Shown piece after piece: positions 1-60,586 of a stretch of DNA of 60,586 nt. A program made the position numbers and the translations under genes. The stretch comes from Phycisphaerae bacterium. GTDB taxonomy: Bacteria; Planctomycetota; Phycisphaerae; UBA1845. Position 1 is the first letter of the stretch, and every line of letters starts with the position of its first letter. The notes under the pieces are model-generated. The model was not told the origin of the DNA. It made no database searches and saw only the letters and a list, made by a program, of their open reading frames with translations. Location: the NCBI GenBank assembly GCA_029260035.1, contig JAJDEA010000088.1:1-60586 (forward strand). The letters are read 5' to 3'.

Positions 1-444
1 CGGCTCTTCCAGCGTTTTCAGCAGAGCGTTGAACGCGCCAGTGCTCAACATGTGCACTTCGTCGATGATGTATACCTTGAACCTTGACCGGGCAGGACGA
101 AAAGCCGCATTGCTGCGAAGCTCGCGAATGTTGTCCACTCCCGTGTTGCTCGCGGCGTCAATTTCGACCACGTCTACATCCTCGCCTTCCGCGATCGGCA
201 AACAAGACTCGCACTTGCAGCATGGGGTAGTCGTCGGCGCATCCGATTCCAGGCAGTTTAGCGCCTTGGCTAAGATTCGGGCCATCGACGTCTTGCCAAC
301 GCCTCGCGTACCCGTAAAAAGATATCCATGATGAATTCGGCCGGACGCAATCGCGTTCTTCAACGTCGTCGCGACAGCTTCTTCGCCGACGACCTCGTCG
401 AAAGTCGAGCTTCGGTATGTGCGGGCAAGAACTCGATAGGACAT
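1..444 (-). CDS. dnaX: DNA polymerase III subunit gamma/tau, N-terminal part (partial)
   Basis: This is the first 148 codons of the clamp-loader ATPase; the frame stays open to the window edge, so the rest lies outside. It starts [20 protein letters not shown], the usual gamma/tau opening. The Walker A motif GTRGVGKTS is near residue 45, followed by a zinc-binding group of cysteines (one in ALNC, then CCKCESC) and Walker B IIDEVHML near residue 128. The protein loads the DnaN sliding clamp, and a dnaN gene lies at 40885-41991. The SRP RNA gene lies just upstream on the same strand, a pairing seen in many bacteria. Family assignment is near certain; length and the gamma/tau tail cannot be judged. 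Confidence 0.95.
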
Positions 445-604
445 TTCAAAACCGCCGGTGGAACCCAGCCTCTTTCATAATGGTACAGCTCGATTGCCGA
501 GCACGGAGAATAACCAGTCCAGCGCGCAATGCTCAGAAAAACAGGCCGTCATGCGCCACAAAGCGAGGCGCGAAGACGATCAAAACGCTGCTACTTCGGC
601 CCTT

Positions 605-711
605 GTTGACGGCCAGGTTGACCACGGCACCTGAATGCGACAGATGGGCTGCTCTGTTTCCAGTCTGACCCGTTGCCTGACTCATTCACTGCATGGGACC
701 TGGCCGTCAAC
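605..711 (-). ncRNA. ffs: Signal recognition particle RNA (4.5S-type)
   Basis: The minus strand reads a small bacterial SRP RNA. The ends form a perfect 14-bp stem (605-618 with 698-711). The domain IV core is present at 648-669: GTCAGA, a CTG stem, a GAAA tetraloop, CAG, then AGCAGCC. This matches the conserved asymmetric loop and the AGCAGCC strand bound by Ffh. The tetraloop is GAAA instead of the GGAA of E. coli, still a GNRA loop. About 107 nt fits the short form without an Alu domain. It sits just upstream of dnaX. Exact ends are inferred from the stem. Confidence 0.9.
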
Positions 712-829
712 AAACACCGAAGGCCAAGAACCGATATTACACCTTCATTACGGCATCCAACCAGCGATATTGCCTGGAGACGGATCATACCAGCAATCGG
801 CTCACCTTTGAACCTGGGAAAAATTCAAA

Positions 830-925
830 GCTATAGCAGCGAACAGTCAAATGTAGCGGCAAACTGCTCATATGTTCGAGGAAAACCGTGCTTCTGAACC
901 ATACAGTAGATTAGAGCTTGCTCTA
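830..925 (-). repeat. Dispersed intergenic repeat A, copy 1
   Basis: Read on the minus strand this 96-bp unit begins with the palindrome TAGAGCAAGCTCTA and ends with a segment containing CATTTGACTGTTCGCTG and then GCTATAGC. The same two ends, in the same order and distance, occur at 19386-19482 and 37748-37842; the middle is poorly conserved. It has no coding potential. Confidence 0.75.
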
Positions 926-1617
926 AGGTGGACAATTAGAAGTATTTTGTAAAACGAGGCGTCTATTTCGGTTACACCTACCAGCTAACAAGGGCTTTGC
1001 GTCCGCAAGGAATTCCCGCCTGGCCAGTGTATTGATGGGGTCCATCTCTGGAGAAAGCTCAATTCTAACGTAGCATTTTGATGCACTCCTTGTTCGTGTG
1101 ACGGCGCGATTGGCCGTTACATTTGACTGTTTACAGCTATGGTCAACAAGGCATTTTATTATAGGGCGATTCATGTCTTCTATTCTCGTTTGGTTTTTTG
1201 AAATGTAGCGTGAAACAGCTGAGCTTTATGATGGAAAACCCTGAATAAAAATGGGTAGGCTTCTTAACTTTTTCTTATAAAAGTGGTTTTGCCCCTACTC
1301 AAACACCTCGGTGCTCTGCTACAATTACGAAGGGGGCGGTGCAGGCGATTTCTCAATACCCCGACCGCGCTTGTGCCGTTCCCCACTTTTTTTATCCACC
1401 AAGGCCCTGCCGAACCAAGATAGGGCCTCAATTCCAAGGCAATATCCGTCGCTTGCGCTACTCTTTGTCAGAATTTGTAAGGCAAAGCTGGTTCAGCCCA
1501 AGCAAAGACACTCTAATCCGTGCCACGAATTGCAATCGCCTCGGCTTTGCTATGATTTGGACGAAACGGGGTAACATTTTGAACGCCGCCCCGTCACATA
1601 GTTACGAGGCAATAGGT
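926..1617. other. Gene-free spacer with a degenerate repeat
   Basis: Nearly 700 bases without a supported gene. Apart from the degenerate repeat A copy at 1052-1142, no RNA gene or clear promoter was recognised. An open frame runs from 1339 into the gene starting at 1618, but its first 93 codons look like non-coding sequence. One near-match to a DnaA box (TTATCCACC, 1392-1400) stands alone and is not taken as an origin. Confidence 0.5.
1052..1142 (+). repeat. Dispersed intergenic repeat A, degenerate copy 2
   Basis: The left end is eroded (AGCTCAATTCTAACGTAGC), but the inner GATGCACT block matches the copy at 37748, and the right end GTTACATTTGACTG...AGCTATGG matches copies 1 and 4. Confidence 0.55.
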
Positions 1618-3102
1618 ATGGCCAGCAGTAAATCCAACACTATCAAGCCACCCTGGCCGGGCTGGCTCAAGACTCTGATCGTGCTTCTTGTCCTAGCGAT
1701 GATGGGCTTTGGGACAGTCGCGATGATGTCACACCTGGCGACCAGAAAATGGGAGCAATACGCCGACTCATTGCGCGCTCGTGGCGAACCTATCACGCTC
1801 GAAGAGCTTCAAGCGCGCAGGCCCATAATTCCGGATGAACAGAACAGTGCACGAGTGATCGAACGATTCGCCGCAGAGTTGGATCAACGCGGACGAATAC
1901 AGGTTCCGGACAATGTTCTCGTGTTGGGCCAACGGTCGATGCTGCGAGTTGGTGATGATGAAATAGAGGTTGGGGGGAAAAGTGCATTGGACGTGGATTT
2001 TTTCCGAGGCATCCCCCGCCATACCGTCGAACCCTCTCGACAGTACTTTGAGACACAAGAAGAACTCTTGGAGATATTGGCCGCGCTGCGAGATATGCCG
2101 CAGGGGCGATTCGACATACAGGTTGCACCAAACCCTATACATACTTTGTTGCCACATTTAACCGGCGTCCGCCAAGCTGGAAAGCTGGTCTCTCTTCAAC
2201 ACACCGTTCAGCTAATAAGTGGTGATTCGGAATCAGCGTATGACAACCTGGAACTCAGTTTCAATATCGCGGCATCGCTCGCGGAGGAACCCTTCACTAT
2301 CAGCCAGTTGGTCCATAGCGCGTGCCAAAGATTGGCACTTCAGCAAACTGAAAACCATTTGCTCTTGGCAGACATGAGTGACGCGCAACTACGAAAATTG
2401 GCTAGCACTATTGCCGCTCGATGTAACCAAAGTCGTTTTCTGGATGGGTTGCGAGGTGAAAGAGCGGTGCTCGTTGGTGTTTGCGAGGCGCTTATTCGTG
2501 GCGACATGAAACCCAGCGACTGGTTCCAGAATCAGGGGAGCGCCAACCCGCTAGACGCTGCGCGTTACTTCACGCCCACGTTCATCATTCGCAAGAATCA
2601 AACATACATGGCTAAGGCTTTCAGCCGACTCATCGATGAAGGCAACGATCCCATCAAGATAATAAAAGCCGCGAGGACATTGGAAGGGGAGGCCAGGAAA
2701 TTGCCGAAAACCCTTATTCTCGCACGATTCATGATGCCGAGCATAAGCAGAGCGACTGTTCTAGACGCGAAAACCCACGCACGATTCGACTGTACAATTT
2801 CAGGGCTGGCAGCGGAAAGGTATCGACTGGAAACGGGTGAGTTGCCTGCAACGATCGAAGTTTTGGTGCCGAAGTATCTTGACTCTGTGCCTGTCGATCC
2901 GTTCGATGGGAAGCCGATGAAGCTAGCAGTCACCGAAGAGGGCATCGTCATCTATTCCATCGACGAGAACTTGGTTGATGACGGTGGTGACGTCGCGCAG
3001 AGAGACAATCTAAACCACCCATTCGACGTCGGCTTTCGCCTGTTCAAGCAGGAACATCGGGGTCTCCGCCTGATCGATGAGCCTATTCCAAACGAACGGT
3101 AA
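1618..3102 (+). CDS. Membrane-anchored hypothetical protein with pseudopilin-G-like tail
   Basis: A protein of 494 residues with one membrane segment near residues 16-37 and a large extracytoplasmic part. The C-terminal ~90 residues (AAERYRLETGELPATIE, then VPVDPFDGKP and YSIDENLVDDGG) resemble the end of type II secretion pseudopilin G proteins, a tail often found on planctomycete surface proteins. The middle shows no motif I recognise. I chose the ATG at 1618 because GAGG lies nine bases upstream and because the open frame before it is proline/arginine-rich and unlike the rest. It stands alone, convergent with glyA. Function unknown. Confidence 0.75.
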   Translation: MASSKSNTIKPPWPGWLKTLIVLLVLAMMGFGTVAMMSHLATRKWEQYADSLRARGEPITLEELQARRPIIPDEQNSARVIERFAAELDQRGRIQVPDNVLVLGQRSMLRVGDDEIEVGGKSALDVDFFRGIPRHTVEPSRQYFETQEELLEILAALRDMPQGRFDIQVAPNPIHTLLPHLTGVRQAGKLVSLQHTVQLISGDSESAYDNLELSFNIAASLAEEPFTISQLVHSACQRLALQQTENHLLLADMSDAQLRKLASTIAARCNQSRFLDGLRGERAVLVGVCEALIRGDMKPSDWFQNQGSANPLDAARYFTPTFIIRKNQTYMAKAFSRLIDEGNDPIKIIKAARTLEGEARKLPKTLILARFMMPSISRATVLDAKTHARFDCTISGLAAERYRLETGELPATIEVLVPKYLDSVPVDPFDGKPMKLAVTEEGIVIYSIDENLVDDGGDVAQRDNLNHPFDVGFRLFKQEHRGLRLIDEPIPNER

Positions 3103-3122
3103 GACGTTTCGTAAGGCTAACT

Positions 3123-4388
3123 TCATTCGTACAGCGGGAACTGATCGCACATCGCGCGGACTTCGCCATTGACTGCCTCGATCGTCGCTTCGTCGCCACC
3201 GCTTCTCAAAACGCGGTCGATCAGATTCGCGATGGTGCCCATCTCGCTTTCCTTCATGCCTCGTGTCGTGATCGCGGGCGTGCCGATTCGCAAGCCGCTT
3301 GTCTGCGTGGGCTTTCGCTCATCAAACGGGATCATGTTCTTGTTGACTACGATGCCCGCAGCGACGAGCCAGTTTTCCGCCATCTGCCCGGTGACGTCTG
3401 GGTAAGCGGGGCGAAGGTCCAAGAGCATCAGGTGGTTGTCGGTCCCGCCGGATACGACGCGGTTTCCGCCGCTCACCAGCCCCTCTGCCAGCGATTTGGC
3501 ATTATTTACGATCTGCTTTTGGTAGGTCTTGAATTCAGGCTTGAGCGCCTCGCCGAACGCTACGGCTTTGGCTGCAATGCAGTGCATGAGCGGCCCGCCC
3601 TGCGAGCCTGGGAAAATTCGCGAGTCGATTTTCTTAGCGAATTCCTCCTGGCAAAGAATAACGCCACCGCGCGGGCCTCGGAGCGTCTTGTGCGTCGTCG
3701 AGGTGACAAATGAAGCGGTGGGAACCGGGCTTGGATGTATACCCGCCGCGACCAGGCCTGCAATATGCGCGATGTCCGCCATGTGTTTGGCTCCGACTTG
3801 CTCTGCAATCTCGGAGAACCTGTCAAAATCGATCGTGCGCGGATAGGCGGACGCACCCGTGATAATCAACTTAGGCTTGTGCTCCTTCGCCAGTTTCTCG
3901 ATCTCGGCAAAATCGAACTGTTCCGTATCGCGATCCACACCATACGAAACGATGTTGTACAACAAGCCACTCATGTTCACCTTTAGCCCATGCGAAAGGT
4001 GTCCGCCATGGGCAAGATCGAGAGACAAAATCGTGTCACCCGGCTGAAGAAGGGCCAAATACACCGCAGCGTTGGCCTGACTTCCCGAGTGAGGCTGAAC
4101 ATTCGCGTGGTCACAGCCGAAGAGTTTCTTCACGCGGTCGCGCGCAAGATTCTCCACGACGTCCATGTTTTCGCACCCGCCGTAGTATCGCTTGCCCGGA
4201 TAGCCCTCGGCGTATTTATTGGTATAGACTGAGCCGAGCGCTTCCAGCACCGCCTGCGAAACGTGGTTCTCGGAAGCGATCAACTCGATCGTCTCTTGCT
4301 GTCTTTGGACTTCCGCGAGCATAGCCGGGTAAACTTCCGGGTCAGCGTCTGCGATGGCCTCAAAACTCGCTTTCGTAGCAATGGACAT
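3123..4388 (-). CDS. glyA: Serine hydroxymethyltransferase
   Basis: A PLP enzyme that interconverts serine and glycine and charges tetrahydrofolate with a one-carbon unit. The 421-residue length is typical. The PLP-lysine motif [14 protein letters not shown] lies near residue 233, and [21 protein letters not shown] near the N-terminus is the family's substrate-binding signature (key residues Tyr, Glu and Gly). The C-terminal part [14 protein letters not shown] is also classic. Single-copy housekeeping gene on the minus strand, followed by a convergent gene only 20 bases away. Complete and unremarkable. Confidence 0.97.
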
Positions 4389-4553
4389 GGTCGTACCTCG
4401 ATTGGAAATCTGGACCTACTTTCAAGGTCACACGCTATCGACGATGCCTTGGAAAATCAACTCTCAAGAGACGCACAACAAGATTGCTGGCTTTCTCGTC
4501 AAACGCCCGATCGAAGAAACACATCGCTCGCAGTAACGATTACTGCGATTGGA

Positions 4554-5093
4554 TTACATCCCGTCTTCGAGGTCGACACCCAAGCCGTCGGCGATTCGGT
4601 TTATATAATTGAAATACGCGATGATTTGGGTTGCGTCGCTGATTGCGCGATCGTCCAGGCCTACCGAACGCAAATGGGCGACATCCTCTTCGGTCATCGC
4701 ACCGGGCGTGCGCGTAAGCTTTGCTGCATGATCGCAAAGAGCGCGGTCAACCGGCGTGAGTTTCGCCTTGGTATAGTCCGTCTTGATATGATTGACCCAC
4801 AACTGATCGTCGACCTCAGCCCGGAGGTCGTAAGCATGCGCAGCCGTTCAGTAATGGCATGAATTGACCTGCGAAACGACGACCGCGAGCATTTCCCGCT
4901 GTGCACGAGACAAGGGCGATTCACCCTTCATGAGCACCGCATATAGCCCCATGCTTCCCTGCAAGGCATGCGGGTTTTGGCCTTGAATCCGGAGAATATT
5001 AAAAACCCGGCCGGCTCGCTTAATGGCTGTGTCATACACACGCGCCAGCAGGCCCGTCGCTTCATTTTCGTTGTATGTCTTGATCCACGCCAT
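4554..5093 (-). CDS. AhpD-like peroxidase-related selenoprotein (in-frame TGA read as selenocysteine)
   Basis: Two open pieces in one frame, 81 codons and then 97, are joined by a single TGA at 4848-4850. Across it the protein reads as one 179-residue member of the AhpD/carboxymuconolactone-decarboxylase-like 'peroxidase-related' family, from MAWIKTYNENEATGLLARVY to YFNYINRIADGLGVDLEDG. The family motif is CxxCxxxH; here it is C79-H-Y-TGA82-T-A-A-H86, so the stop replaces exactly the second redox cysteine. A perfect 7-bp hairpin starts 17 bases after the TGA, as expected for a bacterial SECIS. I infer a CxxU selenoprotein thiol oxidoreductase. The alternative is a recent nonsense mutation. 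The machinery genes selA-selD are not in this window. Confidence 0.85.
4811..4830 (-). promoter_or_regulatory. Candidate bacterial SECIS hairpin
   Basis: On the minus strand, CGACCTC pairs perfectly with GAGGTCG around the six-base loop CGGGCT. The loop begins 24 bases after the TGA codon and has a G in its second position. Both features agree with published descriptions of bacterial SECIS elements (loop about 16-37 nt downstream, a G among the first two loop bases). SelB binding is inferred. Confidence 0.75.
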
Positions 5094-5160
5094 GGTTTGT
5101 TCAGTTGTTAGAACTGTTCGCCAATCACAGAGGATCGATCGGCGAGAAACCCAACTTGTG

Positions 5161-6270
5161 TCATTTAATTGTCACGTTAGATTGGTTTTCCACGAGGTAC
5201 GTGTATATGTCTTCGACATCTTGATTGTACATGCGTATGCAACCCATGGAAGAATTCGTGCCTATGGTTTCGGGCTCGATGGTTCCATGGATGCCATAGC
5301 GCTCCTGCCCTAGTGCCTCACCGCTAACACCTATCAGACCAATCCAGCATTCACCAAGTGGATTGCTCGGATCATCCGCTGCGACCACATCCCCGCCTCG
5401 CGGATGATAATAGGTCGGATTTCTCAGCTTCGTGCCGACGCGCCATTTTCCCGTCGGCGTACCACCCTCTTCGCCCAGCCCAACCTTGAAGCTTCTGACG
5501 AGCGTCTGACCCAAGTAAATGTCCATCGAAAAAGTACTCTTCTCGACGAAGGCCTGGAATGGCCCCTGGATGACCTTGATCGACCTGCCCGCGCGAATCA
5601 TGTTCTTGTTGGGGATGTTGTTCACGCTGGCCAGCAAGTCATCCGAGACGTTCCATTTCTTGGCAATTTTGGCGAGCGAATCGCCCGGGCGGATCGTATA
5701 TCGGCTGGCTAGCGGATCCCCGTCAACAACGCGCGAGGCGAAAACCGTCGCATTGCCCAATCGGGTAAGCTCAGCCCGCAGGAAAAGAGCATCCTGGCCC
5801 GTTGCACCGAGTTGCATTGCCTCACTGAAATGCGTTCTGGCAGGAATGAAGTCCTCGCGCGTCAGCGCTTGCTTGCCAGCTTCAATCAAGGACGCGATTT
5901 TCTCATTGGCGGAAACGCTCGCCTTGGGGCGCTCCGGCGAAGAACGGCTTGCGTCCGTACCACCCTTCTCGGTCACGCCGGGCGGCATGGAGGAATCGAC
6001 GTCGTCGGCCGGTCGGGTTGTGGTAAGCCGAACCCCAGGTTGATCGACTGGCGCGACGTCAGGGTTTTGTGTCGGCTCAGCCGGGTAAAGCCACCATCCG
6101 CCAGCCACAATTGACGTTAGGAAAATGAACGTGATGAAGTTGCGAGTTCCGTGATTTCGTCGGCGTCGTGCCACAGCTCGGCCTCCGTGCCAGTCGGTTG
6201 GGATGATCCATGTCGCCCGAGAAACGTTTGCGGCGTTTGGGCTATGCATTTCAGTGAATAGTGTAAACAA
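5161..6270 (-). CDS. LysM and L,D-transpeptidase (YkuD) domain protein
   Basis: A membrane-anchored cell-wall enzyme of up to 369 residues. An arginine-rich N-terminus precedes a membrane segment (FITFIFLTSIVAGGWWLY, near 45-62). A low-complexity linker and a short helical (TPR-like) stretch follow. A LysM domain (YTIRPGDSLAKIAKKWNVS) lies near 190-235, and the YkuD catalytic domain fills the C-terminus with HGT and SSMGCIRM, the active Cys near residue 343. L,D-transpeptidases form 3-3 crosslinks or attach proteins to peptidoglycan. The start is uncertain: 6270 or the Met at 6249. It lies 67 bases downstream of the selenoprotein start, same strand. Confidence 0.9.
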   Translation of the reverse strand: MFTLFTEMHSPNAANVSRATWIIPTDWHGGRAVARRRRNHGTRNFITFIFLTSIVAGGWWLYPAEPTQNPDVAPVDQPGVRLTTTRPADDVDSSMPPGVTEKGGTDASRSSPERPKASVSANEKIASLIEAGKQALTREDFIPARTHFSEAMQLGATGQDALFLRAELTRLGNATVFASRVVDGDPLASRYTIRPGDSLAKIAKKWNVSDDLLASVNNIPNKNMIRAGRSIKVIQGPFQAFVEKSTFSMDIYLGQTLVRSFKVGLGEEGGTPTGKWRVGTKLRNPTYYHPRGGDVVAADDPSNPLGECWIGLIGVSGEALGQERYGIHGTIEPETIGTNSSMGCIRMYNQDVEDIYTYLVENQSNVTIK

Positions 6271-6453
6271 TCCGCGCGTTTTTGCAATTCACAAGGAGAA
6301 ACCGCGACAGCTTGCATTTTCGGTCCCACATGCCACAAAGACATACTTTTCGATAACCGCGTTATGTTGCACAGCTTGACTGCGCGTCGGCTTGGAACTT
6401 CAATGGGTGGGTACACCTGTCGTTGTGAAGATTGAGTTTTCGCGGAGTCGCCT

Positions 6454-7017
6454 ATGACCGAACAGCCATGGCAAGTTGATCGAACAGCTGGCATCTGTAC
6501 AGCCACAGGGCGGGAAATAGCCGAGGGCGAGGAGTTCTATAGCGTTTTGCTGGAAGAGGGGGAGTTGTTTCGCCGGGTGGATTACTCCCTGGAGGGATGG
6601 GACGGGCCTCCTGCGGATTCGTTTTGCCATTTTAAGACGAAGATGCCGGTTAAGGAGAAGAAGAAAAAGCTGCTTGTGGATGACTCATTGCTGATTGATT
6701 TCTTCACCAGGCTTGGCGACGAGACCGAACCTGTCCGCGTGCAATTTCGCTTCGTACTCGCGCTGATTTTGATGCGCAAACGCAAGCTGCGATATGATGG
6801 CTCCGCAACCTACGACGGGCAGGAAGTTTGGGAAATGACCCTCATTCGAGACCACGCAACGCATCAGGTTGTTAATCCACACCTGACCGACGATCAAATA
6901 GAAGGGGTAAGCCAGCAGTTGACAGCTATTCTGCACGGCGACATGGGCACATGGGAAGCTGAGATTGCCGATGAGAACCAATCGTCGGAACCTGCTGCGG
7001 ATGCCACCAATGACTAA
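6454..7017 (+). CDS. Conserved hypothetical protein
   Basis: A soluble 187-residue protein starting MTEQPWQVDRTAGICTATGR with no signal peptide or membrane segment. I do not recognise a domain. A Lys-rich turn (VKEKKKKLLVDD) sits near residue 68, and the end is acidic. The early C..G and later F/C pattern hints at a small folded head, but there is no convincing metal site. The stop overlaps the probable ATG of the following lipoprotein gene, so the two are probably co-transcribed. Divergent from the L,D-transpeptidase gene. Confidence 0.75.
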   Translation: MTEQPWQVDRTAGICTATGREIAEGEEFYSVLLEEGELFRRVDYSLEGWDGPPADSFCHFKTKMPVKEKKKKLLVDDSLLIDFFTRLGDETEPVRVQFRFVLALILMRKRKLRYDGSATYDGQEVWEMTLIRDHATHQVVNPHLTDDQIEGVSQQLTAILHGDMGTWEAEIADENQSSEPAADATND

Positions 7018-7900
7018 TTGCCCTACGGCGTCGATGCGCGTATCACCTGCGCCTATTTGCAGAACAACGGGCACCTGCGCGGGATTCCTGGTATTGAGCG
7101 TATTCTTGACGGGCTGTCCGCCACGCGTGACACGTCAGCCTTTGGATCCGATTCCGATGCGGCAGGCGATCCGAATGGTCAACGCCAATATCGCCTCGAC
7201 AGATGGTACGATCAGGGCAGTGGGGCCTGTTGATGGTCATTTTACTTCGCCATCGGGGCGAAAAAGGAGCTTTCACTTAAGCGGCGTGTTGTTTTATCTG
7301 GCACCGAGCTACTTGCGGTTCGACTTGAAAAGCCTTGGGGAGAGACAGGCGCTGTTCGGAACGAATGACCTGGACTATTGGTTTTATAGCAAAGAAGACG
7401 ATCGTTTCATTTGTGGTCCCGGCAGAGGGGATGACAACTTGCTGGATGACTTGCCGATTCAGCCTGAAGAAATTGCCGACGCGATGGGCTTGCGAGGCAT
7501 TGCGATTGATGAATCAAACGGCAACACTCTTGGGGCAGTCCAACGAATCGTAGATGATTTCCAACAGATTTTGTTTGTCGCTCGTGATCAGTTTGATGAG
7601 GCTATCCTGGAAAAAGAATATTGGCTTGATCGCTATCCGCCGAATCAAATCAGGCGTGTGCTGTTTCGTGACCGCAACGGCGACGTGGTGATGGAATCCG
7701 AGCTGGACGACTACCAGTCTATCAATGAGCGCGGTACTCTTCTTCCGACTATGATATCGGCGCGTTGGGTCAAGACTGGCGCATTTATTCGATTTCGCGT
7801 GCGCAGTTGGGCTGTGTTCGAACAGGTGAAGGCAGATGGCGTGCAGTTTGCGACACCTCCCGAGTGCGCAACGAACAAGCCATCCCGTTCGCGCGACTGA
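7010..7900 (+). CDS. Predicted lipoprotein
   Basis: I place the start at the ATG at 7010, which overlaps the stop of the upstream gene; 6965 and 7034 are alternatives. The N-terminal hydrophobic segment ends in the lipobox-like VFLTGCPP, so the mature protein is probably a lipid-anchored protein of about 260 residues. The body (FHLSGVLFYLAPSYLRFDLKS, then LDYWFYSKEDDR and EKEYWLDR) has the alternating pattern of a beta-rich, LolA/LppX-like fold, but this is only an impression. It sits between a conserved hypothetical and an RDD membrane protein; the three probably form one transcription unit. Confidence 0.75.
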   Translation: MTNCPTASMRVSPAPICRTTGTCAGFLVLSVFLTGCPPRVTRQPLDPIPMRQAIRMVNANIASTDGTIRAVGPVDGHFTSPSGRKRSFHLSGVLFYLAPSYLRFDLKSLGERQALFGTNDLDYWFYSKEDDRFICGPGRGDDNLLDDLPIQPEEIADAMGLRGIAIDESNGNTLGAVQRIVDDFQQILFVARDQFDEAILEKEYWLDRYPPNQIRRVLFRDRNGDVVMESELDDYQSINERGTLLPTMISARWVKTGAFIRFRVRSWAVFEQVKADGVQFATPPECATNKPSRSRD

Positions 7901-7944
7901 TCGTTCGGAATGGCAATCGTCTCGAATTACGGATAGTGAAATCA

Positions 7945-9756
7945 ATGCGACCGTCGACATCAAACACATACAGTTCGACATGGCGAAGAAAGAATGCTTG
8001 GCTATTCCGCGTCGTCGCATTGGCATTCCTTGCGATTTTTTCCCGCGTATCGTTCGGTGCAGATGCTCCCGAGCTAGGGCTAACTGCCAACCAAAAGATG
8101 CTTTGGATTTCGTGTCGTCAGGCTGAACCAAACGGCACGCTTCTCTTGTATTTCGCAAGCCGAAGATTGGATGTCGATCGCAAGACGGAGTTCGTTCCGC
8201 TATTTCGATGGGGGCGAACAGGGGCAGTCGCTCGGGCCATTGCAATCGGGGATGCATTAGAGGTCTTCTACCGCGATGGTACGCATCGGCAGTTCGCGTC
8301 CAGCCATTCCCGCTGGGATACGTGGGCACCACCTCTCGAAACATCTGAACGTAACCTGCCACGGGACGCCGTACCCACCGCCATAACCGCGGACCACGGC
8401 TTGGGCGTGATGTACGCAGCGGTGAGCGCCAAGTTGGCTCGAGAGATTATGGCACGAGAGCGCGAAGCGCGCGCGAAGGATGAGGAAAACGAAAATTCTC
8501 AGACTGTTGGAGATGGGCAAGACCCAACGGCCACATTGCCAAGTATTTCTTCCGACGTCGTGATCGTTCGATACGAATCACAAAGTTGGCATATCGATCG
8601 AGAAGGACCTGGCGAGCTTACCAGCCATACTGCCGTACAAGCTCTTCTTGTCCATGACGGTACCGTTCACATCATTTATGCGTCGGAGGAAGGATCGCCG
8701 GTCTGGGTGCACCAGGTTTCAGAATCGGCGCCGTCAACGTGGTCGAACTCACTGACGATCCCATTTGAAAGCACCCCAACAGCGATCACATCGAGTATGG
8801 TTGAAGGTTCGCCGGTTATAGCTGTCGCTTTGCGTCAGCAAGAAGGCATCGGTGTCCGCGCTATGACACTTCAAGAGAATCAATGGATCGCAGCGCCGCT
8901 GTTACAACACGAAAGCGGCACAGTGCACTTCGCACAACCCTTAGCACTAGCTCTTTCCGGAACGACGTTGGCTGTTGCGACACTGGATCAAGGACGAAAT
9001 GTTGACCTCGGGCGGTGGTCGTGGTCAACCGGCGACTGCATCGAGCCGCCGTCAGCCGTCCGATCCATCTCTCCGCAGGCGCCGCAACTAATTTCAAGAA
9101 CCACACGTCACCTGATCGAATATGCAGTGTTGATTGCGATTCTTGTATCCCTTTTTCTTTGGCGTCGAGGTAGCGTATTGCTTGTGGCCCCGCTTGCAAC
9201 GGGCCAAACGTTTGCCCCTCTTCTTCGAAGACTTGCTGCGGTTATGATTGATCTGCTGATTCTGTCGCCCGTCTGGATGTTAGCATTGTACGCTCTTTGG
9301 AATGCCGAAGGGTTGACGTTGACGGAATTAAACCTACGGGTTCGTAGCCCGGACGCCGATCTCGGAATAATGAGTTTCTTCTTTCCTGCTGTCGGGTTCA
9401 TTCTTGGTGTTTACGCAACGATATTTGAATTCGTCACAACGTCCACTCCCGGCAAGCGCGCCGTGGGGATTCAAGTGCTCGGACAGGACGGTAAGGCGAG
9501 TTCGTTTGGAGCCATTTTTTGGCGTAACGCCATGCGAGTAGTTGAATTCGAATTTGTGCCGCTTGTGTTGCTGATGGCACTCACACCAAGCAGACAACGA
9601 TTGGGCGACATCGTTGCCCGGACCATCGTCGTGACGACAGGCCCTCCGGTCGCAAGAATCCCACAAGAATTGGCTGCACCCGACGCTGGCGGGGCTGATC
9701 TCTCATCGCCCAGCGACGACGAATCCGAGGACACTTCGGACAAGCCAGACGCTTAG
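7945..9756 (+). CDS. RDD-family membrane protein with large extracytoplasmic domain
   Basis: About 603 residues from the ATG at 7945; the frame is open further upstream to 7765, but the 7945 start gives a clean signal peptide (NAWLFRVVALAFLAIFSRVSFGA). Residues 30-380 form a repetitive beta-rich region that may be a propeller-like sensor (inference). A membrane helix follows near 390, then an RDD domain near 425-570 (RRLAAVMIDLLILSP, later TPGKRAVGIQVL and RQRLGDIVARTIVV). RDD proteins are small membrane modules of poorly known, possibly transport-related, function. The tail is acidic. Confidence 0.85.
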   Translation: MRPSTSNTYSSTWRRKNAWLFRVVALAFLAIFSRVSFGADAPELGLTANQKMLWISCRQAEPNGTLLLYFASRRLDVDRKTEFVPLFRWGRTGAVARAIAIGDALEVFYRDGTHRQFASSHSRWDTWAPPLETSERNLPRDAVPTAITADHGLGVMYAAVSAKLAREIMAREREARAKDEENENSQTVGDGQDPTATLPSISSDVVIVRYESQSWHIDREGPGELTSHTAVQALLVHDGTVHIIYASEEGSPVWVHQVSESAPSTWSNSLTIPFESTPTAITSSMVEGSPVIAVALRQQEGIGVRAMTLQENQWIAAPLLQHESGTVHFAQPLALALSGTTLAVATLDQGRNVDLGRWSWSTGDCIEPPSAVRSISPQAPQLISRTTRHLIEYAVLIAILVSLFLWRRGSVLLVAPLATGQTFAPLLRRLAAVMIDLLILSPVWMLALYALWNAEGLTLTELNLRVRSPDADLGIMSFFFPAVGFILGVYATIFEFVTTSTPGKRAVGIQVLGQDGKASSFGAIFWRNAMRVVEFEFVPLVLLMALTPSRQRLGDIVARTIVVTTGPPVARIPQELAAPDAGGADLSSPSDDESEDTSDKPDA

Positions 9757-9817
9757 CTCTCCGTTTGGTGGGTAAGGCCGTGATCCGATAAGGGGCATGT
9801 TTTTCAAGCCGTACGCA

Positions 9818-9850
9818 GCCATGGCCACGCAAGCGTGGACTATGCCACCC
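9818..9850 (+). repeat. Inverted-repeat element C, copy 1
   Basis: GCCATGGCCACGCAAGCGTG followed by GACTATGCCACC forms an imperfect hairpin (CCACGC/GCGTGG). The same unit recurs inverted at 59091-59122 and in degenerate form at 56472-56503. It lies in the convergent gap between the RDD gene and the PEP-binding-domain gene and could act as a bidirectional transcription end or be a REP-type element. Confidence 0.6.
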
Positions 9851-9942
9851 GCCAAGCGACTAGAACATGACACATCTGAATATACCGGTGATCCGCAAGT
9901 GCGCCTTTTCGAGATTTAGACTGGGCGGGGCTGGCCCACATC

Positions 9943-12252
9943 TTACGACGTCAGATAAGTCACGGCTTTGTCGGTATCGCCGTCCATTACGACAGTGATT
10001 GTTCGGCCTTTGAATTGGGCGGCGATATCAAAGACACGGACGATTCGATCGAATTCCGCATCGTCTGGCGAGATTTGGCTAAGCGCGTTGGGCGTTTCAC
10101 TGAAGAAGCGTTCGTCATATCGGTTTGTGTTGTCATCTGGATATAACGGCAAGTAGTGGATGCCCGCCTCTACAAGGTCCTGAAAGAAATGCGTTCCGAA
10201 CGAAACCTCGGGCACAAACCCGCCGGTCTCGCGCGCAACCTCAACGAGGAGTTTGCAGTGGTTGATGTCGGCATATCGAACGGGGACACCCAATCGAACG
10301 TCATTGCTACCCCACCTACCCGGCCCAACCAAAATGAAAGACTTGTCTTTGAGCTTGTGGTTTATTCGTCCGACAGCGCGGGCAGCGGCGACGCGCTCCT
10401 GGCGGGATGGTATTTCGCTATATGCGGTGGGGTCCACAAAGACGAGATACTCCACGTTTTCGATCAGGCCTGTACGGACAAACTTGTTCGCGTCAAAAAT
10501 TACATTGTTGTTTGGGATGTTTTCCGGAATGCTAACCGGAGCAGAGTCGGTATGCTGACACTGTGTACGACACTGCAAAATATAAAATCGTTCACCATCG
10601 CAGGCAAATTCCGCGTCAACGGGCATGCCGTAGGCATTTTCAAGCCTGGTCAGGATATCAGATAGTCTGGCGGCGAACGGCGTGTCGTGCAATAATTTGT
10701 CAAATGTTATGCACAGTGACGCAGGGTCCGCATCCACCTGCGAACCGGTTGGCCTGTACAATTCGTTATCACGAAAGATGGACGTGATCTTATCGAGCAT
10801 GGGGAATTCGGCACCCTGCGCCAGCAAGTCCGTCAGACGAATCGTTTCAAAACGATTTTTTGCCAGGTTGATGACATCCATGGTCCGTTGAGCGCATCGC
10901 CTGATTTCCCGAGCACTGGATTCAGGGCGTATTGTTGGCGCTCCAAGTGCGATCATGCGCGGGTAGTCCCCGCCTGTTCGATCGACCGCCCGCGTACCAA
11001 GGCCCATGACCAATCGAGCCAAGCCGTCTTCGCGCTTAATTCGAGGCGACCACCTGTATTCGTTTTGTGAGAACGCCACCCCTGCAAACGCCGGTAAGAA
11101 ATAATCTCCGATGCGCTGGCCAACCACTTTTTGAATGAGAACGGCCATTTCTTCAACATAATCGATCAGCTTGTGTTCCTGACGATAGACGATCGGGTCT
11201 GGTGCGAGCACACTCGCGTAGACCTCGGCGATTGCACCGAGCAGCGCACGAAGCCGATGCTCGAGAGGCCCCTGGTTCGCGAGGAAGAAACTCGCATACT
11301 TGCCACAAAAAGCGGTTCCAAAACGATCTTCAAGTAAACTGCTCGAACGCACGATTAATGGATTTTTGCCGACCTTCTCCAGCACCTGCCTGAGTTGGTG
11401 CGTAATCTTGAGTGGGAAATCGCCGTTTCTGAACACACCCCGGATGAGAGGATATTCGCGCGTTAAGTCTTCGATGGGTTTATATTTCTGCGTTTGGTAT
11501 TCGTCGAGACGATTGAGGTGTAGAAAATCCTCCACGACATCGCTGCGCAGATAGTAAGATTCCGGCACTGCAATAGGAAGGAATGGTTCTTCTTCTTTTT
11601 CCGTGGATGTCAGGATACCGTGAGCGAGGAGCATCCCGCCCGCTTTGCCTCCAATGCGCCCCATACCAGCATCGCTGCCAATGGTTCGTCGCAAGATGTC
11701 ATCAAAATCACGAATGTGAAGGTGATTCTTTGCGACTGCCAAGAGTTCGAGCTGATCGCTTATTAGATGGCGTGCGAGTGCAACGCGCGTTCCCATGACC
11801 TCGGCAGGGTGAAGAATGGTTTCGCCAAGAGGGAGATCGCAAAATTTGTGCGTGTGTTCGGCTAGTTCGGCAAACGTTACGAACTGCCGATTCACGACGT
11901 TTTCAAGGCTTTGTACTTTCTCCCGTTTTATGGTCAGGTTGACGATATCATTGATGTCCGCAGCCGAGAAATGTTTGCTGGCATGGTCGCGGGATATTTC
12001 ATCGACGATCGCGCGTTCGGTTTCATCCCACCGGTCAGCTTCTGTCTGGTTCGGATCCTGGATCGCGTCGTCAACAAGTTGGCCGGTTCGCCTCCGTGCT
12101 TCGTCATGAATGCTATCGATACTGACAATGCCGCGACGATGCAACACAACCAATAACTCGCGGTGGATGCGTTCTGCGAGATGCGGGTATTTTCGGAGAT
12201 GCTGGTCGAGCTGGCTTGCAGCCGTGACAGATTGTTCCGGAGTATCGCTCAT
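9943..12252 (-). CDS. PEP/pyruvate-binding-domain protein (PEP synthase N-domain, orphan)
   Basis: A 769-residue cytoplasmic protein. Residues ~200-565 resemble the ATP-grasp PPDK N-terminal domain of PEP synthase: GRIGGKAGGMLLAHGI near 200, NPLIVRSSSLLEDRFG near 300, and FYILQCRTQ near 560, which normally ends this domain. The swivelling phosphohistidine domain and the PEP-binding barrel of true PEP synthases are absent. Instead there is a ~200-residue C-terminal region containing ILVGPGRWGSNDVRLG that I do not recognise, and a ~190-residue helical N-terminal region. It probably binds ATP and may phosphorylate an unknown target. Monocistronic, minus strand. Confidence 0.8.
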   Translation of the reverse strand: MSDTPEQSVTAASQLDQHLRKYPHLAERIHRELLVVLHRRGIVSIDSIHDEARRRTGQLVDDAIQDPNQTEADRWDETERAIVDEISRDHASKHFSAADINDIVNLTIKREKVQSLENVVNRQFVTFAELAEHTHKFCDLPLGETILHPAEVMGTRVALARHLISDQLELLAVAKNHLHIRDFDDILRRTIGSDAGMGRIGGKAGGMLLAHGILTSTEKEEEPFLPIAVPESYYLRSDVVEDFLHLNRLDEYQTQKYKPIEDLTREYPLIRGVFRNGDFPLKITHQLRQVLEKVGKNPLIVRSSSLLEDRFGTAFCGKYASFFLANQGPLEHRLRALLGAIAEVYASVLAPDPIVYRQEHKLIDYVEEMAVLIQKVVGQRIGDYFLPAFAGVAFSQNEYRWSPRIKREDGLARLVMGLGTRAVDRTGGDYPRMIALGAPTIRPESSAREIRRCAQRTMDVINLAKNRFETIRLTDLLAQGAEFPMLDKITSIFRDNELYRPTGSQVDADPASLCITFDKLLHDTPFAARLSDILTRLENAYGMPVDAEFACDGERFYILQCRTQCQHTDSAPVSIPENIPNNNVIFDANKFVRTGLIENVEYLVFVDPTAYSEIPSRQERVAAARAVGRINHKLKDKSFILVGPGRWGSNDVRLGVPVRYADINHCKLLVEVARETGGFVPEVSFGTHFFQDLVEAGIHYLPLYPDDNTNRYDERFFSETPNALSQISPDDAEFDRIVRVFDIAAQFKGRTITVVMDGDTDKAVTYLTS

Positions 12253-12389
12253 CGTGTGTTCGGCCTAAATAGTTTCTGACGAAAGAAGTATTGTCGCCAT
12301 GGTGAGGCACAATCGCAAGTATCTTGCGTTAATTCGAGTAGATTGTCTCCGGGATCAAGGCGATGCAATGGCCTATCCGGACAGCCGTG

Positions 12390-12395
12390 TATAAT
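12390..12395 (+). promoter_or_regulatory. Possible -10 box (TATAAT)
   Basis: A perfect TATAAT lies 41 bases before the GTG start at 12436 of the Fe-S/TPR gene. It overlaps an in-frame ATG at 12394, which argues against using that ATG. The -35 region is weak. Confidence 0.4.
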
Positions 12396-12435
12396 GAGGC
12401 ATCGCATATGTTCTCGCACGGGACGGAATGAAGTC

Positions 12436-14616
12436 GTGACCAAGGAAGAAACAACCATTGACAGCGCACGCGCATCACAAACCTGCTCGGAGCGCGACGT
12501 CTCGCTGCCCGTCGTAACAGCCCCAAAAGCTCGCGTAAGGAAGTCGCGCACGAGCAAGTGGCGTGCGCTCGTGCTCATCTTGGTCCATCTTGCGATAATC
12601 GGACATTTCGCGCATTGGCGCATCGCTGGGAAAACGGTTTCTCCGATCGAACCATCCGAAGCGATGTATACGCTGAATCACGGTACGATCAACGCAGGCT
12701 TTCTTTTTTTCGCAATTTCCATAGCAGCGACGTTGGTCTTCGGTCGGTTTGTATGTGGGTGGGGTTGTCATTTCGTCGCATATCAGGATTTATGCACATG
12801 GCTTCTCAGGCGAATCGGTATCAAACCAAGACCTTTGCGATCACGCCTGCTTGTGCTAGCTCCTTTGATTCTGGCGCTGTACATGTTTGTTTGGCCTAGT
12901 GCGTATCGATGGTGGGTCGGCGCGCCTTGGCCTGAACTGAGTAATCATCTGCTTACCGAAGACTATTGGCAGACGTTTCCGGGGCCGATGATCGCGATCC
13001 TCTCTGTTCTCGTTTGCGGATTTGGCATCGTCTATTTTCTCGGCTCAAAGGGGTTTTGCACTTATGCGTGTCCATACGGCGGAGTTTTTGGCGCAGTCGA
13101 TCAGGTTTCACTCGGACGAATCGTTGTCAGCGACGCCTGCGAGCAATGTGGACATTGCACGGCGACCTGCAGCTCAAACGTCCGTGTGCATGAAGAAGTT
13201 GCATCCCATGGTATGGTCGTCGATCCAGGCTGCTTGAAGTGCATGGATTGTGTCAGCGTTTGCCCAAATGATGCGCTATCCTTTTCGCTACACAAGCCAA
13301 CTAAGAAACTTAGTAGAGTACCATCTTTTCGCCGTTTCGATCTAACAATCCGCGAAGAAGTTTTTCTGGCAGGCGTGGGAATGATCGCGTTTCTTGCGCT
13401 GCGCGGGTTGTACGATCAGATACCGCTTCTCTTTGCGATGGGACTAGCTGGCATAACAGGTCTTCTCGCGTCGAAGATGTGGCATCTTGTTGTGCGTGCG
13501 AACGTCAGATTTCAGAATCTGCAACTCAAACGCGGCGGAGCGTTAACAAAATCAGGACTTGTTGTCACAGCGTGCATGGCTTTGTGGTTCGTTTTTGTCG
13601 GACATGGGTTGGCTGTTCAATATTGCGCTTTGCGGGGCGAACGTCTTGCGAAATCGGTCTCATTGGGCGATGAAGTTTGGCATTTAGAGAACACCTGGTA
13701 CGCCAGCGCGAGTAGTGAAGACAAAGAAGCTGTTGAAGCCGCATCGCGTTTTCTTGAACGAACGGATCGATGGGGCCTGATGCTGACGCCTTCCGTATTG
13801 CAGCGACTTGTCTGGCTGTATCTTGCTCAAGGCCGGGTCGACGATGCCGAAATCGCAGTGCGTCGACTGATCGATCACGATCCTAATCGGGCGGAGTTGT
13901 ATCGAGGCTTGGCTGGTGTTCTCCGTCGGGCAGGTCGAGATGAAGAAGCCATTGCATACTATCAACATGCGCTCGAAGTCGATTCGTCACTCAGGGCTGC
14001 GCGCAACGACCTTGTGAAACTCCTGTTACAGCATGAGGATTATGAAAACGCTATCGGTGCGCTCCGTGCCGGGATTGTGACCCTATCAGACACAAACGAA
14101 TGGCGCGGGAAGCTTTGTCGGCTGCTCTTGGAATTGGGTAGGTCGGCAGAAGCCGACGCTGAGTTGTCCCGGTGGACAAAGGTTGATGAGGGGAACGCTC
14201 AAGCCTGGTTGATGCTCGGACTTCATCGATTGCAACAAGGCGATTTTCAGGCCGGCGTCTCGGCACTTGAGAATACCATTCATCTCAGACCGAACGCAGA
14301 TGAAGCTCATTACAATTTGGGGTTGGCTTTCTTAGGTCGAAAGGACATTTCCGAAGCGATCGGTCATCTGGAAAAAGCTGTTGAGCTTGCGCCAGAAAAA
14401 GCGTTGTATCATTACAATCTAGCTGTCGGCGCATTTATGAACAGCCAGATTGCTGCCGCTGAGATACACATTCGAGAAGCGATACGTCTTGCACCGTCGG
14501 ACACGGACGCCTATGGTTTTCTTGGAGTCGTCCTCGAAGCCTCGGGCGATGTCGATGGCGCTCTCGAGGCGAAGGCAGAAGCTCACCGCCTTGCGCGAGA
14601 AACCCCAACCCCCTGA
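12436..14616 (+). CDS. NapH/CcoG-like membrane ferredoxin fused to TPR domain
   Basis: About 726 residues from GTG 12436, chosen because upstream Met codons coincide with a -10 box. The N-terminal half has about five membrane helices with the redox motifs FVCGWGC (near 104) and CTYACPYG (near 208), then two 4Fe-4S clusters: CEQCGHCTATC (near 234) and CLKCMDCVSVCP (near 265). This is the NapH/NosR/CcoG architecture of membrane electron carriers. After another two helices the C-terminal ~300 residues form TPRs (AELYRGLAGVLRRAGRDEEA and similar). The fusion suggests an electron-transfer protein that also scaffolds partners. No dehydrogenase or oxidase genes are adjacent. Confidence 0.88.
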   Translation: MTKEETTIDSARASQTCSERDVSLPVVTAPKARVRKSRTSKWRALVLILVHLAIIGHFAHWRIAGKTVSPIEPSEAMYTLNHGTINAGFLFFAISIAATLVFGRFVCGWGCHFVAYQDLCTWLLRRIGIKPRPLRSRLLVLAPLILALYMFVWPSAYRWWVGAPWPELSNHLLTEDYWQTFPGPMIAILSVLVCGFGIVYFLGSKGFCTYACPYGGVFGAVDQVSLGRIVVSDACEQCGHCTATCSSNVRVHEEVASHGMVVDPGCLKCMDCVSVCPNDALSFSLHKPTKKLSRVPSFRRFDLTIREEVFLAGVGMIAFLALRGLYDQIPLLFAMGLAGITGLLASKMWHLVVRANVRFQNLQLKRGGALTKSGLVVTACMALWFVFVGHGLAVQYCALRGERLAKSVSLGDEVWHLENTWYASASSEDKEAVEAASRFLERTDRWGLMLTPSVLQRLVWLYLAQGRVDDAEIAVRRLIDHDPNRAELYRGLAGVLRRAGRDEEAIAYYQHALEVDSSLRAARNDLVKLLLQHEDYENAIGALRAGIVTLSDTNEWRGKLCRLLLELGRSAEADAELSRWTKVDEGNAQAWLMLGLHRLQQGDFQAGVSALENTIHLRPNADEAHYNLGLAFLGRKDISEAIGHLEKAVELAPEKALYHYNLAVGAFMNSQIAAAEIHIREAIRLAPSDTDAYGFLGVVLEASGDVDGALEAKAEAHRLARETPTP

Positions 14617-14870
14617 AATCAAGCCCATTGCCTCGCCATTCGCAATTCTGTTTGAGATGATCGCTCGAACGATTTTTATCTCCTGTCCACACGTCACGTT
14701 GTTGTCTCGCTGGAACCAGTTTTGCTCTGCTGAACCGCTATTCACGCGATCGCCAAATCTGGAATCGGCGTAGAGGAAGACAGAATGGGCAGGAGCTGGC
14801 GAGAAACTTGGATGCGAACCGATCGTGGCGTTCCTGCGTAACCCCTGTCATAACGAATCAAGGAAAGCGA

Positions 14871-16199
14871 GTGACTCGAAAAACTCCAAATGAACCGGCG
14901 TGTCCAAGAGTCATGATCCCGCTCCTCGACTACCAGCGCGCAGATATTGAGTGCCCCTCGCGATTTCGATGGAACTGTTGGTCGAGGCAAACCGGCAAGA
15001 GTTTTGCGAAGTCATTGCGTCGCATTTTGCGCGGCCTCACTCGCCGCCGCACGCAGGTGTTTCTGTCAGCCGGCGAACGGCAAAGTCGCGAGCTGATGCA
15101 AAAGGCGCGACAGCATTGTCAAGCGCTCAAAATAGCCACGGATTACTACGATAATCGGTACTTCAAAGACCTGAGCATTCGGCAGCTGGAAATCATCCTC
15201 CCGGGAAATGTTCGCATCATTGGGCTTCCTGCGAATCCGCAAACCGCACGCGGGTTTACCGGCGATGTTTTTCTCGATGAATTCGCAATGCATGCCTTCG
15301 ATCGCGAGATTTGGGCTGCCGTATTTCCGTCACTTCTTCGCGGCGACGGCGAACTTGACGTGGCTTCAACGCCTAAGGGTCGTAGCAACATGTTTTATGA
15401 ATTGCGCGACAATCCACAATTTTCAACCAGCATGTTGACGCTTCCTGATGCGATCGAGCAAGGCCTTGACGTTGACGCAGAGCAGATGCAAAAAGCCATG
15501 GGTGACGATGCACTCTATCGTCAGGAGTTTTTATGCGAATTTCTCGATGAGGCGTCGGCGTTTTTGACTTATGAACAAATCGCTGGTTGCGTTGAGCCAA
15601 CGCTCATCCCCTGCAACACCGTTAGCGCGTTAGCCAAGGAATTACGAGAGCTTTTTGTCGGCGTGGATGTTGGCCGATTGCATGACCTAACCGTAATCTG
15701 GGTCTTAGCAGGCTGCGAAAACCAATATGAGACGGTTGGGTTGTTTGAGCTGTCGCAGGCGCCTTTCCGGGCACAATCCGAGCTGCTGTCTGAAATCTTG
15801 AGTCTCAAAACAATACGGCGTTGTTGCATTGACGCAGGTGGATTGGGTATGCAGCTCGCGGAGCAGGCGGTTGAGCAATTCGGTCCACACCGCGTTGAAT
15901 CGGTGACATTTACATCTGCCCTCAAGTCACAATTAGCCACCTCTTTGCGTTTGGCAGTAGAGAGCAGACGGATTCGGATTCCTCATGACGATCGTATTCG
16001 CAGCGATTGGCACAGCGTCGAACGAACAATGACGGCCTCCGGGCATTTTCGGCTTGCTGCACCACGACGGGAAGGCAGCCATGCAGACCGCTTCTGGGCA
16101 GCCACGCTTGCGATTCATGCCGCTGACACTTCGCCAGCTGGGAAAATCGAACACATGAACGTCGGGCCTCTGCAATTCGCGCGGCGCGGCACCTGGTAA
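14871..16199 (+). CDS. Phage terminase large subunit (Mu gp28-like)
   Basis: The DNA-packaging motor ATPase/nuclease that opens the capsid cassette. GTG 14871 is preferred for its AAGGA site; a TTG at 14808 is possible. Walker A is SRQTGKS (near 36), Walker B VFLDEFAM (near 134), and the RNase-H-like nuclease shows VGVDVG (near 263), IDAGG and HADRFWA (near 403), so all catalytic acidic positions look present. The 442-residue length is close to Mu-type large terminases. No small terminase gene is visible upstream; the 254-base gap before it has nothing recognisable. Confidence 0.88.
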   Translation: MTRKTPNEPACPRVMIPLLDYQRADIECPSRFRWNCWSRQTGKSFAKSLRRILRGLTRRRTQVFLSAGERQSRELMQKARQHCQALKIATDYYDNRYFKDLSIRQLEIILPGNVRIIGLPANPQTARGFTGDVFLDEFAMHAFDREIWAAVFPSLLRGDGELDVASTPKGRSNMFYELRDNPQFSTSMLTLPDAIEQGLDVDAEQMQKAMGDDALYRQEFLCEFLDEASAFLTYEQIAGCVEPTLIPCNTVSALAKELRELFVGVDVGRLHDLTVIWVLAGCENQYETVGLFELSQAPFRAQSELLSEILSLKTIRRCCIDAGGLGMQLAEQAVEQFGPHRVESVTFTSALKSQLATSLRLAVESRRIRIPHDDRIRSDWHSVERTMTASGHFRLAAPRREGSHADRFWAATLAIHAADTSPAGKIEHMNVGPLQFARRGTW

Positions 16200-16228
16200 T
16201 GCAGTGGCCTTGAAAGGAGACGCTTCGA

Positions 16229-17503
16229 ATGAAATGGACGCAGCGACTTATTCACGCCATACGCCCGGCTGTTGAACCGAAACCAAAACTTGGGCGGGTC
16301 GTGTCACCAAGGGCTGAAGATTCGGTACGGGATTATCCCAGCTCCGGACTGACGCCATCTCGTCTGATGGCTATTCTGCACGAGGCGGATGACGGTTCAC
16401 TATCCAGCGCGATGCAGTTGTTCGAGGAAATGGAGGAGAAGGACGCTCATCTGTTCTCCGTCGCGAACACCAGAAGACTTGGTCTTTCCGGGCTGGATTG
16501 GCAAGTAATCAGTCTGGCTGACGTTCGTGAGGGTATCGACCGTGTTCGTGCAGAAGAGATAGCATCCTATTGTCGTGATATTCTCGCAGAAATCGACTCG
16601 TTCGACGAAGCGCTTCAGCATCTCGCGCTTGCGCTGGGACGCAACATCTCCATCGTTGAAATCGTCTGGGATATCGTACGGGGAGAGCTTCGACCCGTGG
16701 ACTTGGTTCCGGTTGATTTTACGCGCATCACATTCGACGAATTGGATCAACCGCGCATTCTTACCCAAGACGATCCAAAAACCGGCATCGCTTTGACACC
16801 GCGCAAATTTGTCGTTCACACGCCACACAGCGTTACCGGCCATCCTCAGCGTGGCGGGCTTCTGCGTGTCACTGCCATGGTCTATCTCGCGAAGAACCTC
16901 GCACTCAAAGACTGGATGACGTTTGCGGAGGTGTTTGGCATGCCCATCCGCATTGCTCGCTATGAACCCAACGCGACGGCCGAAGAAAAACGCGAGTTAC
17001 TCTCCATGCTGGAAACTCTCGGCTCTAATGCGGCTGGTATCTTCAGTCGGGCGGTGGAGCTTCAAATCGTCGAAGCCAATCGCGGCTCGACCGGACCTCC
17101 TTATCGCAAGCTAATCGAGTTTCTCAATCGTGAAATGAGTAAGGCATGGCTCGGACAAACGCTAACTACAGATATTGTAGGCCTAAGCGGCTCTGTTGCA
17201 GCCAGTCGAGTGCATGAAGAAGTTCGTCAGGACATCATCACGGATGACATTCGAAAGGAAGGCCGAACGATCCGTCGCGATCTTTTGCGCCCTTTGACTG
17301 AAATGCGCTTTGGCGCGGATGCACCGGTTCCGGTTTTCCGTCGGCAGCTCAAGCAAAGCACGGAAGTATCAGAACTTGCCGACATTCTGGATGCTGCGGT
17401 CAATCGTCTCGGCGTGAAAGTGCCAGAGGCCTGGGCGCGCGAAATGTTAGGCATTCCTTCCGTTCAGCAGGATGAGCCAACGTTGGCCGGTACACCCAGT
17501 TGA
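16229..17503 (+). CDS. Phage portal protein (DUF935, Mu gp29-like)
   Basis: The 424-residue protein fits the DUF935 portal family, which forms the dodecameric DNA gate at one capsid vertex. The pattern includes DAHLFSVANTRRLGLSGLDW near 70-90 and PRKFVVHTPHS followed by GLLRVTAMVYLAKNLALKDW, then FAEVFGMPIRIARY, all diagnostic of this family. It is shorter than Mu gp29 (about 510). A strong ribosome site (GAAAGGAG) precedes the ATG, 29 bases after the terminase stop. Mu normally encodes a gpF (SPP1 gp7-like) head protein next; none is present. Confidence 0.88.
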   Translation: MKWTQRLIHAIRPAVEPKPKLGRVVSPRAEDSVRDYPSSGLTPSRLMAILHEADDGSLSSAMQLFEEMEEKDAHLFSVANTRRLGLSGLDWQVISLADVREGIDRVRAEEIASYCRDILAEIDSFDEALQHLALALGRNISIVEIVWDIVRGELRPVDLVPVDFTRITFDELDQPRILTQDDPKTGIALTPRKFVVHTPHSVTGHPQRGGLLRVTAMVYLAKNLALKDWMTFAEVFGMPIRIARYEPNATAEEKRELLSMLETLGSNAAGIFSRAVELQIVEANRGSTGPPYRKLIEFLNREMSKAWLGQTLTTDIVGLSGSVAASRVHEEVRQDIITDDIRKEGRTIRRDLLRPLTEMRFGADAPVPVFRRQLKQSTEVSELADILDAAVNRLGVKVPEAWAREMLGIPSVQQDEPTLAGTPS

Positions 17504-17594
17504 TCGCCGAGAGCCACCACGCGAACAATCACTGCAGACGTTCTCTTGTGTAATCCACTCGGCACAAACGATTCTTGACAATGGATGAAAACTC

Positions 17595-18572
17595 ATGACA
17601 CGACGAAAGCAAAACGAGAAGTACGAAGATCGTGAGGTTAGCGCGTTTCGCTCGACCGATTTGACCGGCGAGGGAGTTCCGGCGCGTGTCCTTCTGGCAC
17701 CTTGGGGAGATGTCGAAAGCAGCAACGGCAGTTTTGTTGTAGACGATGAGTCAGCACGGCTCGCCCTCGACGCATTCGACGATCATGCCACCGATTTGCC
17801 AATCGACTACGAACACCAGACGCTTGGTGGCACCTACGCGGCACCGAGCGGAAAGGCTCCTGCGGCGGGCTGGGTCAAGAGAATGTTTGCCGAAACCGGT
17901 ATTGGGCTGTTGGCGGAAATTGAATGGACGGAGCAGGCTGAAGAACTGCTGGCCTCGAAGGAATATCGATATCTGTCACCCGTCGCCATTATCCGCAAGT
18001 CTGACCGAAAACTCGTAGCGATCCACTCGGCAGCTCTCACCAACAAGCCGGCAATCGTTGGAATGCAGCCGATTGTCAATCGCGAACAAAGTCATCATAT
18101 TGCCGTACAAATGGCACCGTTGCAGGAACTGCGCAAGGAATTGTGTCTTTCGGAGAACACTGACGCGGAGGAGGTTCTCGCCGCTGCAGGCAGACGGCTG
18201 ACGGAGCTTCGAGAGGATTCGAAGATGCGACGAGTCCAGGCTCGTGTCGAGGAAGCGGCGTGTGCTGGCAAGTTGGTCGAGGCACAGCGAGCCTGGGCTG
18301 AAGCGCTCGTAGCCCAAGAGGAAGAGCTGTTCGACGAATGGTTGCGGACGGCACCAGTCGTGGTCGTTCCGGGTGCGACGAGGCCCCCGGGCGGAGCTGG
18401 TTTAACCCAAGGCCGGGAACAGTCCGCTACAAACCGCGCCCGGGCGGAGTTTCGCTCCAACCCGCTGCTCGCCAGGCTCACAACAGAAAGCGCTTTCGTT
18501 AGCGACGCTTTGCGATCCCACGCTTTGCGGTCTACCACTACCAGCCGTAAAGCAGGAAACCACCAGAACTAA
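17595..18572 (+). CDS. Mu I-like head maturation protease/scaffold
   Basis: A 325-residue protein like Mu gpI. The protease part (FVVDDESARLALDAFDDHAT, PIDYEHQT near residue 70, AAGWVKRM, SKEYRYLSPVA and AALTNKPAIVGM) covers residues ~40-155. The C-terminal half is helical and charged, as in the scaffold that is cleaved during prohead maturation. The order portal-protease-decoration-major capsid matches Mu-type head operons. The 91-base gap before it lacks a strong Shine-Dalgarno sequence. Intact. Confidence 0.85.
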   Translation: MTRRKQNEKYEDREVSAFRSTDLTGEGVPARVLLAPWGDVESSNGSFVVDDESARLALDAFDDHATDLPIDYEHQTLGGTYAAPSGKAPAAGWVKRMFAETGIGLLAEIEWTEQAEELLASKEYRYLSPVAIIRKSDRKLVAIHSAALTNKPAIVGMQPIVNREQSHHIAVQMAPLQELRKELCLSENTDAEEVLAAAGRRLTELREDSKMRRVQARVEEAACAGKLVEAQRAWAEALVAQEEELFDEWLRTAPVVVVPGATRPPGGAGLTQGREQSATNRARAEFRSNPLLARLTTESAFVSDALRSHALRSTTTSRKAGNHQN

Positions 18573-18623
18573 TCAACCAGGCTCTTTTTCACAAGTCCAA
18601 TCAACTATAGAGGATGACAGAAC

Positions 18624-19388
18624 ATGGCACTAAGCACAAACAAAGATGTGGACCATTACATCGATCAGGAGCTGCGAACATTTCAAGTAGAGGGTACCGC
18701 TCATATTTACAAGGGCTCCCTTGTGGGCCTTGCTTCCACGGGTTATGCGCAGCCTCTGGCTGCAGGAGATCCGTTTGTTGGAATTGCATACGAAGAAATC
18801 GACAATACAAGTGGCGCAAACGGAGCCTTGACTGTCCGCGTTTACACACTCGGTGATTTCGGTCTCTCGCTGAGTGGGGCAGCTATCACGGACATCGGCC
18901 GGCCGGTCTTTGCCTCGGCCGACGATACTCTAACCTTTACCGGTGCGGGAAACTCGTACGTTGGAATTGTGCAGGATTTCGTCAAGGCAAGTGAAATCAT
19001 CTTGCGGATCGATCCAGGCCATAAGTTTATCAAGACGGTCATCCACACCGTCGAAGACCTGAGCGCCGGTGCGGACATCGCAGCACGTGCAGTCCACGGC
19101 TTTGATGCGGATGGATGGATCGTTTGCGCTCGGGCTACAAATCAGGCGACTGCGGCGGCGGGCATCGATAACAGCAACACATGTGTCATAACACTGGCAA
19201 CCGGAGCCGGCACGGTCGTTACCGAGACCTTCGACGCCACGACAACGTTTCCCGGTGCAAATTCCTCTGTCGATCTGGGCAGTGTAAGCAATGTGCATGT
19301 AGGTTCCGGCGATGTGATGACAGTAGCCGTAACCAATGGGGCCACGGCTGACCCCGGCCCGTTCCTGATCTGTGTTGATTACGTTTAG
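18624..19388 (+). CDS. Capsid decoration protein (DUF2190-like)
   Basis: The first ~135 residues match the DUF2190 pattern: an N-terminal stretch through VEGTAHIYKGSLVGL, then GYAQPLAAGDPFVGIAYEE and VRVYTLGDFGLSLSGAA. These small beta proteins stud the capsid surface. Residues 140-254 form an extra beta-rich domain ending with VGSGDVMTVAVTNGATADPG, perhaps a surface display domain (inference). The TAG stop (19386-19388) is the first three bases of repeat A copy 3. Confidence 0.75.
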   Translation: MALSTNKDVDHYIDQELRTFQVEGTAHIYKGSLVGLASTGYAQPLAAGDPFVGIAYEEIDNTSGANGALTVRVYTLGDFGLSLSGAAITDIGRPVFASADDTLTFTGAGNSYVGIVQDFVKASEIILRIDPGHKFIKTVIHTVEDLSAGADIAARAVHGFDADGWIVCARATNQATAAAGIDNSNTCVITLATGAGTVVTETFDATTTFPGANSSVDLGSVSNVHVGSGDVMTVAVTNGATADPGPFLICVDYV

Positions 19389-19482
19389 AGCAAGCTCTAT
19401 TTTTCTGTAGCGGTCGAGAGCATTCTTCTTCTCATGGATATTCGCAATTCGCCGCGACATATGATCGGTTCGTGGCTATAGC
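19386..19482 (+). repeat. Dispersed intergenic repeat A, copy 3 (inside capsid cassette)
   Basis: It begins TAGAGCAAGCTCTATTTTTC and ends GTTCGTGGCTATAGC, with the same spacing as copies 1 and 4. Its first three bases are the stop codon of the decoration gene. The palindrome followed by a T run could also act as a weak terminator. Confidence 0.75.
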
Positions 19483-19554
19483 GTCGCAACATTTTTTCAA
19501 GTCGGCGACACATCGCCGAGTCTTTTGTCTGTTCACTAAATAGGAGAGCCAGCC

Positions 19555-20478
19555 GTGGCGATTATCAATACCGGATTGCTTACCAAGGGACTGCGTAGCG
19601 AATTCTTCAATCGTTTCGATGCTACAACGACCTATTTTCAGGATCTGAGCACGCGGATCGAATCCAGCTCGGACACCGAGACCTACAAGTGGCTCGGTTC
19701 AGCACCGCGAATGCGGGAATGGGGTACCGGCCGAATTGCGCAGGGTATCGGCACTGAGTCGTATTCGGTCGAAAACCTCAAGTACGAGGCGACTTTGGAA
19801 GTCGATCGAGACGAGATCGCCGACGATAAGACGGGGCAGATTCGCATTCGTGTCGCAGAACTGGCATCTCGTGCGGCGTCTCACAAGGACTATCTGCTCG
19901 CGCAGCTTCTTATCAACGGCGACCAGGCAGGCTTTACCAGCTACGATGGTGCCGTTTTTTTCAGTAGCAATCATGTGTCCGGTTCGTCCGGCTCGCAGGA
20001 CAACCTCTTGACCAGCCCCGCGATTGACCCGAACGACCCCACAACGGAAGAATTCAAGATTGCTCTTAAGGCGGCGCTTTCGGCTATGCTGGGCTTCAAG
20101 GATGATCGCGGCGATCCGTTATCGATTGGCGCAACGGGACTTGTTTGCGTAGTGCCGACTTCATTGCACATGACGGCTCTGGAGGCAGTGAACGCGACGG
20201 TAATCAGCAATACGTCCAACATTCTCGAAGGCGTCGCGCAGGTTGTTCCATGCCCATGGCTTACCGCCACAGATGAATGGTACCTATTGAAAACCGACGG
20301 CGTCATTCGACCCTTTATGTTTCAGGATCGCGAGCCGGTGGAGTTCACAGCACTGACCGAAGAAAGTGATGAAGGATTCCGACGTGAAAAGTTCCTTTAC
20401 GGCGTACGCGCGCGATACCGCATGGCGTATGCGTATTGGCAGTTCGCCGTAAGCACCACATTCACTACGCCTTCGTAG
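19555..20478 (+). CDS. Major capsid protein (Mu gpT-like)
   Basis: A 307-residue protein from GTG 19555. The opening IINTGLLTKGLRSEFFNRFD, then RMREWGTGRIAQGIGTESYS, YEATLEVDRDEIADDKTGQ and the end MAYAYWQFAVSTT are characteristic of the Mu gpT major head family (HK97 fold). Its length is normal. GAGAGCC lies just upstream. This is the most diagnostic gene of the cassette and is intact, which argues for retained function or recent arrival. The TAG stop starts another TAGAGC sequence. Confidence 0.92.
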   Translation: MAIINTGLLTKGLRSEFFNRFDATTTYFQDLSTRIESSSDTETYKWLGSAPRMREWGTGRIAQGIGTESYSVENLKYEATLEVDRDEIADDKTGQIRIRVAELASRAASHKDYLLAQLLINGDQAGFTSYDGAVFFSSNHVSGSSGSQDNLLTSPAIDPNDPTTEEFKIALKAALSAMLGFKDDRGDPLSIGATGLVCVVPTSLHMTALEAVNATVISNTSNILEGVAQVVPCPWLTATDEWYLLKTDGVIRPFMFQDREPVEFTALTEESDEGFRREKFLYGVRARYRMAYAYWQFAVSTTFTTPS

Positions 20479-20639
20479 AGCGTGCTGTCAACGCTTGGGG
20501 TTGGTGGTGAAAGCGAACTCTGCTTTGTGAGACAGTCTCAATTTGGTATTTCCCGAGAGATCGTCTCGAAACAGCGTTACACAACTAGACATGAGCTTAA
20601 TCATCCGCGGTTCAAACTTCGGCACAAGGAGTCACATGG
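20479..20639 (+). repeat. Capsid-cassette spacer with degenerate repeat
   Basis: This 160-base gap holds AACTCTGCTTTGTGAGACAG and, further on, AGATCGTCTCGAAACAGCG. Both blocks align in order with the gap at 23788-23895 and partly with 21660-21755. They look like a diverged repeat A subtype. AAGGAG lies just before the next ATG. Confidence 0.5.
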
Positions 20640-21080
20640 ATGGCATACATAACGAACACCGCAATCCAGGAACGTCTCGGCAATTCGACCTATGTCCAGC
20701 TTGCCGATGACGATGGGGATGGACTGGCCGATGTTGAGGTTGTGGATGAAGTGCGCCTTGGGGCGGAAGGCGAAGTGAACAGCTACCTGGGCCAACGATT
20801 CGCTGTCCCGATCGACCTGGTGAAGTTTCCAGAACTTGCTGGCGTTCTCAAGACAATCTCGCTCGATCTGGCAGAGCATCGCCTGCGCGTGCGCCGACCA
20901 CCAATCCCAGCTTCGGCGATTCGGCAGCGCGACCAGGCGATTGACTGGCTCGCCAGGATTGCGGCAGGAACGCTTGCCCTGCCGGCGACAGGGGTTCCCT
21001 TGAGTAGCGACCGAAGTCCGATCGCGGATTCGGTGGGCGATGCCCGCATTCTGTCACGAGATGAACTTTCGGATTTCTGA
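20640..21080 (+). CDS. Head-tail connector (DUF1320, Mu gp36-like)
   Basis: A 146-residue protein starting MAYITNTAIQERLG with an acidic loop (DDDGDGLADVEV), then VRLGAEGEVNSYLGQRFAVP and LDLAEHRLRVRRPP. This is the DUF1320 pattern, a connector docking below the portal. Length is standard. It follows the major capsid gene, as in Mu-like phages. A connector implies that a tail or plug once joined, or still joins, the head. Confidence 0.82.
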   Translation: MAYITNTAIQERLGNSTYVQLADDDGDGLADVEVVDEVRLGAEGEVNSYLGQRFAVPIDLVKFPELAGVLKTISLDLAEHRLRVRRPPIPASAIRQRDQAIDWLARIAAGTLALPATGVPLSSDRSPIADSVGDARILSRDELSDF

Positions 21081-21173
21081 AGCAAGAGATGTCATCTGCA
21101 CCGTCCGCTGAATCAGACAATGGGCGCTGGGTTTAATCACCCGTTTATAACGCTTTGATGGAGGTTTACTCGA

Positions 21174-21659
21174 ATGGCTGCCACGCCGGATCGAACGACG
21201 ATACGAACAACGGTTGACTCCCTCGTGACAAACCTTCGAGCTAATCTGGTGGCTGAGCCACCGACGGCAACTAAGCCTTTTCGGATCATGGCGGTAGGCG
21301 ATGTCAAGTTCGACGAGCACACTCGGCCATTCCTGACGCTTTCGGTCGAACGAATTCGGCCAATCGGCACAACGCAGAACGACAAGATCCTGGAAGTACG
21401 GGCGACGTTTCGTATGGCGGCTGATATATCGGCTTCGGATCCGCACACGACGATCCTCGATAAGATTGGCGCACTGGAGGATCACTTCGATACGTTGATC
21501 GACATTGGTGTCGTCGAGGGGAGCGATGGGTTCGATGATCGGGAATGGCTTATCGATTATCCAAAATTTGCGTCCGGCATGCGTGTCGTTTCGGCGACAG
21601 CAACACAGTCATTCGTCGTTCGCGCGGAGCGTCTGCAGAATCGTATACCGGCGTCTTAG
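21174..21659 (+). CDS. Probable neck/tail-completion protein
   Basis: A 161-residue protein placed where Mu-like phages encode gp37-type tail-terminator proteins. It has an N-terminal helix (RTTVDSLVTNLRANLV), then beta strands with RPFLTLSVERIRPIG and a central IGALEDHFDTLIDIGVVEG, a pattern seen in tail-terminator proteins. I cannot name the family with certainty. GGAGG precedes the start. Role inferred from position. Confidence 0.6.
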   Translation: MAATPDRTTIRTTVDSLVTNLRANLVAEPPTATKPFRIMAVGDVKFDEHTRPFLTLSVERIRPIGTTQNDKILEVRATFRMAADISASDPHTTILDKIGALEDHFDTLIDIGVVEGSDGFDDREWLIDYPKFASGMRVVSATATQSFVVRAERLQNRIPAS

Positions 21660-21755
21660 CGCAGGGTTTTTCTGTGCTGCCTTTATGGCGGTTCTTCTCG
21701 CAAGTTGCCTCGAAGCAGCGATACACAAGACACGAGAATGCTATAGGAAACCAAG
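21660..21755 (+). repeat. Capsid-cassette spacer with degenerate repeat
   Basis: It contains GGGTTTTTCTGTGCTGCC and then CTCGAAGCAGCGATACAC, blocks related to those at 20479-20639 and 23788-23895, and ends with AATGCTATAGG, recalling the GCTATAGC right end of repeat A. Confidence 0.45.
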
Positions 21756-22202
21756 ATGAATTGGATTCTCGCAACACGAGGTGCGACTACAAAACTGCGG
21801 ATTTCCCCTTTTACTGAAACCGAAATCGAAGGGGTCCACAGCGTAGTTTACAAGCCTGGCATCGAACCGATTCCTTTCTCTGGTAACGACGTAGCGACCG
21901 GGCCTTTGGGTACGTTTGGCCGAGGCGTTCACCGAATTTCGGGCTTCGTTTTCTCTTACGATGGGTCGGCGGCCGAGACGCTTTTTTCCGTCACACAGTC
22001 GATTGATCTCGTCATTCGATACCGCGCGAGCGGCGAAAAGCGCAAGCGGACATTGTCGGATGCGGCTTTTCTTGGAGACGCTGTCGTGACTGTTCCATCG
22101 CTGAACACGGGAGTATCCGAACTCATTGGTGTTCCGTTTCGGATTCAGATTCCGGACACGGATTCACTTGGAAATCACGTTACAGACATAGTGGAGCCGT
22201 AA
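21756..22202 (+). CDS. Phage structural protein, unknown
   Basis: A 148-residue beta-rich protein. It lies three bases ahead of the next gene and directly after the neck candidate. SVTQSIDLVIRYRASGEKRK and TVPSLNTGVSELIGVPFRIQ suggest a small sandwich or tube-like subunit. A minimal tail-tube role would fit the position, but no family was recognised and there is no tape-measure gene to go with it. Confidence 0.6.
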   Translation: MNWILATRGATTKLRISPFTETEIEGVHSVVYKPGIEPIPFSGNDVATGPLGTFGRGVHRISGFVFSYDGSAAETLFSVTQSIDLVIRYRASGEKRKRTLSDAAFLGDAVVTVPSLNTGVSELIGVPFRIQIPDTDSLGNHVTDIVEP

Positions 22203-22205
22203 TAC

Positions 22206-22652
22206 ATGGCCGTGAACACGTCCCAATTGATCGACGCGGCGCAGGTCGGATTTGCCGCACAGCAAAATGAACTGTCAGAGATTCGCGCTCGCCAACCAAT
22301 GTCCGTAACAAGCAAGACGTCTACCGGCACAGCAAACATAAACGTTGCGTTTAATCTGGATCGCGTTTTTCGGTTGGTGTACGTTCGTTGTCACTTTTCT
22401 GGATCTCCGGGCGTAGACCAGCTGACATTATCGTTGGATTCGGCCAACGGCGCAACCTACGACACTGACCTTTATTCGATAACAAGCGCTGGCACCGGCA
22501 GTGATGTCAACTTTCGCATTTCAGCACAGGAAAGCGCAGAGCCATCTGCCTGGACGTTTCAATCCGGCGATGCACTAAGGGTCCAATGGACGAACCCGGA
22601 CAGCGGCAACATTACCTGGGGACTTGAAGTTGGACTCGCAATTGCTTCTTAA
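22206..22652 (+). CDS. Phage structural protein, unknown
   Basis: A 148-residue protein with a short helical N-terminus followed by a jelly-roll-like beta domain (VFRLVYVRCHFSGSPGVDQL, then DALRVQWTNPDSGNITWGLE). Such domains occur in virion surface or fibre proteins that bind receptors or carbohydrates. Translationally coupled to the upstream gene (gap of three bases). No family was recognised. Confidence 0.6.
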   Translation: MAVNTSQLIDAAQVGFAAQQNELSEIRARQPMSVTSKTSTGTANINVAFNLDRVFRLVYVRCHFSGSPGVDQLTLSLDSANGATYDTDLYSITSAGTGSDVNFRISAQESAEPSAWTFQSGDALRVQWTNPDSGNITWGLEVGLAIAS

Positions 22653-22755
22653 GGCCTAACTCTATTTTCTGTTGCGGTCGCATCTTTGTTAGTGCGGCTT
22701 GAATAGCTCATAGCGGCTTTGCGAATGAAACGCGAGCTACATAAGGACAAACCCA
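22653..22755 (+). repeat. Capsid-cassette spacer with degenerate repeat A
   Basis: The segment AACTCTATTTTCTGTTGCGG closely follows the left end of repeat A (CTCTATTTTTCTGTAGCGG at copy 3). The right end is lost apart from CTCATAGCGG. Confidence 0.5.
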
Positions 22756-23787
22756 ATGCCTCTCACCGATCGATCCGACAGCCTGGACACGCGGAACCTG
22801 ACCGTTCATGACTTGCTCGAACTGGCGGCGGACACGCCGATCGAGTTCAAGGAGATGGCTGCACCGGCAACACCAGCCACCGGATCAGTCGTAGTCTACG
22901 CAAAGACTGACGGAAAACTCTATGCCAAAGACGACGTCGGTACGGAGTCCAATCTGACAGCTGGCGGCGCCGGCGAGGCCAATACTGCGAGCAATGTTGG
23001 CACAGGCGGCGTCGGTGTCATCGAAAGTAAGGTAGGCGACGATCTTCAATTTCGTAGCGTAAACGCTGGCTCCGCGAAAATTGCCGTATCACTCGACGCA
23101 GCGAACAAGGAAGTAGACATTGATCTCGGTGTCGTTGCTTCCACAGACTTGTCAGACAGCGGAAGCCTATACCGTTCTTCAGGAACAGACGTCGCCATTG
23201 CAGATGGCGGCACAGGCTCCAGTTCAGCGTCCGGCGCTCGAACTAACCTGGGTCTTGGCATTGGCACGGACGTCCAGGCCCATGACACTGATCTTGATGC
23301 AATCGCCGCGGTCAACACAAACGGATTGGTCGCCCGAACCGGGGCTGGTACTGCAGCTTCGCGCACCGTGCTCGCCGGCACGGGGATCAGCGTTACCAAT
23401 GGCGACGGCTCAGCCGGCGATCCCTCGATAAACCTGGCAACGAAGTCGCGGACAGTAACCAAAATCGTATACATTGAGTTTCCGACCGCTTCCGATTCTC
23501 TACCCGTTGCCTTTCTCGCTGATGACGTCACCTTCGTGCAGGTGCGCGGCGTAACCGACACCGGCACCGTAGACTTCAACATCGAAAGGCGGGCCACGAA
23601 TACACCTGACGCAACTGGAACTGATATCCTGTCCGCTGATCTGCAAGCTACGTCTGCTGGCGCTTCGACCAGCTCATTTGCAACAAGTGGGGCGGTCGCT
23701 GGCGAACAATGGCTGCACTACAGTTCTAGTGCCGTATCCGGGACACCCACCAAGCTATGGGTGGCACTGGAATTCACAATCGACTAA
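22756..23787 (+). CDS. Phage fibre-like structural protein
   Basis: A 343-residue, Gly/Ala/Thr/Asp-rich protein. The middle (VAIADGGTGSSSASGARTNL, then GTDVQAHDTDLDAIAAV and LAGTGISVTNGDGSAGDPSI) is the repeat style of tail-fibre and tail-spike shafts. The N-terminus (RNLTVHDLLELAADTP) may be the anchoring part, and the last ~110 residues a globular tip. It could be a head fibre as readily as a tail fibre, given the missing tail genes. Confidence 0.7.
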   Translation: MPLTDRSDSLDTRNLTVHDLLELAADTPIEFKEMAAPATPATGSVVVYAKTDGKLYAKDDVGTESNLTAGGAGEANTASNVGTGGVGVIESKVGDDLQFRSVNAGSAKIAVSLDAANKEVDIDLGVVASTDLSDSGSLYRSSGTDVAIADGGTGSSSASGARTNLGLGIGTDVQAHDTDLDAIAAVNTNGLVARTGAGTAASRTVLAGTGISVTNGDGSAGDPSINLATKSRTVTKIVYIEFPTASDSLPVAFLADDVTFVQVRGVTDTGTVDFNIERRATNTPDATGTDILSADLQATSAGASTSSFATSGAVAGEQWLHYSSSAVSGTPTKLWVALEFTID

Positions 23788-23895
23788 TGCAGGCTCTGTT
23801 TCTTGTGAATCGGTCTAAGCCTGGGGTCACCAATAGATTGTCCCGAAACAGCGTTTGCGCGACGAATGCGAAAGTTATAAATCAAGGAGCGAGAA
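23788..23895 (+). repeat. Capsid-cassette spacer with degenerate repeat
   Basis: GGCTCTGTTTCTTGTGAATC and AGATTGTCCCGAAACAGCG align in order with the gap at 20479-20639. A ribosome site (AAGGAG) precedes the next gene. Confidence 0.5.
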
Positions 23896-24378
23896 ATGCC
23901 CGGCGGACCATTACTTATGACCAGCGCCGTACCCGATACATCAGGCAACGTATTCCCAGGCGTCCATACCGCAAGCACCAAGTACCGTGAAGGACTGGGG
24001 GTTGCAGCGAACATTTCAAGTGACAGGATATGGCATCTCGAATTCACCATGCCACCGGTGCTGCCCGGCGGAACGTGCAAGCTCGTGCTTATCGCCGTCG
24101 CTAATGCGACGTCGGGCGTAGCGAAGGTGAACCCCAAATGGGTCAGCGTCGATCCGGCAGCTGGTGAAAACGCCTTCACCGCTACTCGCAATGCTGAAGG
24201 AACCACCACACTCACCTGGAGCACCGGCGACAACGACGACGACAAACAGACCAAGATAACACTCGACGCCGACACGGTGGTCGCGAAGGAAACCATCGTA
24301 ATGGATCTCGTGTTCGAGGCTACCGGATGGACCCTGGCACAACAATCAACCTGGACAGCATTTCTGGTGTGGGAGTAA
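23896..24378 (+). CDS. Phage structural protein, unknown
   Basis: A 160-residue beta-rich protein with IWHLEFTMPPVLPGGTCKLV and a C-terminal strand series ending WTAFLVWE. It looks like a small jelly-roll subunit, possibly a fibre tip or adaptor. It is 10 bases ahead of the LamG-like gene and likely co-translated with it. No family was recognised. Confidence 0.6.
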   Translation: MPGGPLLMTSAVPDTSGNVFPGVHTASTKYREGLGVAANISSDRIWHLEFTMPPVLPGGTCKLVLIAVANATSGVAKVNPKWVSVDPAAGENAFTATRNAEGTTTLTWSTGDNDDDKQTKITLDADTVVAKETIVMDLVFEATGWTLAQQSTWTAFLVWE

Positions 24379-24388
24379 TTAACTGATC

Positions 24389-25168
24389 ATGTCCCTTCTC
24401 TTTGATGCAACAACAAAATACGTTCAACTGAGTAACACCGCCCTCGATCAAATTGATGGCATGACGCTGATGATGTGGTATTATGCCAATACAACGGCAT
24501 CCGGCACATACACGGCATTTTCCAAACTATTTGACGCCTCAAACGACCAGATCTTGATTTGGCGGCCGAGCGCATCGCCGGGGCCGAACGACTGGAACTT
24601 TTTTCACAAACGGGCCACGACCAACACGTTCTTAAAGACCTCCGGCGATATCGTTCAGGCCAACAGGTGGGAATGGCTCTGCGTATTGGATTCGGATGGC
24701 GTCGCGCCAAAGGTCTTTCACGGCACGTTGACCTCGAAGCCAACCGAAACGAGCTATACATCGCGCACAACCGGTGTCGGGGCGGTAACGGATGATTCCG
24801 GCCAAGCTACGAATGTCGGTAGAGCAATCCAATCTGGCACACAAACTTTCGACGGGCGAATCGGGTTTCTCGCCATCTATGACCGACGCATGGCCGACGC
24901 AGAAGCACTGGCCCATTGGAAAAGGCCTTGGCCCGCATCAAACTGCGTACAGTTCTGCTATCCCGGCTTGCACGGCGTCTCCTGGGTTGATCTCTCCGGC
25001 AAAGGCGCGAACGGAACGGTGAACGGCAGCCTCACACAATCGTCGCCCATCCCATTGTCTTCACCGCGCTGGCTATTCCCGAGGCCCGGCTTACCGTCCG
25101 CCCAAGCCCGGCGGATAAGTATTGGGAACACATACCCGACTGGCGACCGCGTCATGCTCGCAGGTTAG
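24389..25168 (+). CDS. LamG/concanavalin-like phage surface protein
   Basis: A 259-residue protein with the LamG pattern: an N-terminal DGMTLMMWYYANTTASGTYT, then WEWLCVLDSDGVAPKVFHG, and RIGFLAIYDRRMADAEALAH, which is the standard last strand of such domains in virion proteins. LamG domains bind glycans, so it probably recognises a surface. The C-terminal ~60 residues (SPRWLFPRPGLPSAQARR) look like an end-of-particle tail. It is the last gene of the cassette. Confidence 0.7.
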   Translation: MSLLFDATTKYVQLSNTALDQIDGMTLMMWYYANTTASGTYTAFSKLFDASNDQILIWRPSASPGPNDWNFFHKRATTNTFLKTSGDIVQANRWEWLCVLDSDGVAPKVFHGTLTSKPTETSYTSRTTGVGAVTDDSGQATNVGRAIQSGTQTFDGRIGFLAIYDRRMADAEALAHWKRPWPASNCVQFCYPGLHGVSWVDLSGKGANGTVNGSLTQSSPIPLSSPRWLFPRPGLPSAQARRISIGNTYPTGDRVMLAG

Positions 25169-25281
25169 ACTTTATGGTCGTCGAAAATCGGGCGTAAGCC
25201 TGTTCGGAATCTTCGCGCGAGACTAACCTTTCACCGCTCACTACCGTAAGATGCACTCAGCTACTTGGGAGCGGATTCGAA

Positions 25282-25911
25282 TTGGGCGAACATGAACAAA
25301 TAACAATCGGCGGCATTGTGCTGGCTGGCGGCTACAGTCGGCGAATGGGCAAGGACAAAGCCTGGATTGAACTTGCTGGCGAGTCGCTTCTCTCGCGCGT
25401 GGTTCGTATCACTACCCGCGTTGTGACCCCTGTTGTTGTTGCAGCCAGAACCGGACAACGGCTGCCTGGCTTGCCACGCGCAATCGCAATCGTGCGCGAT
25501 ACATTTGAAGATGCCGGGCCGTTGGCAGGACTCCTGGCTGGTTTGCAGTCCTTGTCTAGCTCTTGCGATGCCGCGTTTGTAGTCTGCTGTGACCAACCAT
25601 TGCTTCGCCCCGCATTTGTTCACGCGATGATTCAACTGATGGAAACTGCACCCGCCGTTATTCCCGTTATCGACGAACGCATACATGCCTTGACAGGAAT
25701 CTATCGAACGAGTTGTCTGGCAAAAATCGAAGAACAACTGCAAGAGGGCGAATTGCGCGCCCATGTGCTGGCTAAGCGATGCGGCGCCAAAATCGTGACC
25801 TCCGATGATCTGTCCGCAGCCGACCCCGACTTGGTCTCTCTTCTCAACATCAATAGTCCGACAGATCTGTCACGCGCCGAGCAACTCATGGAAAATTCAG
25901 CCTATCCATAG
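25282..25911 (+). CDS. mobA: MobA-like molybdenum cofactor guanylyltransferase
   Basis: A 209-residue nucleotidyltransferase from TTG 25282 (GGAG ten bases upstream). The signature VLAGGYSRRMGKDKAWIEL (LAGGxSxRMGxDK) is near residue 13, followed by DTFEDAGPLAGLLAGL and the metal-binding VVCCDQP (near 100). MobA attaches GMP to molybdopterin to form the guanine dinucleotide cofactor of DMSO-reductase-family enzymes. No other cofactor gene is adjacent. It follows the capsid cassette by 113 bases and is of host type. Confidence 0.85.
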   Translation: MGEHEQITIGGIVLAGGYSRRMGKDKAWIELAGESLLSRVVRITTRVVTPVVVAARTGQRLPGLPRAIAIVRDTFEDAGPLAGLLAGLQSLSSSCDAAFVVCCDQPLLRPAFVHAMIQLMETAPAVIPVIDERIHALTGIYRTSCLAKIEEQLQEGELRAHVLAKRCGAKIVTSDDLSAADPDLVSLLNINSPTDLSRAEQLMENSAYP

Positions 25912-26275
25912 TCTCAGCGAGCCGTCTCATCTCACGACTCACACGATCGTTCTGCCTCGTTGCTGACCAACCTCGATGTTTGTCATGGCACCGGCAAGCG
26001 GAAGTCCAAGCCTTGAAAGGATTTAGAACTAACCGGTCGCGTCGATCAGCGTTTGCAGTATTGATACCGCGGCTCTTCAAGCAGTTCCGCATCACCGAAA
26101 TCTTGCTCAGGCAGCTTTGCCCGATAACTTCAGCCAACCGGCACCCTCTCCGATGTTAATTTAGGACTAGGTTGCGCATTGATTGTAATGATGGGTTTAC
26201 GTCGGCTCACTGTGGAGTCGGGGACTCAATCGTTTTTGCGTATGCGCCGCCTGAAAACTAAGGATAGGTGACACG
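25912..26275. other. Gene-free spacer
   Basis: A 364-base gap between mobA and the ExeA-like gene. I see no RNA gene, repeat copy or convincing terminator. Presumably it holds the promoter of the following large gene, but no good -35/-10 pair stands out. Confidence 0.4.
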
Positions 26276-29200
26276 ATGTACCAGGAACATTTCGGTCTTC
26301 GCTGCATGCCGTTTGACGATCGTGCGGACATCCGATTCAACTTTGCAACGCCCGAGCAGGAAGAAACACTCGCTGCGTTCGAATACGAAGTTCATTATGG
26401 CAAAGGCATGACAGCCCTTGTCGGAGAATCGGGTGTTGGAAAAACACTGCTCATCCGTACGCTCGTATCCAAGCTTCACGCAACGGACCACGTCGTTGTC
26501 GTCACGCAACCATCGAATGGACAGGCAGAAATACTGCGCGCGGTGTGTAAGGGATTTGGTATCACATTACCGAACCACTACAGTTCCGTCCGCGCCCTGG
26601 CTCGATTGCGTCGCAGGTTCGTCAACACCGCGAAGGCAAGTCATCGGTCCATTCTTCTCGTCGACCAGGCGGAAAATCTCTGCGCAGAAAACCTTACTCA
26701 GATCGCAACGCTCGCCGAGCTGAATTCGGATCAGGATAACTTGATCTCGATCGCACTTGTTGGACAGCCGCAATTCAAGACGGTCATCGAAGCACCGAAG
26801 TTTGATCGCCTTCGCCAGGAATTGTTTCGAGAGCAACATCTGTCGCCCCTTGTCGCCGACCAAACGGGCGATTACATCGAACACAGGCTTCGCATAGCTG
26901 GGATCGGCGATACGAAACTATTCACTGATGAAGCGATCGCAGCGGTTCACGAAGCCTCAGATGGAATACCCAGGCTCATCAACCGAATTGCGGATGCAGC
27001 GATGTTGGCCGCATATGGAGCGGAGCAGGGCACCATAACCGAAGAGCTGGTCCGGGAAGTGACCACACGAGTAGTTGATCAGAAGACTGCCAACGTGCGA
27101 GACGTCAGGCTGATTGCTACAGGGCACAGCAACGGCACAAAGGACAAGGCGGTTGCGCCACAATCAAGGCGTAGTGAATTTGCCAGTGCGGGCGCCATCG
27201 GTTCTTCAGTCGAAGCCAATGTTCGTAGTCAACTTGAATCAGGGTCAGAATCACTGAACGACGAAAACCACAACACCGAATATCCGACCCAGGATGATCC
27301 CACCCATAAGACTATAGGAAAGCTCGTTTCGCGTATCGAGGAATTGGAGCACCAACTTGCAATAGGTGATGGGCGCTCCGGCAGCACGTCCGTCCTACCC
27401 AATGCTGTACAATCCTCAGAACAGAAGGGTCAGGATTTGATACGGCAAATGGAGGCTCTCATCGAATCACTCCATCAATCGGTGGAACATGCGGGCAACA
27501 CAGTAGAATCGATCGAATCGAGGATGGCACAGACCATAGCAGATTCGGAGAACCGTTTCGTTGCAATGGAATCGCGAGCCGCGAGTGCATCGGATTCTGC
27601 AAGGATAACGGCAGACAAAGTTGAGCGAATAAGCAGGGCCTGCGAAGAGGCAGATCGCGTCGAAGCCAAGCTCGTGACATTTACAGAAGACTTGGCCGAC
27701 AAGGCGGATCAAGTTCAGGAACAAATGGGTCATTTGGTAGCCGGTCTCGACGGGGCAAAAGATATTCAACGTGATTTGAGCGTAGCTTCCGCGAACGCGT
27801 CGTCCCAAAAACACGATCTCGAATCGGCGATCAAAGCGGGTGAACAGCGAATTGAACAATCCGCATCGGCGACGGAAAAGCTCATGTCCGACCTCGCGGC
27901 CACCGCCATCAAACAACTGCATGAAGAGCTTCTACAAAAAACACGAGTGCAGGAGTGCGAACAGAATGCCAGTTTAATCGCGATGGAAGAGAGTGCTCGT
28001 GATCGGCTTCAGAAGATTGGGTCGGAATTTCAGGCAAACATCGCGTCGATTCGCGGGGAGAGCCTAAACCAAGCCGATCAAATGGCCCAGGAACATGCAA
28101 ACCGCATTTCGAAAGAACTCGATGCGGAAGTGTCACGTTTGAGCTCAACGGCCCATGAAGCTACCGACCGAATTCAGGAACTGCTGGGGCAGGCAAAGTC
28201 AACGCAGTCAGCAGTAGAAAGTGCTCGTGATGACGTCGAGCGAAGACTGAATGACCAAAATGAAACAGTGCAAAAGCGTCAAAAGGATTTTGAGCGACAA
28301 CTCTTGCAGGAATCGAAACGCATTGTTGCGGAACAAATGAACTCGTACACCGAGGCGCTGGAAATCGATTTGGCTAAGGGAATCGAAGATGTTAGAACGC
28401 TAAAGAACGAAACAACATCACTTGTTGAAAAGGCGCGTCATGCCACGGCTGATGCAATAACAGATGAACGTTGTGAGTTAGACACCCTGAAGAAAGAGAT
28501 GATCGCCGGACGAAATCAACTCGAAAGCACTGCAGCGCATAGCCGAAAAACGGTGCAAGAGGCTGTGGAACATGTATCGCAACAAAGTGAATTACTAACA
28601 CAAACTCTGGATAAAGCCAAAACCCAATGCAACACCCTCAAGCCAGAGGTGGAAACACTTGACATTTCGCTTGGTAACACGAGCAGCCGGATACAAAAGC
28701 TCAAGGAAGATGTAAACTACTCCGCACGAACGGTAGGCGAATTGGAACCGCGATGTGAAAAACTTCAAGACACATTGAACTCAACGGATCGGCAGGCCGA
28801 GGAAACCATCGCAAAAGCCCAGGCCAGTGTCGGCCAGCTGGAAGCAGTTCAACGTGGCACAGCCACCACTATTCTCGAAATAGGCAAAGCAAGCCAACAA
28901 CTTACCGACACCCAGCAGCGCATGCAGCTTTGTGAACAATTGTGCGCCAGACTAGCTACGCTTCAAGAACAAAGCGAAGAAACCGTTGGCTCGCTTACCA
29001 AGGTTGTTCGTGACGCCAAACAGTCTCACGAAACATTACATCGCGGCACGGCGATCGCTGACGACAAGGTTTCCAAGCTCGGATCACACTTGGCTTCCGG
29101 GCAGAACGTATTGCGCGACCTAACAAACGCCAATGCATCGGCACAGAAAAGCGTTGAGCAAATGAAGCAGACCTTTGAAAATGCATCCGCAACCCAGGAA

Positions 29201-30511
29201 CAAATTGAGGTGCTTGTCAAAGATGTCTGGTCGTTGACGGCCAAAACTGAAGTCAATGCAAACAAGCTCGAATCGGCGTCAGCCAAAGCAGACGAGGTCA
29301 TCGCAAATGTCAATCTGTGCACAGGGTCTGCTGACGATTTCGCAAAGGGGCTGAACGACCGAATAGACACTGCCAAGAAAGAAATCGGTGGAATGGCAGA
29401 AAAGTGCGAGCAGGGTCGAAAAGTTGCTGAGAAACTCGGTACGATCACACAGGTGTTGGCTGCTGCCAAGAAAACCGGAGACGATATCGAAAAAACGCTT
29501 GAAGAAGCTCGCAAAGTGCAGGAGTTCGTCACGAATTCCGCCAGCGAAACGGACATACGATGTGCGCATTTGGAAAACGTCAACGCAACGGCACAGGGCA
29601 TGATCGAAACGCAGCAACAGCTCAAACACGAAGTGGATATGGCTGCGGTTCAACTCGAATCACATATCGCCGCGGTGAACGGAACAGTCACATCCCAGGA
29701 AGACCTGCAGCGCGAATTGGTTGAACAAGCCAAGGGGCTGGCGAGCAGATTGGAAGCCATGGCTGGGCAAACCGCAACCATCGAACAAAAAGTTGGCGAT
29801 TTGATTACCAAGCCAAAAGAGATGATCGCTGAGGCTCGCGAGCAGGCAGAACAACTCGAACGGGTGTGCCAGGCGGTGCGCAAAGTTTTTGCCGGGCTGT
29901 CCAAGGCAAGTTTAGAAGCTCGCCAGCACACGGAAAACATAGATAAAAAAACGTCCTCGTCGACTACACAAATTGCAGAATTGAGTCGGGTATCGGCTTC
30001 GAAAATTGCCGAGATGACTGCCGAATCCGAACGAGCCGTTGCATTGCTTCACGAGTCGATGGACGAAAAGACGGCCGCATCAAATGCGCAGATTGCAGAG
30101 ATGACGGCTGCCTCAACTTCAGAGCTCGCAGAATTGAGTAAGACGTCTGTTTCGCAGATTGCTGAGATGACCGCCGAATCCGAGCGAGCTGTCGCAACGC
30201 TTCACGAGTGGGTGCAGGAAGCGGTACACGCGCAGTCCAGGCTCGAACGAACATTGCAGCAGACGCCCGCAATTCAGCAAACACATCCAACCCTTACCCA
30301 ATCGCCACCGACAAGTGCTTCCGACTTTATTCGCGTTGCCAATAAGAAGACATTTGAGAAGACAGCTACGCAGTCTGGCACGATTCCTAAGACGATGCCT
30401 AGAAAAAAAGTCGAAGCCAGCCCATCCGCTCGCGCGGAACGGCCAGAGTCAAGAGGTGATGAGATCGCGAAAATCATCAACGAGACAAAGCGAAAAAAGG
30501 CGAAAGCCTAG
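26276..30511 (+). CDS. ExeA-type AAA ATPase fused to a giant coiled coil
   Basis: A 1411-residue protein. Residues 1-270 are an ExeA/MshM-like AAA ATPase: MYQEHFGLRCMPFDD, Walker A GESGVGKTLL (near 51), Walker B ILLVDQAEN (near 127), and DGIPRLINRIADAAMLAAYG. Residues ~280-350 are a linker. From ~350 to ~1320 the sequence is almost continuous heptad coiled coil rich in Ala, Glu, Gln and Lys. Near 1240-1320 a short block repeats (QIAEMTAESERAV twice). The tail is basic. ExeA ATPases usually have a periplasmic peptidoglycan-binding domain; here there is no membrane segment, so a cytoplasmic, filament- or SMC-like role is inferred. Confidence 0.85.
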   Translation: MYQEHFGLRCMPFDDRADIRFNFATPEQEETLAAFEYEVHYGKGMTALVGESGVGKTLLIRTLVSKLHATDHVVVVTQPSNGQAEILRAVCKGFGITLPNHYSSVRALARLRRRFVNTAKASHRSILLVDQAENLCAENLTQIATLAELNSDQDNLISIALVGQPQFKTVIEAPKFDRLRQELFREQHLSPLVADQTGDYIEHRLRIAGIGDTKLFTDEAIAAVHEASDGIPRLINRIADAAMLAAYGAEQGTITEELVREVTTRVVDQKTANVRDVRLIATGHSNGTKDKAVAPQSRRSEFASAGAIGSSVEANVRSQLESGSESLNDENHNTEYPTQDDPTHKTIGKLVSRIEELEHQLAIGDGRSGSTSVLPNAVQSSEQKGQDLIRQMEALIESLHQSVEHAGNTVESIESRMAQTIADSENRFVAMESRAASASDSARITADKVERISRACEEADRVEAKLVTFTEDLADKADQVQEQMGHLVAGLDGAKDIQRDLSVASANASSQKHDLESAIKAGEQRIEQSASATEKLMSDLAATAIKQLHEELLQKTRVQECEQNASLIAMEESARDRLQKIGSEFQANIASIRGESLNQADQMAQEHANRISKELDAEVSRLSSTAHEATDRIQELLGQAKSTQSAVESARDDVERRLNDQNETVQKRQKDFERQLLQESKRIVAEQMNSYTEALEIDLAKGIEDVRTLKNETTSLVEKARHATADAITDERCELDTLKKEMIAGRNQLESTAAHSRKTVQEAVEHVSQQSELLTQTLDKAKTQCNTLKPEVETLDISLGNTSSRIQKLKEDVNYSARTVGELEPRCEKLQDTLNSTDRQAEETIAKAQASVGQLEAVQRGTATTILEIGKASQQLTDTQQRMQLCEQLCARLATLQEQSEETVGSLTKVVRDAKQSHETLHRGTAIADDKVSKLGSHLASGQNVLRDLTNANASAQKSVEQMKQTFENASATQEQIEVLVKDVWSLTAKTEVNANKLESASAKADEVIANVNLCTGSADDFAKGLNDRIDTAKKEIGGMAEKCEQGRKVAEKLGTITQVLAAAKKTGDDIEKTLEEARKVQEFVTNSASETDIRCAHLENVNATAQGMIETQQQLKHEVDMAAVQLESHIAAVNGTVTSQEDLQRELVEQAKGLASRLEAMAGQTATIEQKVGDLITKPKEMIAEAREQAEQLERVCQAVRKVFAGLSKASLEARQHTENIDKKTSSSTTQIAELSRVSASKIAEMTAESERAVALLHESMDEKTAASNAQIAEMTAASTSELAELSKTSVSQIAEMTAESERAVATLHEWVQEAVHAQSRLERTLQQTPAIQQTHPTLTQSPPTSASDFIRVANKKTFEKTATQSGTIPKTMPRKKVEASPSARAERPESRGDEIAKIINETKRKKAKA

Positions 30512-30593
30512 CTGATGCGCGATACCTATCGGCTGCAGGAGGCTGTGTGGATCACGTTCACCAAGCCAAAACAACTTTCGACGACGAATTTTT

Positions 30594-30616
30594 CGTCTCA
30601 TTTTTCGTCTGAGACG
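30594..30616 (+). promoter_or_regulatory. Hairpin in K+ channel leader
   Basis: CGTCTCA pairs perfectly with TGAGACG around a nine-base loop, 41 bases before the channel gene. No T run follows, so it is not a classic terminator; it may be a leader structure. Confidence 0.3.
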
Positions 30617-30657
30617 GCTCTACACCACCTGTCATCGAACTCAAGAGAGATTGACTT

Positions 30658-31662
30658 GTGACTGCCCGGAATCGGTTTCTTCTATCCATCCTCGCCGTAC
30701 TCGCCGTTTTCGTGGTGGGCACAACTGGTTACCTGGTGATTGAAGGCGACCAAGGCATCACGTTTCGCGACGCTGCGTACATGACCGTGATCACGCTGTC
30801 CACCGTGGGCTACAGTGAGCCTTGGGAACTAAGTCAAACGGGGCAACTATGGACCATCGCCGTCATTACCTTTGGAATTGTCACGGTATCTTACGCACTT
30901 GGATCCCTTGTTTCGGTAGTCATCAGCGGAGAGCTAGGCTCACTGCGGGAGCAGAACAAAATGGAGAAGAAAATCGAGCAATCGCGGAACCATGTAGTTC
31001 TGTGCGGGTTTGGCCGAATGGGATCATTGGCTGCGGACGAACTTCTAAGCCGAGGCACCGAAATCGTTGTAATCGAATCGGACCCGAAATACATCCGGCT
31101 ATTACAAGACAGCGGCGTCTTGTTTGTGGAAGGAGATGCAACGGAGGAAGATAACTTGATGCGGGCAGGCCTCATGCGTGCCAGTGCCGTAGTCATCGCA
31201 CTTCCAAGCGACGCCAACAACGTGTTCATCACTTTAACGGTTAGAGCTTTTCGCCCCGACCTGACCGTTGTCGCTCGAGCCGAACAGCCATCCACAGAAC
31301 CCAAGCTTAAGCGGGCGGGAGCTACAAGAGTGGTCTGCCCACAGGCAACCGGGGCGATGCATGTAGCCAATATCCTGACCAGGCCAACCGTTGTTGACTT
31401 TGTTGAACTTGCCAGCAAGGGGGTTGATTTGGAAATCGATGAATATGTCATCGAGAAGTCGTCCCCGCTTGTGGGGAAATCACTCCGTCAGTCAAATATC
31501 CGCAGTCACACCAATGCCACGGCTGTTGCCATCAAACGAGTTGATGGCGCGACGATCGTCAATCCGGATCCCGATGCCGAACTCGCGTCGGGCGACACCT
31601 TGATCCTCGTCGGCTCCGGCGGAGCGTCAAGCCGACTGGACCAAATTGAAGAACATGTATGA
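30658..31662 (+). CDS. Potassium channel with RCK (TrkA-N/TrkA-C) domains
   Basis: A 334-residue ligand-gated K+ channel from GTG 30658. Two membrane helices (near 8-26 and 62-85) flank a pore loop with the selectivity filter TLSTVGYSE (near 49). The cytoplasmic RCK part starts VVLCGFGRMGSLAADELL (near 113, a Rossmann motif GxGxxG) with DATEEDNLMRAG, and a TrkA-C domain fills the last ~80 residues. This is the MthK/Kch layout. It is probably a tetrameric channel gated by nucleotide or ion binding. Standalone gene. Confidence 0.92.
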   Translation: MTARNRFLLSILAVLAVFVVGTTGYLVIEGDQGITFRDAAYMTVITLSTVGYSEPWELSQTGQLWTIAVITFGIVTVSYALGSLVSVVISGELGSLREQNKMEKKIEQSRNHVVLCGFGRMGSLAADELLSRGTEIVVIESDPKYIRLLQDSGVLFVEGDATEEDNLMRAGLMRASAVVIALPSDANNVFITLTVRAFRPDLTVVARAEQPSTEPKLKRAGATRVVCPQATGAMHVANILTRPTVVDFVELASKGVDLEIDEYVIEKSSPLVGKSLRQSNIRSHTNATAVAIKRVDGATIVNPDPDAELASGDTLILVGSGGASSRLDQIEEHV

Positions 31663-31711
31663 CATAAATATGGCATTAACAAGCATCTGTTCTTCTGCCG
31701 AACCCCTCATA

Positions 31712-33043
31712 TCAATCTCCTCTGAGCAGGATTTCCTCCAAGTCCGGTGCGGGTCGAAAAAACCATTGCTTGGCTACTTTTTGGCCCTGCAAAATACCAC
31801 GCTCCTTCAAATCCAGGAGATCGGTTCGTGCGGTTTGGTAGACGATGCCGTGGCTGTTGCTGTGTGAATCAAACGTATAACGAAACATGGGATGTCTGAG
31901 CGCATGGCTGACAAGCGCTCGCTGTCGAAGGTTTAACGTGTTGGTCACACGAAGTTTAGCCTCCATCTTCGCGTTTTCGCGACTCTTGCGTTCTACATAT
32001 TTGTTCAAGAGGCGTACTGCACGATGGATCACCTCAAGGTGGTACAGCAAAAAATAGGTCAGATCATTGTCATCCGACTCGGTGTACAAAAAAGCACGAC
32101 CATACTTAACTGGTCCTTCTAGAATGATTTCCGAAATGGAGATGTATTCAGCCAACCAGTATCCCTGGTGGAGCATCGACCAATAGAAAAGCGCTCGTGC
32201 GGTTCGGCCATTGCCGTCTACAAAAGGGTGATCGTACGCCAGCCAAAAATGAAGAATGATCGACCTGAGAACGGGATGAATGTAAGGCTTTGAAGATTCG
32301 GCATTTGCGAATCGACACATCGCCTCCATACGCGGTTCCAGTTCATCAGCCAACGGCGGCACATGAAGTGTTTCACCTTCTGTGTTGTATACCTTAATGT
32401 CCTTATTCGCCTTGCGTATCCGCCCTTCATAGGTCGAATCCTCCAGAGTTTCACTCGTTACCTGCCGGTGAATCTCCAGTATCAGCTCCTTCGACAGCCT
32501 TTCCTTTTTCAGCTTCGAGATTCTCTGCATTGTTTGATAATTGTTAAGTATCATTCGCTCAAATGTATTCCCGGGCTTGCGTCCTGATCGAATAAGAATC
32601 TTGGCTTGTTCGCGAGTGGTGGCTGCGCCCTCGAGCTGACTCGATGTGATCGCCTCCTCAACGAGCGATCGTAGGAGGTAACGGTCTTTCATATCCGAAT
32701 TGGCTACTTTCTCCAATGTCGAGATTGTTCCCGCCATGGATCGGTCAATATAAGAAAGCTGTTCCTGAATAGGATCGGGCAAACCATAGACAAACGGCTG
32801 ACCTTCCACATCATTCAAAGGCGCCCGCCGGTACTGATTTGCGCGATGCATTTTCACTGCAAACCACCACTCTTGGTTCGTTAAGCCATCGGGCGGTTGA
32901 AGATGTTTGAGTTTGTCCCAGTGGAAGTATTCCGCAGGCTGTTTTGCTTGCAGAATAGTCTGCATAACTTCAGCAGCATTCTCCGTTTTGCGAACCTCTT
33001 CGAAGAATTCAGCAACCCGAGGCGGCGATTGAGGTACCTTCAT
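31712..33043 (-). CDS. Fic-domain protein (AMP transferase) with C-terminal winged helix
   Basis: A 443-residue protein. The Fic active site HPFVDGNGRTAR is intact near residue 272, and the autoinhibitory helix SSQLEG (class II S/T-x-x-x-E-G type) is near 131, so activity is probably self-restrained. The last ~70 residues (GIVYQTARTDLLDLKERGIL) look like a winged helix-turn-helix, as in many Fic proteins. It transfers AMP to a Tyr/Ser/Thr of a target, unknown here. Directly upstream is a pair of perfect dyads in very AT-rich DNA, a likely autoregulatory operator. No antitoxin gene is needed for this class. Confidence 0.92.
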   Translation of the reverse strand: MKVPQSPPRVAEFFEEVRKTENAAEVMQTILQAKQPAEYFHWDKLKHLQPPDGLTNQEWWFAVKMHRANQYRRAPLNDVEGQPFVYGLPDPIQEQLSYIDRSMAGTISTLEKVANSDMKDRYLLRSLVEEAITSSQLEGAATTREQAKILIRSGRKPGNTFERMILNNYQTMQRISKLKKERLSKELILEIHRQVTSETLEDSTYEGRIRKANKDIKVYNTEGETLHVPPLADELEPRMEAMCRFANAESSKPYIHPVLRSIILHFWLAYDHPFVDGNGRTARALFYWSMLHQGYWLAEYISISEIILEGPVKYGRAFLYTESDDNDLTYFLLYHLEVIHRAVRLLNKYVERKSRENAKMEAKLRVTNTLNLRQRALVSHALRHPMFRYTFDSHSNSHGIVYQTARTDLLDLKERGILQGQKVAKQWFFRPAPDLEEILLRGD

Positions 33044-33076
33044 AATCTGGAGTCCATCACATCAAATACTAGTTAT

Positions 33077-33149
33077 ATACTAATTTATCAATAATTAGTA
33101 TAACTAACTTCGGACGTTTGTTTAATACTAATTATTGATAAATTAGTAT
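33077..33149. promoter_or_regulatory. Double dyad operator upstream of fic
   Basis: The 25 bases at 33077-33101 and those at 33125-33149 are exact reverse complements, 23 bases apart. Each arm is itself a near palindrome ATACTAAT...ATTAGTAT. It lies 34 bases before the fic start in DNA that is almost all A and T. This looks like two tandem operator sites covering the fic promoter; a large cruciform is the alternative. Confidence 0.6.
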
Positions 33150-33279
33150 ATAATTAGTAAATGGATTCTCCTATTATATACACTATATATCGTATTTCAC
33201 TTCTCGCTATAATCGTTATCTAGTAGATCATCGATAAATCAGTGGAATCTCACGGTAAACGAGCACAATCAATCCGCGC

Positions 33280-33325
33280 AAAAAAAGGGCACCGGGTGCG
33301 AGAAGATCGCCAAGCCCAGTGCCCT
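33280..33325 (-). terminator. Rho-independent terminator of glutamate dehydrogenase gene
   Basis: On the minus strand AGGGCACTGGG pairs with CCCGGTGCCCT (one G-T pair) across a ~16-base loop and is followed at once by a run of T residues. It lies 56 bases after the dehydrogenase stop. Confidence 0.85.
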
Positions 33326-33380
33326 CAATTTAGTATTTCGGCACGGTTACAGTGCCAACGGATTCAGTCTATGACAATCT

Positions 33381-34631
33381 CTACACCCAACCTCGCAGCT
33401 TACAGGCCTCAGCAACCCGGGTTACGGAAACGAGATAGGCTCCGAGCCGATTGTGAACCTTTGACTTCTGTGCCTGCTCATGAACTGCGTGGAAAGCGTC
33501 GGTCATTTTGCGATCCAACTGACTATAGATTTCATCCAGAGTCCAGTAGTAGTTGTAGGTATTCTGAACCTGCTCGAAGTAGGAAACCGTGACGCCCCCG
33601 GCGTTGGCCAGGAAATCCGGTATGACATAAACACCTTTTTCGTGGAGGATTTTGTCCGCATCGGGTGTCGTTGGGCCATTGGCTAGTTCGCAAACAATCT
33701 TAGCCTTGATATCGCCCGCGTTCTTCTTGGTGATCGCCCCTTCCAACGCAGACGGGTAGAGTATTTCGCAATCAAGCACGAGCAATTCTTCGTTTGAAAT
33801 CGGCGTGCTTCCGGGGAAGTTAGCCACGCCGCCAGTCTCCAGCTTATGACGAACGAGCGCACCAGGGTCCATTCCATCTTTGTTGAGCACGCCACCTCTC
33901 GAATCGCTGGCAGCGATAAGCGTCCCACCGCCGAGCAGCTCTTGATGAAGCGTCGCCGCAAATTGCCCCGCATTGCCGAACCCTTGAATGGCATAAGTCG
34001 ACTTGGAGGGATCAAGACTGAGGGTCTTGCCAGCTTCGCGAACGCAGTAAACGCCACCTCTAGCCGTCGCGTCGCCACGCCCCTGCGAGCCACCGATCGG
34101 AATCGGCTTGCCGGTAATCATGCCCGGATGAGAATGCCCCATCATGGTTTCATACTCATCCATCATCCACGCCATGATTTGCGGAGTCGTATAGACATCC
34201 GGCGCCGGAACATCGCGATGAACACCCAGCTCTCTGCCAACAGAACGAATAAACGCACGAGCGAGTCGTTCCTTCTCACCTTCTGACATTTCCTTGGGAT
34301 TGCAGGTGACGCCGCCCTTACCGCCGCCCAGTGGAATATCCACAACGGCGGTCTTCCAAGTCATCCATGCGGCCAGCGCGCGAACCGTGTCAATCGTTTC
34401 TTCGGGGTGCCAGCGCAACCCACCTTTTGTCGGGCCACGCGAGTTGTTGTACTGAACCCGATAGCCTTTGAAGACCTTTGTCTTACCGTTGTCCATCTTG
34501 ACTGGAAGAGTGAAGTGATACTCGCGCATCGGCCATCGCAGAAACTCATGTGTGGCAGCATCCAAGCCGAGCTTTTCAGCGGCCTCATCAAGCTGTTGTT
34601 GCGCGATCGCAAAAGGGTTCAATCCGGACAT
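33381..34631 (-). CDS. Glutamate (Glu/Leu/Phe/Val family) dehydrogenase
   Basis: A 416-residue enzyme that reversibly deaminates glutamate to 2-oxoglutarate with NAD(P). The substrate/catalytic block GPTKGGLRWHPEE, then WMTWKTAVVDIPLGGGKGGV (near 68-110), holds the conserved lysines. The Rossmann motif is GFGNAGQ (near 217). The C-terminal VIPDFLANAGGVTVSYFEQVQN is diagnostic. Length is standard for the hexameric ~420-residue type. Coenzyme preference cannot be read safely. A clear terminator follows, so it is monocistronic. Confidence 0.95.
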   Translation of the reverse strand: MSGLNPFAIAQQQLDEAAEKLGLDAATHEFLRWPMREYHFTLPVKMDNGKTKVFKGYRVQYNNSRGPTKGGLRWHPEETIDTVRALAAWMTWKTAVVDIPLGGGKGGVTCNPKEMSEGEKERLARAFIRSVGRELGVHRDVPAPDVYTTPQIMAWMMDEYETMMGHSHPGMITGKPIPIGGSQGRGDATARGGVYCVREAGKTLSLDPSKSTYAIQGFGNAGQFAATLHQELLGGGTLIAASDSRGGVLNKDGMDPGALVRHKLETGGVANFPGSTPISNEELLVLDCEILYPSALEGAITKKNAGDIKAKIVCELANGPTTPDADKILHEKGVYVIPDFLANAGGVTVSYFEQVQNTYNYYWTLDEIYSQLDRKMTDAFHAVHEQAQKSKVHNRLGAYLVSVTRVAEACKLRGWV

Positions 34632-34977
34632 TTCTTACTCGCTCCTTAACTCAGTTTCGCCCCGCAATACGGGTCACAATAGGGCCGTCTCGTCAACAAG
34701 CCCCAAGCCTAACAGCCGCACCAGCCCGCCAAACATTGGTGATCTTGGCATTTTGCGTGCCGGTGAAAACGATTCACGTTTGCTATCAGCCTGGCCAACA
34801 GCCAGCCTCAAACAGGAAAGCCAAGCAGTCTAGCAATCTCCTGTGAATTTTGCGAGTGCATTAGGGTCTTTTTTGACGATTTTTTTGCTGGGAAAGAACG
34901 CGATATGAGCATTCAACCTATCGCAACAATTTGGTCAAAATGGATTGTGGATCAAACAGGAAATGAATCTGCCAAGA
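34632..34977. other. Gene-free spacer
   Basis: A 346-base gap upstream of the dehydrogenase and downstream of the AAA ATPase gene. A short T-rich stretch (34869-34890) is visible, but no hairpin precedes it on the relevant strand. No RNA gene was recognised. Confidence 0.4.
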
Positions 34978-36189
34978 TCATAACTGCCCTGCATCATCCG
35001 TAATAAAATTCCTATGGATGAACTCCGCGAGCAATGGCACAGCCAGAGAATACCGCCCGTGCCGGTTCTTGTAAACCAAACCAGCTGTGATCAAGTGATT
35101 AAGAATCTGGTTGACATGACTGTTACTAAAAGGCTTCTTATGTTTCTTGTTCGCGTCGCTCTCGACAACATCTTGAACAGAAAATTCTTGGTCACAGTTA
35201 CTCAATTGTGCCACAATGCCTAATAAATCCCGCTGCCTATCGGTTGCCCGAGCCCACCGGCCGGAGAAGAAATCCACATCCAGTTTTCGCAGTATCGCAT
35301 CGACAGGGATACTGGATTGCTCTTGTTTCTCATTTACGTCTTGAACCCAAACATCGAAACACTCGCGACACACAAATTGGATGAAATACGGATACCCCTT
35401 CGTCACCTGCCACAATAATTCGGTCGACTCTTCCGTAATGGCTATTGGACACTTGTCGCCATCAATGGGTTTGAGTATCGCATCCTTAGTTTCGTCGTAA
35501 TTCAGACCATGTAGAGTGATAACATGGAACATTCTCTCCGAGAAAGTCCGCGCATCGACCAATTTTGGGAAAAGTGTTGGCAAACCGGTAAGAACAAGCA
35601 TGAACGGAATGCTCTTGCGCTGGACGGACTGGAACAAATCGAGCAGGAGGGACAGAGGATACTGTTCCTTTGCGGCGTGATCCGCAATGTTTTGAGCCTC
35701 ATCGTACGCGAATATCAGCCCTCGCTTATTGAGCTTCTGAATGTGCGGCCAAGTGAATTCAATAACGCCCTTGAGCTTATCTATGACTAGCCCCGGAGTG
35801 TTCACATAAACCTGTCTTAATGTATTGAAGTCGAGTAATATTTTGCTTGTTTGTGGCTTGAAGCCCATCGTATTGACTTCGGACTCGCCTACCACCATGT
35901 TCGAAGTAACCACAGACAGGTCCGTCAATAACCGCGTAGCGAGGTTCTCCTCGCTTATGCTTGTCGACTCGGACAGGTCAGTCCCAGCCCAGAGCCAACC
36001 TTCTTGAATCGCCAAAGGCTTGAAGGTCTCGAGCAATACCGTCTTTCCAAGCCCTCGCAGCCCGGTAAGTGTAACATTTTCGGTAATCGTGGCCTGTTGC
36101 AGGAGTCTTTGGAATTCTTCCCTCTCGCTATTTCGGCCAGCCAGATACGGTGGCATATGACCTGCACCGGGCCGGAATGGGTTTTCCAT
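34978..36189 (-). CDS. Orc1/Cdc6- or STAND-like AAA ATPase with winged helix
   Basis: A 403-residue ATPase; I chose ATG 36189 (MENPFRPGAGHMPPYLAGR) because GAGGACG lies just upstream; 36219 is possible. Walker A is GLRGLGKT (near 43), Walker B LIFAYDEAQN (near 165). WARATDRQRDLLGIVAQLSN introduces a C-terminal winged helix with SNSHVNQILNHLITAGLVYK. The layout resembles archaeal Orc/Cdc6-type and 'ATP-binding protein' families common on mobile and defence islands. The AT-rich upstream DNA differs from its neighbours, so horizontal acquisition is plausible. No partner gene is adjacent. Confidence 0.8.
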   Translation of the reverse strand: MENPFRPGAGHMPPYLAGRNSEREEFQRLLQQATITENVTLTGLRGLGKTVLLETFKPLAIQEGWLWAGTDLSESTSISEENLATRLLTDLSVVTSNMVVGESEVNTMGFKPQTSKILLDFNTLRQVYVNTPGLVIDKLKGVIEFTWPHIQKLNKRGLIFAYDEAQNIADHAAKEQYPLSLLLDLFQSVQRKSIPFMLVLTGLPTLFPKLVDARTFSERMFHVITLHGLNYDETKDAILKPIDGDKCPIAITEESTELLWQVTKGYPYFIQFVCRECFDVWVQDVNEKQEQSSIPVDAILRKLDVDFFSGRWARATDRQRDLLGIVAQLSNCDQEFSVQDVVESDANKKHKKPFSNSHVNQILNHLITAGLVYKNRHGRYSLAVPLLAEFIHRNFITDDAGQL

Positions 36190-36251
36190 GTTATTCGTCC
36201 TCATAATTAGGTTTGACAACTGCTGTATCTAAAGTTAGCTTTCTATATAAA

Positions 36252-36280
36252 TATATACCGAACGATCGACCGAAAGTCAA
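36252..36280 (-). promoter_or_regulatory. Sigma-70-type promoter of the AAA ATPase gene
   Basis: On the minus strand TTGACT (36275-36280) and TATATA (36252-36257) are separated by exactly 17 bases. This is the best consensus promoter seen in the window, 62 bases before the chosen start. Confidence 0.65.
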
Positions 36281-36508
36281 CCAACCATCACAAGTAAATT
36301 TATAAAACTTTATAATTTTAGTCTATCGCATACTTAGAACTAATTCAGGGCGAACCAACGTCTCTGGCGATCGTCTCACCGGCAGGATGCTCGATTTGAC
36401 GGTGCCACCCGTCTAAATTCGCCCTACTTGCGGTGGCTTAATTCCGTCGCTACGCTTCCGTCGCGCTGGTTGCCAGGGATGAATGAACAACAGGGCAGGA
36501 GCAATCAA

Positions 36509-37750
36509 ATGGCAGACGTGAGACCGTTCTCCGCAATCCGATACGACTTTGACAGGACTCAGGGCGACCTTTCCAACCTGATCGCTCCGCCCTATGACGT
36601 CCTCGATCAAAAAGAAAAGGACGCGCTGCTCGCGAAGTCCGACCAAAACATCGTTGCCCTCGACTTACCCCATATTCCGCCGAAATCACTTGGCCCCGCA
36701 GAAGTGTACGAACATTCCGCGGCGCTTATGAGGGATTGGCTCGATTCGGGCATTCTGATGCAGGAAAAAGAGCCGGCACTATACCTGTATCACCAAGCAT
36801 TCGAGCACGAAGGCAAAGAGTACATTCGGAAGATGTTCCTGGCGCGAGTCAGGCTTCTCCCGTTCTCCGACGGCGTCGTCCTCCCTCACGAGCAGACCTT
36901 CGGCGGGCCGAAAGAAGACCGCCTCGCACTCATGAAGACAACGCAGTGCCATCTATCGCCGATCTTCGGCTTATACGCTGACCCGGAAAACAAAGTCGGC
37001 AAGGCATTCGCCAGCACAGCCAGCCGACCCGCCGACGCAAAAGGAACGCTTGGCGGCGTCGAAAACTCTCTTTGGATATCGACGAACGCCGATGTCAGCG
37101 AAGAGGTTGCGCAGATTCTTTGCGACAAGAACATCTATATTGCAGATGGGCATCACCGATACGGAACCGCTTTGAACTATCGCGATTGGTACATTCAAGA
37201 GCAGGGCGGATCGATCGACGAAGATCACCCGGCCAACTTCGTGCTTTTCGTTTTGGCCAGCATGGACGATCCGGGCTGTTTGATTCTTCCTTACAATCGC
37301 GTGCTATCCAGTGTATCGCTAGAAGTCGTAATGAATGCGTGGGCGTCCGCAACGGAGCATGCCTTGCCGGACGAAGCTGACATAGTGCTGTTTGAGGGAA
37401 AAACGGGAAAGGAAATTGCTCTTCAATTTACCCGCCGAGACGAGCTCAAGGCGCTGGAGAAAAATCAGGTCGACGCTTGGTATGACCTGGACGCCGCTTA
37501 TCTTCACCGTTATCTCGTTGACGAACTGTTGCAGAAAAAGTCTGGCAATGAGCCAAGAATTCGTTACGCGAAATCCGTCGAGGCTGCCAAACAAATTGCG
37601 AAGGAAGAAGCCGGCGTCGCGTTGCTCGTCAATGCCACACCAATGACGCATCTTCGCTCAGTGAGCGAGCAGGGAGGTCTGATGCCGCAGAAAAGCACTT
37701 ACTTCCACCCCAAACTCGCAACAGGGCTAGCCGTCAACCCGTTGACATAG
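36509..37750 (+). CDS. DUF1015 family protein
   Basis: A 413-residue protein; ATG 36509 has a good site (CAGGAG), while 36428 would add an atypical leader. The start ADVRPFSAIRYDFDRTQGDL, then LIAPPYDVLDQKEKDALLAK, PHEQTFGGPKEDRLAL and IADGHHRYGTALNY are typical of DUF1015, a conserved family of uncertain function often linked to serine/one-carbon or phosphonate genes. The TAG stop is the first three bases of repeat A copy 4. Convergent with gyrB. Confidence 0.9.
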   Translation: MADVRPFSAIRYDFDRTQGDLSNLIAPPYDVLDQKEKDALLAKSDQNIVALDLPHIPPKSLGPAEVYEHSAALMRDWLDSGILMQEKEPALYLYHQAFEHEGKEYIRKMFLARVRLLPFSDGVVLPHEQTFGGPKEDRLALMKTTQCHLSPIFGLYADPENKVGKAFASTASRPADAKGTLGGVENSLWISTNADVSEEVAQILCDKNIYIADGHHRYGTALNYRDWYIQEQGGSIDEDHPANFVLFVLASMDDPGCLILPYNRVLSSVSLEVVMNAWASATEHALPDEADIVLFEGKTGKEIALQFTRRDELKALEKNQVDAWYDLDAAYLHRYLVDELLQKKSGNEPRIRYAKSVEAAKQIAKEEAGVALLVNATPMTHLRSVSEQGGLMPQKSTYFHPKLATGLAVNPLT

Positions 37751-37842
37751 AGCAAGCTCTATTTCACTGTAGCGTTCGGATGCACTTGTTGCACCCGCAA
37801 TGGAACGTTTCGCTGTTACACTTGACCGATCGCTGTTATAGC
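37748..37842 (+). repeat. Dispersed intergenic repeat A, copy 4
   Basis: It begins TAGAGCAAGCTCTATTTCAC and ends CTTGACCGATCGCTGTTATAGC minus its first bases, i.e. the same ends as copies 1 and 3. Its first three bases form the stop codon of the DUF1015 gene. It fills the convergent gap before gyrB. Confidence 0.75.
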
Positions 37843-37854
37843 CCGCCAGCGGTG

Positions 37855-40425
<2,571 letters not shown>

Positions 40426-40474
40426 CTATTTGTCCATCCCGCCGCTCACCACGGCGCCACCCATCAGGCAATTT

Positions 40475-40870
40475 CTAATTCGCTACTGAGCCGCTTCGGA
40501 TTGCTACGCCGTTGCGCCCAAACACAAACGATATCCGAATCCGTTCCGTAGACCTTCCCAATTCCTTCAACGCGTTTTGAACCGCGATGGTTCCCCGAAC
40601 TCGCATGGAATACACCATCGAAGCCTCGACTACATGAATTCGGACCGCACTATTCGTTACACTTTCTACCAGACAGTATTTCTGGAATTCACTCGACGTA
40701 TGCTTCGTAAGCACTGCCGCAAGCGCTTCGCAGGGTGAACCTGCGGGACGGCAGGATTCATCCGCCAACCCCTTGATTAAATCAACCGCCGACACAACGG
40801 CTCTCCCCCCACGCGACCTGCCTCGATTCCGCTGCACCCAGCTAAGCTGTTTCTTATCGCGGAGATTCAC
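40475..40870 (-). CDS. dciA: DUF721/DciA-like protein (predicted helicase loader)
   Basis: A 131-residue protein from GTG 40870. The conserved part (SVTNSAVRIHVVEASMVYSM, then ALKELGRSTERIRISFVFG) follows the DUF721 pattern of a KH-like domain, though several positions are weak. In other bacteria DciA loads the replicative helicase DnaB and lies between dnaN/recF and gyrB. Here it sits 14 bases after dnaN and 52 before gyrB, supporting the call. recF is missing from the usual order. Confidence 0.7.
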   Translation of the reverse strand: MNLRDKKQLSWVQRNRGRSRGGRAVVSAVDLIKGLADESCRPAGSPCEALAAVLTKHTSSEFQKYCLVESVTNSAVRIHVVEASMVYSMRVRGTIAVQNALKELGRSTERIRISFVFGRNGVAIRSGSVAN

Positions 40871-40884
40871 GAAACGCTGCCTTT

Positions 40885-41991
40885 CTAGGCTGACGCAAGA
40901 GAAACCGGCATAACAACATATAAGAAGTCCTGCCCCAGCCGAATCAAACCCGGCCTGTTAGCCTCCTTGAAGGCCATAGACAAATCATCCGCGTGCGTTA
41001 CACGAAGAACATCCAACAGAAAAACCGGGTTAAACCCTATTTCCACCGGCTCGCCTTTGTATTTCACAGGAATCGAAACCGTCGCCTCACCTTGCTCCGG
41101 CGCCCGGCTGGAAAGTGTCAAGCTGTCGTCTGTGATAGCAAATCGAACACCTTTCGACTCCTCGTTCGTAAGCAACGAGGCACGGCGCAAAGCACCCAAC
41201 AAATCGGCCGTCTTCACCTCGACGATCCGATCACAATCCTGCGGAATAACATCCTGGTATTTCGGGAAATGCCCTTCTACGAGCGACGAGCTTATCATCG
41301 CTCCCCCAATGCTCATCAGCAATTGATTGGACGTAATTTTCACGCCAACATTTCCAGCAGCGCTCCCCGGCAAGCGAGACAAAAGACTCATCGCTTTGCC
41401 CGGAACAATTGCGCTCGGAACCTTCGCTTTGCTGGCTTGCGCGAGCTTGGCTTTGGCCAACGATAGCCGACGCCCATCCGTAGCCACGAGCGTCAACTGG
41501 TCCCCTTCAACCTCCCACAATACGCCATTCATTGCATAGCGCGTACTTTCACGCGCCGATGCGAACACCGTCCATTCCACCAAACGAAAAAGCGCATCCC
41601 GCTCAACCGCAAAATCCGGGCCGTCTTCCATCGTGGGGACCAGGGGAAACTCATCGGCATCCTGCGTCACAACCTGGAAGTGGCTTCCCGCCCCGCGGAT
41701 ATGTAGTTGGCTGCTGTCCGTTTCGATGTTGAGGATTTCGTCATCGCACTCGTTAACAATTTTAGACAGCGTGTCGGCGACGACCAACGTGTCGCCCGGC
41801 TCATCCACTTCGACCTGCGTCACTGCACACCGCACTGAAAGCTCTGTGTCGGTTCCTGAAAGCAGAAGGACGTCGGATTGCACTTCCAGCCTAACACATC
41901 GCAAGATTGGCTTAGGCGTTCGCGCAGCAGCTACGGCGCAAACCGCCTTGAGTGCATCGCTCATCTCTTCGCGGTTAAATCGAAATTTCAT
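40885..41991 (-). CDS. dnaN: DNA polymerase III beta sliding clamp
   Basis: A 368-residue clamp subunit; two subunits would form the ring that holds the polymerase on DNA. It begins MKFRFNREEMSDALKAVCAV. The pattern PKPILRCVRLEVQSDVLLLS, then ATDGRRLSLAKAKL in the second domain and the C-terminal end FLYVVMPVSLASA fit the three-domain clamp. Length is typical. It lies between dnaA (361 bases upstream) and dciA. Intact. Confidence 0.95.
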   Translation of the reverse strand: MKFRFNREEMSDALKAVCAVAAARTPKPILRCVRLEVQSDVLLLSGTDTELSVRCAVTQVEVDEPGDTLVVADTLSKIVNECDDEILNIETDSSQLHIRGAGSHFQVVTQDADEFPLVPTMEDGPDFAVERDALFRLVEWTVFASARESTRYAMNGVLWEVEGDQLTLVATDGRRLSLAKAKLAQASKAKVPSAIVPGKAMSLLSRLPGSAAGNVGVKITSNQLLMSIGGAMISSSLVEGHFPKYQDVIPQDCDRIVEVKTADLLGALRRASLLTNEESKGVRFAITDDSLTLSSRAPEQGEATVSIPVKYKGEPVEIGFNPVFLLDVLRVTHADDLSMAFKEANRPGLIRLGQDFLYVVMPVSLASA

Positions 41992-42352
41992 GGGATGAAC
42001 ATCCTTCCGCTACTGAATAACAAACAAGGTCTATTTTGTTGGTCCTATTCTCTTATTATTAATTAAATATAGTAGCAGGAATCGGTCCCGTGAAAAGCGT
42101 GCATTCTCGTTTGCGTCAAACGCATAAACTCTTACCAGCGAATAGGCTGAGGCCCAAAAGCCAGACCAAAAAGCCGTGACAAACCTGTTCGTTCGCGCCG
42201 TGCAATTCGCTTGGTGTACGGGCGTTGAGCCGTGAAGCAAAAACGGCCCTGGTGTTTCCCGACAATCGGTAACAGCGTTTCGCACAGCATTGTAACCAAG
42301 CACCTCTCGTCTTCCCGTGGCCAAATCTAGCGGCGGCAGCGCCGAACGACTG
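41992..42352. other. dnaA-dnaN spacer
   Basis: A 361-base gap with one AT-rich stretch (42045-42075). I looked here for both oriC and the missing DnaA domain IV. There are no TTATCCACA-like boxes, and none of the three minus frames shows the domain IV helix-turn-helix signature. The CAAGGTCTATTTTGTTGG segment near 42024 weakly recalls repeat A. Confidence 0.5.
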
Positions 42353-43336
42353 TTAGCGCGCGGGGTTTTGGTTCTCTTTTTGACTTTGGCCTTCCCATTC
42401 GACCAGCGATTCTTCCATGTCTCGAATGGTCGCCGACTCCGTCGAGGCCAATTGCTCTAAAATGGCCGCCGGGGCTTCAATACAGCGGAACTTTGCTTTC
42501 TTTTGCAGAATGGCCAGTCTCGTTTCGAAAATAGGCTGGTCAAGCAGCGCCACCAAGCCGGAGTTGAAACGAGTAATCAACCTGTCAGCGATGCCAGACA
42601 GTTCTGACGGCGAGAAGTCCGCAGAAAAAACGAGCTGCTTCCCTGCCTGGTGAAGCGAATTATAAATGCGGAAGAACTCTTCCTGTGTCCGTTCTCGGCT
42701 GTCCAAAAACTGCACGTCATCAACAATGAGCGCATCGAGCGAATGAAAGACCGCGTGAAACTGATCGACCGTCGCGTCTTCGACAGCTTCGACGAAACGA
42801 TTCACAAACATTTCGCAGGAAACATATGCGGCGTTCAGGCTTCTGTCCGCCTCCGACATCTCTTGAGCAACAGCTTGGAGCAGGTGGGTTTTCCCCATCC
42901 CGGTTCGGCCATGAATGAAAAGCGGGTTGTACGATTTTCCGGGGCCGCTCGCGACGGACACCGATGCTGCGTGGGCCAGACGATTGCTCGGCCCGACCAC
43001 GAATTGATCAAAGGTGAAAGCTGGCACCACCGCCTGGCGAAGATTATCCAGCATGGAGGCGGACGGCGGAGCAGACCCCTCATCCTCCGCAGGTGAGGTA
43101 AACCGTACGGTTACCAACTTGCCGGTGCAGTCTTGGGCCGCTGCGGTGAAACTCGGAAGGCATGTTTGGGACAGATACCGCCATTGGGCACCGTTTTTCG
43201 GCTGAATCTCAATGGTCCCGTGGTTCATTTCCGCCGCAGCTAACTCAGCGAACCAGCTTCGGACGAGGTCTGGACTGTCCAGACGGACCCGGCTGATGAT
43301 ATCTTCCAGCAATGATTCCGAGACACGTTGCGCCAT
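42353..43336 (-). CDS. dnaA: Replication initiator DnaA lacking DNA-binding domain IV
   Basis: A 327-residue protein. An N-terminal domain I-like region (residues 1-75), a short linker and a complete AAA+ module are present: FTFDQFVVGPSNRLAHAASV, Walker A GRTGMGKTHL (near 145), Walker B LIVDDVQFL (near 200), and ADRLITRFNSGLVALL (sensor/Arg region). It stops after EQLASTESATIRDMEESLVEW, where normal DnaA (about 450 residues) continues into domain IV, which recognises DnaA boxes. No frameshifted remainder is visible downstream. Position next to dnaN makes it the true dnaA ortholog, not an Hda. How it would find the origin is unclear. Confidence 0.85.
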   Translation of the reverse strand: MAQRVSESLLEDIISRVRLDSPDLVRSWFAELAAAEMNHGTIEIQPKNGAQWRYLSQTCLPSFTAAAQDCTGKLVTVRFTSPAEDEGSAPPSASMLDNLRQAVVPAFTFDQFVVGPSNRLAHAASVSVASGPGKSYNPLFIHGRTGMGKTHLLQAVAQEMSEADRSLNAAYVSCEMFVNRFVEAVEDATVDQFHAVFHSLDALIVDDVQFLDSRERTQEEFFRIYNSLHQAGKQLVFSADFSPSELSGIADRLITRFNSGLVALLDQPIFETRLAILQKKAKFRCIEAPAAILEQLASTESATIRDMEESLVEWEGQSQKENQNPAR

Positions 43337-43665
43337 ATTGCCTGCGTGATTTTATCGATTCGCTAGAGCAAACTCTTTTCAACAGTAGTGTGTGGGATGA
43401 TGTTTCTTCCCGTGAATGTTTGGGACTCGACGCCGCACTTGATCGGTCGCGAGGATGAAAGCGGGAGGCCCAAAATCCAGCGGTTATTGTACCACCAGGG
43501 GCGAACAACAACAATGTTCCTGTTGTGCATTACGGGCTTTGCCGAGCGGATTCACAGGGTCCAGCGACGAGGCATGAATTGTCGATATCTTCGGTGATTG
43601 CGGCACGCTGGGCGCTGAAATAAGATAAACCCAATTGCAACGCAAAGTGAAACGGAGCGCCAAGG
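43337..43665. other. Divergent dnaA/top6B spacer
   Basis: A 329-base divergent promoter region. It contains a degenerate repeat A copy (43364-43454) within 30-120 bases of the dnaA start. No DnaA-box cluster was seen. Promoters must lie here, but no convincing consensus pair stands out. Confidence 0.5.
43364..43454 (+). repeat. Dispersed intergenic repeat A, degenerate copy 5
   Basis: The left end TAGAGCAAACTCTTTTCAAC and the right end CGCCGCACTTGATCGGTCGC correspond to the ends of copies 1, 3 and 4 at nearly the same distance. It lies in the dnaA leader. Confidence 0.55.
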
Positions 43666-45651
43666 ATGGCTACCATTCCCACAACCCAAAAAGCACCCCC
43701 TCCACGAGATCAGCTTGATTTTGCGTTCTCCGATTGCCGAGAGGGGATAAATGCAGCGAGGACAACGACGGTGCCCCAAACTAAGGCCGATATGACCGCA
43801 AAACGCACGATGCCTAAGCCGGTGGTTCCCCCCAAGTCCGCGGGGAAGAAAAACGGGCGCACCGCGACGGCAGAGTCGATGGCCAAGCAGCAGCGCGAAA
43901 TCTCCGTCTCTGAGTTTTTTGCCAAAAACCGACATTTGCTCGGTTTCGACAACAAACGTAAAGCACTCTTGACCACAGTCAAAGAGGCTGTAGACAACAG
44001 CTTGGACGCCTGTGAAGAAGCAGGGATTCTGCCGGATATCGATATCAGACTGAAACAGGTCGACACGGATCGATTCGCCGTCACCGTTCGCGACAACGGG
44101 CCCGGAATCGTCAAGCAACAGATTCCAAATGTATTCGGCAAGTTGCTATATGGTTCCAAGTTTCATCGGCTGAAAATGTCGAGAGGCCAACAAGGCATCG
44201 GCATCAGTGCTGCTGGTATGTATGGCTTGATAACGACCGGCAAGCCAATACGCATCGTCAGCCGAACCAGCAGCCGATCACAAGCTCATCTCTACAAGCT
44301 TGCGATTGACACCAAGAAGAACAAGCCTGACATCGTGGCCGACGAAACAGTGGATGTTGATTGGGCTCATGGAACGGAAGTCACGATCGAGTTGGAAGCG
44401 TCGTATAACAAGGGAAGGCAGAGCGTTGACGAGTACATCGAACTTACCGCGATAGCGAACCCTCACGCCAGCTTTACGCTTCATCCGCCGATCGGGCCAA
44501 CCCTTGACTTGCCGCGTGGGACGGAAACGCTGCCGGATGAGACCAAGGAGATCAAGCCGCATCCTTACGGCATCGAGCTTGGCACGATGATGAAGATGCT
44601 GAAAGAAACAAAGTCCCCAAAGCTGGGAGCGTTTCTGACAAATGAGTTTTCGCGTGTCAGTAGCGCTGTGGCGAAGAAAGTAGCCACACAGTCCGGTGCC
44701 ACAGCTTCGACATGGGTGTCGTCACTCGAGCCGCCAACGATTGAAAAAGTCTACAGCTCATTGCAAAAAACGAAACTCATGGCGCCCTCGACGAACTGCC
44801 TCGCCCCGATGGGCGCAGAGGCGATCCTTACGGGCCTCTTGAAGGGGATTAAGGCGGAATTCTACACAGCCAGCACGCGCCCACCGAATGTCTATCGCGG
44901 CAACCCGTTCCAAATCGAAGTGGGACTCGCCTATGGCGGAGAACTCGGTGCGGACAAGCATGACGATGATGATACGGGTAAAAATGGCCAGGATCGCGCG
45001 CAATCGCGGGTTATTCGGTTCGCCAACCGAGTGCCGTTGCTCTATCAGCAAAGTTCGTGCTGTACGTTCAAAGCGGTTCTGGACACGAAATGGAATAATT
45101 ACAATTTGTCGCAAGCTTCGGGTGCGATGCCTCGGGCACCGATGGTGATTTTAATACACATGGCCAGCGTTTGGGTGCCGTTCATATCAGAAGGCAAGGA
45201 GGCCATCGCGGACTACGATGAGATTCGCAAGGAAGTGAAGCTCGGTATCAGTGAATGCGGCCGAAGATTGAATATGTTGCTTCGGCGAAAGAAGCGCAAA
45301 GCGCATTTCGCGAAGCGCCGTGATGTGTTCACCAAGTACATTGACGAAGTGGTGAACTCGGCGCGCGCGATAACCACAATCAACAAAGAAGACTTCCGCA
45401 AGTCGCTGGTGTCATTGTCAAGAAAATACACCGCCCAGGCAGATATGGAATTTGACGACCATGGTAAGGTGGTCAAGAAGGAAATTGTAGGTAACGACAT
45501 GGGGCTGGCAGATACAATCATCGTGGATCACGAGGCCCCCGCGCCTTCACCTGAGACGCTTTTCGGTGATACAGGCAAAGAAAAATCAAAAAGCGGATCG
45601 GCTCGAAAGTCGAAAAAACGGAAGAAGTCGGCTAAGCGAAAGAGTCGTTGA
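43666..45651 (+). CDS. top6B: DNA topoisomerase VI subunit B
   Basis: The ATPase subunit of a type IIB topoisomerase, 661 residues. After a ~75-residue basic, low-complexity leader the family core begins SVSEFFAKNRHLLGFDNKRK. GHKL motifs: EAVDNSLDACEE (near 107), VRDNGPGI (near 143) and GQQGIGISAAGMYG (near 174), followed by the H2TH and transducer regions. The C-terminal tail is Lys/Ser/Arg-rich. Topo VI relaxes and decatenates DNA as an A2B2 complex; it is general in archaea and plants but rare in bacteria. The subunit A gene follows 67 bases later. Confidence 0.95.
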   Translation: MATIPTTQKAPPPRDQLDFAFSDCREGINAARTTTVPQTKADMTAKRTMPKPVVPPKSAGKKNGRTATAESMAKQQREISVSEFFAKNRHLLGFDNKRKALLTTVKEAVDNSLDACEEAGILPDIDIRLKQVDTDRFAVTVRDNGPGIVKQQIPNVFGKLLYGSKFHRLKMSRGQQGIGISAAGMYGLITTGKPIRIVSRTSSRSQAHLYKLAIDTKKNKPDIVADETVDVDWAHGTEVTIELEASYNKGRQSVDEYIELTAIANPHASFTLHPPIGPTLDLPRGTETLPDETKEIKPHPYGIELGTMMKMLKETKSPKLGAFLTNEFSRVSSAVAKKVATQSGATASTWVSSLEPPTIEKVYSSLQKTKLMAPSTNCLAPMGAEAILTGLLKGIKAEFYTASTRPPNVYRGNPFQIEVGLAYGGELGADKHDDDDTGKNGQDRAQSRVIRFANRVPLLYQQSSCCTFKAVLDTKWNNYNLSQASGAMPRAPMVILIHMASVWVPFISEGKEAIADYDEIRKEVKLGISECGRRLNMLLRRKKRKAHFAKRRDVFTKYIDEVVNSARAITTINKEDFRKSLVSLSRKYTAQADMEFDDHGKVVKKEIVGNDMGLADTIIVDHEAPAPSPETLFGDTGKEKSKSGSARKSKKRKKSAKRKSR

Positions 45652-45718
45652 CCGCTCGATGCAACGGTTCCGCTTGCGGTAAGGCATAGGGAATCGTCTC
45701 AAAGGAGGAGTTAAGAAT

Positions 45719-46891
45719 ATGGCCAAAAAGAAGTTGGCCAGCGGGGCAACCAAGAAAACAGCCAAGCCGCGCGCGTCCAAAAAACGGGCTTCCAGACTTA
45801 AGGGCAAAGACACTAAAGAGCGCATTGCAGAATTGGCTAGATCTGTCGTAGCTATGGCAGAACGCGAGCAGGACCCCGCTATCCAAATCCCTGTGCGATC
45901 GCTCAGTAACATTGCGTACAACGAAAAGTCTCGACATCTCGAGATGGGTGACAACGAGCAGTCGCGAAGTTTCTTTAACTTCGGTCAGGCAAAACGTTTC
46001 ATGCAGACATTGCTTGTCGCATCCAAATGCAATGATCTTATCGACATAGGGAAGACCGCGAGCATTCGTCAGATTTATTACCTGAGCAAGCACACGATCA
46101 AAGGGACCAAGGAGAAGACCTTTGACGATCAGAGCGAATCGGATCCGATTATCGAAGACCTGGAGGTGGCGGTTGATTCATTGCGCGAACAACTTCACGT
46201 CTTCGCCAGCAATCGGGGCAACCTGGCTGGCCCAATTACGTTGGTCGATGACGGCAACACGCTCGATTGTGCCGCGATGGGTAGCGCGGGGTATGCTGTT
46301 CCCAGTATTGTCGAAGCCGATGTGATTCAGTTTAAGAAATGTAAAGCCAAGTTCATCCTCCACGTCGAAAAAGACACCGTTTGGCGGCGCTTTCACGAAG
46401 ACCGCTTTTGGCAGGAGCACAACTGCATCGTCTCGCATGGCGGCGGTCAACCGGCGCGGGGCATGAGAAGACTTCTCCGCCGGATGCACGAAGAGCTTAA
46501 GCTGCCGGTGTTCGTCCTGCTCGATAATGATCCGTGGGGGTATTACATCTACTCGGTCATCAAGCATGGCTCGATCAACCTGGCGTATGAGTCGAGGCGC
46601 ATGGCTGTGCCGGAGGCGAAGTTCATCGGCGTATCGAGCTTTGATTATGACCGTTGTGACATGAACGACGACGTGAAGATCGAACTGGACGCAAACGATA
46701 TCAAGCGCGCAAAGCAAATCGCCAATTACCCTTGGTTCAAGAACAAAAGGCCTTGGCAAAAGGAAATCAAGAAGATGATTTCCAATGGCTTCAAGATGGA
46801 AGTCGAAGCCATGATTAGCAAAAATCTCTCCTACCTCACTGAAGAGTACGTCCCCATGGCACTCAAGAACAAAAAGCTTTGGCTGGATTAA
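45719..46891 (+). CDS. top6A: DNA topoisomerase VI subunit A (Spo11-like)
   Basis: The DNA-cleaving subunit, 390 residues, with a strong ribosome site (AAAGGAGGAG). After a basic N-terminal tail, the catalytic 5Y-CAP domain has SIRQIYYLSKH with the candidate nucleophile Tyr120 or Tyr121. The Toprim domain follows: ITLVDDGNTLDC is near 177, and VFVLLDNDPWGYYIYS, the DxDPxG metal site, is near 265. The ending LSYLTEEYVPMALKNKKLW is typical. Both subunits are intact, so a working bacterial Topo VI is likely in addition to gyrase. Confidence 0.95.
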   Translation: MAKKKLASGATKKTAKPRASKKRASRLKGKDTKERIAELARSVVAMAEREQDPAIQIPVRSLSNIAYNEKSRHLEMGDNEQSRSFFNFGQAKRFMQTLLVASKCNDLIDIGKTASIRQIYYLSKHTIKGTKEKTFDDQSESDPIIEDLEVAVDSLREQLHVFASNRGNLAGPITLVDDGNTLDCAAMGSAGYAVPSIVEADVIQFKKCKAKFILHVEKDTVWRRFHEDRFWQEHNCIVSHGGGQPARGMRRLLRRMHEELKLPVFVLLDNDPWGYYIYSVIKHGSINLAYESRRMAVPEAKFIGVSSFDYDRCDMNDDVKIELDANDIKRAKQIANYPWFKNKRPWQKEIKKMISNGFKMEVEAMISKNLSYLTEEYVPMALKNKKLWLD

Positions 46892-47104
46892 GTTATTCGC
46901 ACGGCGCCTGAGAGAGGGTCGAGTCTTCCACGAGCGGCCCTGGCAAACCCCTTGGGGTCAAGAAAATTCGCACGTCCAAATACAATTCACGCTGCAAATG
47001 AGGAGTGTCGATTGTTGTCTCGAAGGTGGTTTTTCGAGGCTAAAGGCTGTACATTGCCAAGTGAAAGGGCGGGCTTGAACGCAGCACTTGAAAGGATTAG
47101 TCCC

Positions 47105-48649
47105 ATGTCTTCTGAAGTCAAATTGTCGTGTCGAGCGGCTGAAGAATGTCGAATTCCGAAACGGAAGAATCAGCCTCCAAGAGTGCCGGACATATGGCAT
47201 CGATGCGCCGCCAGTCTTGTGATATTTGCGTTGCTGTCTGTAGTCTGGGCGAACCGTGCTTGTGCTGATGAGCCGTCAGATGATCTCACGGCCAAGAAGC
47301 TTGATGCTTTCTTCCGATCTTATGCGGACGCGGGGCAATTGAGCGGGACGGTTCTCGTAGCTGCAAACGGAAATGTATACCTTCAAAAGGGGTACGGTCT
47401 AGCGAATCGTGAGTGGAACATACCCAATGACCTTGAAACGCGAATTTCCGTCGCGTCATTGTCAAAGGTATTCACGGCTCACGCAGCAATGGTGCTTGTG
47501 GAGCAGGGTAAGGTCGATTTGGACAAACCAATCGGCGAATATCTTCCCGGACTGCGCCCTGGGCTTGGCTCGAAGGTGACACTTCACCATCTGCTTAGCC
47601 ATTCTTCCGGTGTAAAACGTGAGACATTTGAACACGCTGATGAATACAAGAAAGCGCATGAATCTGCGGAAATACTCGAAGCGATTAACAATGGCCCGCT
47701 CGTTTTTGATCCCGGTAGCAAGACATCCTACAGCAACGCCGAATATACGCTTCTCGCGCTAATTGTAGAGAAAGTCTCAGGGCAGGCGTTTGCTAATGCA
47801 TTGCAGACGTTGGTGTTTGGGCCTGCGAAAATGAACGCCACCGGATTTGGTAATAACGCGCGGGTGATCGAAAAACGCGCCTCTGGATACGATCTCTGTG
47901 TCGGTCAGCCGGTTCGTTCCGAGTTCATCGAGTATGGTAACAACATGGGTGCTAGCGGGATTTACACAACGGTAGGCGATCTGCTTCGCTTTGATAGCGC
48001 TTTGCGTGAGAACCGTTTGATTTCGGCTGAGACCCAGGCGCTCATGCGAACTCCGCACAGCGGGCCTTGGGGGTATGGTTGGCGCTTACTGAAAACCGGC
48101 CAGAAGGATGACGGTTCGCCTTTGTACGCCATGTTTCATAATGGCGATACTTCCGGGTTTTCGGCTCATTTTATGCGACTGCCAGAAGACCAGTTTGTTT
48201 TTGGACTGTTGTCAAATCAGAATTTTCTTCCCCGCGATGCACTATTGAATGGCGTTTCGTCAATACTCAACGGTGGTGAAGCGTCTCCGCCAAGGAAACG
48301 CATAGACGAACAACTGTTTCGCAAAATCGTTGACAGCGGCCCGGAGGCAGGACTCAAGTTTTACGAGGAAGTTCGAAAAAGTGATTCGCGGCGCGCACTG
48401 CCAAGAGCCATGCGGTGTCTTCAAACGGGCAACATGCTCTTACGTCTTGGTCGCGACGAAGACGCGCGCGATGTATTCACTTACATTACGAAAGCCTATC
48501 CGCGTTCTCCGCTGGGATATCTTGCGCTTGGACGATTCGTGCAGGAAAATGACGGAAACCAAGAGGCTGCCCGAAAAATGTTTGAGAAGGTACTGACAGT
48601 TGATCCTACGAATGCTCACGCTAAACGTTTCTTGACTGAGATCGAGTGA
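47105..48649 (+). CDS. Serine beta-lactamase-like hydrolase (class C/DD-peptidase family)
   Basis: About 514 residues from ATG 47105 (AAAGGA upstream); the frame is open back to 46952. A signal/anchor segment (ASLVIFALLSVVWANRACA) precedes the catalytic domain with SxxK in ASLSKV (near 118), the YSN motif in SYSNAEY (near 209) and a C-terminal HNGDTSGF in place of KTG. These features match the Pfam beta-lactamase family of exported esterases and peptidases; antibiotic resistance cannot be inferred. The last ~90 residues are TPR-like (LPRAMRCLQTGNMLLRLGRD). Standalone gene. Confidence 0.88.
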   Translation: MSSEVKLSCRAAEECRIPKRKNQPPRVPDIWHRCAASLVIFALLSVVWANRACADEPSDDLTAKKLDAFFRSYADAGQLSGTVLVAANGNVYLQKGYGLANREWNIPNDLETRISVASLSKVFTAHAAMVLVEQGKVDLDKPIGEYLPGLRPGLGSKVTLHHLLSHSSGVKRETFEHADEYKKAHESAEILEAINNGPLVFDPGSKTSYSNAEYTLLALIVEKVSGQAFANALQTLVFGPAKMNATGFGNNARVIEKRASGYDLCVGQPVRSEFIEYGNNMGASGIYTTVGDLLRFDSALRENRLISAETQALMRTPHSGPWGYGWRLLKTGQKDDGSPLYAMFHNGDTSGFSAHFMRLPEDQFVFGLLSNQNFLPRDALLNGVSSILNGGEASPPRKRIDEQLFRKIVDSGPEAGLKFYEEVRKSDSRRALPRAMRCLQTGNMLLRLGRDEDARDVFTYITKAYPRSPLGYLALGRFVQENDGNQEAARKMFEKVLTVDPTNAHAKRFLTEIE

Positions 48650-48844
48650 TGCGTGCCGTGTATTATCAATGGGCGGAGGCGTCCGTGTGACTCACCTGCT
48701 TCAGAGCGGTTTACGCAGTCTTTGTGTGCATGCACCGTTGCACGAAATTGGGTAATTCACCCTATTGACACGACATAGACAGCGACTCAGTACTGGATCA
48801 TTCACCAATACCGTTCGTTTGGCCATGGTTCAAATGGGGTAGTC

Positions 48845-50182
48845 ATGCCGATCGCAATCGTGGAGCAGCCAGCCGTAGTCCGTCATCAATTCAACCAGAT
48901 AGCGCAGAAGATTCCGGGTAATTTCTGCTGTGCTCGGAGAGGGGTCGGCTGCCAATTCATTTGGCCCGCTCTCTTCCTGGCTATGTCAGGCAATTTGGCA
49001 CAAGGCGCACCGCCAGAGGTTGATGCGAGTCCTACCAACACAGCGATAGCATGTCAGGACGGTGACATGTTCGATGAATCGTGCGTGAACGTTACGCTGC
49101 CCGAAGATCAGGGTGGTGGAGGTGGCGCTACGCCCTTGGAATCGCTCATTCGTCTTGTGTCAATAATGAGCAATACCTACTCGCAGACGCTAAGTGGGTT
49201 AGCTACGAGGCTTGAAGTCGGTACCCCGACGCAAATCGATGCCGCTTCGTTTCAAGCCGCACTGCCTCTTACACTGACCGACAACACAGGACTGATAGCC
49301 AGCGGAACAGCCGATGTTCTGGCGGACGCCGGTGCAGGGTCGGCGGACATGATGATCGAACTCACCGAGGGGAACATGACGCGCACGTTGCAGCTCAGCA
49401 TTACCAGGCTGTACGGCGGGGTCACAATCCGCATAGCTGGAACATTGGCCGTGGCCGATTTGGTGACAGGCAACGTCACAACACTTAACGGCGGCTGGAC
49501 CTACTCTTTTCGGGACGGCGCGATCAGCGATCCGAACGCCGATCCCGGCTTTGATCAGGCGGTCGTTATGATGTTCCACGCGGATACCAGTCAACGGGTC
49601 GGCACCGCAGGCATACCCATTCCAGGGCTGGATACGATTTTCACATTCATCGGCAACGCGCTGGCCTTGGCCTTGAACTACATTCTCGATCTGTTCATCC
49701 CCTATACGCCTCCGGAGCCGGGCGAGTGTGTCGGGCCGATTAACGAAGACCCAAGTTGTGACGACGTGAACATTCCTTGTGCAGATAAATGGAGCGATGC
49801 GTGTTTGCTTATTGATGATATTCCAAACGTAACAGACGCGTTCAAACAATGCATGAAAGGTCGATGTGGGTGCGGTGGATCGAGCTTCTCACGAGTCAGG
49901 GTAATCTGCGAAGACCAAGATACATGCGGCCCCTGCACAGTCCCAGCGTTGGGGTGTAGCCTAGCCGGAACTGACATATGGTACTGTAATGACTCACTTA
50001 ATGCGTGTCGTTGTGTAAACACGCTATTTCATGAGATGTCACACGGCTGCGGGGCGATGGATATCCCGGCTGGAACACAGTGTCCATCGGTCGAGGTGCT
50101 GCCGAAATCCTGTTCCGTCGGAAACTGGTTTGAAGAAGAATTCAACAATCAATTCCCGCAAGAATGTTTTCTATTTCCATAG
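48845..50182 (+). CDS. Secreted cysteine-rich protein with HExxH motif
   Basis: A 445-residue protein with a probable signal segment (FIWPALFLAMSGNLAQGAPP, near 38-57). Residues ~95-260 are beta-rich with LSITRLYGGVTIRIAGTL. The last ~150 residues hold many cysteines (CMKGRCGCGG, CEDQDTCGPCTVPALGC, CNDSLNACRCV) and then FHEMSHGCG (near 395-403), an HExxH zinc-protease-like motif, with E and C residues after it. It is either a small secreted metalloprotease or a binding domain with a chance motif. The cysteine pattern suggests disulfides. No known family was recognised. Confidence 0.65.
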   Translation: MPIAIVEQPAVVRHQFNQIAQKIPGNFCCARRGVGCQFIWPALFLAMSGNLAQGAPPEVDASPTNTAIACQDGDMFDESCVNVTLPEDQGGGGGATPLESLIRLVSIMSNTYSQTLSGLATRLEVGTPTQIDAASFQAALPLTLTDNTGLIASGTADVLADAGAGSADMMIELTEGNMTRTLQLSITRLYGGVTIRIAGTLAVADLVTGNVTTLNGGWTYSFRDGAISDPNADPGFDQAVVMMFHADTSQRVGTAGIPIPGLDTIFTFIGNALALALNYILDLFIPYTPPEPGECVGPINEDPSCDDVNIPCADKWSDACLLIDDIPNVTDAFKQCMKGRCGCGGSSFSRVRVICEDQDTCGPCTVPALGCSLAGTDIWYCNDSLNACRCVNTLFHEMSHGCGAMDIPAGTQCPSVEVLPKSCSVGNWFEEEFNNQFPQECFLFP

Positions 50183-50236
50183 CCTTGCCGAGGCGTTCGC
50201 TGCTTTAACTCGGTTGCTTTTTAGGAGGTCGCATTC

Positions 50237-50740
50237 GTGAGAGAAAACAAATTGGTGTTCGATGTGTTGCGACGCTCGCGATTTTGCTTGCATTCTCTTT
50301 TCTGTGTGTTCATTCTCCTGATGGTTGCCGGATGTTTTCCGTGCGGGATTTTTGTGGATGAGAAGACGTTTCGCGGGAGGATCGTTGATGCCGATACAGG
50401 TCAGGGAATCGGCACTGCCGTTGTGAGTACGAAAACGCTTACGGACGGCGAGCAAACCGGGTTTGGGAGTACACTTACCGCTTTCGGCGAACAACCGCCT
50501 GACGTGAATGGCCAATTTGAGTTACGGATAACTTCCGACGAAACGACCTCATCCTGCCTGCAGCGCCCGAGCCCGCCAACATTACTTCCGCCCGATCAAC
50601 TGGAGATTACCGTTACTCGCGACAACTGCGAGCAGATGATTACGATAGGCATTAGTGAGGATACGGTGGTGGATATCACTTTTCCGAACGACCTCATTGA
50701 ACTCAAAGACCCGATTCTTGTGCCGGCGTGCGAGCCGTAA
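50237..50740 (+). CDS. Lipoprotein with carboxypeptidase-regulatory-like fold, paralog 1
   Basis: A 167-residue predicted lipoprotein from GTG 50237 (AGGAGG upstream). The hydrophobic segment SLFCVFILLMVAGCFPCGI contains a lipobox-type cysteine. The body (FRGRIVDADTGQGIGTAVVS, then PDVNGQFELRI) is the peptidase-regulatory-like beta sandwich often used in surface adhesins. It ends VDITFPNDLIELKDPIL plus VPACEP, a tail nearly identical in the next two genes. First of three tandem paralogs. Function unknown. Confidence 0.75.
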   Translation: MRENKLVFDVLRRSRFCLHSLFCVFILLMVAGCFPCGIFVDEKTFRGRIVDADTGQGIGTAVVSTKTLTDGEQTGFGSTLTAFGEQPPDVNGQFELRITSDETTSSCLQRPSPPTLLPPDQLEITVTRDNCEQMITIGISEDTVVDITFPNDLIELKDPILVPACEP

Positions 50741-50824
50741 GCCAATCTTCGTTAGGGTTTGGTGTATAGATGAATGTTGTTCGCTGCCATCCGGCGCTCA
50801 ACCCTAACGATTAGGAGTCGTCCC

Positions 50825-51370
50825 ATGTATTTGAATCGGAAAAAACAAGAATTGATTGGTCGAGCGTGCAGACTGCACTTCGGATTGATCGCTGTATCCG
50901 CCGCCCTTTGTTGCCTACCGGTTGGTGGATGCACTGATTGTCTGGTGCGTGGTCCATTTGATGATTATGTGAGTGTCCGAGGCACGCTCGTCGATGCCGA
51001 TACCATGGAACCGTTACGAGAAACTATCGTCGGCGTACGAAATTTTTTCGAAGGTGAGGAGGTCGGATTCGGCAAAGGCAATGCCACTTCATTCCAGAAG
51101 AGCCCTGTGGTGCCAACTACAGATGAGAATGGTTTGTTTGCTTTGGCTTTTACATCTGGTTTTCGAGGGGCTTGCGGCACACTGAACCCCGAACCGAACC
51201 CTGCGGAAGATTTGTCGTTTCCCGATCAAGTTCAGGTTACGGTTCGTCGAGCGGAATGCGCGCAACTGATTATGATCGACCTGAACGAGGACACGGTCGT
51301 GGATATCACTTTTCCGGATGACCTGATCGATCTCAAAGACCCGATTCTTGTGCCAGCGTGCGAGCCGTAA
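50825..51370 (+). CDS. Lipoprotein with carboxypeptidase-regulatory-like fold, paralog 2
   Basis: A 181-residue paralog from ATG 50825 (TTAGGAG upstream; 50774 would add an unlikely leader). The lipobox region is LCCLPVGGCTDC. VSVRGTLVDADTMEPLRETI and TDENGLFALAFTSGF match the fold of paralog 1. The tail VVDITFPDDLIDLKDPIL plus VPACEP is shared. The DNA of the last ~75 bases is almost identical to the other two, much closer than the rest, suggesting recent duplication or gene conversion of the 3' end. Confidence 0.75.
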   Translation: MYLNRKKQELIGRACRLHFGLIAVSAALCCLPVGGCTDCLVRGPFDDYVSVRGTLVDADTMEPLRETIVGVRNFFEGEEVGFGKGNATSFQKSPVVPTTDENGLFALAFTSGFRGACGTLNPEPNPAEDLSFPDQVQVTVRRAECAQLIMIDLNEDTVVDITFPDDLIDLKDPILVPACEP

Positions 51371-51404
51371 GAATGACACTATTGAAAGACGAGGAGAGTT
51401 GATC

Positions 51405-51917
51405 GTGCATGAGAAAGTACTTTCGAGATATCAGCCGGGCCGCCGTTTGCATGGTTGGCTCATCATGATGGGTTGCGTACTCACTTTAGCTCAGGCGGGA
51501 TGCGGCGTTTGCGGCGAGTTTTTGCAATCCTTCAATCTGAGCGGGATCGTGCTGGACGCAGAAACATCTCAACCTTTGACAGGAAGTGAACTAAGCATTC
51601 AAAGTTTTACCGATGGTAGCGAGACGGGAAGAGGAAGCACACGCAACCAATCGGAAAATCCGCCGGACGAAAACGGACTCTTCGAAGCCTTTATTTTCTC
51701 TAACAGAGTTCTTAGTGTTTGCATTGCTTTTCCACCACCGTCATTTCCGCCGGATTTTTTCCCTGCCCCCGATCAACTGGAGATTACCGTTACTCGTGAC
51801 GACTGCGAGCAGCGGATTATGATCGACCTGAACGAGGACACGGTCGTGGATATCACTTTTCCGAACGACCTTATTGATCTCAAAGATCCGATTCTTGTTC
51901 CCGCGTGCGAGCCGTAG
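51405..51917 (+). CDS. Lipoprotein with carboxypeptidase-regulatory-like fold, paralog 3
   Basis: A 170-residue paralog from GTG 51405 (GAGGAGAG upstream). The lipobox region is MGCVLTLAQAGCGVCG. LSGIVLDAETSQPLTGSELS and PPDENGLFEAFIF keep the fold pattern. DQLEITVTRDDCEQRIMIDL and the common tail VDITFPNDLIDLKDPIL follow. Three genes in a row with short gaps suggest one operon for a multi-copy surface component. Confidence 0.75.
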   Translation: MHEKVLSRYQPGRRLHGWLIMMGCVLTLAQAGCGVCGEFLQSFNLSGIVLDAETSQPLTGSELSIQSFTDGSETGRGSTRNQSENPPDENGLFEAFIFSNRVLSVCIAFPPPSFPPDFFPAPDQLEITVTRDDCEQRIMIDLNEDTVVDITFPNDLIDLKDPILVPACEP

Positions 51918-51991
51918 GATAGTTGCGCAGAGTCGAGCATCAGGCGGCTCTCCGGCTGGAGAGCCATGATTATGGCAACAAACGGCACATA

Positions 51992-53041
51992 TTATTCTTC
52001 CGTGGCCTTGGCGTCTGGGCCGGCGAATGAAAGGGCCTCGTCAATTGTGGGCGCTGGCACAAGGCTGAGCCAGGCTGCGACGATCAAATGGCCCGCCCAC
52101 TTGTCAAACGTAAACCTCACGGGTTTGCCATTTGATATGCCTATTCCGTAATTCTCGCGAATGTCAAGAAACAGCGGTGAAGTTCGTGGTGCCAGGACAC
52201 CGACAGAGCTGTGCTTTCGCCAGCTTCGATGCGTACGAAAAATCAACCCGCCCGGCACGACCCACCATGCGGTGTCGGCAATCGTGCGGAAGATTCCGAG
52301 AAGTATCAACAACAAGACCGGGAAGGCAAAGATTAGTATTTCGCCGATAAGCGATACGAACGAATAGGCAGCAGCGACAAAGAGAATACAGAGTGCTACA
52401 CAAACCAGAGTCGCATTACCAACACGGTAGCGGCGGAGGTCAGATTCGTCGTCCTCAATTTCCAATCCTCGAAGTTGATAAGCATCCTCGACCAGGTTAA
52501 TCGTCAACTGGCTGTCCTTCTTAATGGCCAGAGGCTCGAAGTGCAGCTGCTCTGCGTACTCTGACTTCAAATCATCAATGTTCGTTCCGTTTGCGGCGAC
52601 CAAGACGTTGGGCTGAAACATGGCAACGGTTTTCGCTATTTCCTTGGCATTTGGGTATGGGGTTCTCAAGAGTTGTGCCAGTTTGCTCTCGGCTAAGAAA
52701 TCGAATGCGCTGTCGTTGCATGTAATGTGCGGACCCTGCTGTCCGGGTTCAAGCAACCATCTGATACGAACGCGATTGAAAAATGGCACCCAGCAAATCG
52801 GCCCTGCCAGCGCCGCCGCCATCATAATGATGTAAGTTTCTCCGCTTGGATCGTCTTGGGGGTCGAAAACCACGAAGGTAACGGCCGCGATCAGTGCATA
52901 CGCCAAGACCCAAGACAATAGAAGGCCGACCCCAAGGATCGTGAGTGAGCCCATGCTTCGCGTTAAGTCGGGCGTCCAGATTTTGTGCAACGTGACCTTT
53001 GGTTCTTCAGTCCGCTCGAAAGAATCAGGCATGAAAGGCAC
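51992..53041 (-). CDS. Membrane protein of unknown function
   Basis: Up to 349 residues (Met 53032 is an alternative start). Two N-terminal helices (near 32-60 and 70-88), a cytosolic or extracytosolic middle domain of ~115 residues with LVAANGTNIDDLKSEYAEQL, and two more helices (near 208-255) followed by a ~95-residue C-terminal domain. The layout is symmetric: helix pair, soluble domain, helix pair, soluble domain. No family was recognised. Confidence 0.75.
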   Translation of the reverse strand: MPFMPDSFERTEEPKVTLHKIWTPDLTRSMGSLTILGVGLLLSWVLAYALIAAVTFVVFDPQDDPSGETYIIMMAAALAGPICWVPFFNRVRIRWLLEPGQQGPHITCNDSAFDFLAESKLAQLLRTPYPNAKEIAKTVAMFQPNVLVAANGTNIDDLKSEYAEQLHFEPLAIKKDSQLTINLVEDAYQLRGLEIEDDESDLRRYRVGNATLVCVALCILFVAAAYSFVSLIGEILIFAFPVLLLILLGIFRTIADTAWWVVPGGLIFRTHRSWRKHSSVGVLAPRTSPLFLDIRENYGIGISNGKPVRFTFDKWAGHLIVAAWLSLVPAPTIDEALSFAGPDAKATEE

Positions 53042-53241
53042 CCTCCAACCGCATTCGCAACGATGTTATTGTACAGCCTGAGCAGCCGAAATGGCAGCTG
53101 TATGAAACAAGGCTCGCTGCTGAATCAGATCGTGAGCCATCAAGGCTATGCCCTTGAATCACGAGCGATAAATGACTACCGTGATAACTGGTGCCGGAGA
53201 AAACAGCGTAATAGCGCAGTCAGGAAAAGGGAATAAACCCC

Positions 53242-53886
53242 ATGGCTCAGGAAGAACAGGTGTTGGTTGTCGAGCGGAATGTCCTTGAACGGGTAGGGAT
53301 GTTTCAGGGGCTTATCTTTGATGTTGAGCCTTATCTTGATGAATTTTTCGCTCGGGATGTGCCCCGCTTTATGCCTCGATCGGAAGCCGAATCAGACCCG
53401 TCATTCAAGCAGCTCATTCCGTATGTCATTATGATGCATGATGGAAAGTGCCTCAGTTATGTCAGAGGGACGCGGGCTGGTGAAACCCGGCTTGTCGGAC
53501 GTCGGTCCATCGGCATCGGAGGTCATATCAACCCCGTCGATCGTGAGATGCCCTTGTTCGACGCTGGTTTTCGAAATACCTACCTCGCCGCTGTCAAGCG
53601 TGAAGTGGATGAGGAAGTTTCTGTCGAAGCAGAGCAGGAGGACCGCGTCGTCGCGCTCATTAACGATGATTCGACCGAGGTCGGACAGGTACATCTGGGA
53701 ATCGTCCATCTTTGGACTTTGAAGAGTGCGAATGTCAGCAAGCGGGAACAGATGATAACGCAGATGACATTTATGAGTTCTGCTGAGTTGCAGGATGCCC
53801 GAGAAACGTTGGAAACGTGGTCGCAGCTGTGCCTGGACCATCTCGAAGAAATGACAAAGTCCGTACAATCCGGGTTACAGCTGTAG
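53242..53886 (+). CDS. Nudix-like predicted phosphoesterase
   Basis: A 214-residue protein. PYVIMMHDGKCLSYVRGTRA is followed by SIGIGGHINPVD (near 91) and, after a longer than usual insert, LAAVKREVDEEVSV (near 115-128), a Nudix box of the form GG...REVxEEV. The family includes phosphoesterases acting on nucleotide-linked substrates. The substrate is unknown. GGGAATAAACCC precedes the ATG. The 200-base spacer before it carries a weakly repeat-like stretch (53100-53130). Confidence 0.8.
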   Translation: MAQEEQVLVVERNVLERVGMFQGLIFDVEPYLDEFFARDVPRFMPRSEAESDPSFKQLIPYVIMMHDGKCLSYVRGTRAGETRLVGRRSIGIGGHINPVDREMPLFDAGFRNTYLAAVKREVDEEVSVEAEQEDRVVALINDDSTEVGQVHLGIVHLWTLKSANVSKREQMITQMTFMSSAELQDARETLETWSQLCLDHLEEMTKSVQSGLQL

Positions 53887-54098
53887 TCCTCTAGCAAGCA
53901 CCTTGAAGATTGAGCGTCGTGCGCGATTTTGGCGCGGGATTCAGCCATTCACAGTGTGCCTTTTTCGCCCGGTTACATTCCCCTATTTCGCCTGCGATCT
54001 AAGCACACGCTAATGAAACAAGGCTACCAGCCGAATCCGCGGCAATTGTCCCCAGTTCAATCTTGACAGAATCGACATAGCCGAGAACATTGCAATTT

Positions 54099-54656
54099 AT
54101 GGCGGGCAAGAAAAAAGACAGAGAATTAGAAGCTGAGTTGTTGGCGACCGTAGAGCCGAAATTCCCGGGCATGATGGTTGAGGTCGGTCTGAGCGAGCGG
54201 TGGAATAGGCCTTGTGTCACGTTTCGCTGGGCTGGCTTTGCCGATTTGTTGCCCGAAGAGCGATACCATCGTTTGGCGACTGTGATTCCGGAATCGGTGC
54301 GTGAAAAGAAGCTTAAGGGCTTTGTCTGGCTCGAACTTGCGCCAGAGGAATCGGTCGATTCTTTCCTCAAGCATCCGCGAAGTGAGGACATGGCTGACCA
54401 GGAAGGTGAAATCTACGCAGGGCTGGTTCAGTGTGGTTTCTTTGATGGTCTAAGTAAAGCTGTGGGGCCGTCGCCCGAATCGAAGTGTCGCGGCGTGTTT
54501 CAGGAAACGCTGGCGGTTTTGCAAACCAAGAAATACACGCCGGAGCAGATACGCGACGCGCGTTTGGCATTTATTCGACACGGCGCTTATTGCGACTGTC
54601 AGGTCCATATCGCTGCCCGCCCATCTCTCGCCGAAGCGCACGCCGGTGCTGCATAG
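54099..54656 (+). CDS. Conserved hypothetical protein
   Basis: A 185-residue soluble protein; the ATG at 54099 (MAGKKKDRELEAELLATV) is preferred to 54090. The N-terminal half (GLSERWNRPCVTFRWAGFAD, then LLPEERYHRLATVIPES) reads like a small alpha/beta domain. It ends with ARLAFIRHGAYCDCQVHIAA, a Cys pair reminiscent of the short CDCEV tail of DUF2695 proteins. Role unknown. No strong ribosome site. Confidence 0.7.
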   Translation: MAGKKKDRELEAELLATVEPKFPGMMVEVGLSERWNRPCVTFRWAGFADLLPEERYHRLATVIPESVREKKLKGFVWLELAPEESVDSFLKHPRSEDMADQEGEIYAGLVQCGFFDGLSKAVGPSPESKCRGVFQETLAVLQTKKYTPEQIRDARLAFIRHGAYCDCQVHIAARPSLAEAHAGAA

Positions 54657-54683
54657 TGCATCTTCACGCCGGAATTTTCTGGG

Positions 54684-54754
54684 GTGCCACTGCTCTTGAG
54701 CAGTGCAGAAACTTGATCAAGGCCGTCCTGGGCACTGCTCAAGAGCAGTGGCAC
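54684..54754. repeat. REPIN-like inverted repeat B, copy 1
   Basis: Two palindromes, CTGCTCTTGAGCAG and CTGCTCAAGAGCAG, extended outward by GTGCCA/TGGCAC, face each other across ~30 bases, so the whole unit can fold into one long hairpin. A second copy lies at 56400-56466. The arrangement is like paired REP elements. Confidence 0.8.
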
Positions 54755-54891
54755 ACGGCAGGTCTTCGCGTGTTACTGATATATCGATGTGTAGTGCCAT
54801 TCTATTGGCGCAAAATCGTGTGTCGGTCTAATCCAGGTTATCCTGAGAGAGTGTCTTGAAGCAGCGCAGCTCCAAATCAGATTGATAAAGA

Positions 54892-56022
54892 ATGTTTTCC
54901 TACAAGGTGACAAATCGTTGCGGCAGCGCCCGAAGCGGAATCATCTCAACTCCTCATGGCAGCGTTGAGACGCCGGTTTTCATGCCGGTGGGCACGGCTG
55001 GATCTGTCAAGGGTGTGACGCCCGCACAGCTGCGCGAAACAGGCGCAACGATGATCCTTGGGAACACCTACCATCTTCAGCTTCGACCGACGGCGGATGT
55101 TGTCGCGGCCCTTGGCGGGTTGCATCGATTTATGAACTGGGACGGGCCGATCCTGACGGACAGTGGCGGGTATCAGGTCTTTTCGCTGGCAGGAATCAAC
55201 AAAATCACCGATGACGGCGTCGAATTTCAGTCGCACATCGATGGCGCGCACCTTACGCTCAATGCAAGAATCGCAACGGAAGTCCAAAACAAGCTCGGTG
55301 CGGATGTTATCATGGCTTTTGATGAATGTCCGCCGTTGCCTTGCGACCGCGAAACGCTGGAGCGAGCCGTGAATCGTTCGGTCAAATGGGCCGGTGAATG
55401 TAAAGACGCCCACAACAGACCCGAACAGGCGCTGTTTGGTATCGTGCAGGGGGGGCTTGACGTCGAACTCAGAGAGCATTGCGCACGGGAGTTGATCGAC
55501 ATCGGCTTCGATGGCTATGCAATCGGTGGCCTCTCGGTGGGGGAGACGCATGAGCAGATGGCTTCGGTGCTTGGACCCATCGCGAAGGTGCTGCCCGTGG
55601 ATAAACCGCGGTATCTTATGGGGGTAGGCATGCCTCGCGACATTCTGGCTGCGGTTCGGGCGGGGGTCGATATGTTCGACTGCGTGCTGCCCACGCGAAA
55701 CGGGCGCAACAGCAACGCATTTACCGCGGCAGGGCCTTTAAAAATGCGAAACGAGCAATATCGGCTCGACGACAGACCTTTTGAAGAAGATTGTGACTGC
55801 GAGGCTTGCCGAGGGTTCTCGCGTGCGTATATTCGGCACCTGTTCAATGTGGGCGAGATGCTCGGACCGACGCTGACGTCGATCCATAACTTGAGGTTTT
55901 ATCAGCGGTTCATGGCCCGGATACGCGAGTTGATTATCGCGGACGATCTGGATTCGATCGTCACGGAGTTTCCAATCGCTCAAATGGTTCCCGACGAGAA
56001 CAAGGAAAACTTATGCACATGA
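54892..56022 (+). CDS. tgt: tRNA-guanine (queuine) transglycosylase
   Basis: A 376-residue enzyme that swaps guanine 34 for preQ1 in tRNAs with GUN anticodons. MILGNTYHLQLRPTADV, LTDSGGYQVFSLAGI (catalytic Asp near 89), GIVQGGLDVELREHCARELI and VLPTRNGRNSNAF (catalytic Asp region near 265) are diagnostic. The zinc site CDCEAC...H is near 302. Complete. Its stop overlaps the yajC start by 10 bases, an arrangement common in bacteria, though secD does not follow here. Confidence 0.97.
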   Translation: MFSYKVTNRCGSARSGIISTPHGSVETPVFMPVGTAGSVKGVTPAQLRETGATMILGNTYHLQLRPTADVVAALGGLHRFMNWDGPILTDSGGYQVFSLAGINKITDDGVEFQSHIDGAHLTLNARIATEVQNKLGADVIMAFDECPPLPCDRETLERAVNRSVKWAGECKDAHNRPEQALFGIVQGGLDVELREHCARELIDIGFDGYAIGGLSVGETHEQMASVLGPIAKVLPVDKPRYLMGVGMPRDILAAVRAGVDMFDCVLPTRNGRNSNAFTAAGPLKMRNEQYRLDDRPFEEDCDCEACRGFSRAYIRHLFNVGEMLGPTLTSIHNLRFYQRFMARIRELIIADDLDSIVTEFPIAQMVPDENKENLCT

Positions 56023-56363
56023 TGATGTCTATCCTGGCTCAGGCAGCCCCGGGCGGTGGAGCTAATCCCACGGCTGGTTCTTTCTTACCTTTTGCGCTGA
56101 TGGCTGGGATGGTCGTGTTTATCCTGCTGACGTCGCGAAGTCAGAAAAAGCGCGAAAAGCGGGATCGCGATAATATGCACGCGAGCATGAGCAAGAACGA
56201 TCGCGTCTTGACTATCGGCGGCGTCGTCGGAACGATCATGTCCATCAAAGATGAAGAAGTGGTCTTGAAAGTGGATGAATCAACCAACACGAAGATGACG
56301 TTTCGCAAGACAGCGGTTCAGCAAATCATCTCGGATGACACGGCAACCCTTGGCAACAAATAG
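56013..56363 (+). CDS. yajC: Preprotein translocase subunit YajC
   Basis: A 116-residue Sec accessory protein: one membrane helix (FLPFALMAGMVVFILLTSRS, near 24-43) and a basic stretch, then the small beta domain SKNDRVLTIGGVVGTIMSIK. Several ATGs (56013, 56019, 56022, 56025) are possible; all overlap or abut the tgt stop, so translation is coupled. secDF is not adjacent; a REPIN-like repeat and a phosphatase gene follow instead. Confidence 0.93.
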   Translation: MHMMMSILAQAAPGGGANPTAGSFLPFALMAGMVVFILLTSRSQKKREKRDRDNMHASMSKNDRVLTIGGVVGTIMSIKDEEVVLKVDESTNTKMTFRKTAVQQIISDDTATLGNK

Positions 56364-56399
56364 TGCGGCGTTTTCGATCTGCGTGAAACGTCATGTTGT

Positions 56400-56466
56400 G
56401 TGCCACTGCTCTTGAGCAGTGGGGGAGTCCAAGACGGTTGTTGGCACTGCTCAAGAGCAGTGGCAC
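56400..56466. repeat. REPIN-like inverted repeat B, copy 2
   Basis: Same two facing palindromes as 54684-54754, with a related centre (CAAGACGGTTGTTGG against CAAGGCCGTCCTGG). It lies just after yajC and directly before a degenerate element C. Confidence 0.8.
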
Positions 56467-56471
56467 ACGCG

Positions 56472-56503
56472 CTATGGCTACGCAAACGTGGACCATGCTA
56501 TCC
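56472..56503 (+). repeat. Inverted-repeat element C, degenerate copy 2
   Basis: GCTATGGCTACGCAAACGTG followed by GACCATGCTATC corresponds base by base, with a few changes, to the unit at 9818-9850. Confidence 0.5.
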
Positions 56504-56570
56504 GCCTTGATTCAGCAATACATATACCATGAAGCACGACGCCGTATCATCGAGCAGTGTCGTGCCGCCT

Positions 56571-57389
56571 TCATTGGATAGCCGACGTTGTTCTTTGAAG
56601 CTTTGCGTGAATGGCGGGCGTTCCAGCCAGGAAGGGCACATCGCTTGATGGATCCGCGTCCATAACGAAAGGAGTCAGAGAATCACCAGCCAGGTTGGTG
56701 ATTAGGCTTCCCGCTTCCCGAATAAGCAGATACCCCGCTGCGACATCCCAAATCTTGCATCGTTTTGCAAAAGCTCCTTTCAATGCTCCAGATGCAACAA
56801 GTGCCAGGTGTAAGGCGGTTGATCCCGTGTTCCGCAGGACGATTCCCTTCGTTGACGCCCACTCGCATACAACACGAACGGTAAGGCTGTCTTTGGTTGA
56901 GGGGCATCCGATGAGATAATCTCGGCCCGCAGCTGGTTCCACAACGTGAAGCGATTCGCCATTACGTCTCGCGCCACAGTTAGCCGAAGCTTCGTAAACA
57001 TCGCCAACATTGTGATCTGCAATTACGCCCACGATTGGCGTTCCGGTGTCGAGCAAAGCAATGGACGTAGCAAAGCACGGGAAACCGGCCACGAAGTTCC
57101 GCGTGCCGTCCAGCGGGTCGATGACCCAGCAAAACCTGGCTGTAGCGGGGTCCGCGCCATGTTGCGCTTCACCCTGCTCCTCCTCCGCGATAATCGCGTG
57201 ATCTGGGTAGCATTCTCGTATTGCCTGGACGATCGACTGTTGGATCGCGTGGTCCGTTTCGGTGACGACGCTGGTATCCGCTTTGTAGCTTGGGGATTGC
57301 CTGCCGCGGTTCGAATGCGCTATTTCTCGTGCCCCGAGTGCAAGGCGTTTCGCAAGTTCGAGATAGGCTTCAGTTGCTTCTTCGGGCAT
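56571..57389 (-). CDS. Inositol-monophosphatase family phosphatase
   Basis: About 272 residues from ATG 57389 (MPEEATEAYLEL); Met 57401 or 57515 are alternatives. Metal-site motifs are EEEQGE (near 67), WVIDPLDGTRNF (near 82) and KIWDVAAGYLL (near 213). The family dephosphorylates inositol phosphates, histidinol phosphate, PAP or fructose bisphosphate; the substrate cannot be read. Divergent from a 39-residue membrane ORF. Confidence 0.9.
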   Translation of the reverse strand: MPEEATEAYLELAKRLALGAREIAHSNRGRQSPSYKADTSVVTETDHAIQQSIVQAIRECYPDHAIIAEEEQGEAQHGADPATARFCWVIDPLDGTRNFVAGFPCFATSIALLDTGTPIVGVIADHNVGDVYEASANCGARRNGESLHVVEPAAGRDYLIGCPSTKDSLTVRVVCEWASTKGIVLRNTGSTALHLALVASGALKGAFAKRCKIWDVAAGYLLIREAGSLITNLAGDSLTPFVMDADPSSDVPFLAGTPAIHAKLQRTTSAIQ

Positions 57390-57508
57390 GATTCGAATCA
57401 TAGAGCGTATGCCCTCATATGCCAGTTTCAGCCAGGTCCTGCAAATTTTGTTGGTATCTCGCCGCGACCCGGCGTCTAATGATGTATACTTATTAGGAAG
57501 GTGCCTCG

Positions 57509-57628
57509 ATGCCACGCGTACTGGATCCCAGACATTCCGCCGCGAGCAACTATCACCGTCTATGGTGGGTCGCGCTGATGTTCACGGCTTTCCTGCTGGC
57601 CATACTGTGGGCTCAACCCGCCCATTGA
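57509..57628 (+). CDS. Small membrane protein (39 residues)
   Basis: ATG 57509 has a good site (AGGAAGG) and an upstream TATACT. The product has a polar N-terminus (MPRVLDPRHSAASNYHRL) and one hydrophobic segment (WWVALMFTAFLLAILWAQ). Too small for family assignment. Its ribosome site, membrane segment and position 97 bases ahead of the dehydrogenase make it plausible. Confidence 0.45.
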   Translation: MPRVLDPRHSAASNYHRLWWVALMFTAFLLAILWAQPAH

Positions 57629-57724
57629 TACCTAGGCTACCAATTCAATCGCACACCCTTGTTCGGCTGTACCGGATTCCTCAGGTTGACCGAAACGCGG
57701 TAGGCCGAGAAGATCACACCCGCG

Positions 57725-58687
57725 ATGACCCCACCTCAATTCAAAATCGTTCTTGCGGAAGCATTTGATCCGCAAGCTGTTGAGCCGCTCAAGGAATTGG
57801 GCGACGTGGTGCAACTGACATCATGCGACGAGGCGTCGCTGATCGAGGCGGTGCCGGCGTGCGATGCGCTGTTGGTTCGGACCTATTCCGAAGTGACGAG
57901 CAAAGTGATCGAAAAAGCGGACAAGCTGAAGGTTATTGGGCGAGGCGGGGTTGGGCTGGAAAACATTGACATCGAATCGGCACAGGATCGCGGGATAGCT
58001 GTCGTCTACGCACCGGAAGCTGGTACGAACGCTGTCGCTGATTTGGCGATTGGGTTGATGATTGGCTTGATTCGAGGAATCGGAGCCGGCGACCGATTCG
58101 TTCGAGCTGGTGAGTTTCAATCGGGTCGAAAAGTGACGCCCGCTGCTGAGTTGCGCGAGCTAACTCTTGGAATCATCGGGATGGGAAGAATCGGAAGGGC
58201 GATGGGGCGACGCTGTCGAAACGGATTCGGCATGAACGTATTGTATAACGATATTGTCGAGCCTGGTTGGCTGGACATGTCGGCTGAGTCGGTGAGCAAA
58301 GAGGAGTTGTATCAGCGGGCCGATGTGTTGAGTCTGCACGTTCCGTTGACGGAAGATACCAGGCATCTTATTCAGAGCGATAGTTTGAGTAAAATGAAAC
58401 GCGGCGCTTACTTAATCAATACATCGCGAGGGCAGGTCGTTGATAGTGAAGCGCTAGCGAAATGTCTTAACGATGGCACATTTGGCGGGGCGGCGTTGGA
58501 TGTTTTTGACCCGGAGCCATTGCCGAAAGGTCATCCATTGCTTGAGGCGCCGAATACTCTGTTTACGCCTCACGTTGGCGCTCGAACCCGGTGTGCCCAG
58601 CAGGGGATGAATGCGGTGATCGACGATGTGGTTCGTGTGCTGAAAGGCAAAAGTCCGAATTTCCCTGCGCCAAGACAACAACAGTAG
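57725..58687 (+). CDS. D-2-hydroxyacid dehydrogenase (phosphoglycerate dehydrogenase-like)
   Basis: A 320-residue NAD enzyme. It has VIGRGGVGLENIDIESAQDR, the NAD motif LGIIGMGRIGRAMGRRC (near 150), the catalytic Arg in LINTSRGQVVD (near 233), Glu in DVFDPEP and His in TPHVGA (near 282). It resembles SerA without the ACT regulatory tail, so it may make phosphohydroxypyruvate for serine or act on another 2-hydroxyacid. glyA, a serine-using enzyme, is elsewhere in the window. Confidence 0.9.
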   Translation: MTPPQFKIVLAEAFDPQAVEPLKELGDVVQLTSCDEASLIEAVPACDALLVRTYSEVTSKVIEKADKLKVIGRGGVGLENIDIESAQDRGIAVVYAPEAGTNAVADLAIGLMIGLIRGIGAGDRFVRAGEFQSGRKVTPAAELRELTLGIIGMGRIGRAMGRRCRNGFGMNVLYNDIVEPGWLDMSAESVSKEELYQRADVLSLHVPLTEDTRHLIQSDSLSKMKRGAYLINTSRGQVVDSEALAKCLNDGTFGGAALDVFDPEPLPKGHPLLEAPNTLFTPHVGARTRCAQQGMNAVIDDVVRVLKGKSPNFPAPRQQQ

Positions 58688-58702
58688 TTGAGATTACAGC
58701 CG

Positions 58703-59053
58703 ATGCCCGACGACAACGCCTATTCACGAAATGCTTACGACGACTGTACGACACCCGAGGATCTCAATATCAAAATCGCGGATCAACATCTGTCCATCAA
58801 ATGGAAAGATGGTAGGGAAGATGAGTATTCGCTGGTGAAACTCCGTCGTCAATGTCCATGCGCGACATGCCGGACGCAGCGAGAATCCGAGCAGAAAAAC
58901 CCGCTGACAATTCTGTCTTTCAATCCGGTTGAGACGCGAGTTATCAATGCGAAACTGGTGGGTAACTATGCGATCCAGTTTTTTTGGTCAGATGGCCATG
59001 ACGCAGGCATTTTCGATTTTCGGTATCTGCGCTCGCTGGGAAATTCGACCTAG
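58703..59053 (+). CDS. DUF971 protein
   Basis: A 116-residue protein from ATG 58703 (a TTG 15 bases earlier is possible). The pattern LSIKWKDGREDEYSLVKLRR, then CPCATCR and GNYAIQFFWSDGHDAGIFDF is the DUF971/gamma-butyrobetaine-hydroxylase N-terminal domain; the cysteines suggest a zinc ribbon. Stand-alone copies are common and occur near Fe-S or Mrp genes; role uncertain. It follows the dehydrogenase by 15 bases, so is probably in the same operon. Confidence 0.88.
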   Translation: MPDDNAYSRNAYDDCTTPEDLNIKIADQHLSIKWKDGREDEYSLVKLRRQCPCATCRTQRESEQKNPLTILSFNPVETRVINAKLVGNYAIQFFWSDGHDAGIFDFRYLRSLGNST

Positions 59054-59090
59054 AGCATTGTGGTATATGTAATAACATGAATGAAAAGGG

Positions 59091-59122
59091 GGTGGCATGG
59101 TCCACGCTTGCGTGGCCATGGC
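59091..59122 (-). repeat. Inverted-repeat element C, copy 3
   Basis: Reverse complement of the unit at 9818-9850: GGTGGCATGGTCCACGCTTG followed by CGTGGCCATGGC. It lies between the DUF971 gene and a small membrane ORF. Confidence 0.6.
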
Positions 59123-59170
59123 TGTGTAGCAGATTGAACGGCTACTGCTTTGATACCTGGAGCAATTATC

Positions 59171-59374
59171 GTGAAGATGATGTTTCTAGCGATTGAAATC
59201 AATCTGATTCTTTGGCTTATGGTAGTCGGCCAACTCGTCGGGAGTCCGTCGGTAGCTGGCCAAGTCAAGACGGCAGCTATGATCGGGTTTGTGGTTGCCG
59301 CGGTGGTTCAGCATTGGGCGTACTACAACATCCGAAAAAAACCGAAACAAGCACATTCCACCGCGGCGCACTAG
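59171..59374 (+). CDS. Small two-helix membrane protein
   Basis: About 67 residues from GTG 59171, which has GGAG eight bases upstream; an in-frame TTG at 59150 is less likely. Two hydrophobic segments (FLAIEINLILWLMVVGQLVG and TAAMIGFVVAAVVQHWAYYN) and a basic tail. Probably a real small inner-membrane protein; function unknown. Confidence 0.55.
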   Translation: MKMMFLAIEINLILWLMVVGQLVGSPSVAGQVKTAAMIGFVVAAVVQHWAYYNIRKKPKQAHSTAAH

Positions 59375-59533
59375 CTATTGCCAGCATTTTAGATTCAAGC
59401 TAGGATTCGCGGTTCGATTAGATCGAAAAGCCCCTTCCGACTTAAGTTCACTTGTGCGGGGCGCGGAAGTCGAAGAGCCAACCGGCTATCACAGGCGATA
59501 GGCAGGTGGGAATTCAGAATTGAGAAAGAGAGT

Positions 59534-60499
59534 ATGATGATGACGCTCGAGTCCATCGCGGAAAAAATAGGATCAAGACAATTGGACAGCGCGCGGACGG
59601 CGCTCGACGCATTGCCTGAAAGCGAAAGCACCCAGGCGAACGCGATGTTTCTTCGTGGCCGATTGGAAGAGGCTTGCTTTGCAAGGGAAGATGCAATCGG
59701 AGTATACGAAAAGGTATTGGAATCCGACGCCAATCATACCGAGTGTATGTTTCATGCCGCCCTTTTGGCAGACCAGGCGGGCGATGAAGATACGGCTATG
59801 GACCTGTACAAGAAATGTATTGAAAATGAGCCTGCACACGTCAGTGCGCTGACCAACCTCGCTTTGTTATGCGAAGATCGAGGCATGTTGAAGGAAGCAG
59901 AAGCCTACCTAAAAAGTATTCTGGAGGAGTATCCCAACCATTATTCGACCCGGCAGTTGCTCAAATCCGTGGAAAGCTCGTTTGACATGGTGATCGACGA
60001 GAAAAGGCGAAGAGATGCGCAGCATACCAGCGCCGCGCTCGATCAATCTGTCGCCGACTTCGAACTGAGCGTGCGAAGCAGGAACTGCTTGCGACAAATG
60101 AACATTGCCTCCCTCGGCGACCTGCTGAAGGTTACAGAGGCGGAATTGCTGTCTTATAAGAATTTTGGCGAAACTTCACTTAACGAAATCAAAGCGATGC
60201 TGAAGCATAAGGGCTTGTCACTCGGCCAGTCTAGCGTCACTCCTGACGCTCCAACTCCTATGCCGATGCCAATGCAGATGGCCGGTGACCCATCGCATCT
60301 CAACAAACCCGTGTCAGAACTCGAACTTTCGGTTCGCTCGCGAAAATGCATCCAAATGTTGGGTGTGCAATCGATCGGCGAACTGGTGATGCGCAGTGAG
60401 GCTGAATTGATGGCGACGAAAAATTTCGGTGCGACATCGTTGTATGAGATCAAGAATCAACTTGCGCTACTCGGTATTTCTCTTCGCGGGAGTGTGTGA
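59534..60499 (+). CDS. TPR protein with two RNA-polymerase-alpha C-terminal-like domains
   Basis: A 321-residue protein. Residues ~20-150 form TPRs (DAIGVYEKVLESDANHTECM and VSALTNLALLCEDRGMLKEA). Two copies of an alphaCTD-like helix-hairpin-helix domain follow: ELSVRSRNCLRQMNIASLGD (near 176) with KNFGETSLNEIK, and ELSVRSRKCIQMLGVQSIGE (near 263) with KNFGATSLYEIK. Such domains bind UP-element DNA or activators in true alpha subunits. No N-terminal alpha domain is present, so it is not RpoA. It may compete with or recruit RNA polymerase (inference). Confidence 0.88.
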   Translation: MMMTLESIAEKIGSRQLDSARTALDALPESESTQANAMFLRGRLEEACFAREDAIGVYEKVLESDANHTECMFHAALLADQAGDEDTAMDLYKKCIENEPAHVSALTNLALLCEDRGMLKEAEAYLKSILEEYPNHYSTRQLLKSVESSFDMVIDEKRRRDAQHTSAALDQSVADFELSVRSRNCLRQMNIASLGDLLKVTEAELLSYKNFGETSLNEIKAMLKHKGLSLGQSSVTPDAPTPMPMPMQMAGDPSHLNKPVSELELSVRSRKCIQMLGVQSIGELVMRSEAELMATKNFGATSLYEIKNQLALLGISLRGSV

Positions 60500-60586
60500 C
60501 GAAGTCGGGCCACTTTCTCCCCAGTCGCTGAATCTTCCTCTTCGATGGCGATATAGCGATTGGCTTCACCGGGCATAGGCGCTACC

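Follow-up and report, generated by a model that had tools for sequence, protein, structure and literature searches.

An apparently stop-broken AhpD-like gene of a phycisphaeral planctomycete almost certainly encodes a selenoprotein

Introduction

An AhpD-like gene in the DNA studied here is interrupted by a single in-frame TGA at its presumed active site, which raises the question of whether the gene is broken or whether it encodes a selenoprotein. The window, by which we mean the whole stretch of 60,586 nucleotides that was analysed, is contig C258 of a Phycisphaerae MAG of 4.93 Mb (94.6% complete). The first-pass annotation had located the gene correctly at 4554-5093, leaving its strand (minus) unstated.

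AhpD-like selenoproteins are on record from several surveys. The Sargasso Sea survey of 2005 described AhpD-like CxxU selenoproteins with 27 sequences (PMC1088965). The GOS survey of 2008 counted 299 Sec and 902 Cys sequences for AhpD-like 1 (COG2128), and 70 Sec and 207 Cys sequences for AhpD-like 2 (pfam02627) (PMC2398784), while a 2026 review has an entry for 'AhpD-like protein, TIGR01926, CxxU' (PMC13188914). The window protein thus belongs to an already known family, and not to a rare one. The first-pass annotation had called such proteins known but rare; the former holds, but the latter does not, given the 299 and 70 GOS sequences and the presence of Sec in all of the best 80 of 484 GTDB matches. 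With this family the window gene shares the CxxU motif, a single Sec and a bacterial SECIS directly downstream, and nothing fundamental is different. What it adds to the surveys is a phycisphaeral member in an assigned genome whose machinery is complete, and a subclade that yielded no Cys orthologue beyond 40% identity. A literature search on planctomycetal selenoproteins found nothing relevant.

Results

Reading frame and conservation of the UGA

When the TGA is translated as U, the gene reads as one uninterrupted frame of 179 residues in which codon 82 is the sole TGA (Table 1). The surrounding motif, N-S-C79-H-Y-U82-T-A-A-H86, is a CxxU with His at +4. Retranslation therefore agrees with the first-pass annotation, which had described a lone in-frame TGA at the second redox Cys of an otherwise open AhpD/peroxidase-related frame. 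It had also expected automated annotation to split the gene, and the ORF list indeed shows two ORFs, 4848-5093 and 4554-4802. As a separate observation, all 28 orthologues use TAC, and never TAT, for Tyr81 (4851-4853, just before the UGA); this constancy may reflect an influence of codon context on how the UGA is decoded.

Table 1. Features of the AhpD-like locus in window coordinates
Feature	Position	Strand	Basis or remark
AhpD-like (peroxidase-related, TIGR01926) gene, predicted selenoprotein	5093 (ATG)..4554; TAA 4556..4554	minus	179 aa; profile match, conservation, model
In-frame UGA (U82), second residue of the C79-x-x-U82 redox motif	4850..4848	minus	TGA in every orthologue inspected
Codon of presumed resolving Cys79 (CxxU motif)	4857..4859	minus	invariant in 33-sequence alignment
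Bacterial SECIS hairpin, CGACCTC-CGGGCT-GAGGTCG	4830..4811	minus	frozen codons, compensatory stem pairs
LysM + YkuD L,D-transpeptidase, directly upstream	5161..6270	minus	same strand as the selenoprotein gene
Serine hydroxymethyltransferase (glyA, SHMT), downstream	3123..4388	minus	same strand

Most of the 60 relatives searched hold homologues whose only internal stop is a single TGA, and a TGA is found at the site in every match above about 40% identity that spans it. In each of 30 homologues taken from related genomes, the TGA stands in a C-x-Y-U-x-x-x-H context, again with no other stop. An alignment-based scan of GTDB genomes gave 484 confirmed relatives, the best 80 of which were examined: 80 of 80 have TGA at codon 82 and no other stop. 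These best 80 of 484 come from Phycisphaerae and other Planctomycetota, from Chloroflexota (Anaerolineae, Roseiflexaceae, Ardenticatenales), and from Acidobacteriota, Candidatus Neomarinimicrobiota, Calditrichia, a gemmatimonadete and an acidimicrobiian MAG. Hence, every homologue inspected (n=110, 30 + 80) has TGA at the identical codon, in independent assemblies and across several phyla. The check that the first-pass annotation had proposed, for Cys or TGA at the site and for scattered stops or frameshifts in relatives, thus turned up close relatives with TGA at exactly codon 82 and free of scattered stops and frameshifts.

A Cys orthologue of more than 40% identity was not seen among the relatives searched or the best 80 of 484 GTDB matches, the latter being the basis for this statement outside Planctomycetota. 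G193, a genome that is 100% complete and has no selB match, holds a homologue of 40% identity in which the U82 position is Cys, the local sequence being CTKYC (CxxxC); together with the TGA type, this homologue gives the Sec/Cys pairing that a true selenoprotein should show.

Two further features of the relatives are recorded here. L138 (G046:C1:402702-403367) and the homologues in G013, G027, G053, G054, G109 and G135 have an in-frame insertion of variable length just past the SECIS hairpin, near residue 98. G002 holds, about 1.3-1.5 kb downstream of its intact TGA copy, a second, apparently decayed C-terminal fragment with TAG in frame (L137, G002:C164:6709-6930), apparently a local duplication in decay.

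The SECIS hairpin

The hairpin downstream of the UGA has seven perfect pairs; the stem starts 17 nt past the UGA, and the loop follows at 24 nt. The first-pass annotation had reported such a perfect 7-bp hairpin with a G at loop position 2, and the G in fact spans loop positions 2-4. For the single sequence, the local fold of this region is barely better than that of shuffled sequence (z = -1.16), and an Rfam search of the hairpin produced nothing resembling a SECIS, just a miRNA model matched by chance. The case for a selenoprotein consequently rests on comparison.

The comparative evidence is decisive. Inside the hairpin, Leu90 is CTC and Glu93 is GAG in 28 of 28 orthologues each, and Arg91 is only ever CGG or CGT among the same 28. 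By comparison, the share of CTC is about 40% or less in the remaining well-conserved Leu columns (at most 10 of 27 sequences), and over the window as a whole 21% of Leu codons are CTC. Across 92 distinct hairpin sequences, six stem pairs are standard in 92-99%; only two thirds retain the seventh pair, which is the outermost in the window hairpin. Pair 23-36 occurs as C-G (80), T-A (5) and T-G (3), and pair 24-35 as C-G (85), T-A (4) and T-G (1); these are compensatory C-G to T-A changes with G-U intermediates. In Neomarinimicrobiota, a Leu-to-Phe change at pair 24-35 (CTC to TTC) is accompanied by a silent GAG-to-GAA change, so that the RNA stem couples a silent substitution to a coding one. 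The hairpin is therefore under selection at the RNA level, as its frozen codons and compensatory pairs demonstrate. Furthermore, 20 Cys homologues scanned likewise have weak hairpins, with a median stem score of 7.25 versus 16.75 in Sec forms (Mann-Whitney P 4e-9), a supporting control only, as these Cys homologues are distant (about 25-35% identical). The kinship of the compared sequences makes P values overstate independence. The fit to bacterial SECIS rules claimed in the first-pass annotation is seen both in the small apical loop with G just downstream of the UGA (PMC1088965) and in the frozen, co-varying stem.

Selenocysteine machinery

The host's selenocysteine machinery is complete. On contig C54, selB (378 bits, cut-off 242) adjoins selA (564 bits, cut-off 268), and contig C91 carries a single tRNA-Sec, with a UCA anticodon, that passes the Rfam cut-off. 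The start of selD is found on C248 (about 72.3 kb, minus strand), where the N-terminus reads CAG-U-AGK, with an in-frame TGA at the usual SelD Cys/Sec place; the N-terminal third of this gene is readable, the remainder of the contig being masked with N. The look-up of selA, selB, selC and selD that had been suggested thus found all of them.

Co-occurrence was assessed across 147 planctomycete genomes that are 90% complete or more, the window's own excluded, with the TGA form called at E <= 1e-14. The TGA form is present in 67 of the 147, and 65 of those 67 have selB; 34 other genomes have selB only and 46 have neither, so the TGA form tracks selB (Fisher P about 8e-14). The two TGA-form genomes with no selB match are both MAGs, and selA is absent in G002 (98% complete). 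Presumably, these missing genes reflect missing contigs.

The same genome holds other AhpD-family genes. L002 (G000:C138:54385-54915, plus strand) is a second AhpD-family selenoprotein, 45% identical, with the motif CHYU-LQHHGAGL and a different hairpin, GGAGC-GGG-GCTCC, whose loop lies about 17-20 nt after the TGA. L004 (G000:C199:35361-35873, minus strand) is a third, distant candidate (26% identical) with CVHU-TASH and its own hairpin, and a fourth copy (L001 on C179) has CRYC and no TGA. Judged by these sequences, three or more AhpD-family selenoproteins are encoded in this genome, the third as a candidate, together with a Sec-containing SelD.

Family, fold and active site

The best family match is TIGR01926 (151.9 bits versus a cut-off of 81.8, residues 3-173), and Pfam matches the protein to CMD. 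NF041238 (AhpD_rel_CFYUT), likewise a model of an AhpD-related CxxU selenoprotein, gives the window protein 73.2 bits, well below the cut-off of 175 bits. In a 33-sequence alignment, the protein is strongly conserved outside the U82 codon. The AlphaFold model built with 33 homologues is all helical (pLDDT 96.5, pTM 0.91), and its nearest solved structures are the peroxidase-related AhpD proteins 6k40, 2oyo, 2prr, 2pfx and 3c1l, with Z of 25.3-25.8 over 174-179 residues (25.8 for 6k40, 25.6 for 2oyo). These Cys proteins resemble the window protein over the full-length fold (Z 25-26) at 26-35% identity and have the same active-site layout, but carry CxxC and no UGA. Sestrin matches from VIA-align and Foldseek were taken as known distant AhpD-fold kinship and not as an indication of function.

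PA0269 has a five-residue proton relay of Glu36, Cys48, Tyr50, Cys51 and His55 (PMC3141380), which Glu67, Cys79, Tyr81, Sec82 and His86 match with identical spacing. The protein is thus predicted by the model to be an AhpD fold with a complete proton-relay set and Sec in place of the second Cys. M. tuberculosis AhpD (1gu9, 1knc) likewise has a Glu-Cys-x-x-Cys-His proton relay and the CMD helix hairpin, but differs in topology, in its about 10% identity (Z 12) and in having His at the Tyr81 position.

Genomic neighbourhood

Among the best 80 of 484 loci, an L,D-transpeptidase gene is the immediate upstream neighbour in 13, all Planctomycetota/Phycisphaerae, and SHMT lies downstream in 4, all close relatives. 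Co-transcription of the L,D-transpeptidase gene with the selenoprotein gene is possible. Clustering of neighbours over these 80 loci gave no partner gene conserved across phyla; because the neighbours differ in other phyla, no functional partner is inferred from either gene. Elsewhere in the window, 14808-23787 (plus strand) holds a Mu-like phage head module (terminase large subunit, Portal_Mu, head protease, virion structural protein, major head protein, head-tail adaptor), which may be a remnant prophage or a domesticated particle. Ahead of it, at 12343-14613 (plus strand), lies a gene whose product has 4Fe-4S ferredoxin domains and, after these, many TPR repeats.

Discussion

We are highly confident that the gene encodes an AhpD-like, peroxidase-related selenoprotein, in which UGA would be read as Sec82 by way of SelB and the hairpin, with peroxidase chemistry suggested by homology. 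SelB carrying Sec-tRNA would bind the hairpin 17 nt after the UGA, such that selenocysteine is inserted at position 82 in place of termination. The product would be an all-helical thiol/selenol oxidoreductase of the AhpD fold. By homology, Sec82 would attack and reduce a (hydro)peroxide or similar substrate, a role that we assume by analogy with M. tuberculosis AhpD; Cys79 would then resolve Sec82 through an S-Se bond, with Glu67, Tyr81 and His86 as the likely proton relay and a thiol reductant regenerating the enzyme.

Two other readings would do away with the selenocysteine. The TGA could be a nonsense mutation in a pseudogene, or a sequencing or assembly error in a Cys-type AhpD gene, as might be suspected of a single MAG contig on which annotation would split the gene into two ORFs. 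However, the same-codon TGA with no other stop in 110 of 110 homologues, from several phyla and independent assemblies, and the strong conservation of the rest of the protein make this very improbable. Still more improbable is a genome-wide recoding (e.g. TGA as Trp), which would turn the TGA into an ordinary sense codon and account for its being read through in the inferred protein. Within the window, TGA terminates 11 of 29 long genes, showing that it is also an ordinary terminator and that the genome is not recoded, and TGG is used 138 times; moreover, homologues have Cys at the position, and a tRNA-Sec with a UCA anticodon is present.

A third reading accepts Sec but assigns the protein to another kind of AhpD-fold redox enzyme, such as a disulfide or adaptor protein or a Bmp8-like reductive dehalogenase. 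The debrominase Bmp8 is among the AhpD-fold matches (Z 19.6), the cellular function of TIGR01926 is poorly tested, PA0269 is merely a weak peroxidase (PMC3141380), and the gene neighbours vary between phyla. Against this, the closest folds and sequences are those of peroxidase-related and alkyl hydroperoxide reductase proteins, and the AhpD proton-relay set is complete. We regard a non-peroxidase role as rather unlikely, and favour a peroxidase-related selenoprotein.

Most Sec families have more Cys homologues than Sec forms. That the close clade lacks Cys orthologues may be the sole new point of this case. As none above 40% identity was seen, the chemistry of the enzyme may really need selenium; we tentatively raise the possibility, a little short of an even chance, that this subclade is (nearly) obligately selenoprotein across at least five phyla.

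Taken together, an apparently stop-broken planctomycete gene almost certainly encodes an intact antioxidant-type enzyme with an active-site selenocysteine. It is a clean, well supported case of what standard annotation splits or discards, from a phylum whose selenoproteins are little described. With a conserved TGA and no close Cys substitute, whether selenocysteine is needed by some enzymes or merely tolerated becomes testable on one small soluble protein.

Follow-up and report, generated by a model that had tools for sequence, protein, structure and literature searches.

The dnaA gene at the dnaN locus of the Phycisphaerae bacterium investigated here encodes a DnaA protein that has lost the DNA-binding domain IV, and this loss is confirmed as real. 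Judged from comparison with related genomes, the truncation is a lineage-specific loss within a pattern that recurs in the family, and the dnaN-linked DnaA is probably a paralogue that was released from box recognition, while the origin would be read by a second DnaA. The analysed window of 60,586 nucleotides corresponds to the complete contig C258; the assembly comprises 4.93 Mb in 271 contigs, with 94.6% completeness and 1.5% contamination. Between 37.8 and 46.9 kb it carries gyrB (37855–40422), a short open reading frame, dnaN encoding the sliding clamp (40885–41991) and dnaA on the minus strand, followed on the plus strand by the genes for topoisomerase VI subunit B (43666–45651) and subunit A (45719–46891). 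A divergent spacer at 43337–43665 separates dnaA from the topoisomerase VI B gene. The cumulative GC skew is lowest at position 42862, inside dnaA; counted in one-kb blocks, the skew is positive in 17 of 17 blocks from 43 to 60 kb and negative in 15 of 21 blocks from 22 to 43 kb. This turn marks an origin at the dnaA locus, and GC skew and dnaN-gyrB synteny together place the gene at the origin position. DnaA boxes with at most one mismatch are absent here; however, 17 of 29 relatives likewise have none in the spacer and the 600 nt upstream, and the idea that missing boxes indicate a changed initiation was discarded as uninformative.

The topoisomerase VI B and A genes (43666–46891) are divergent from dnaA, and topoisomerase VI B was found near dnaA in 29 of the 43 stretches from relatives. 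Among the 80 topoisomerase VI B loci kept from GTDB, seven have a strong dnaA match nearby, six of them with domain IV and one cut by a contig end; the loci L116, L117, L118, L119, L120, and L130 look like the genome records G317, G318, G337, G321, G322, and G330, respectively, and are not independent data. Elsewhere the window contains a Mu-like prophage head module (14808–23787) with a terminase large subunit, Portal_Mu (E = 1.6e-91), a head maturation protease, a structural protein, a major head protein and a tail-fibre-like protein. It also encodes a protein of 1411 aa with an N-terminal AAA_22 ATPase (26276–30511), and the AT skew at this gene is very strong (0.25–0.34 over 27–30 kb).

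The truncated dnaA gene (42353–43336, minus strand) codes for 327 aa, in which an N-terminus resembling domain I is followed by an AAA+ module. Bac_DnaA (PF00308) matches residues 106–262 with an E value of 5.1e-59, and the protein covers positions 17–314 of the 437 positions of the DnaA profile TIGR00362; about 120 C-terminal positions are missing, and the score of 273.2 bits lies below the equivalog cut-off of 343.9. All four ATPase motifs that were checked are present, as read from motifs and alignment: Walker A (GRTGMGKT, residues 143–150, 42887–42910), the Walker B aspartates D206 and D207 (42716–42721), the arginine finger position R256 (42569–42571), whose role was assigned by alignment, and the sensor 2 arginine R305 (42422–42424), all on the minus strand. 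The N-terminus can be aligned with that of the relatives and is folded in an AlphaFold2 model based on 7 sequences (mean pLDDT 78). The model ends with a helix at residues 304–322, and alignment and model agree that the residues following this helix in the relatives are absent. The preliminary description had let the gene end just after the AAA+ module; the truncation is indeed there, but the end lies slightly before, as the last lid helix of the relatives is lost too. According to passages in PMC5742627, domain IV contains a helix-turn-helix and binds DnaA boxes, and according to PMC5835720 sequence-specific binding of duplex DNA in E. coli is carried by this domain alone. The predicted protein lacks exactly this domain of an initiator, and it is most likely that it binds and hydrolyses ATP without binding DnaA boxes itself. 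The GC contents at the three codon positions (0.61/0.43/0.62) resemble those of dnaN (0.61/0.42/0.60), and the gene still looks coding.

The protein shares with DnaA (TIGR00362; PF00308 plus PF08299) the synteny with dnaN and gyrB, an N-terminus of the domain I type and the ATPase motifs of the AAA+ module, and differs by the missing domain IV and last lid helix. With Hda (TIGR03420) it has in common a DnaA-kind AAA+ module without a box-binding domain. However, it scores only 95.1 bits against the Hda cut-off of 194.8, keeps its N-terminal domain and descends from a dnaN-linked dnaA, and a simple pattern for an Hda-type clamp-binding motif gave no match in the 327 aa. The best fold match of the model is domain III of DnaA from B. 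subtilis with 41% identity, and in this fold search DnaA structures rank above Hda. By its profile scores (273 versus 95 bits) the protein is assigned to DnaA by descent and not to Hda. PADLOC returned just one weak AAA match of 22.7 bits.

It had been claimed from the sequence alone that domain IV is missing and that no remnant of it is left in the 361-nt spacer between dnaA and dnaN (41992–42352), and both statements were borne out. No PF08299 match above the cut-off is present in the whole assembly (best hit E = 2.2, 10.9 bits), and a family-specific domain IV profile (A3; 16 rows drawn from both paralogues of the family) found nothing in the assembly at E ≤ 10, while it matched in three of three control relatives. 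The three frames of the spacer contain no remnant, and the best tblastn pieces there correspond to the end of the AAA+ module or are short fragments with E > 0.04. A frameshift whose correction would restore domain IV, which the preliminary description had named as a possible refutation, is thereby rejected, as the spacer is devoid of domain IV in every frame. Comparison of dnaA lengths across relatives, likewise suggested there, yielded DnaA proteins of 435–516 aa, all with GRDH, in the 29 syntenic relatives first fetched, in which the dnaA-dnaN spacer measures 251–467 nt (median 292). Since the spacer of 361 nt lies within this ordinary range, only the C-terminal region is gone. The genome was also searched for a second full-length DnaA and for a free domain IV, and neither is present in the assembly: there is one Bac_DnaA match at E = 2.5e-59, the next one has an E value of 7e-6 (contig C160), and a free-standing domain IV protein was rejected because neither the Pfam cut-off nor the family profile (E ≤ 10) yielded one.

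Within the family, 45 dnaN-linked dnaA genes were found, of which 44 with an uncut 3' end were counted; G337 was left out, as its apparent truncation (324 aa) coincides with a contig end in the gene. The signature GGRDH[ST]TV is kept in 38 of the 44 proteins. In four others (G306, G320, G321, and G322) the domain IV region is present and the signature is destroyed, and two lack domain IV altogether, namely the genome studied here (G000) and G336, whose dnaA is closely followed by dnaN and separated from both contig ends by over 4 kb. Full-length genes at this locus in relatives, which had been proposed as evidence against the truncation, are therefore the rule, yet G336 is truncated as well, and because most relatives are full-length at the dnaN locus the truncation is lineage-specific. 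In a tree of DnaN and topoisomerase VI B, G000 stands beside the genus g225 (G316–G318), which has intact dnaN-linked copies; the support of 100 belongs to the whole clade of G000, g225, and G315. G306 groups with G336 (support 98) and G320 with G321 and G322 (support 75). Since the losers fall in separate places of this tree, the dnaN-linked copy has lost box reading at least three times independently, although the six losers do not represent six independent events. The other five losers lack the sensor 2 arginine, which G000 keeps. No other member of the genus of this organism is among the 51 family genomes, so that a single assembly documents the truncation for this lineage, and a search for closer relatives among GTDB contigs with the DnaA of the window gave none.

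Besides the dnaN-linked copy, a second dnaA gene is present in 46 of 50 relatives; the assemblies without it are G294, G298, G309, and G328. G294 is a single-contig genome of 3.8 Mb, estimated as 67% complete, with neither a Bac_DnaA nor a PF08299 match. Among the first 16 regions examined, the second dnaA lies behind a GNAT gene in 15, and the remaining region is cut by a contig end. All 46 second DnaA proteins contain the signature G[NKR]K[ND]H[ST]TV[IL]L, typically as GNKNHSTV, and the five other losers (G306, G320–G322, and G336) all hold a second DnaA with domain IV. In 11 genomes with both copies, the mean identity of domain IV is 90% for the second DnaA versus 64% for the dnaN-linked one, while the AAA+ module is no more conserved in the second copy (73% versus 79%). 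The recognition helix of the second DnaA (loci L065–L080 and L211–L245) is altered and extremely conserved, with GNKNHSTV instead of GRDHTTV. Because of this altered helix, the second DnaA may read a different box. For the missing domain IV the preliminary description had offered two solutions, recognition of the DNA by a different protein or a second dnaA at some other site, of which the latter is favoured by its occurrence in the relatives, although it is absent from this assembly; its presence in the organism is what we infer from them.

The loss of box reading goes along with a shift in the evolutionary rate of the AAA+ module. On the fixed topology of the DnaN and topoisomerase VI B tree, the ratio of the mean AAA+ to the mean DnaN distance is 1.67–2.42 in the six losers, which are the six highest values of all 44, compared to a median of 0.71 in the 38 intact genes. 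The highest ratios among the intact genes belong to G302 (1.57), G305 (1.53), and G304 (1.14), which keep GRDH, so that the rate shift is no perfect marker. In these three genomes (L207, L208, and L210), with GRDH kept and a fast AAA+ module, no topoisomerase VI B gene is present in the 10-kb stretches fetched; perhaps the same release has only begun in them. In a free tree of 30 sequences, the terminal branch of G000 has a length of 1.57 for AAA+ versus 0.21 for DnaN, and 14 of the 92 family-invariant positions are changed in G000 versus 0–4 in the nine relatives listed. The best explanation is that the AAA+ module evolved several times faster after the release from box recognition. As the ATPase motifs are kept in spite of this fast evolution and the codon-position GC is like that of dnaN, the protein has remained under a certain, though changed, constraint.

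The fast evolution and the changed invariant positions would also fit a pseudogene on its way out, which no longer has a function while the second DnaA does all the work, and the copies in G306 and G336, in which decay has gone further, point in the same direction. Under neutral decay, however, an open frame of 327 codons, a normal codon-position GC and intact ATPase motifs are unexpected, and these traits persist after an AAA+ branch of 1.2–1.6 substitutions per site. A pseudogene is therefore a doubtful reading that keeps some plausibility; it is a variant of the release from box recognition, and the two are set apart solely by what the copy does today.

Whether the second dnaA is missing from the organism or only from its assembly can be judged from the neighbouring genes. 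The GNAT gene is present in 29 of the 30 high-quality family genomes, the sole exception being this one, and mnmA and mutS1 give strong matches in seven of seven relatives tested and are absent from this assembly. In G316, G318, and G296, of which the first two belong to the sister genus, mutS, mnmA, dnaA2 (the second dnaA), and GNAT share one contig within approximately 15, 7, and 10 kb, respectively, whereas in G315, G307, and G311 mutS-mnmA and dnaA2 are located on different contigs. Among the other high-quality relatives, 28 of 29 have dnaA2; the exception is G328, which lacks it in its assembly because the contig has its first base inside the GNAT gene. Since mutS, mnmA, GNAT, and dnaA2 are absent together and are neighbours in the sister genus, one gap is the simplest reading, and the mutS-mnmA-dnaA2-GNAT block was probably lost in one assembly gap. 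The contig C28 of this genome carries c8, cyclophilins, FKBP, MFS, and pgi, which in G316 are found on the far side of GNAT. In the region upstream of c8, however, C28 contains 3.5 kb of unrelated genes and then ends, without reaching GNAT-dnaA2, so that a gap placed where the synteny of G316 predicts it was rejected; C28 does not end there. The arrangement in G318 is also unlike that of G316 around this region, and therefore C28 is compatible with a gap as well as with a deletion.

A real deletion of the block, which would leave no box-reading DnaA, is possible. The organism would then have lost mutS, mnmA, dnaA2, and GNAT at once as well as domain IV of the remaining copy, and either another protein would recognise the origin for an AAA+-only DnaA or DnaA would be unused. 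PF08299 is found nowhere in an assembly that is 94.6% complete, a deletion in one step would look like the arrangement on C28, where the block is not found at its G316 position, and all four ATPase motifs are kept here while the other five losers lost the sensor 2 arginine. Against this, four genes are absent jointly, of which three give strong matches in all relatives tested, and this is the pattern expected from one gap; about 5% of the genome is estimated to be missing, and dnaA2 is nearly universal in the high-quality relatives, its one exception being the cut contig of G328. In addition, the GC skew turns sharply at the locus, whereas, according to passages in PMC7198777, DnaA-independent cyanobacteria tend to an irregular skew. 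An organism without any box-reading DnaA is thus unlikely, and its more specific form, in which dnaA2 is deleted and the AAA+-only DnaA still drives the unwinding of a fixed origin recognised by another protein, is quite unlikely as well. Most probably, paralogy with the second gene in an assembly gap applies rather than initiation without a box-reading DnaA. A normal domain IV hidden by a faulty assembly or by a frameshift at the 3' end, conceivable insofar as a single assembly represents this lineage, is highly improbable, because an independent relative (G336) shows a like architecture away from contig ends, the spacer has a normal length and no domain IV in any frame, and the AAA+ rate shift cannot come from such an error.

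For the dnaN-linked DnaA as a paralogue released from box recognition, the following course can be assumed. The family carries two DnaA paralogues, the dnaN-linked one with GGRDH[ST]TV and the second one behind GNAT with GNKNHSTV and the more conserved domain IV, and because of the second DnaA the loss of box reading in the first one would be tolerated. The dnaN-linked copy was freed in three or more lineages, either by removal of domain IV (G000 and G336) or by destruction of the signature (G306 and G320–G322), and the AAA+ module of the freed copy then evolved at its higher rate. The second DnaA, presumably hidden in the assembly gap together with mutS, mnmA, and GNAT, would read the origin; its presence as well as this division of labour are what the relatives suggest. 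The truncated copy would now be an ATPase-only accessory or a decaying copy. If it is used, it may act via head-to-tail contacts of its AAA+ module or via domain-I contacts with the second DnaA, and it could thereby join or limit the filament of the second DnaA, which would be Hda-like in effect, or contact other initiation proteins.

More than one DnaA per genome is also described for Chlamydiae, a phylum of the same superphylum, with DnaA1 and DnaA3; however, the passages of PMC4989314 on these paralogues do not describe a loss of domain IV. The DnaA-independent cyanobacteria, as portrayed in parts of PMC7198777, are similarly free-living, and several times among them dnaA was lost or could be dispensed with. 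There, the dispensable or lost dnaA comes with an irregular GC skew, whereas here dnaA is truncated, the skew turns at the locus and the relatives have a second dnaA. The literature searches made for this analysis turned up no description of a DnaA truncated at the dnaN locus in this group.

That domain IV recognises the boxes counts as the fixed core of bacterial initiation. In this family, the gene at the classical origin position has lost box reading on three or more occasions, and strong conservation is seen instead in a second DnaA, whose recognition helix is unusual. If it were true that the second dnaA is absent from the organism, the AAA+-only protein would be the initiator, which would be surprising. 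The finding is also a warning that neither the initiator nor the origin of a genome should be named by dnaN synteny alone. Moreover, the freed copies would be natural separation-of-function variants, with an ATPase but without box binding, and they may offer a way to ask which of the two DnaA proteins starts replication.
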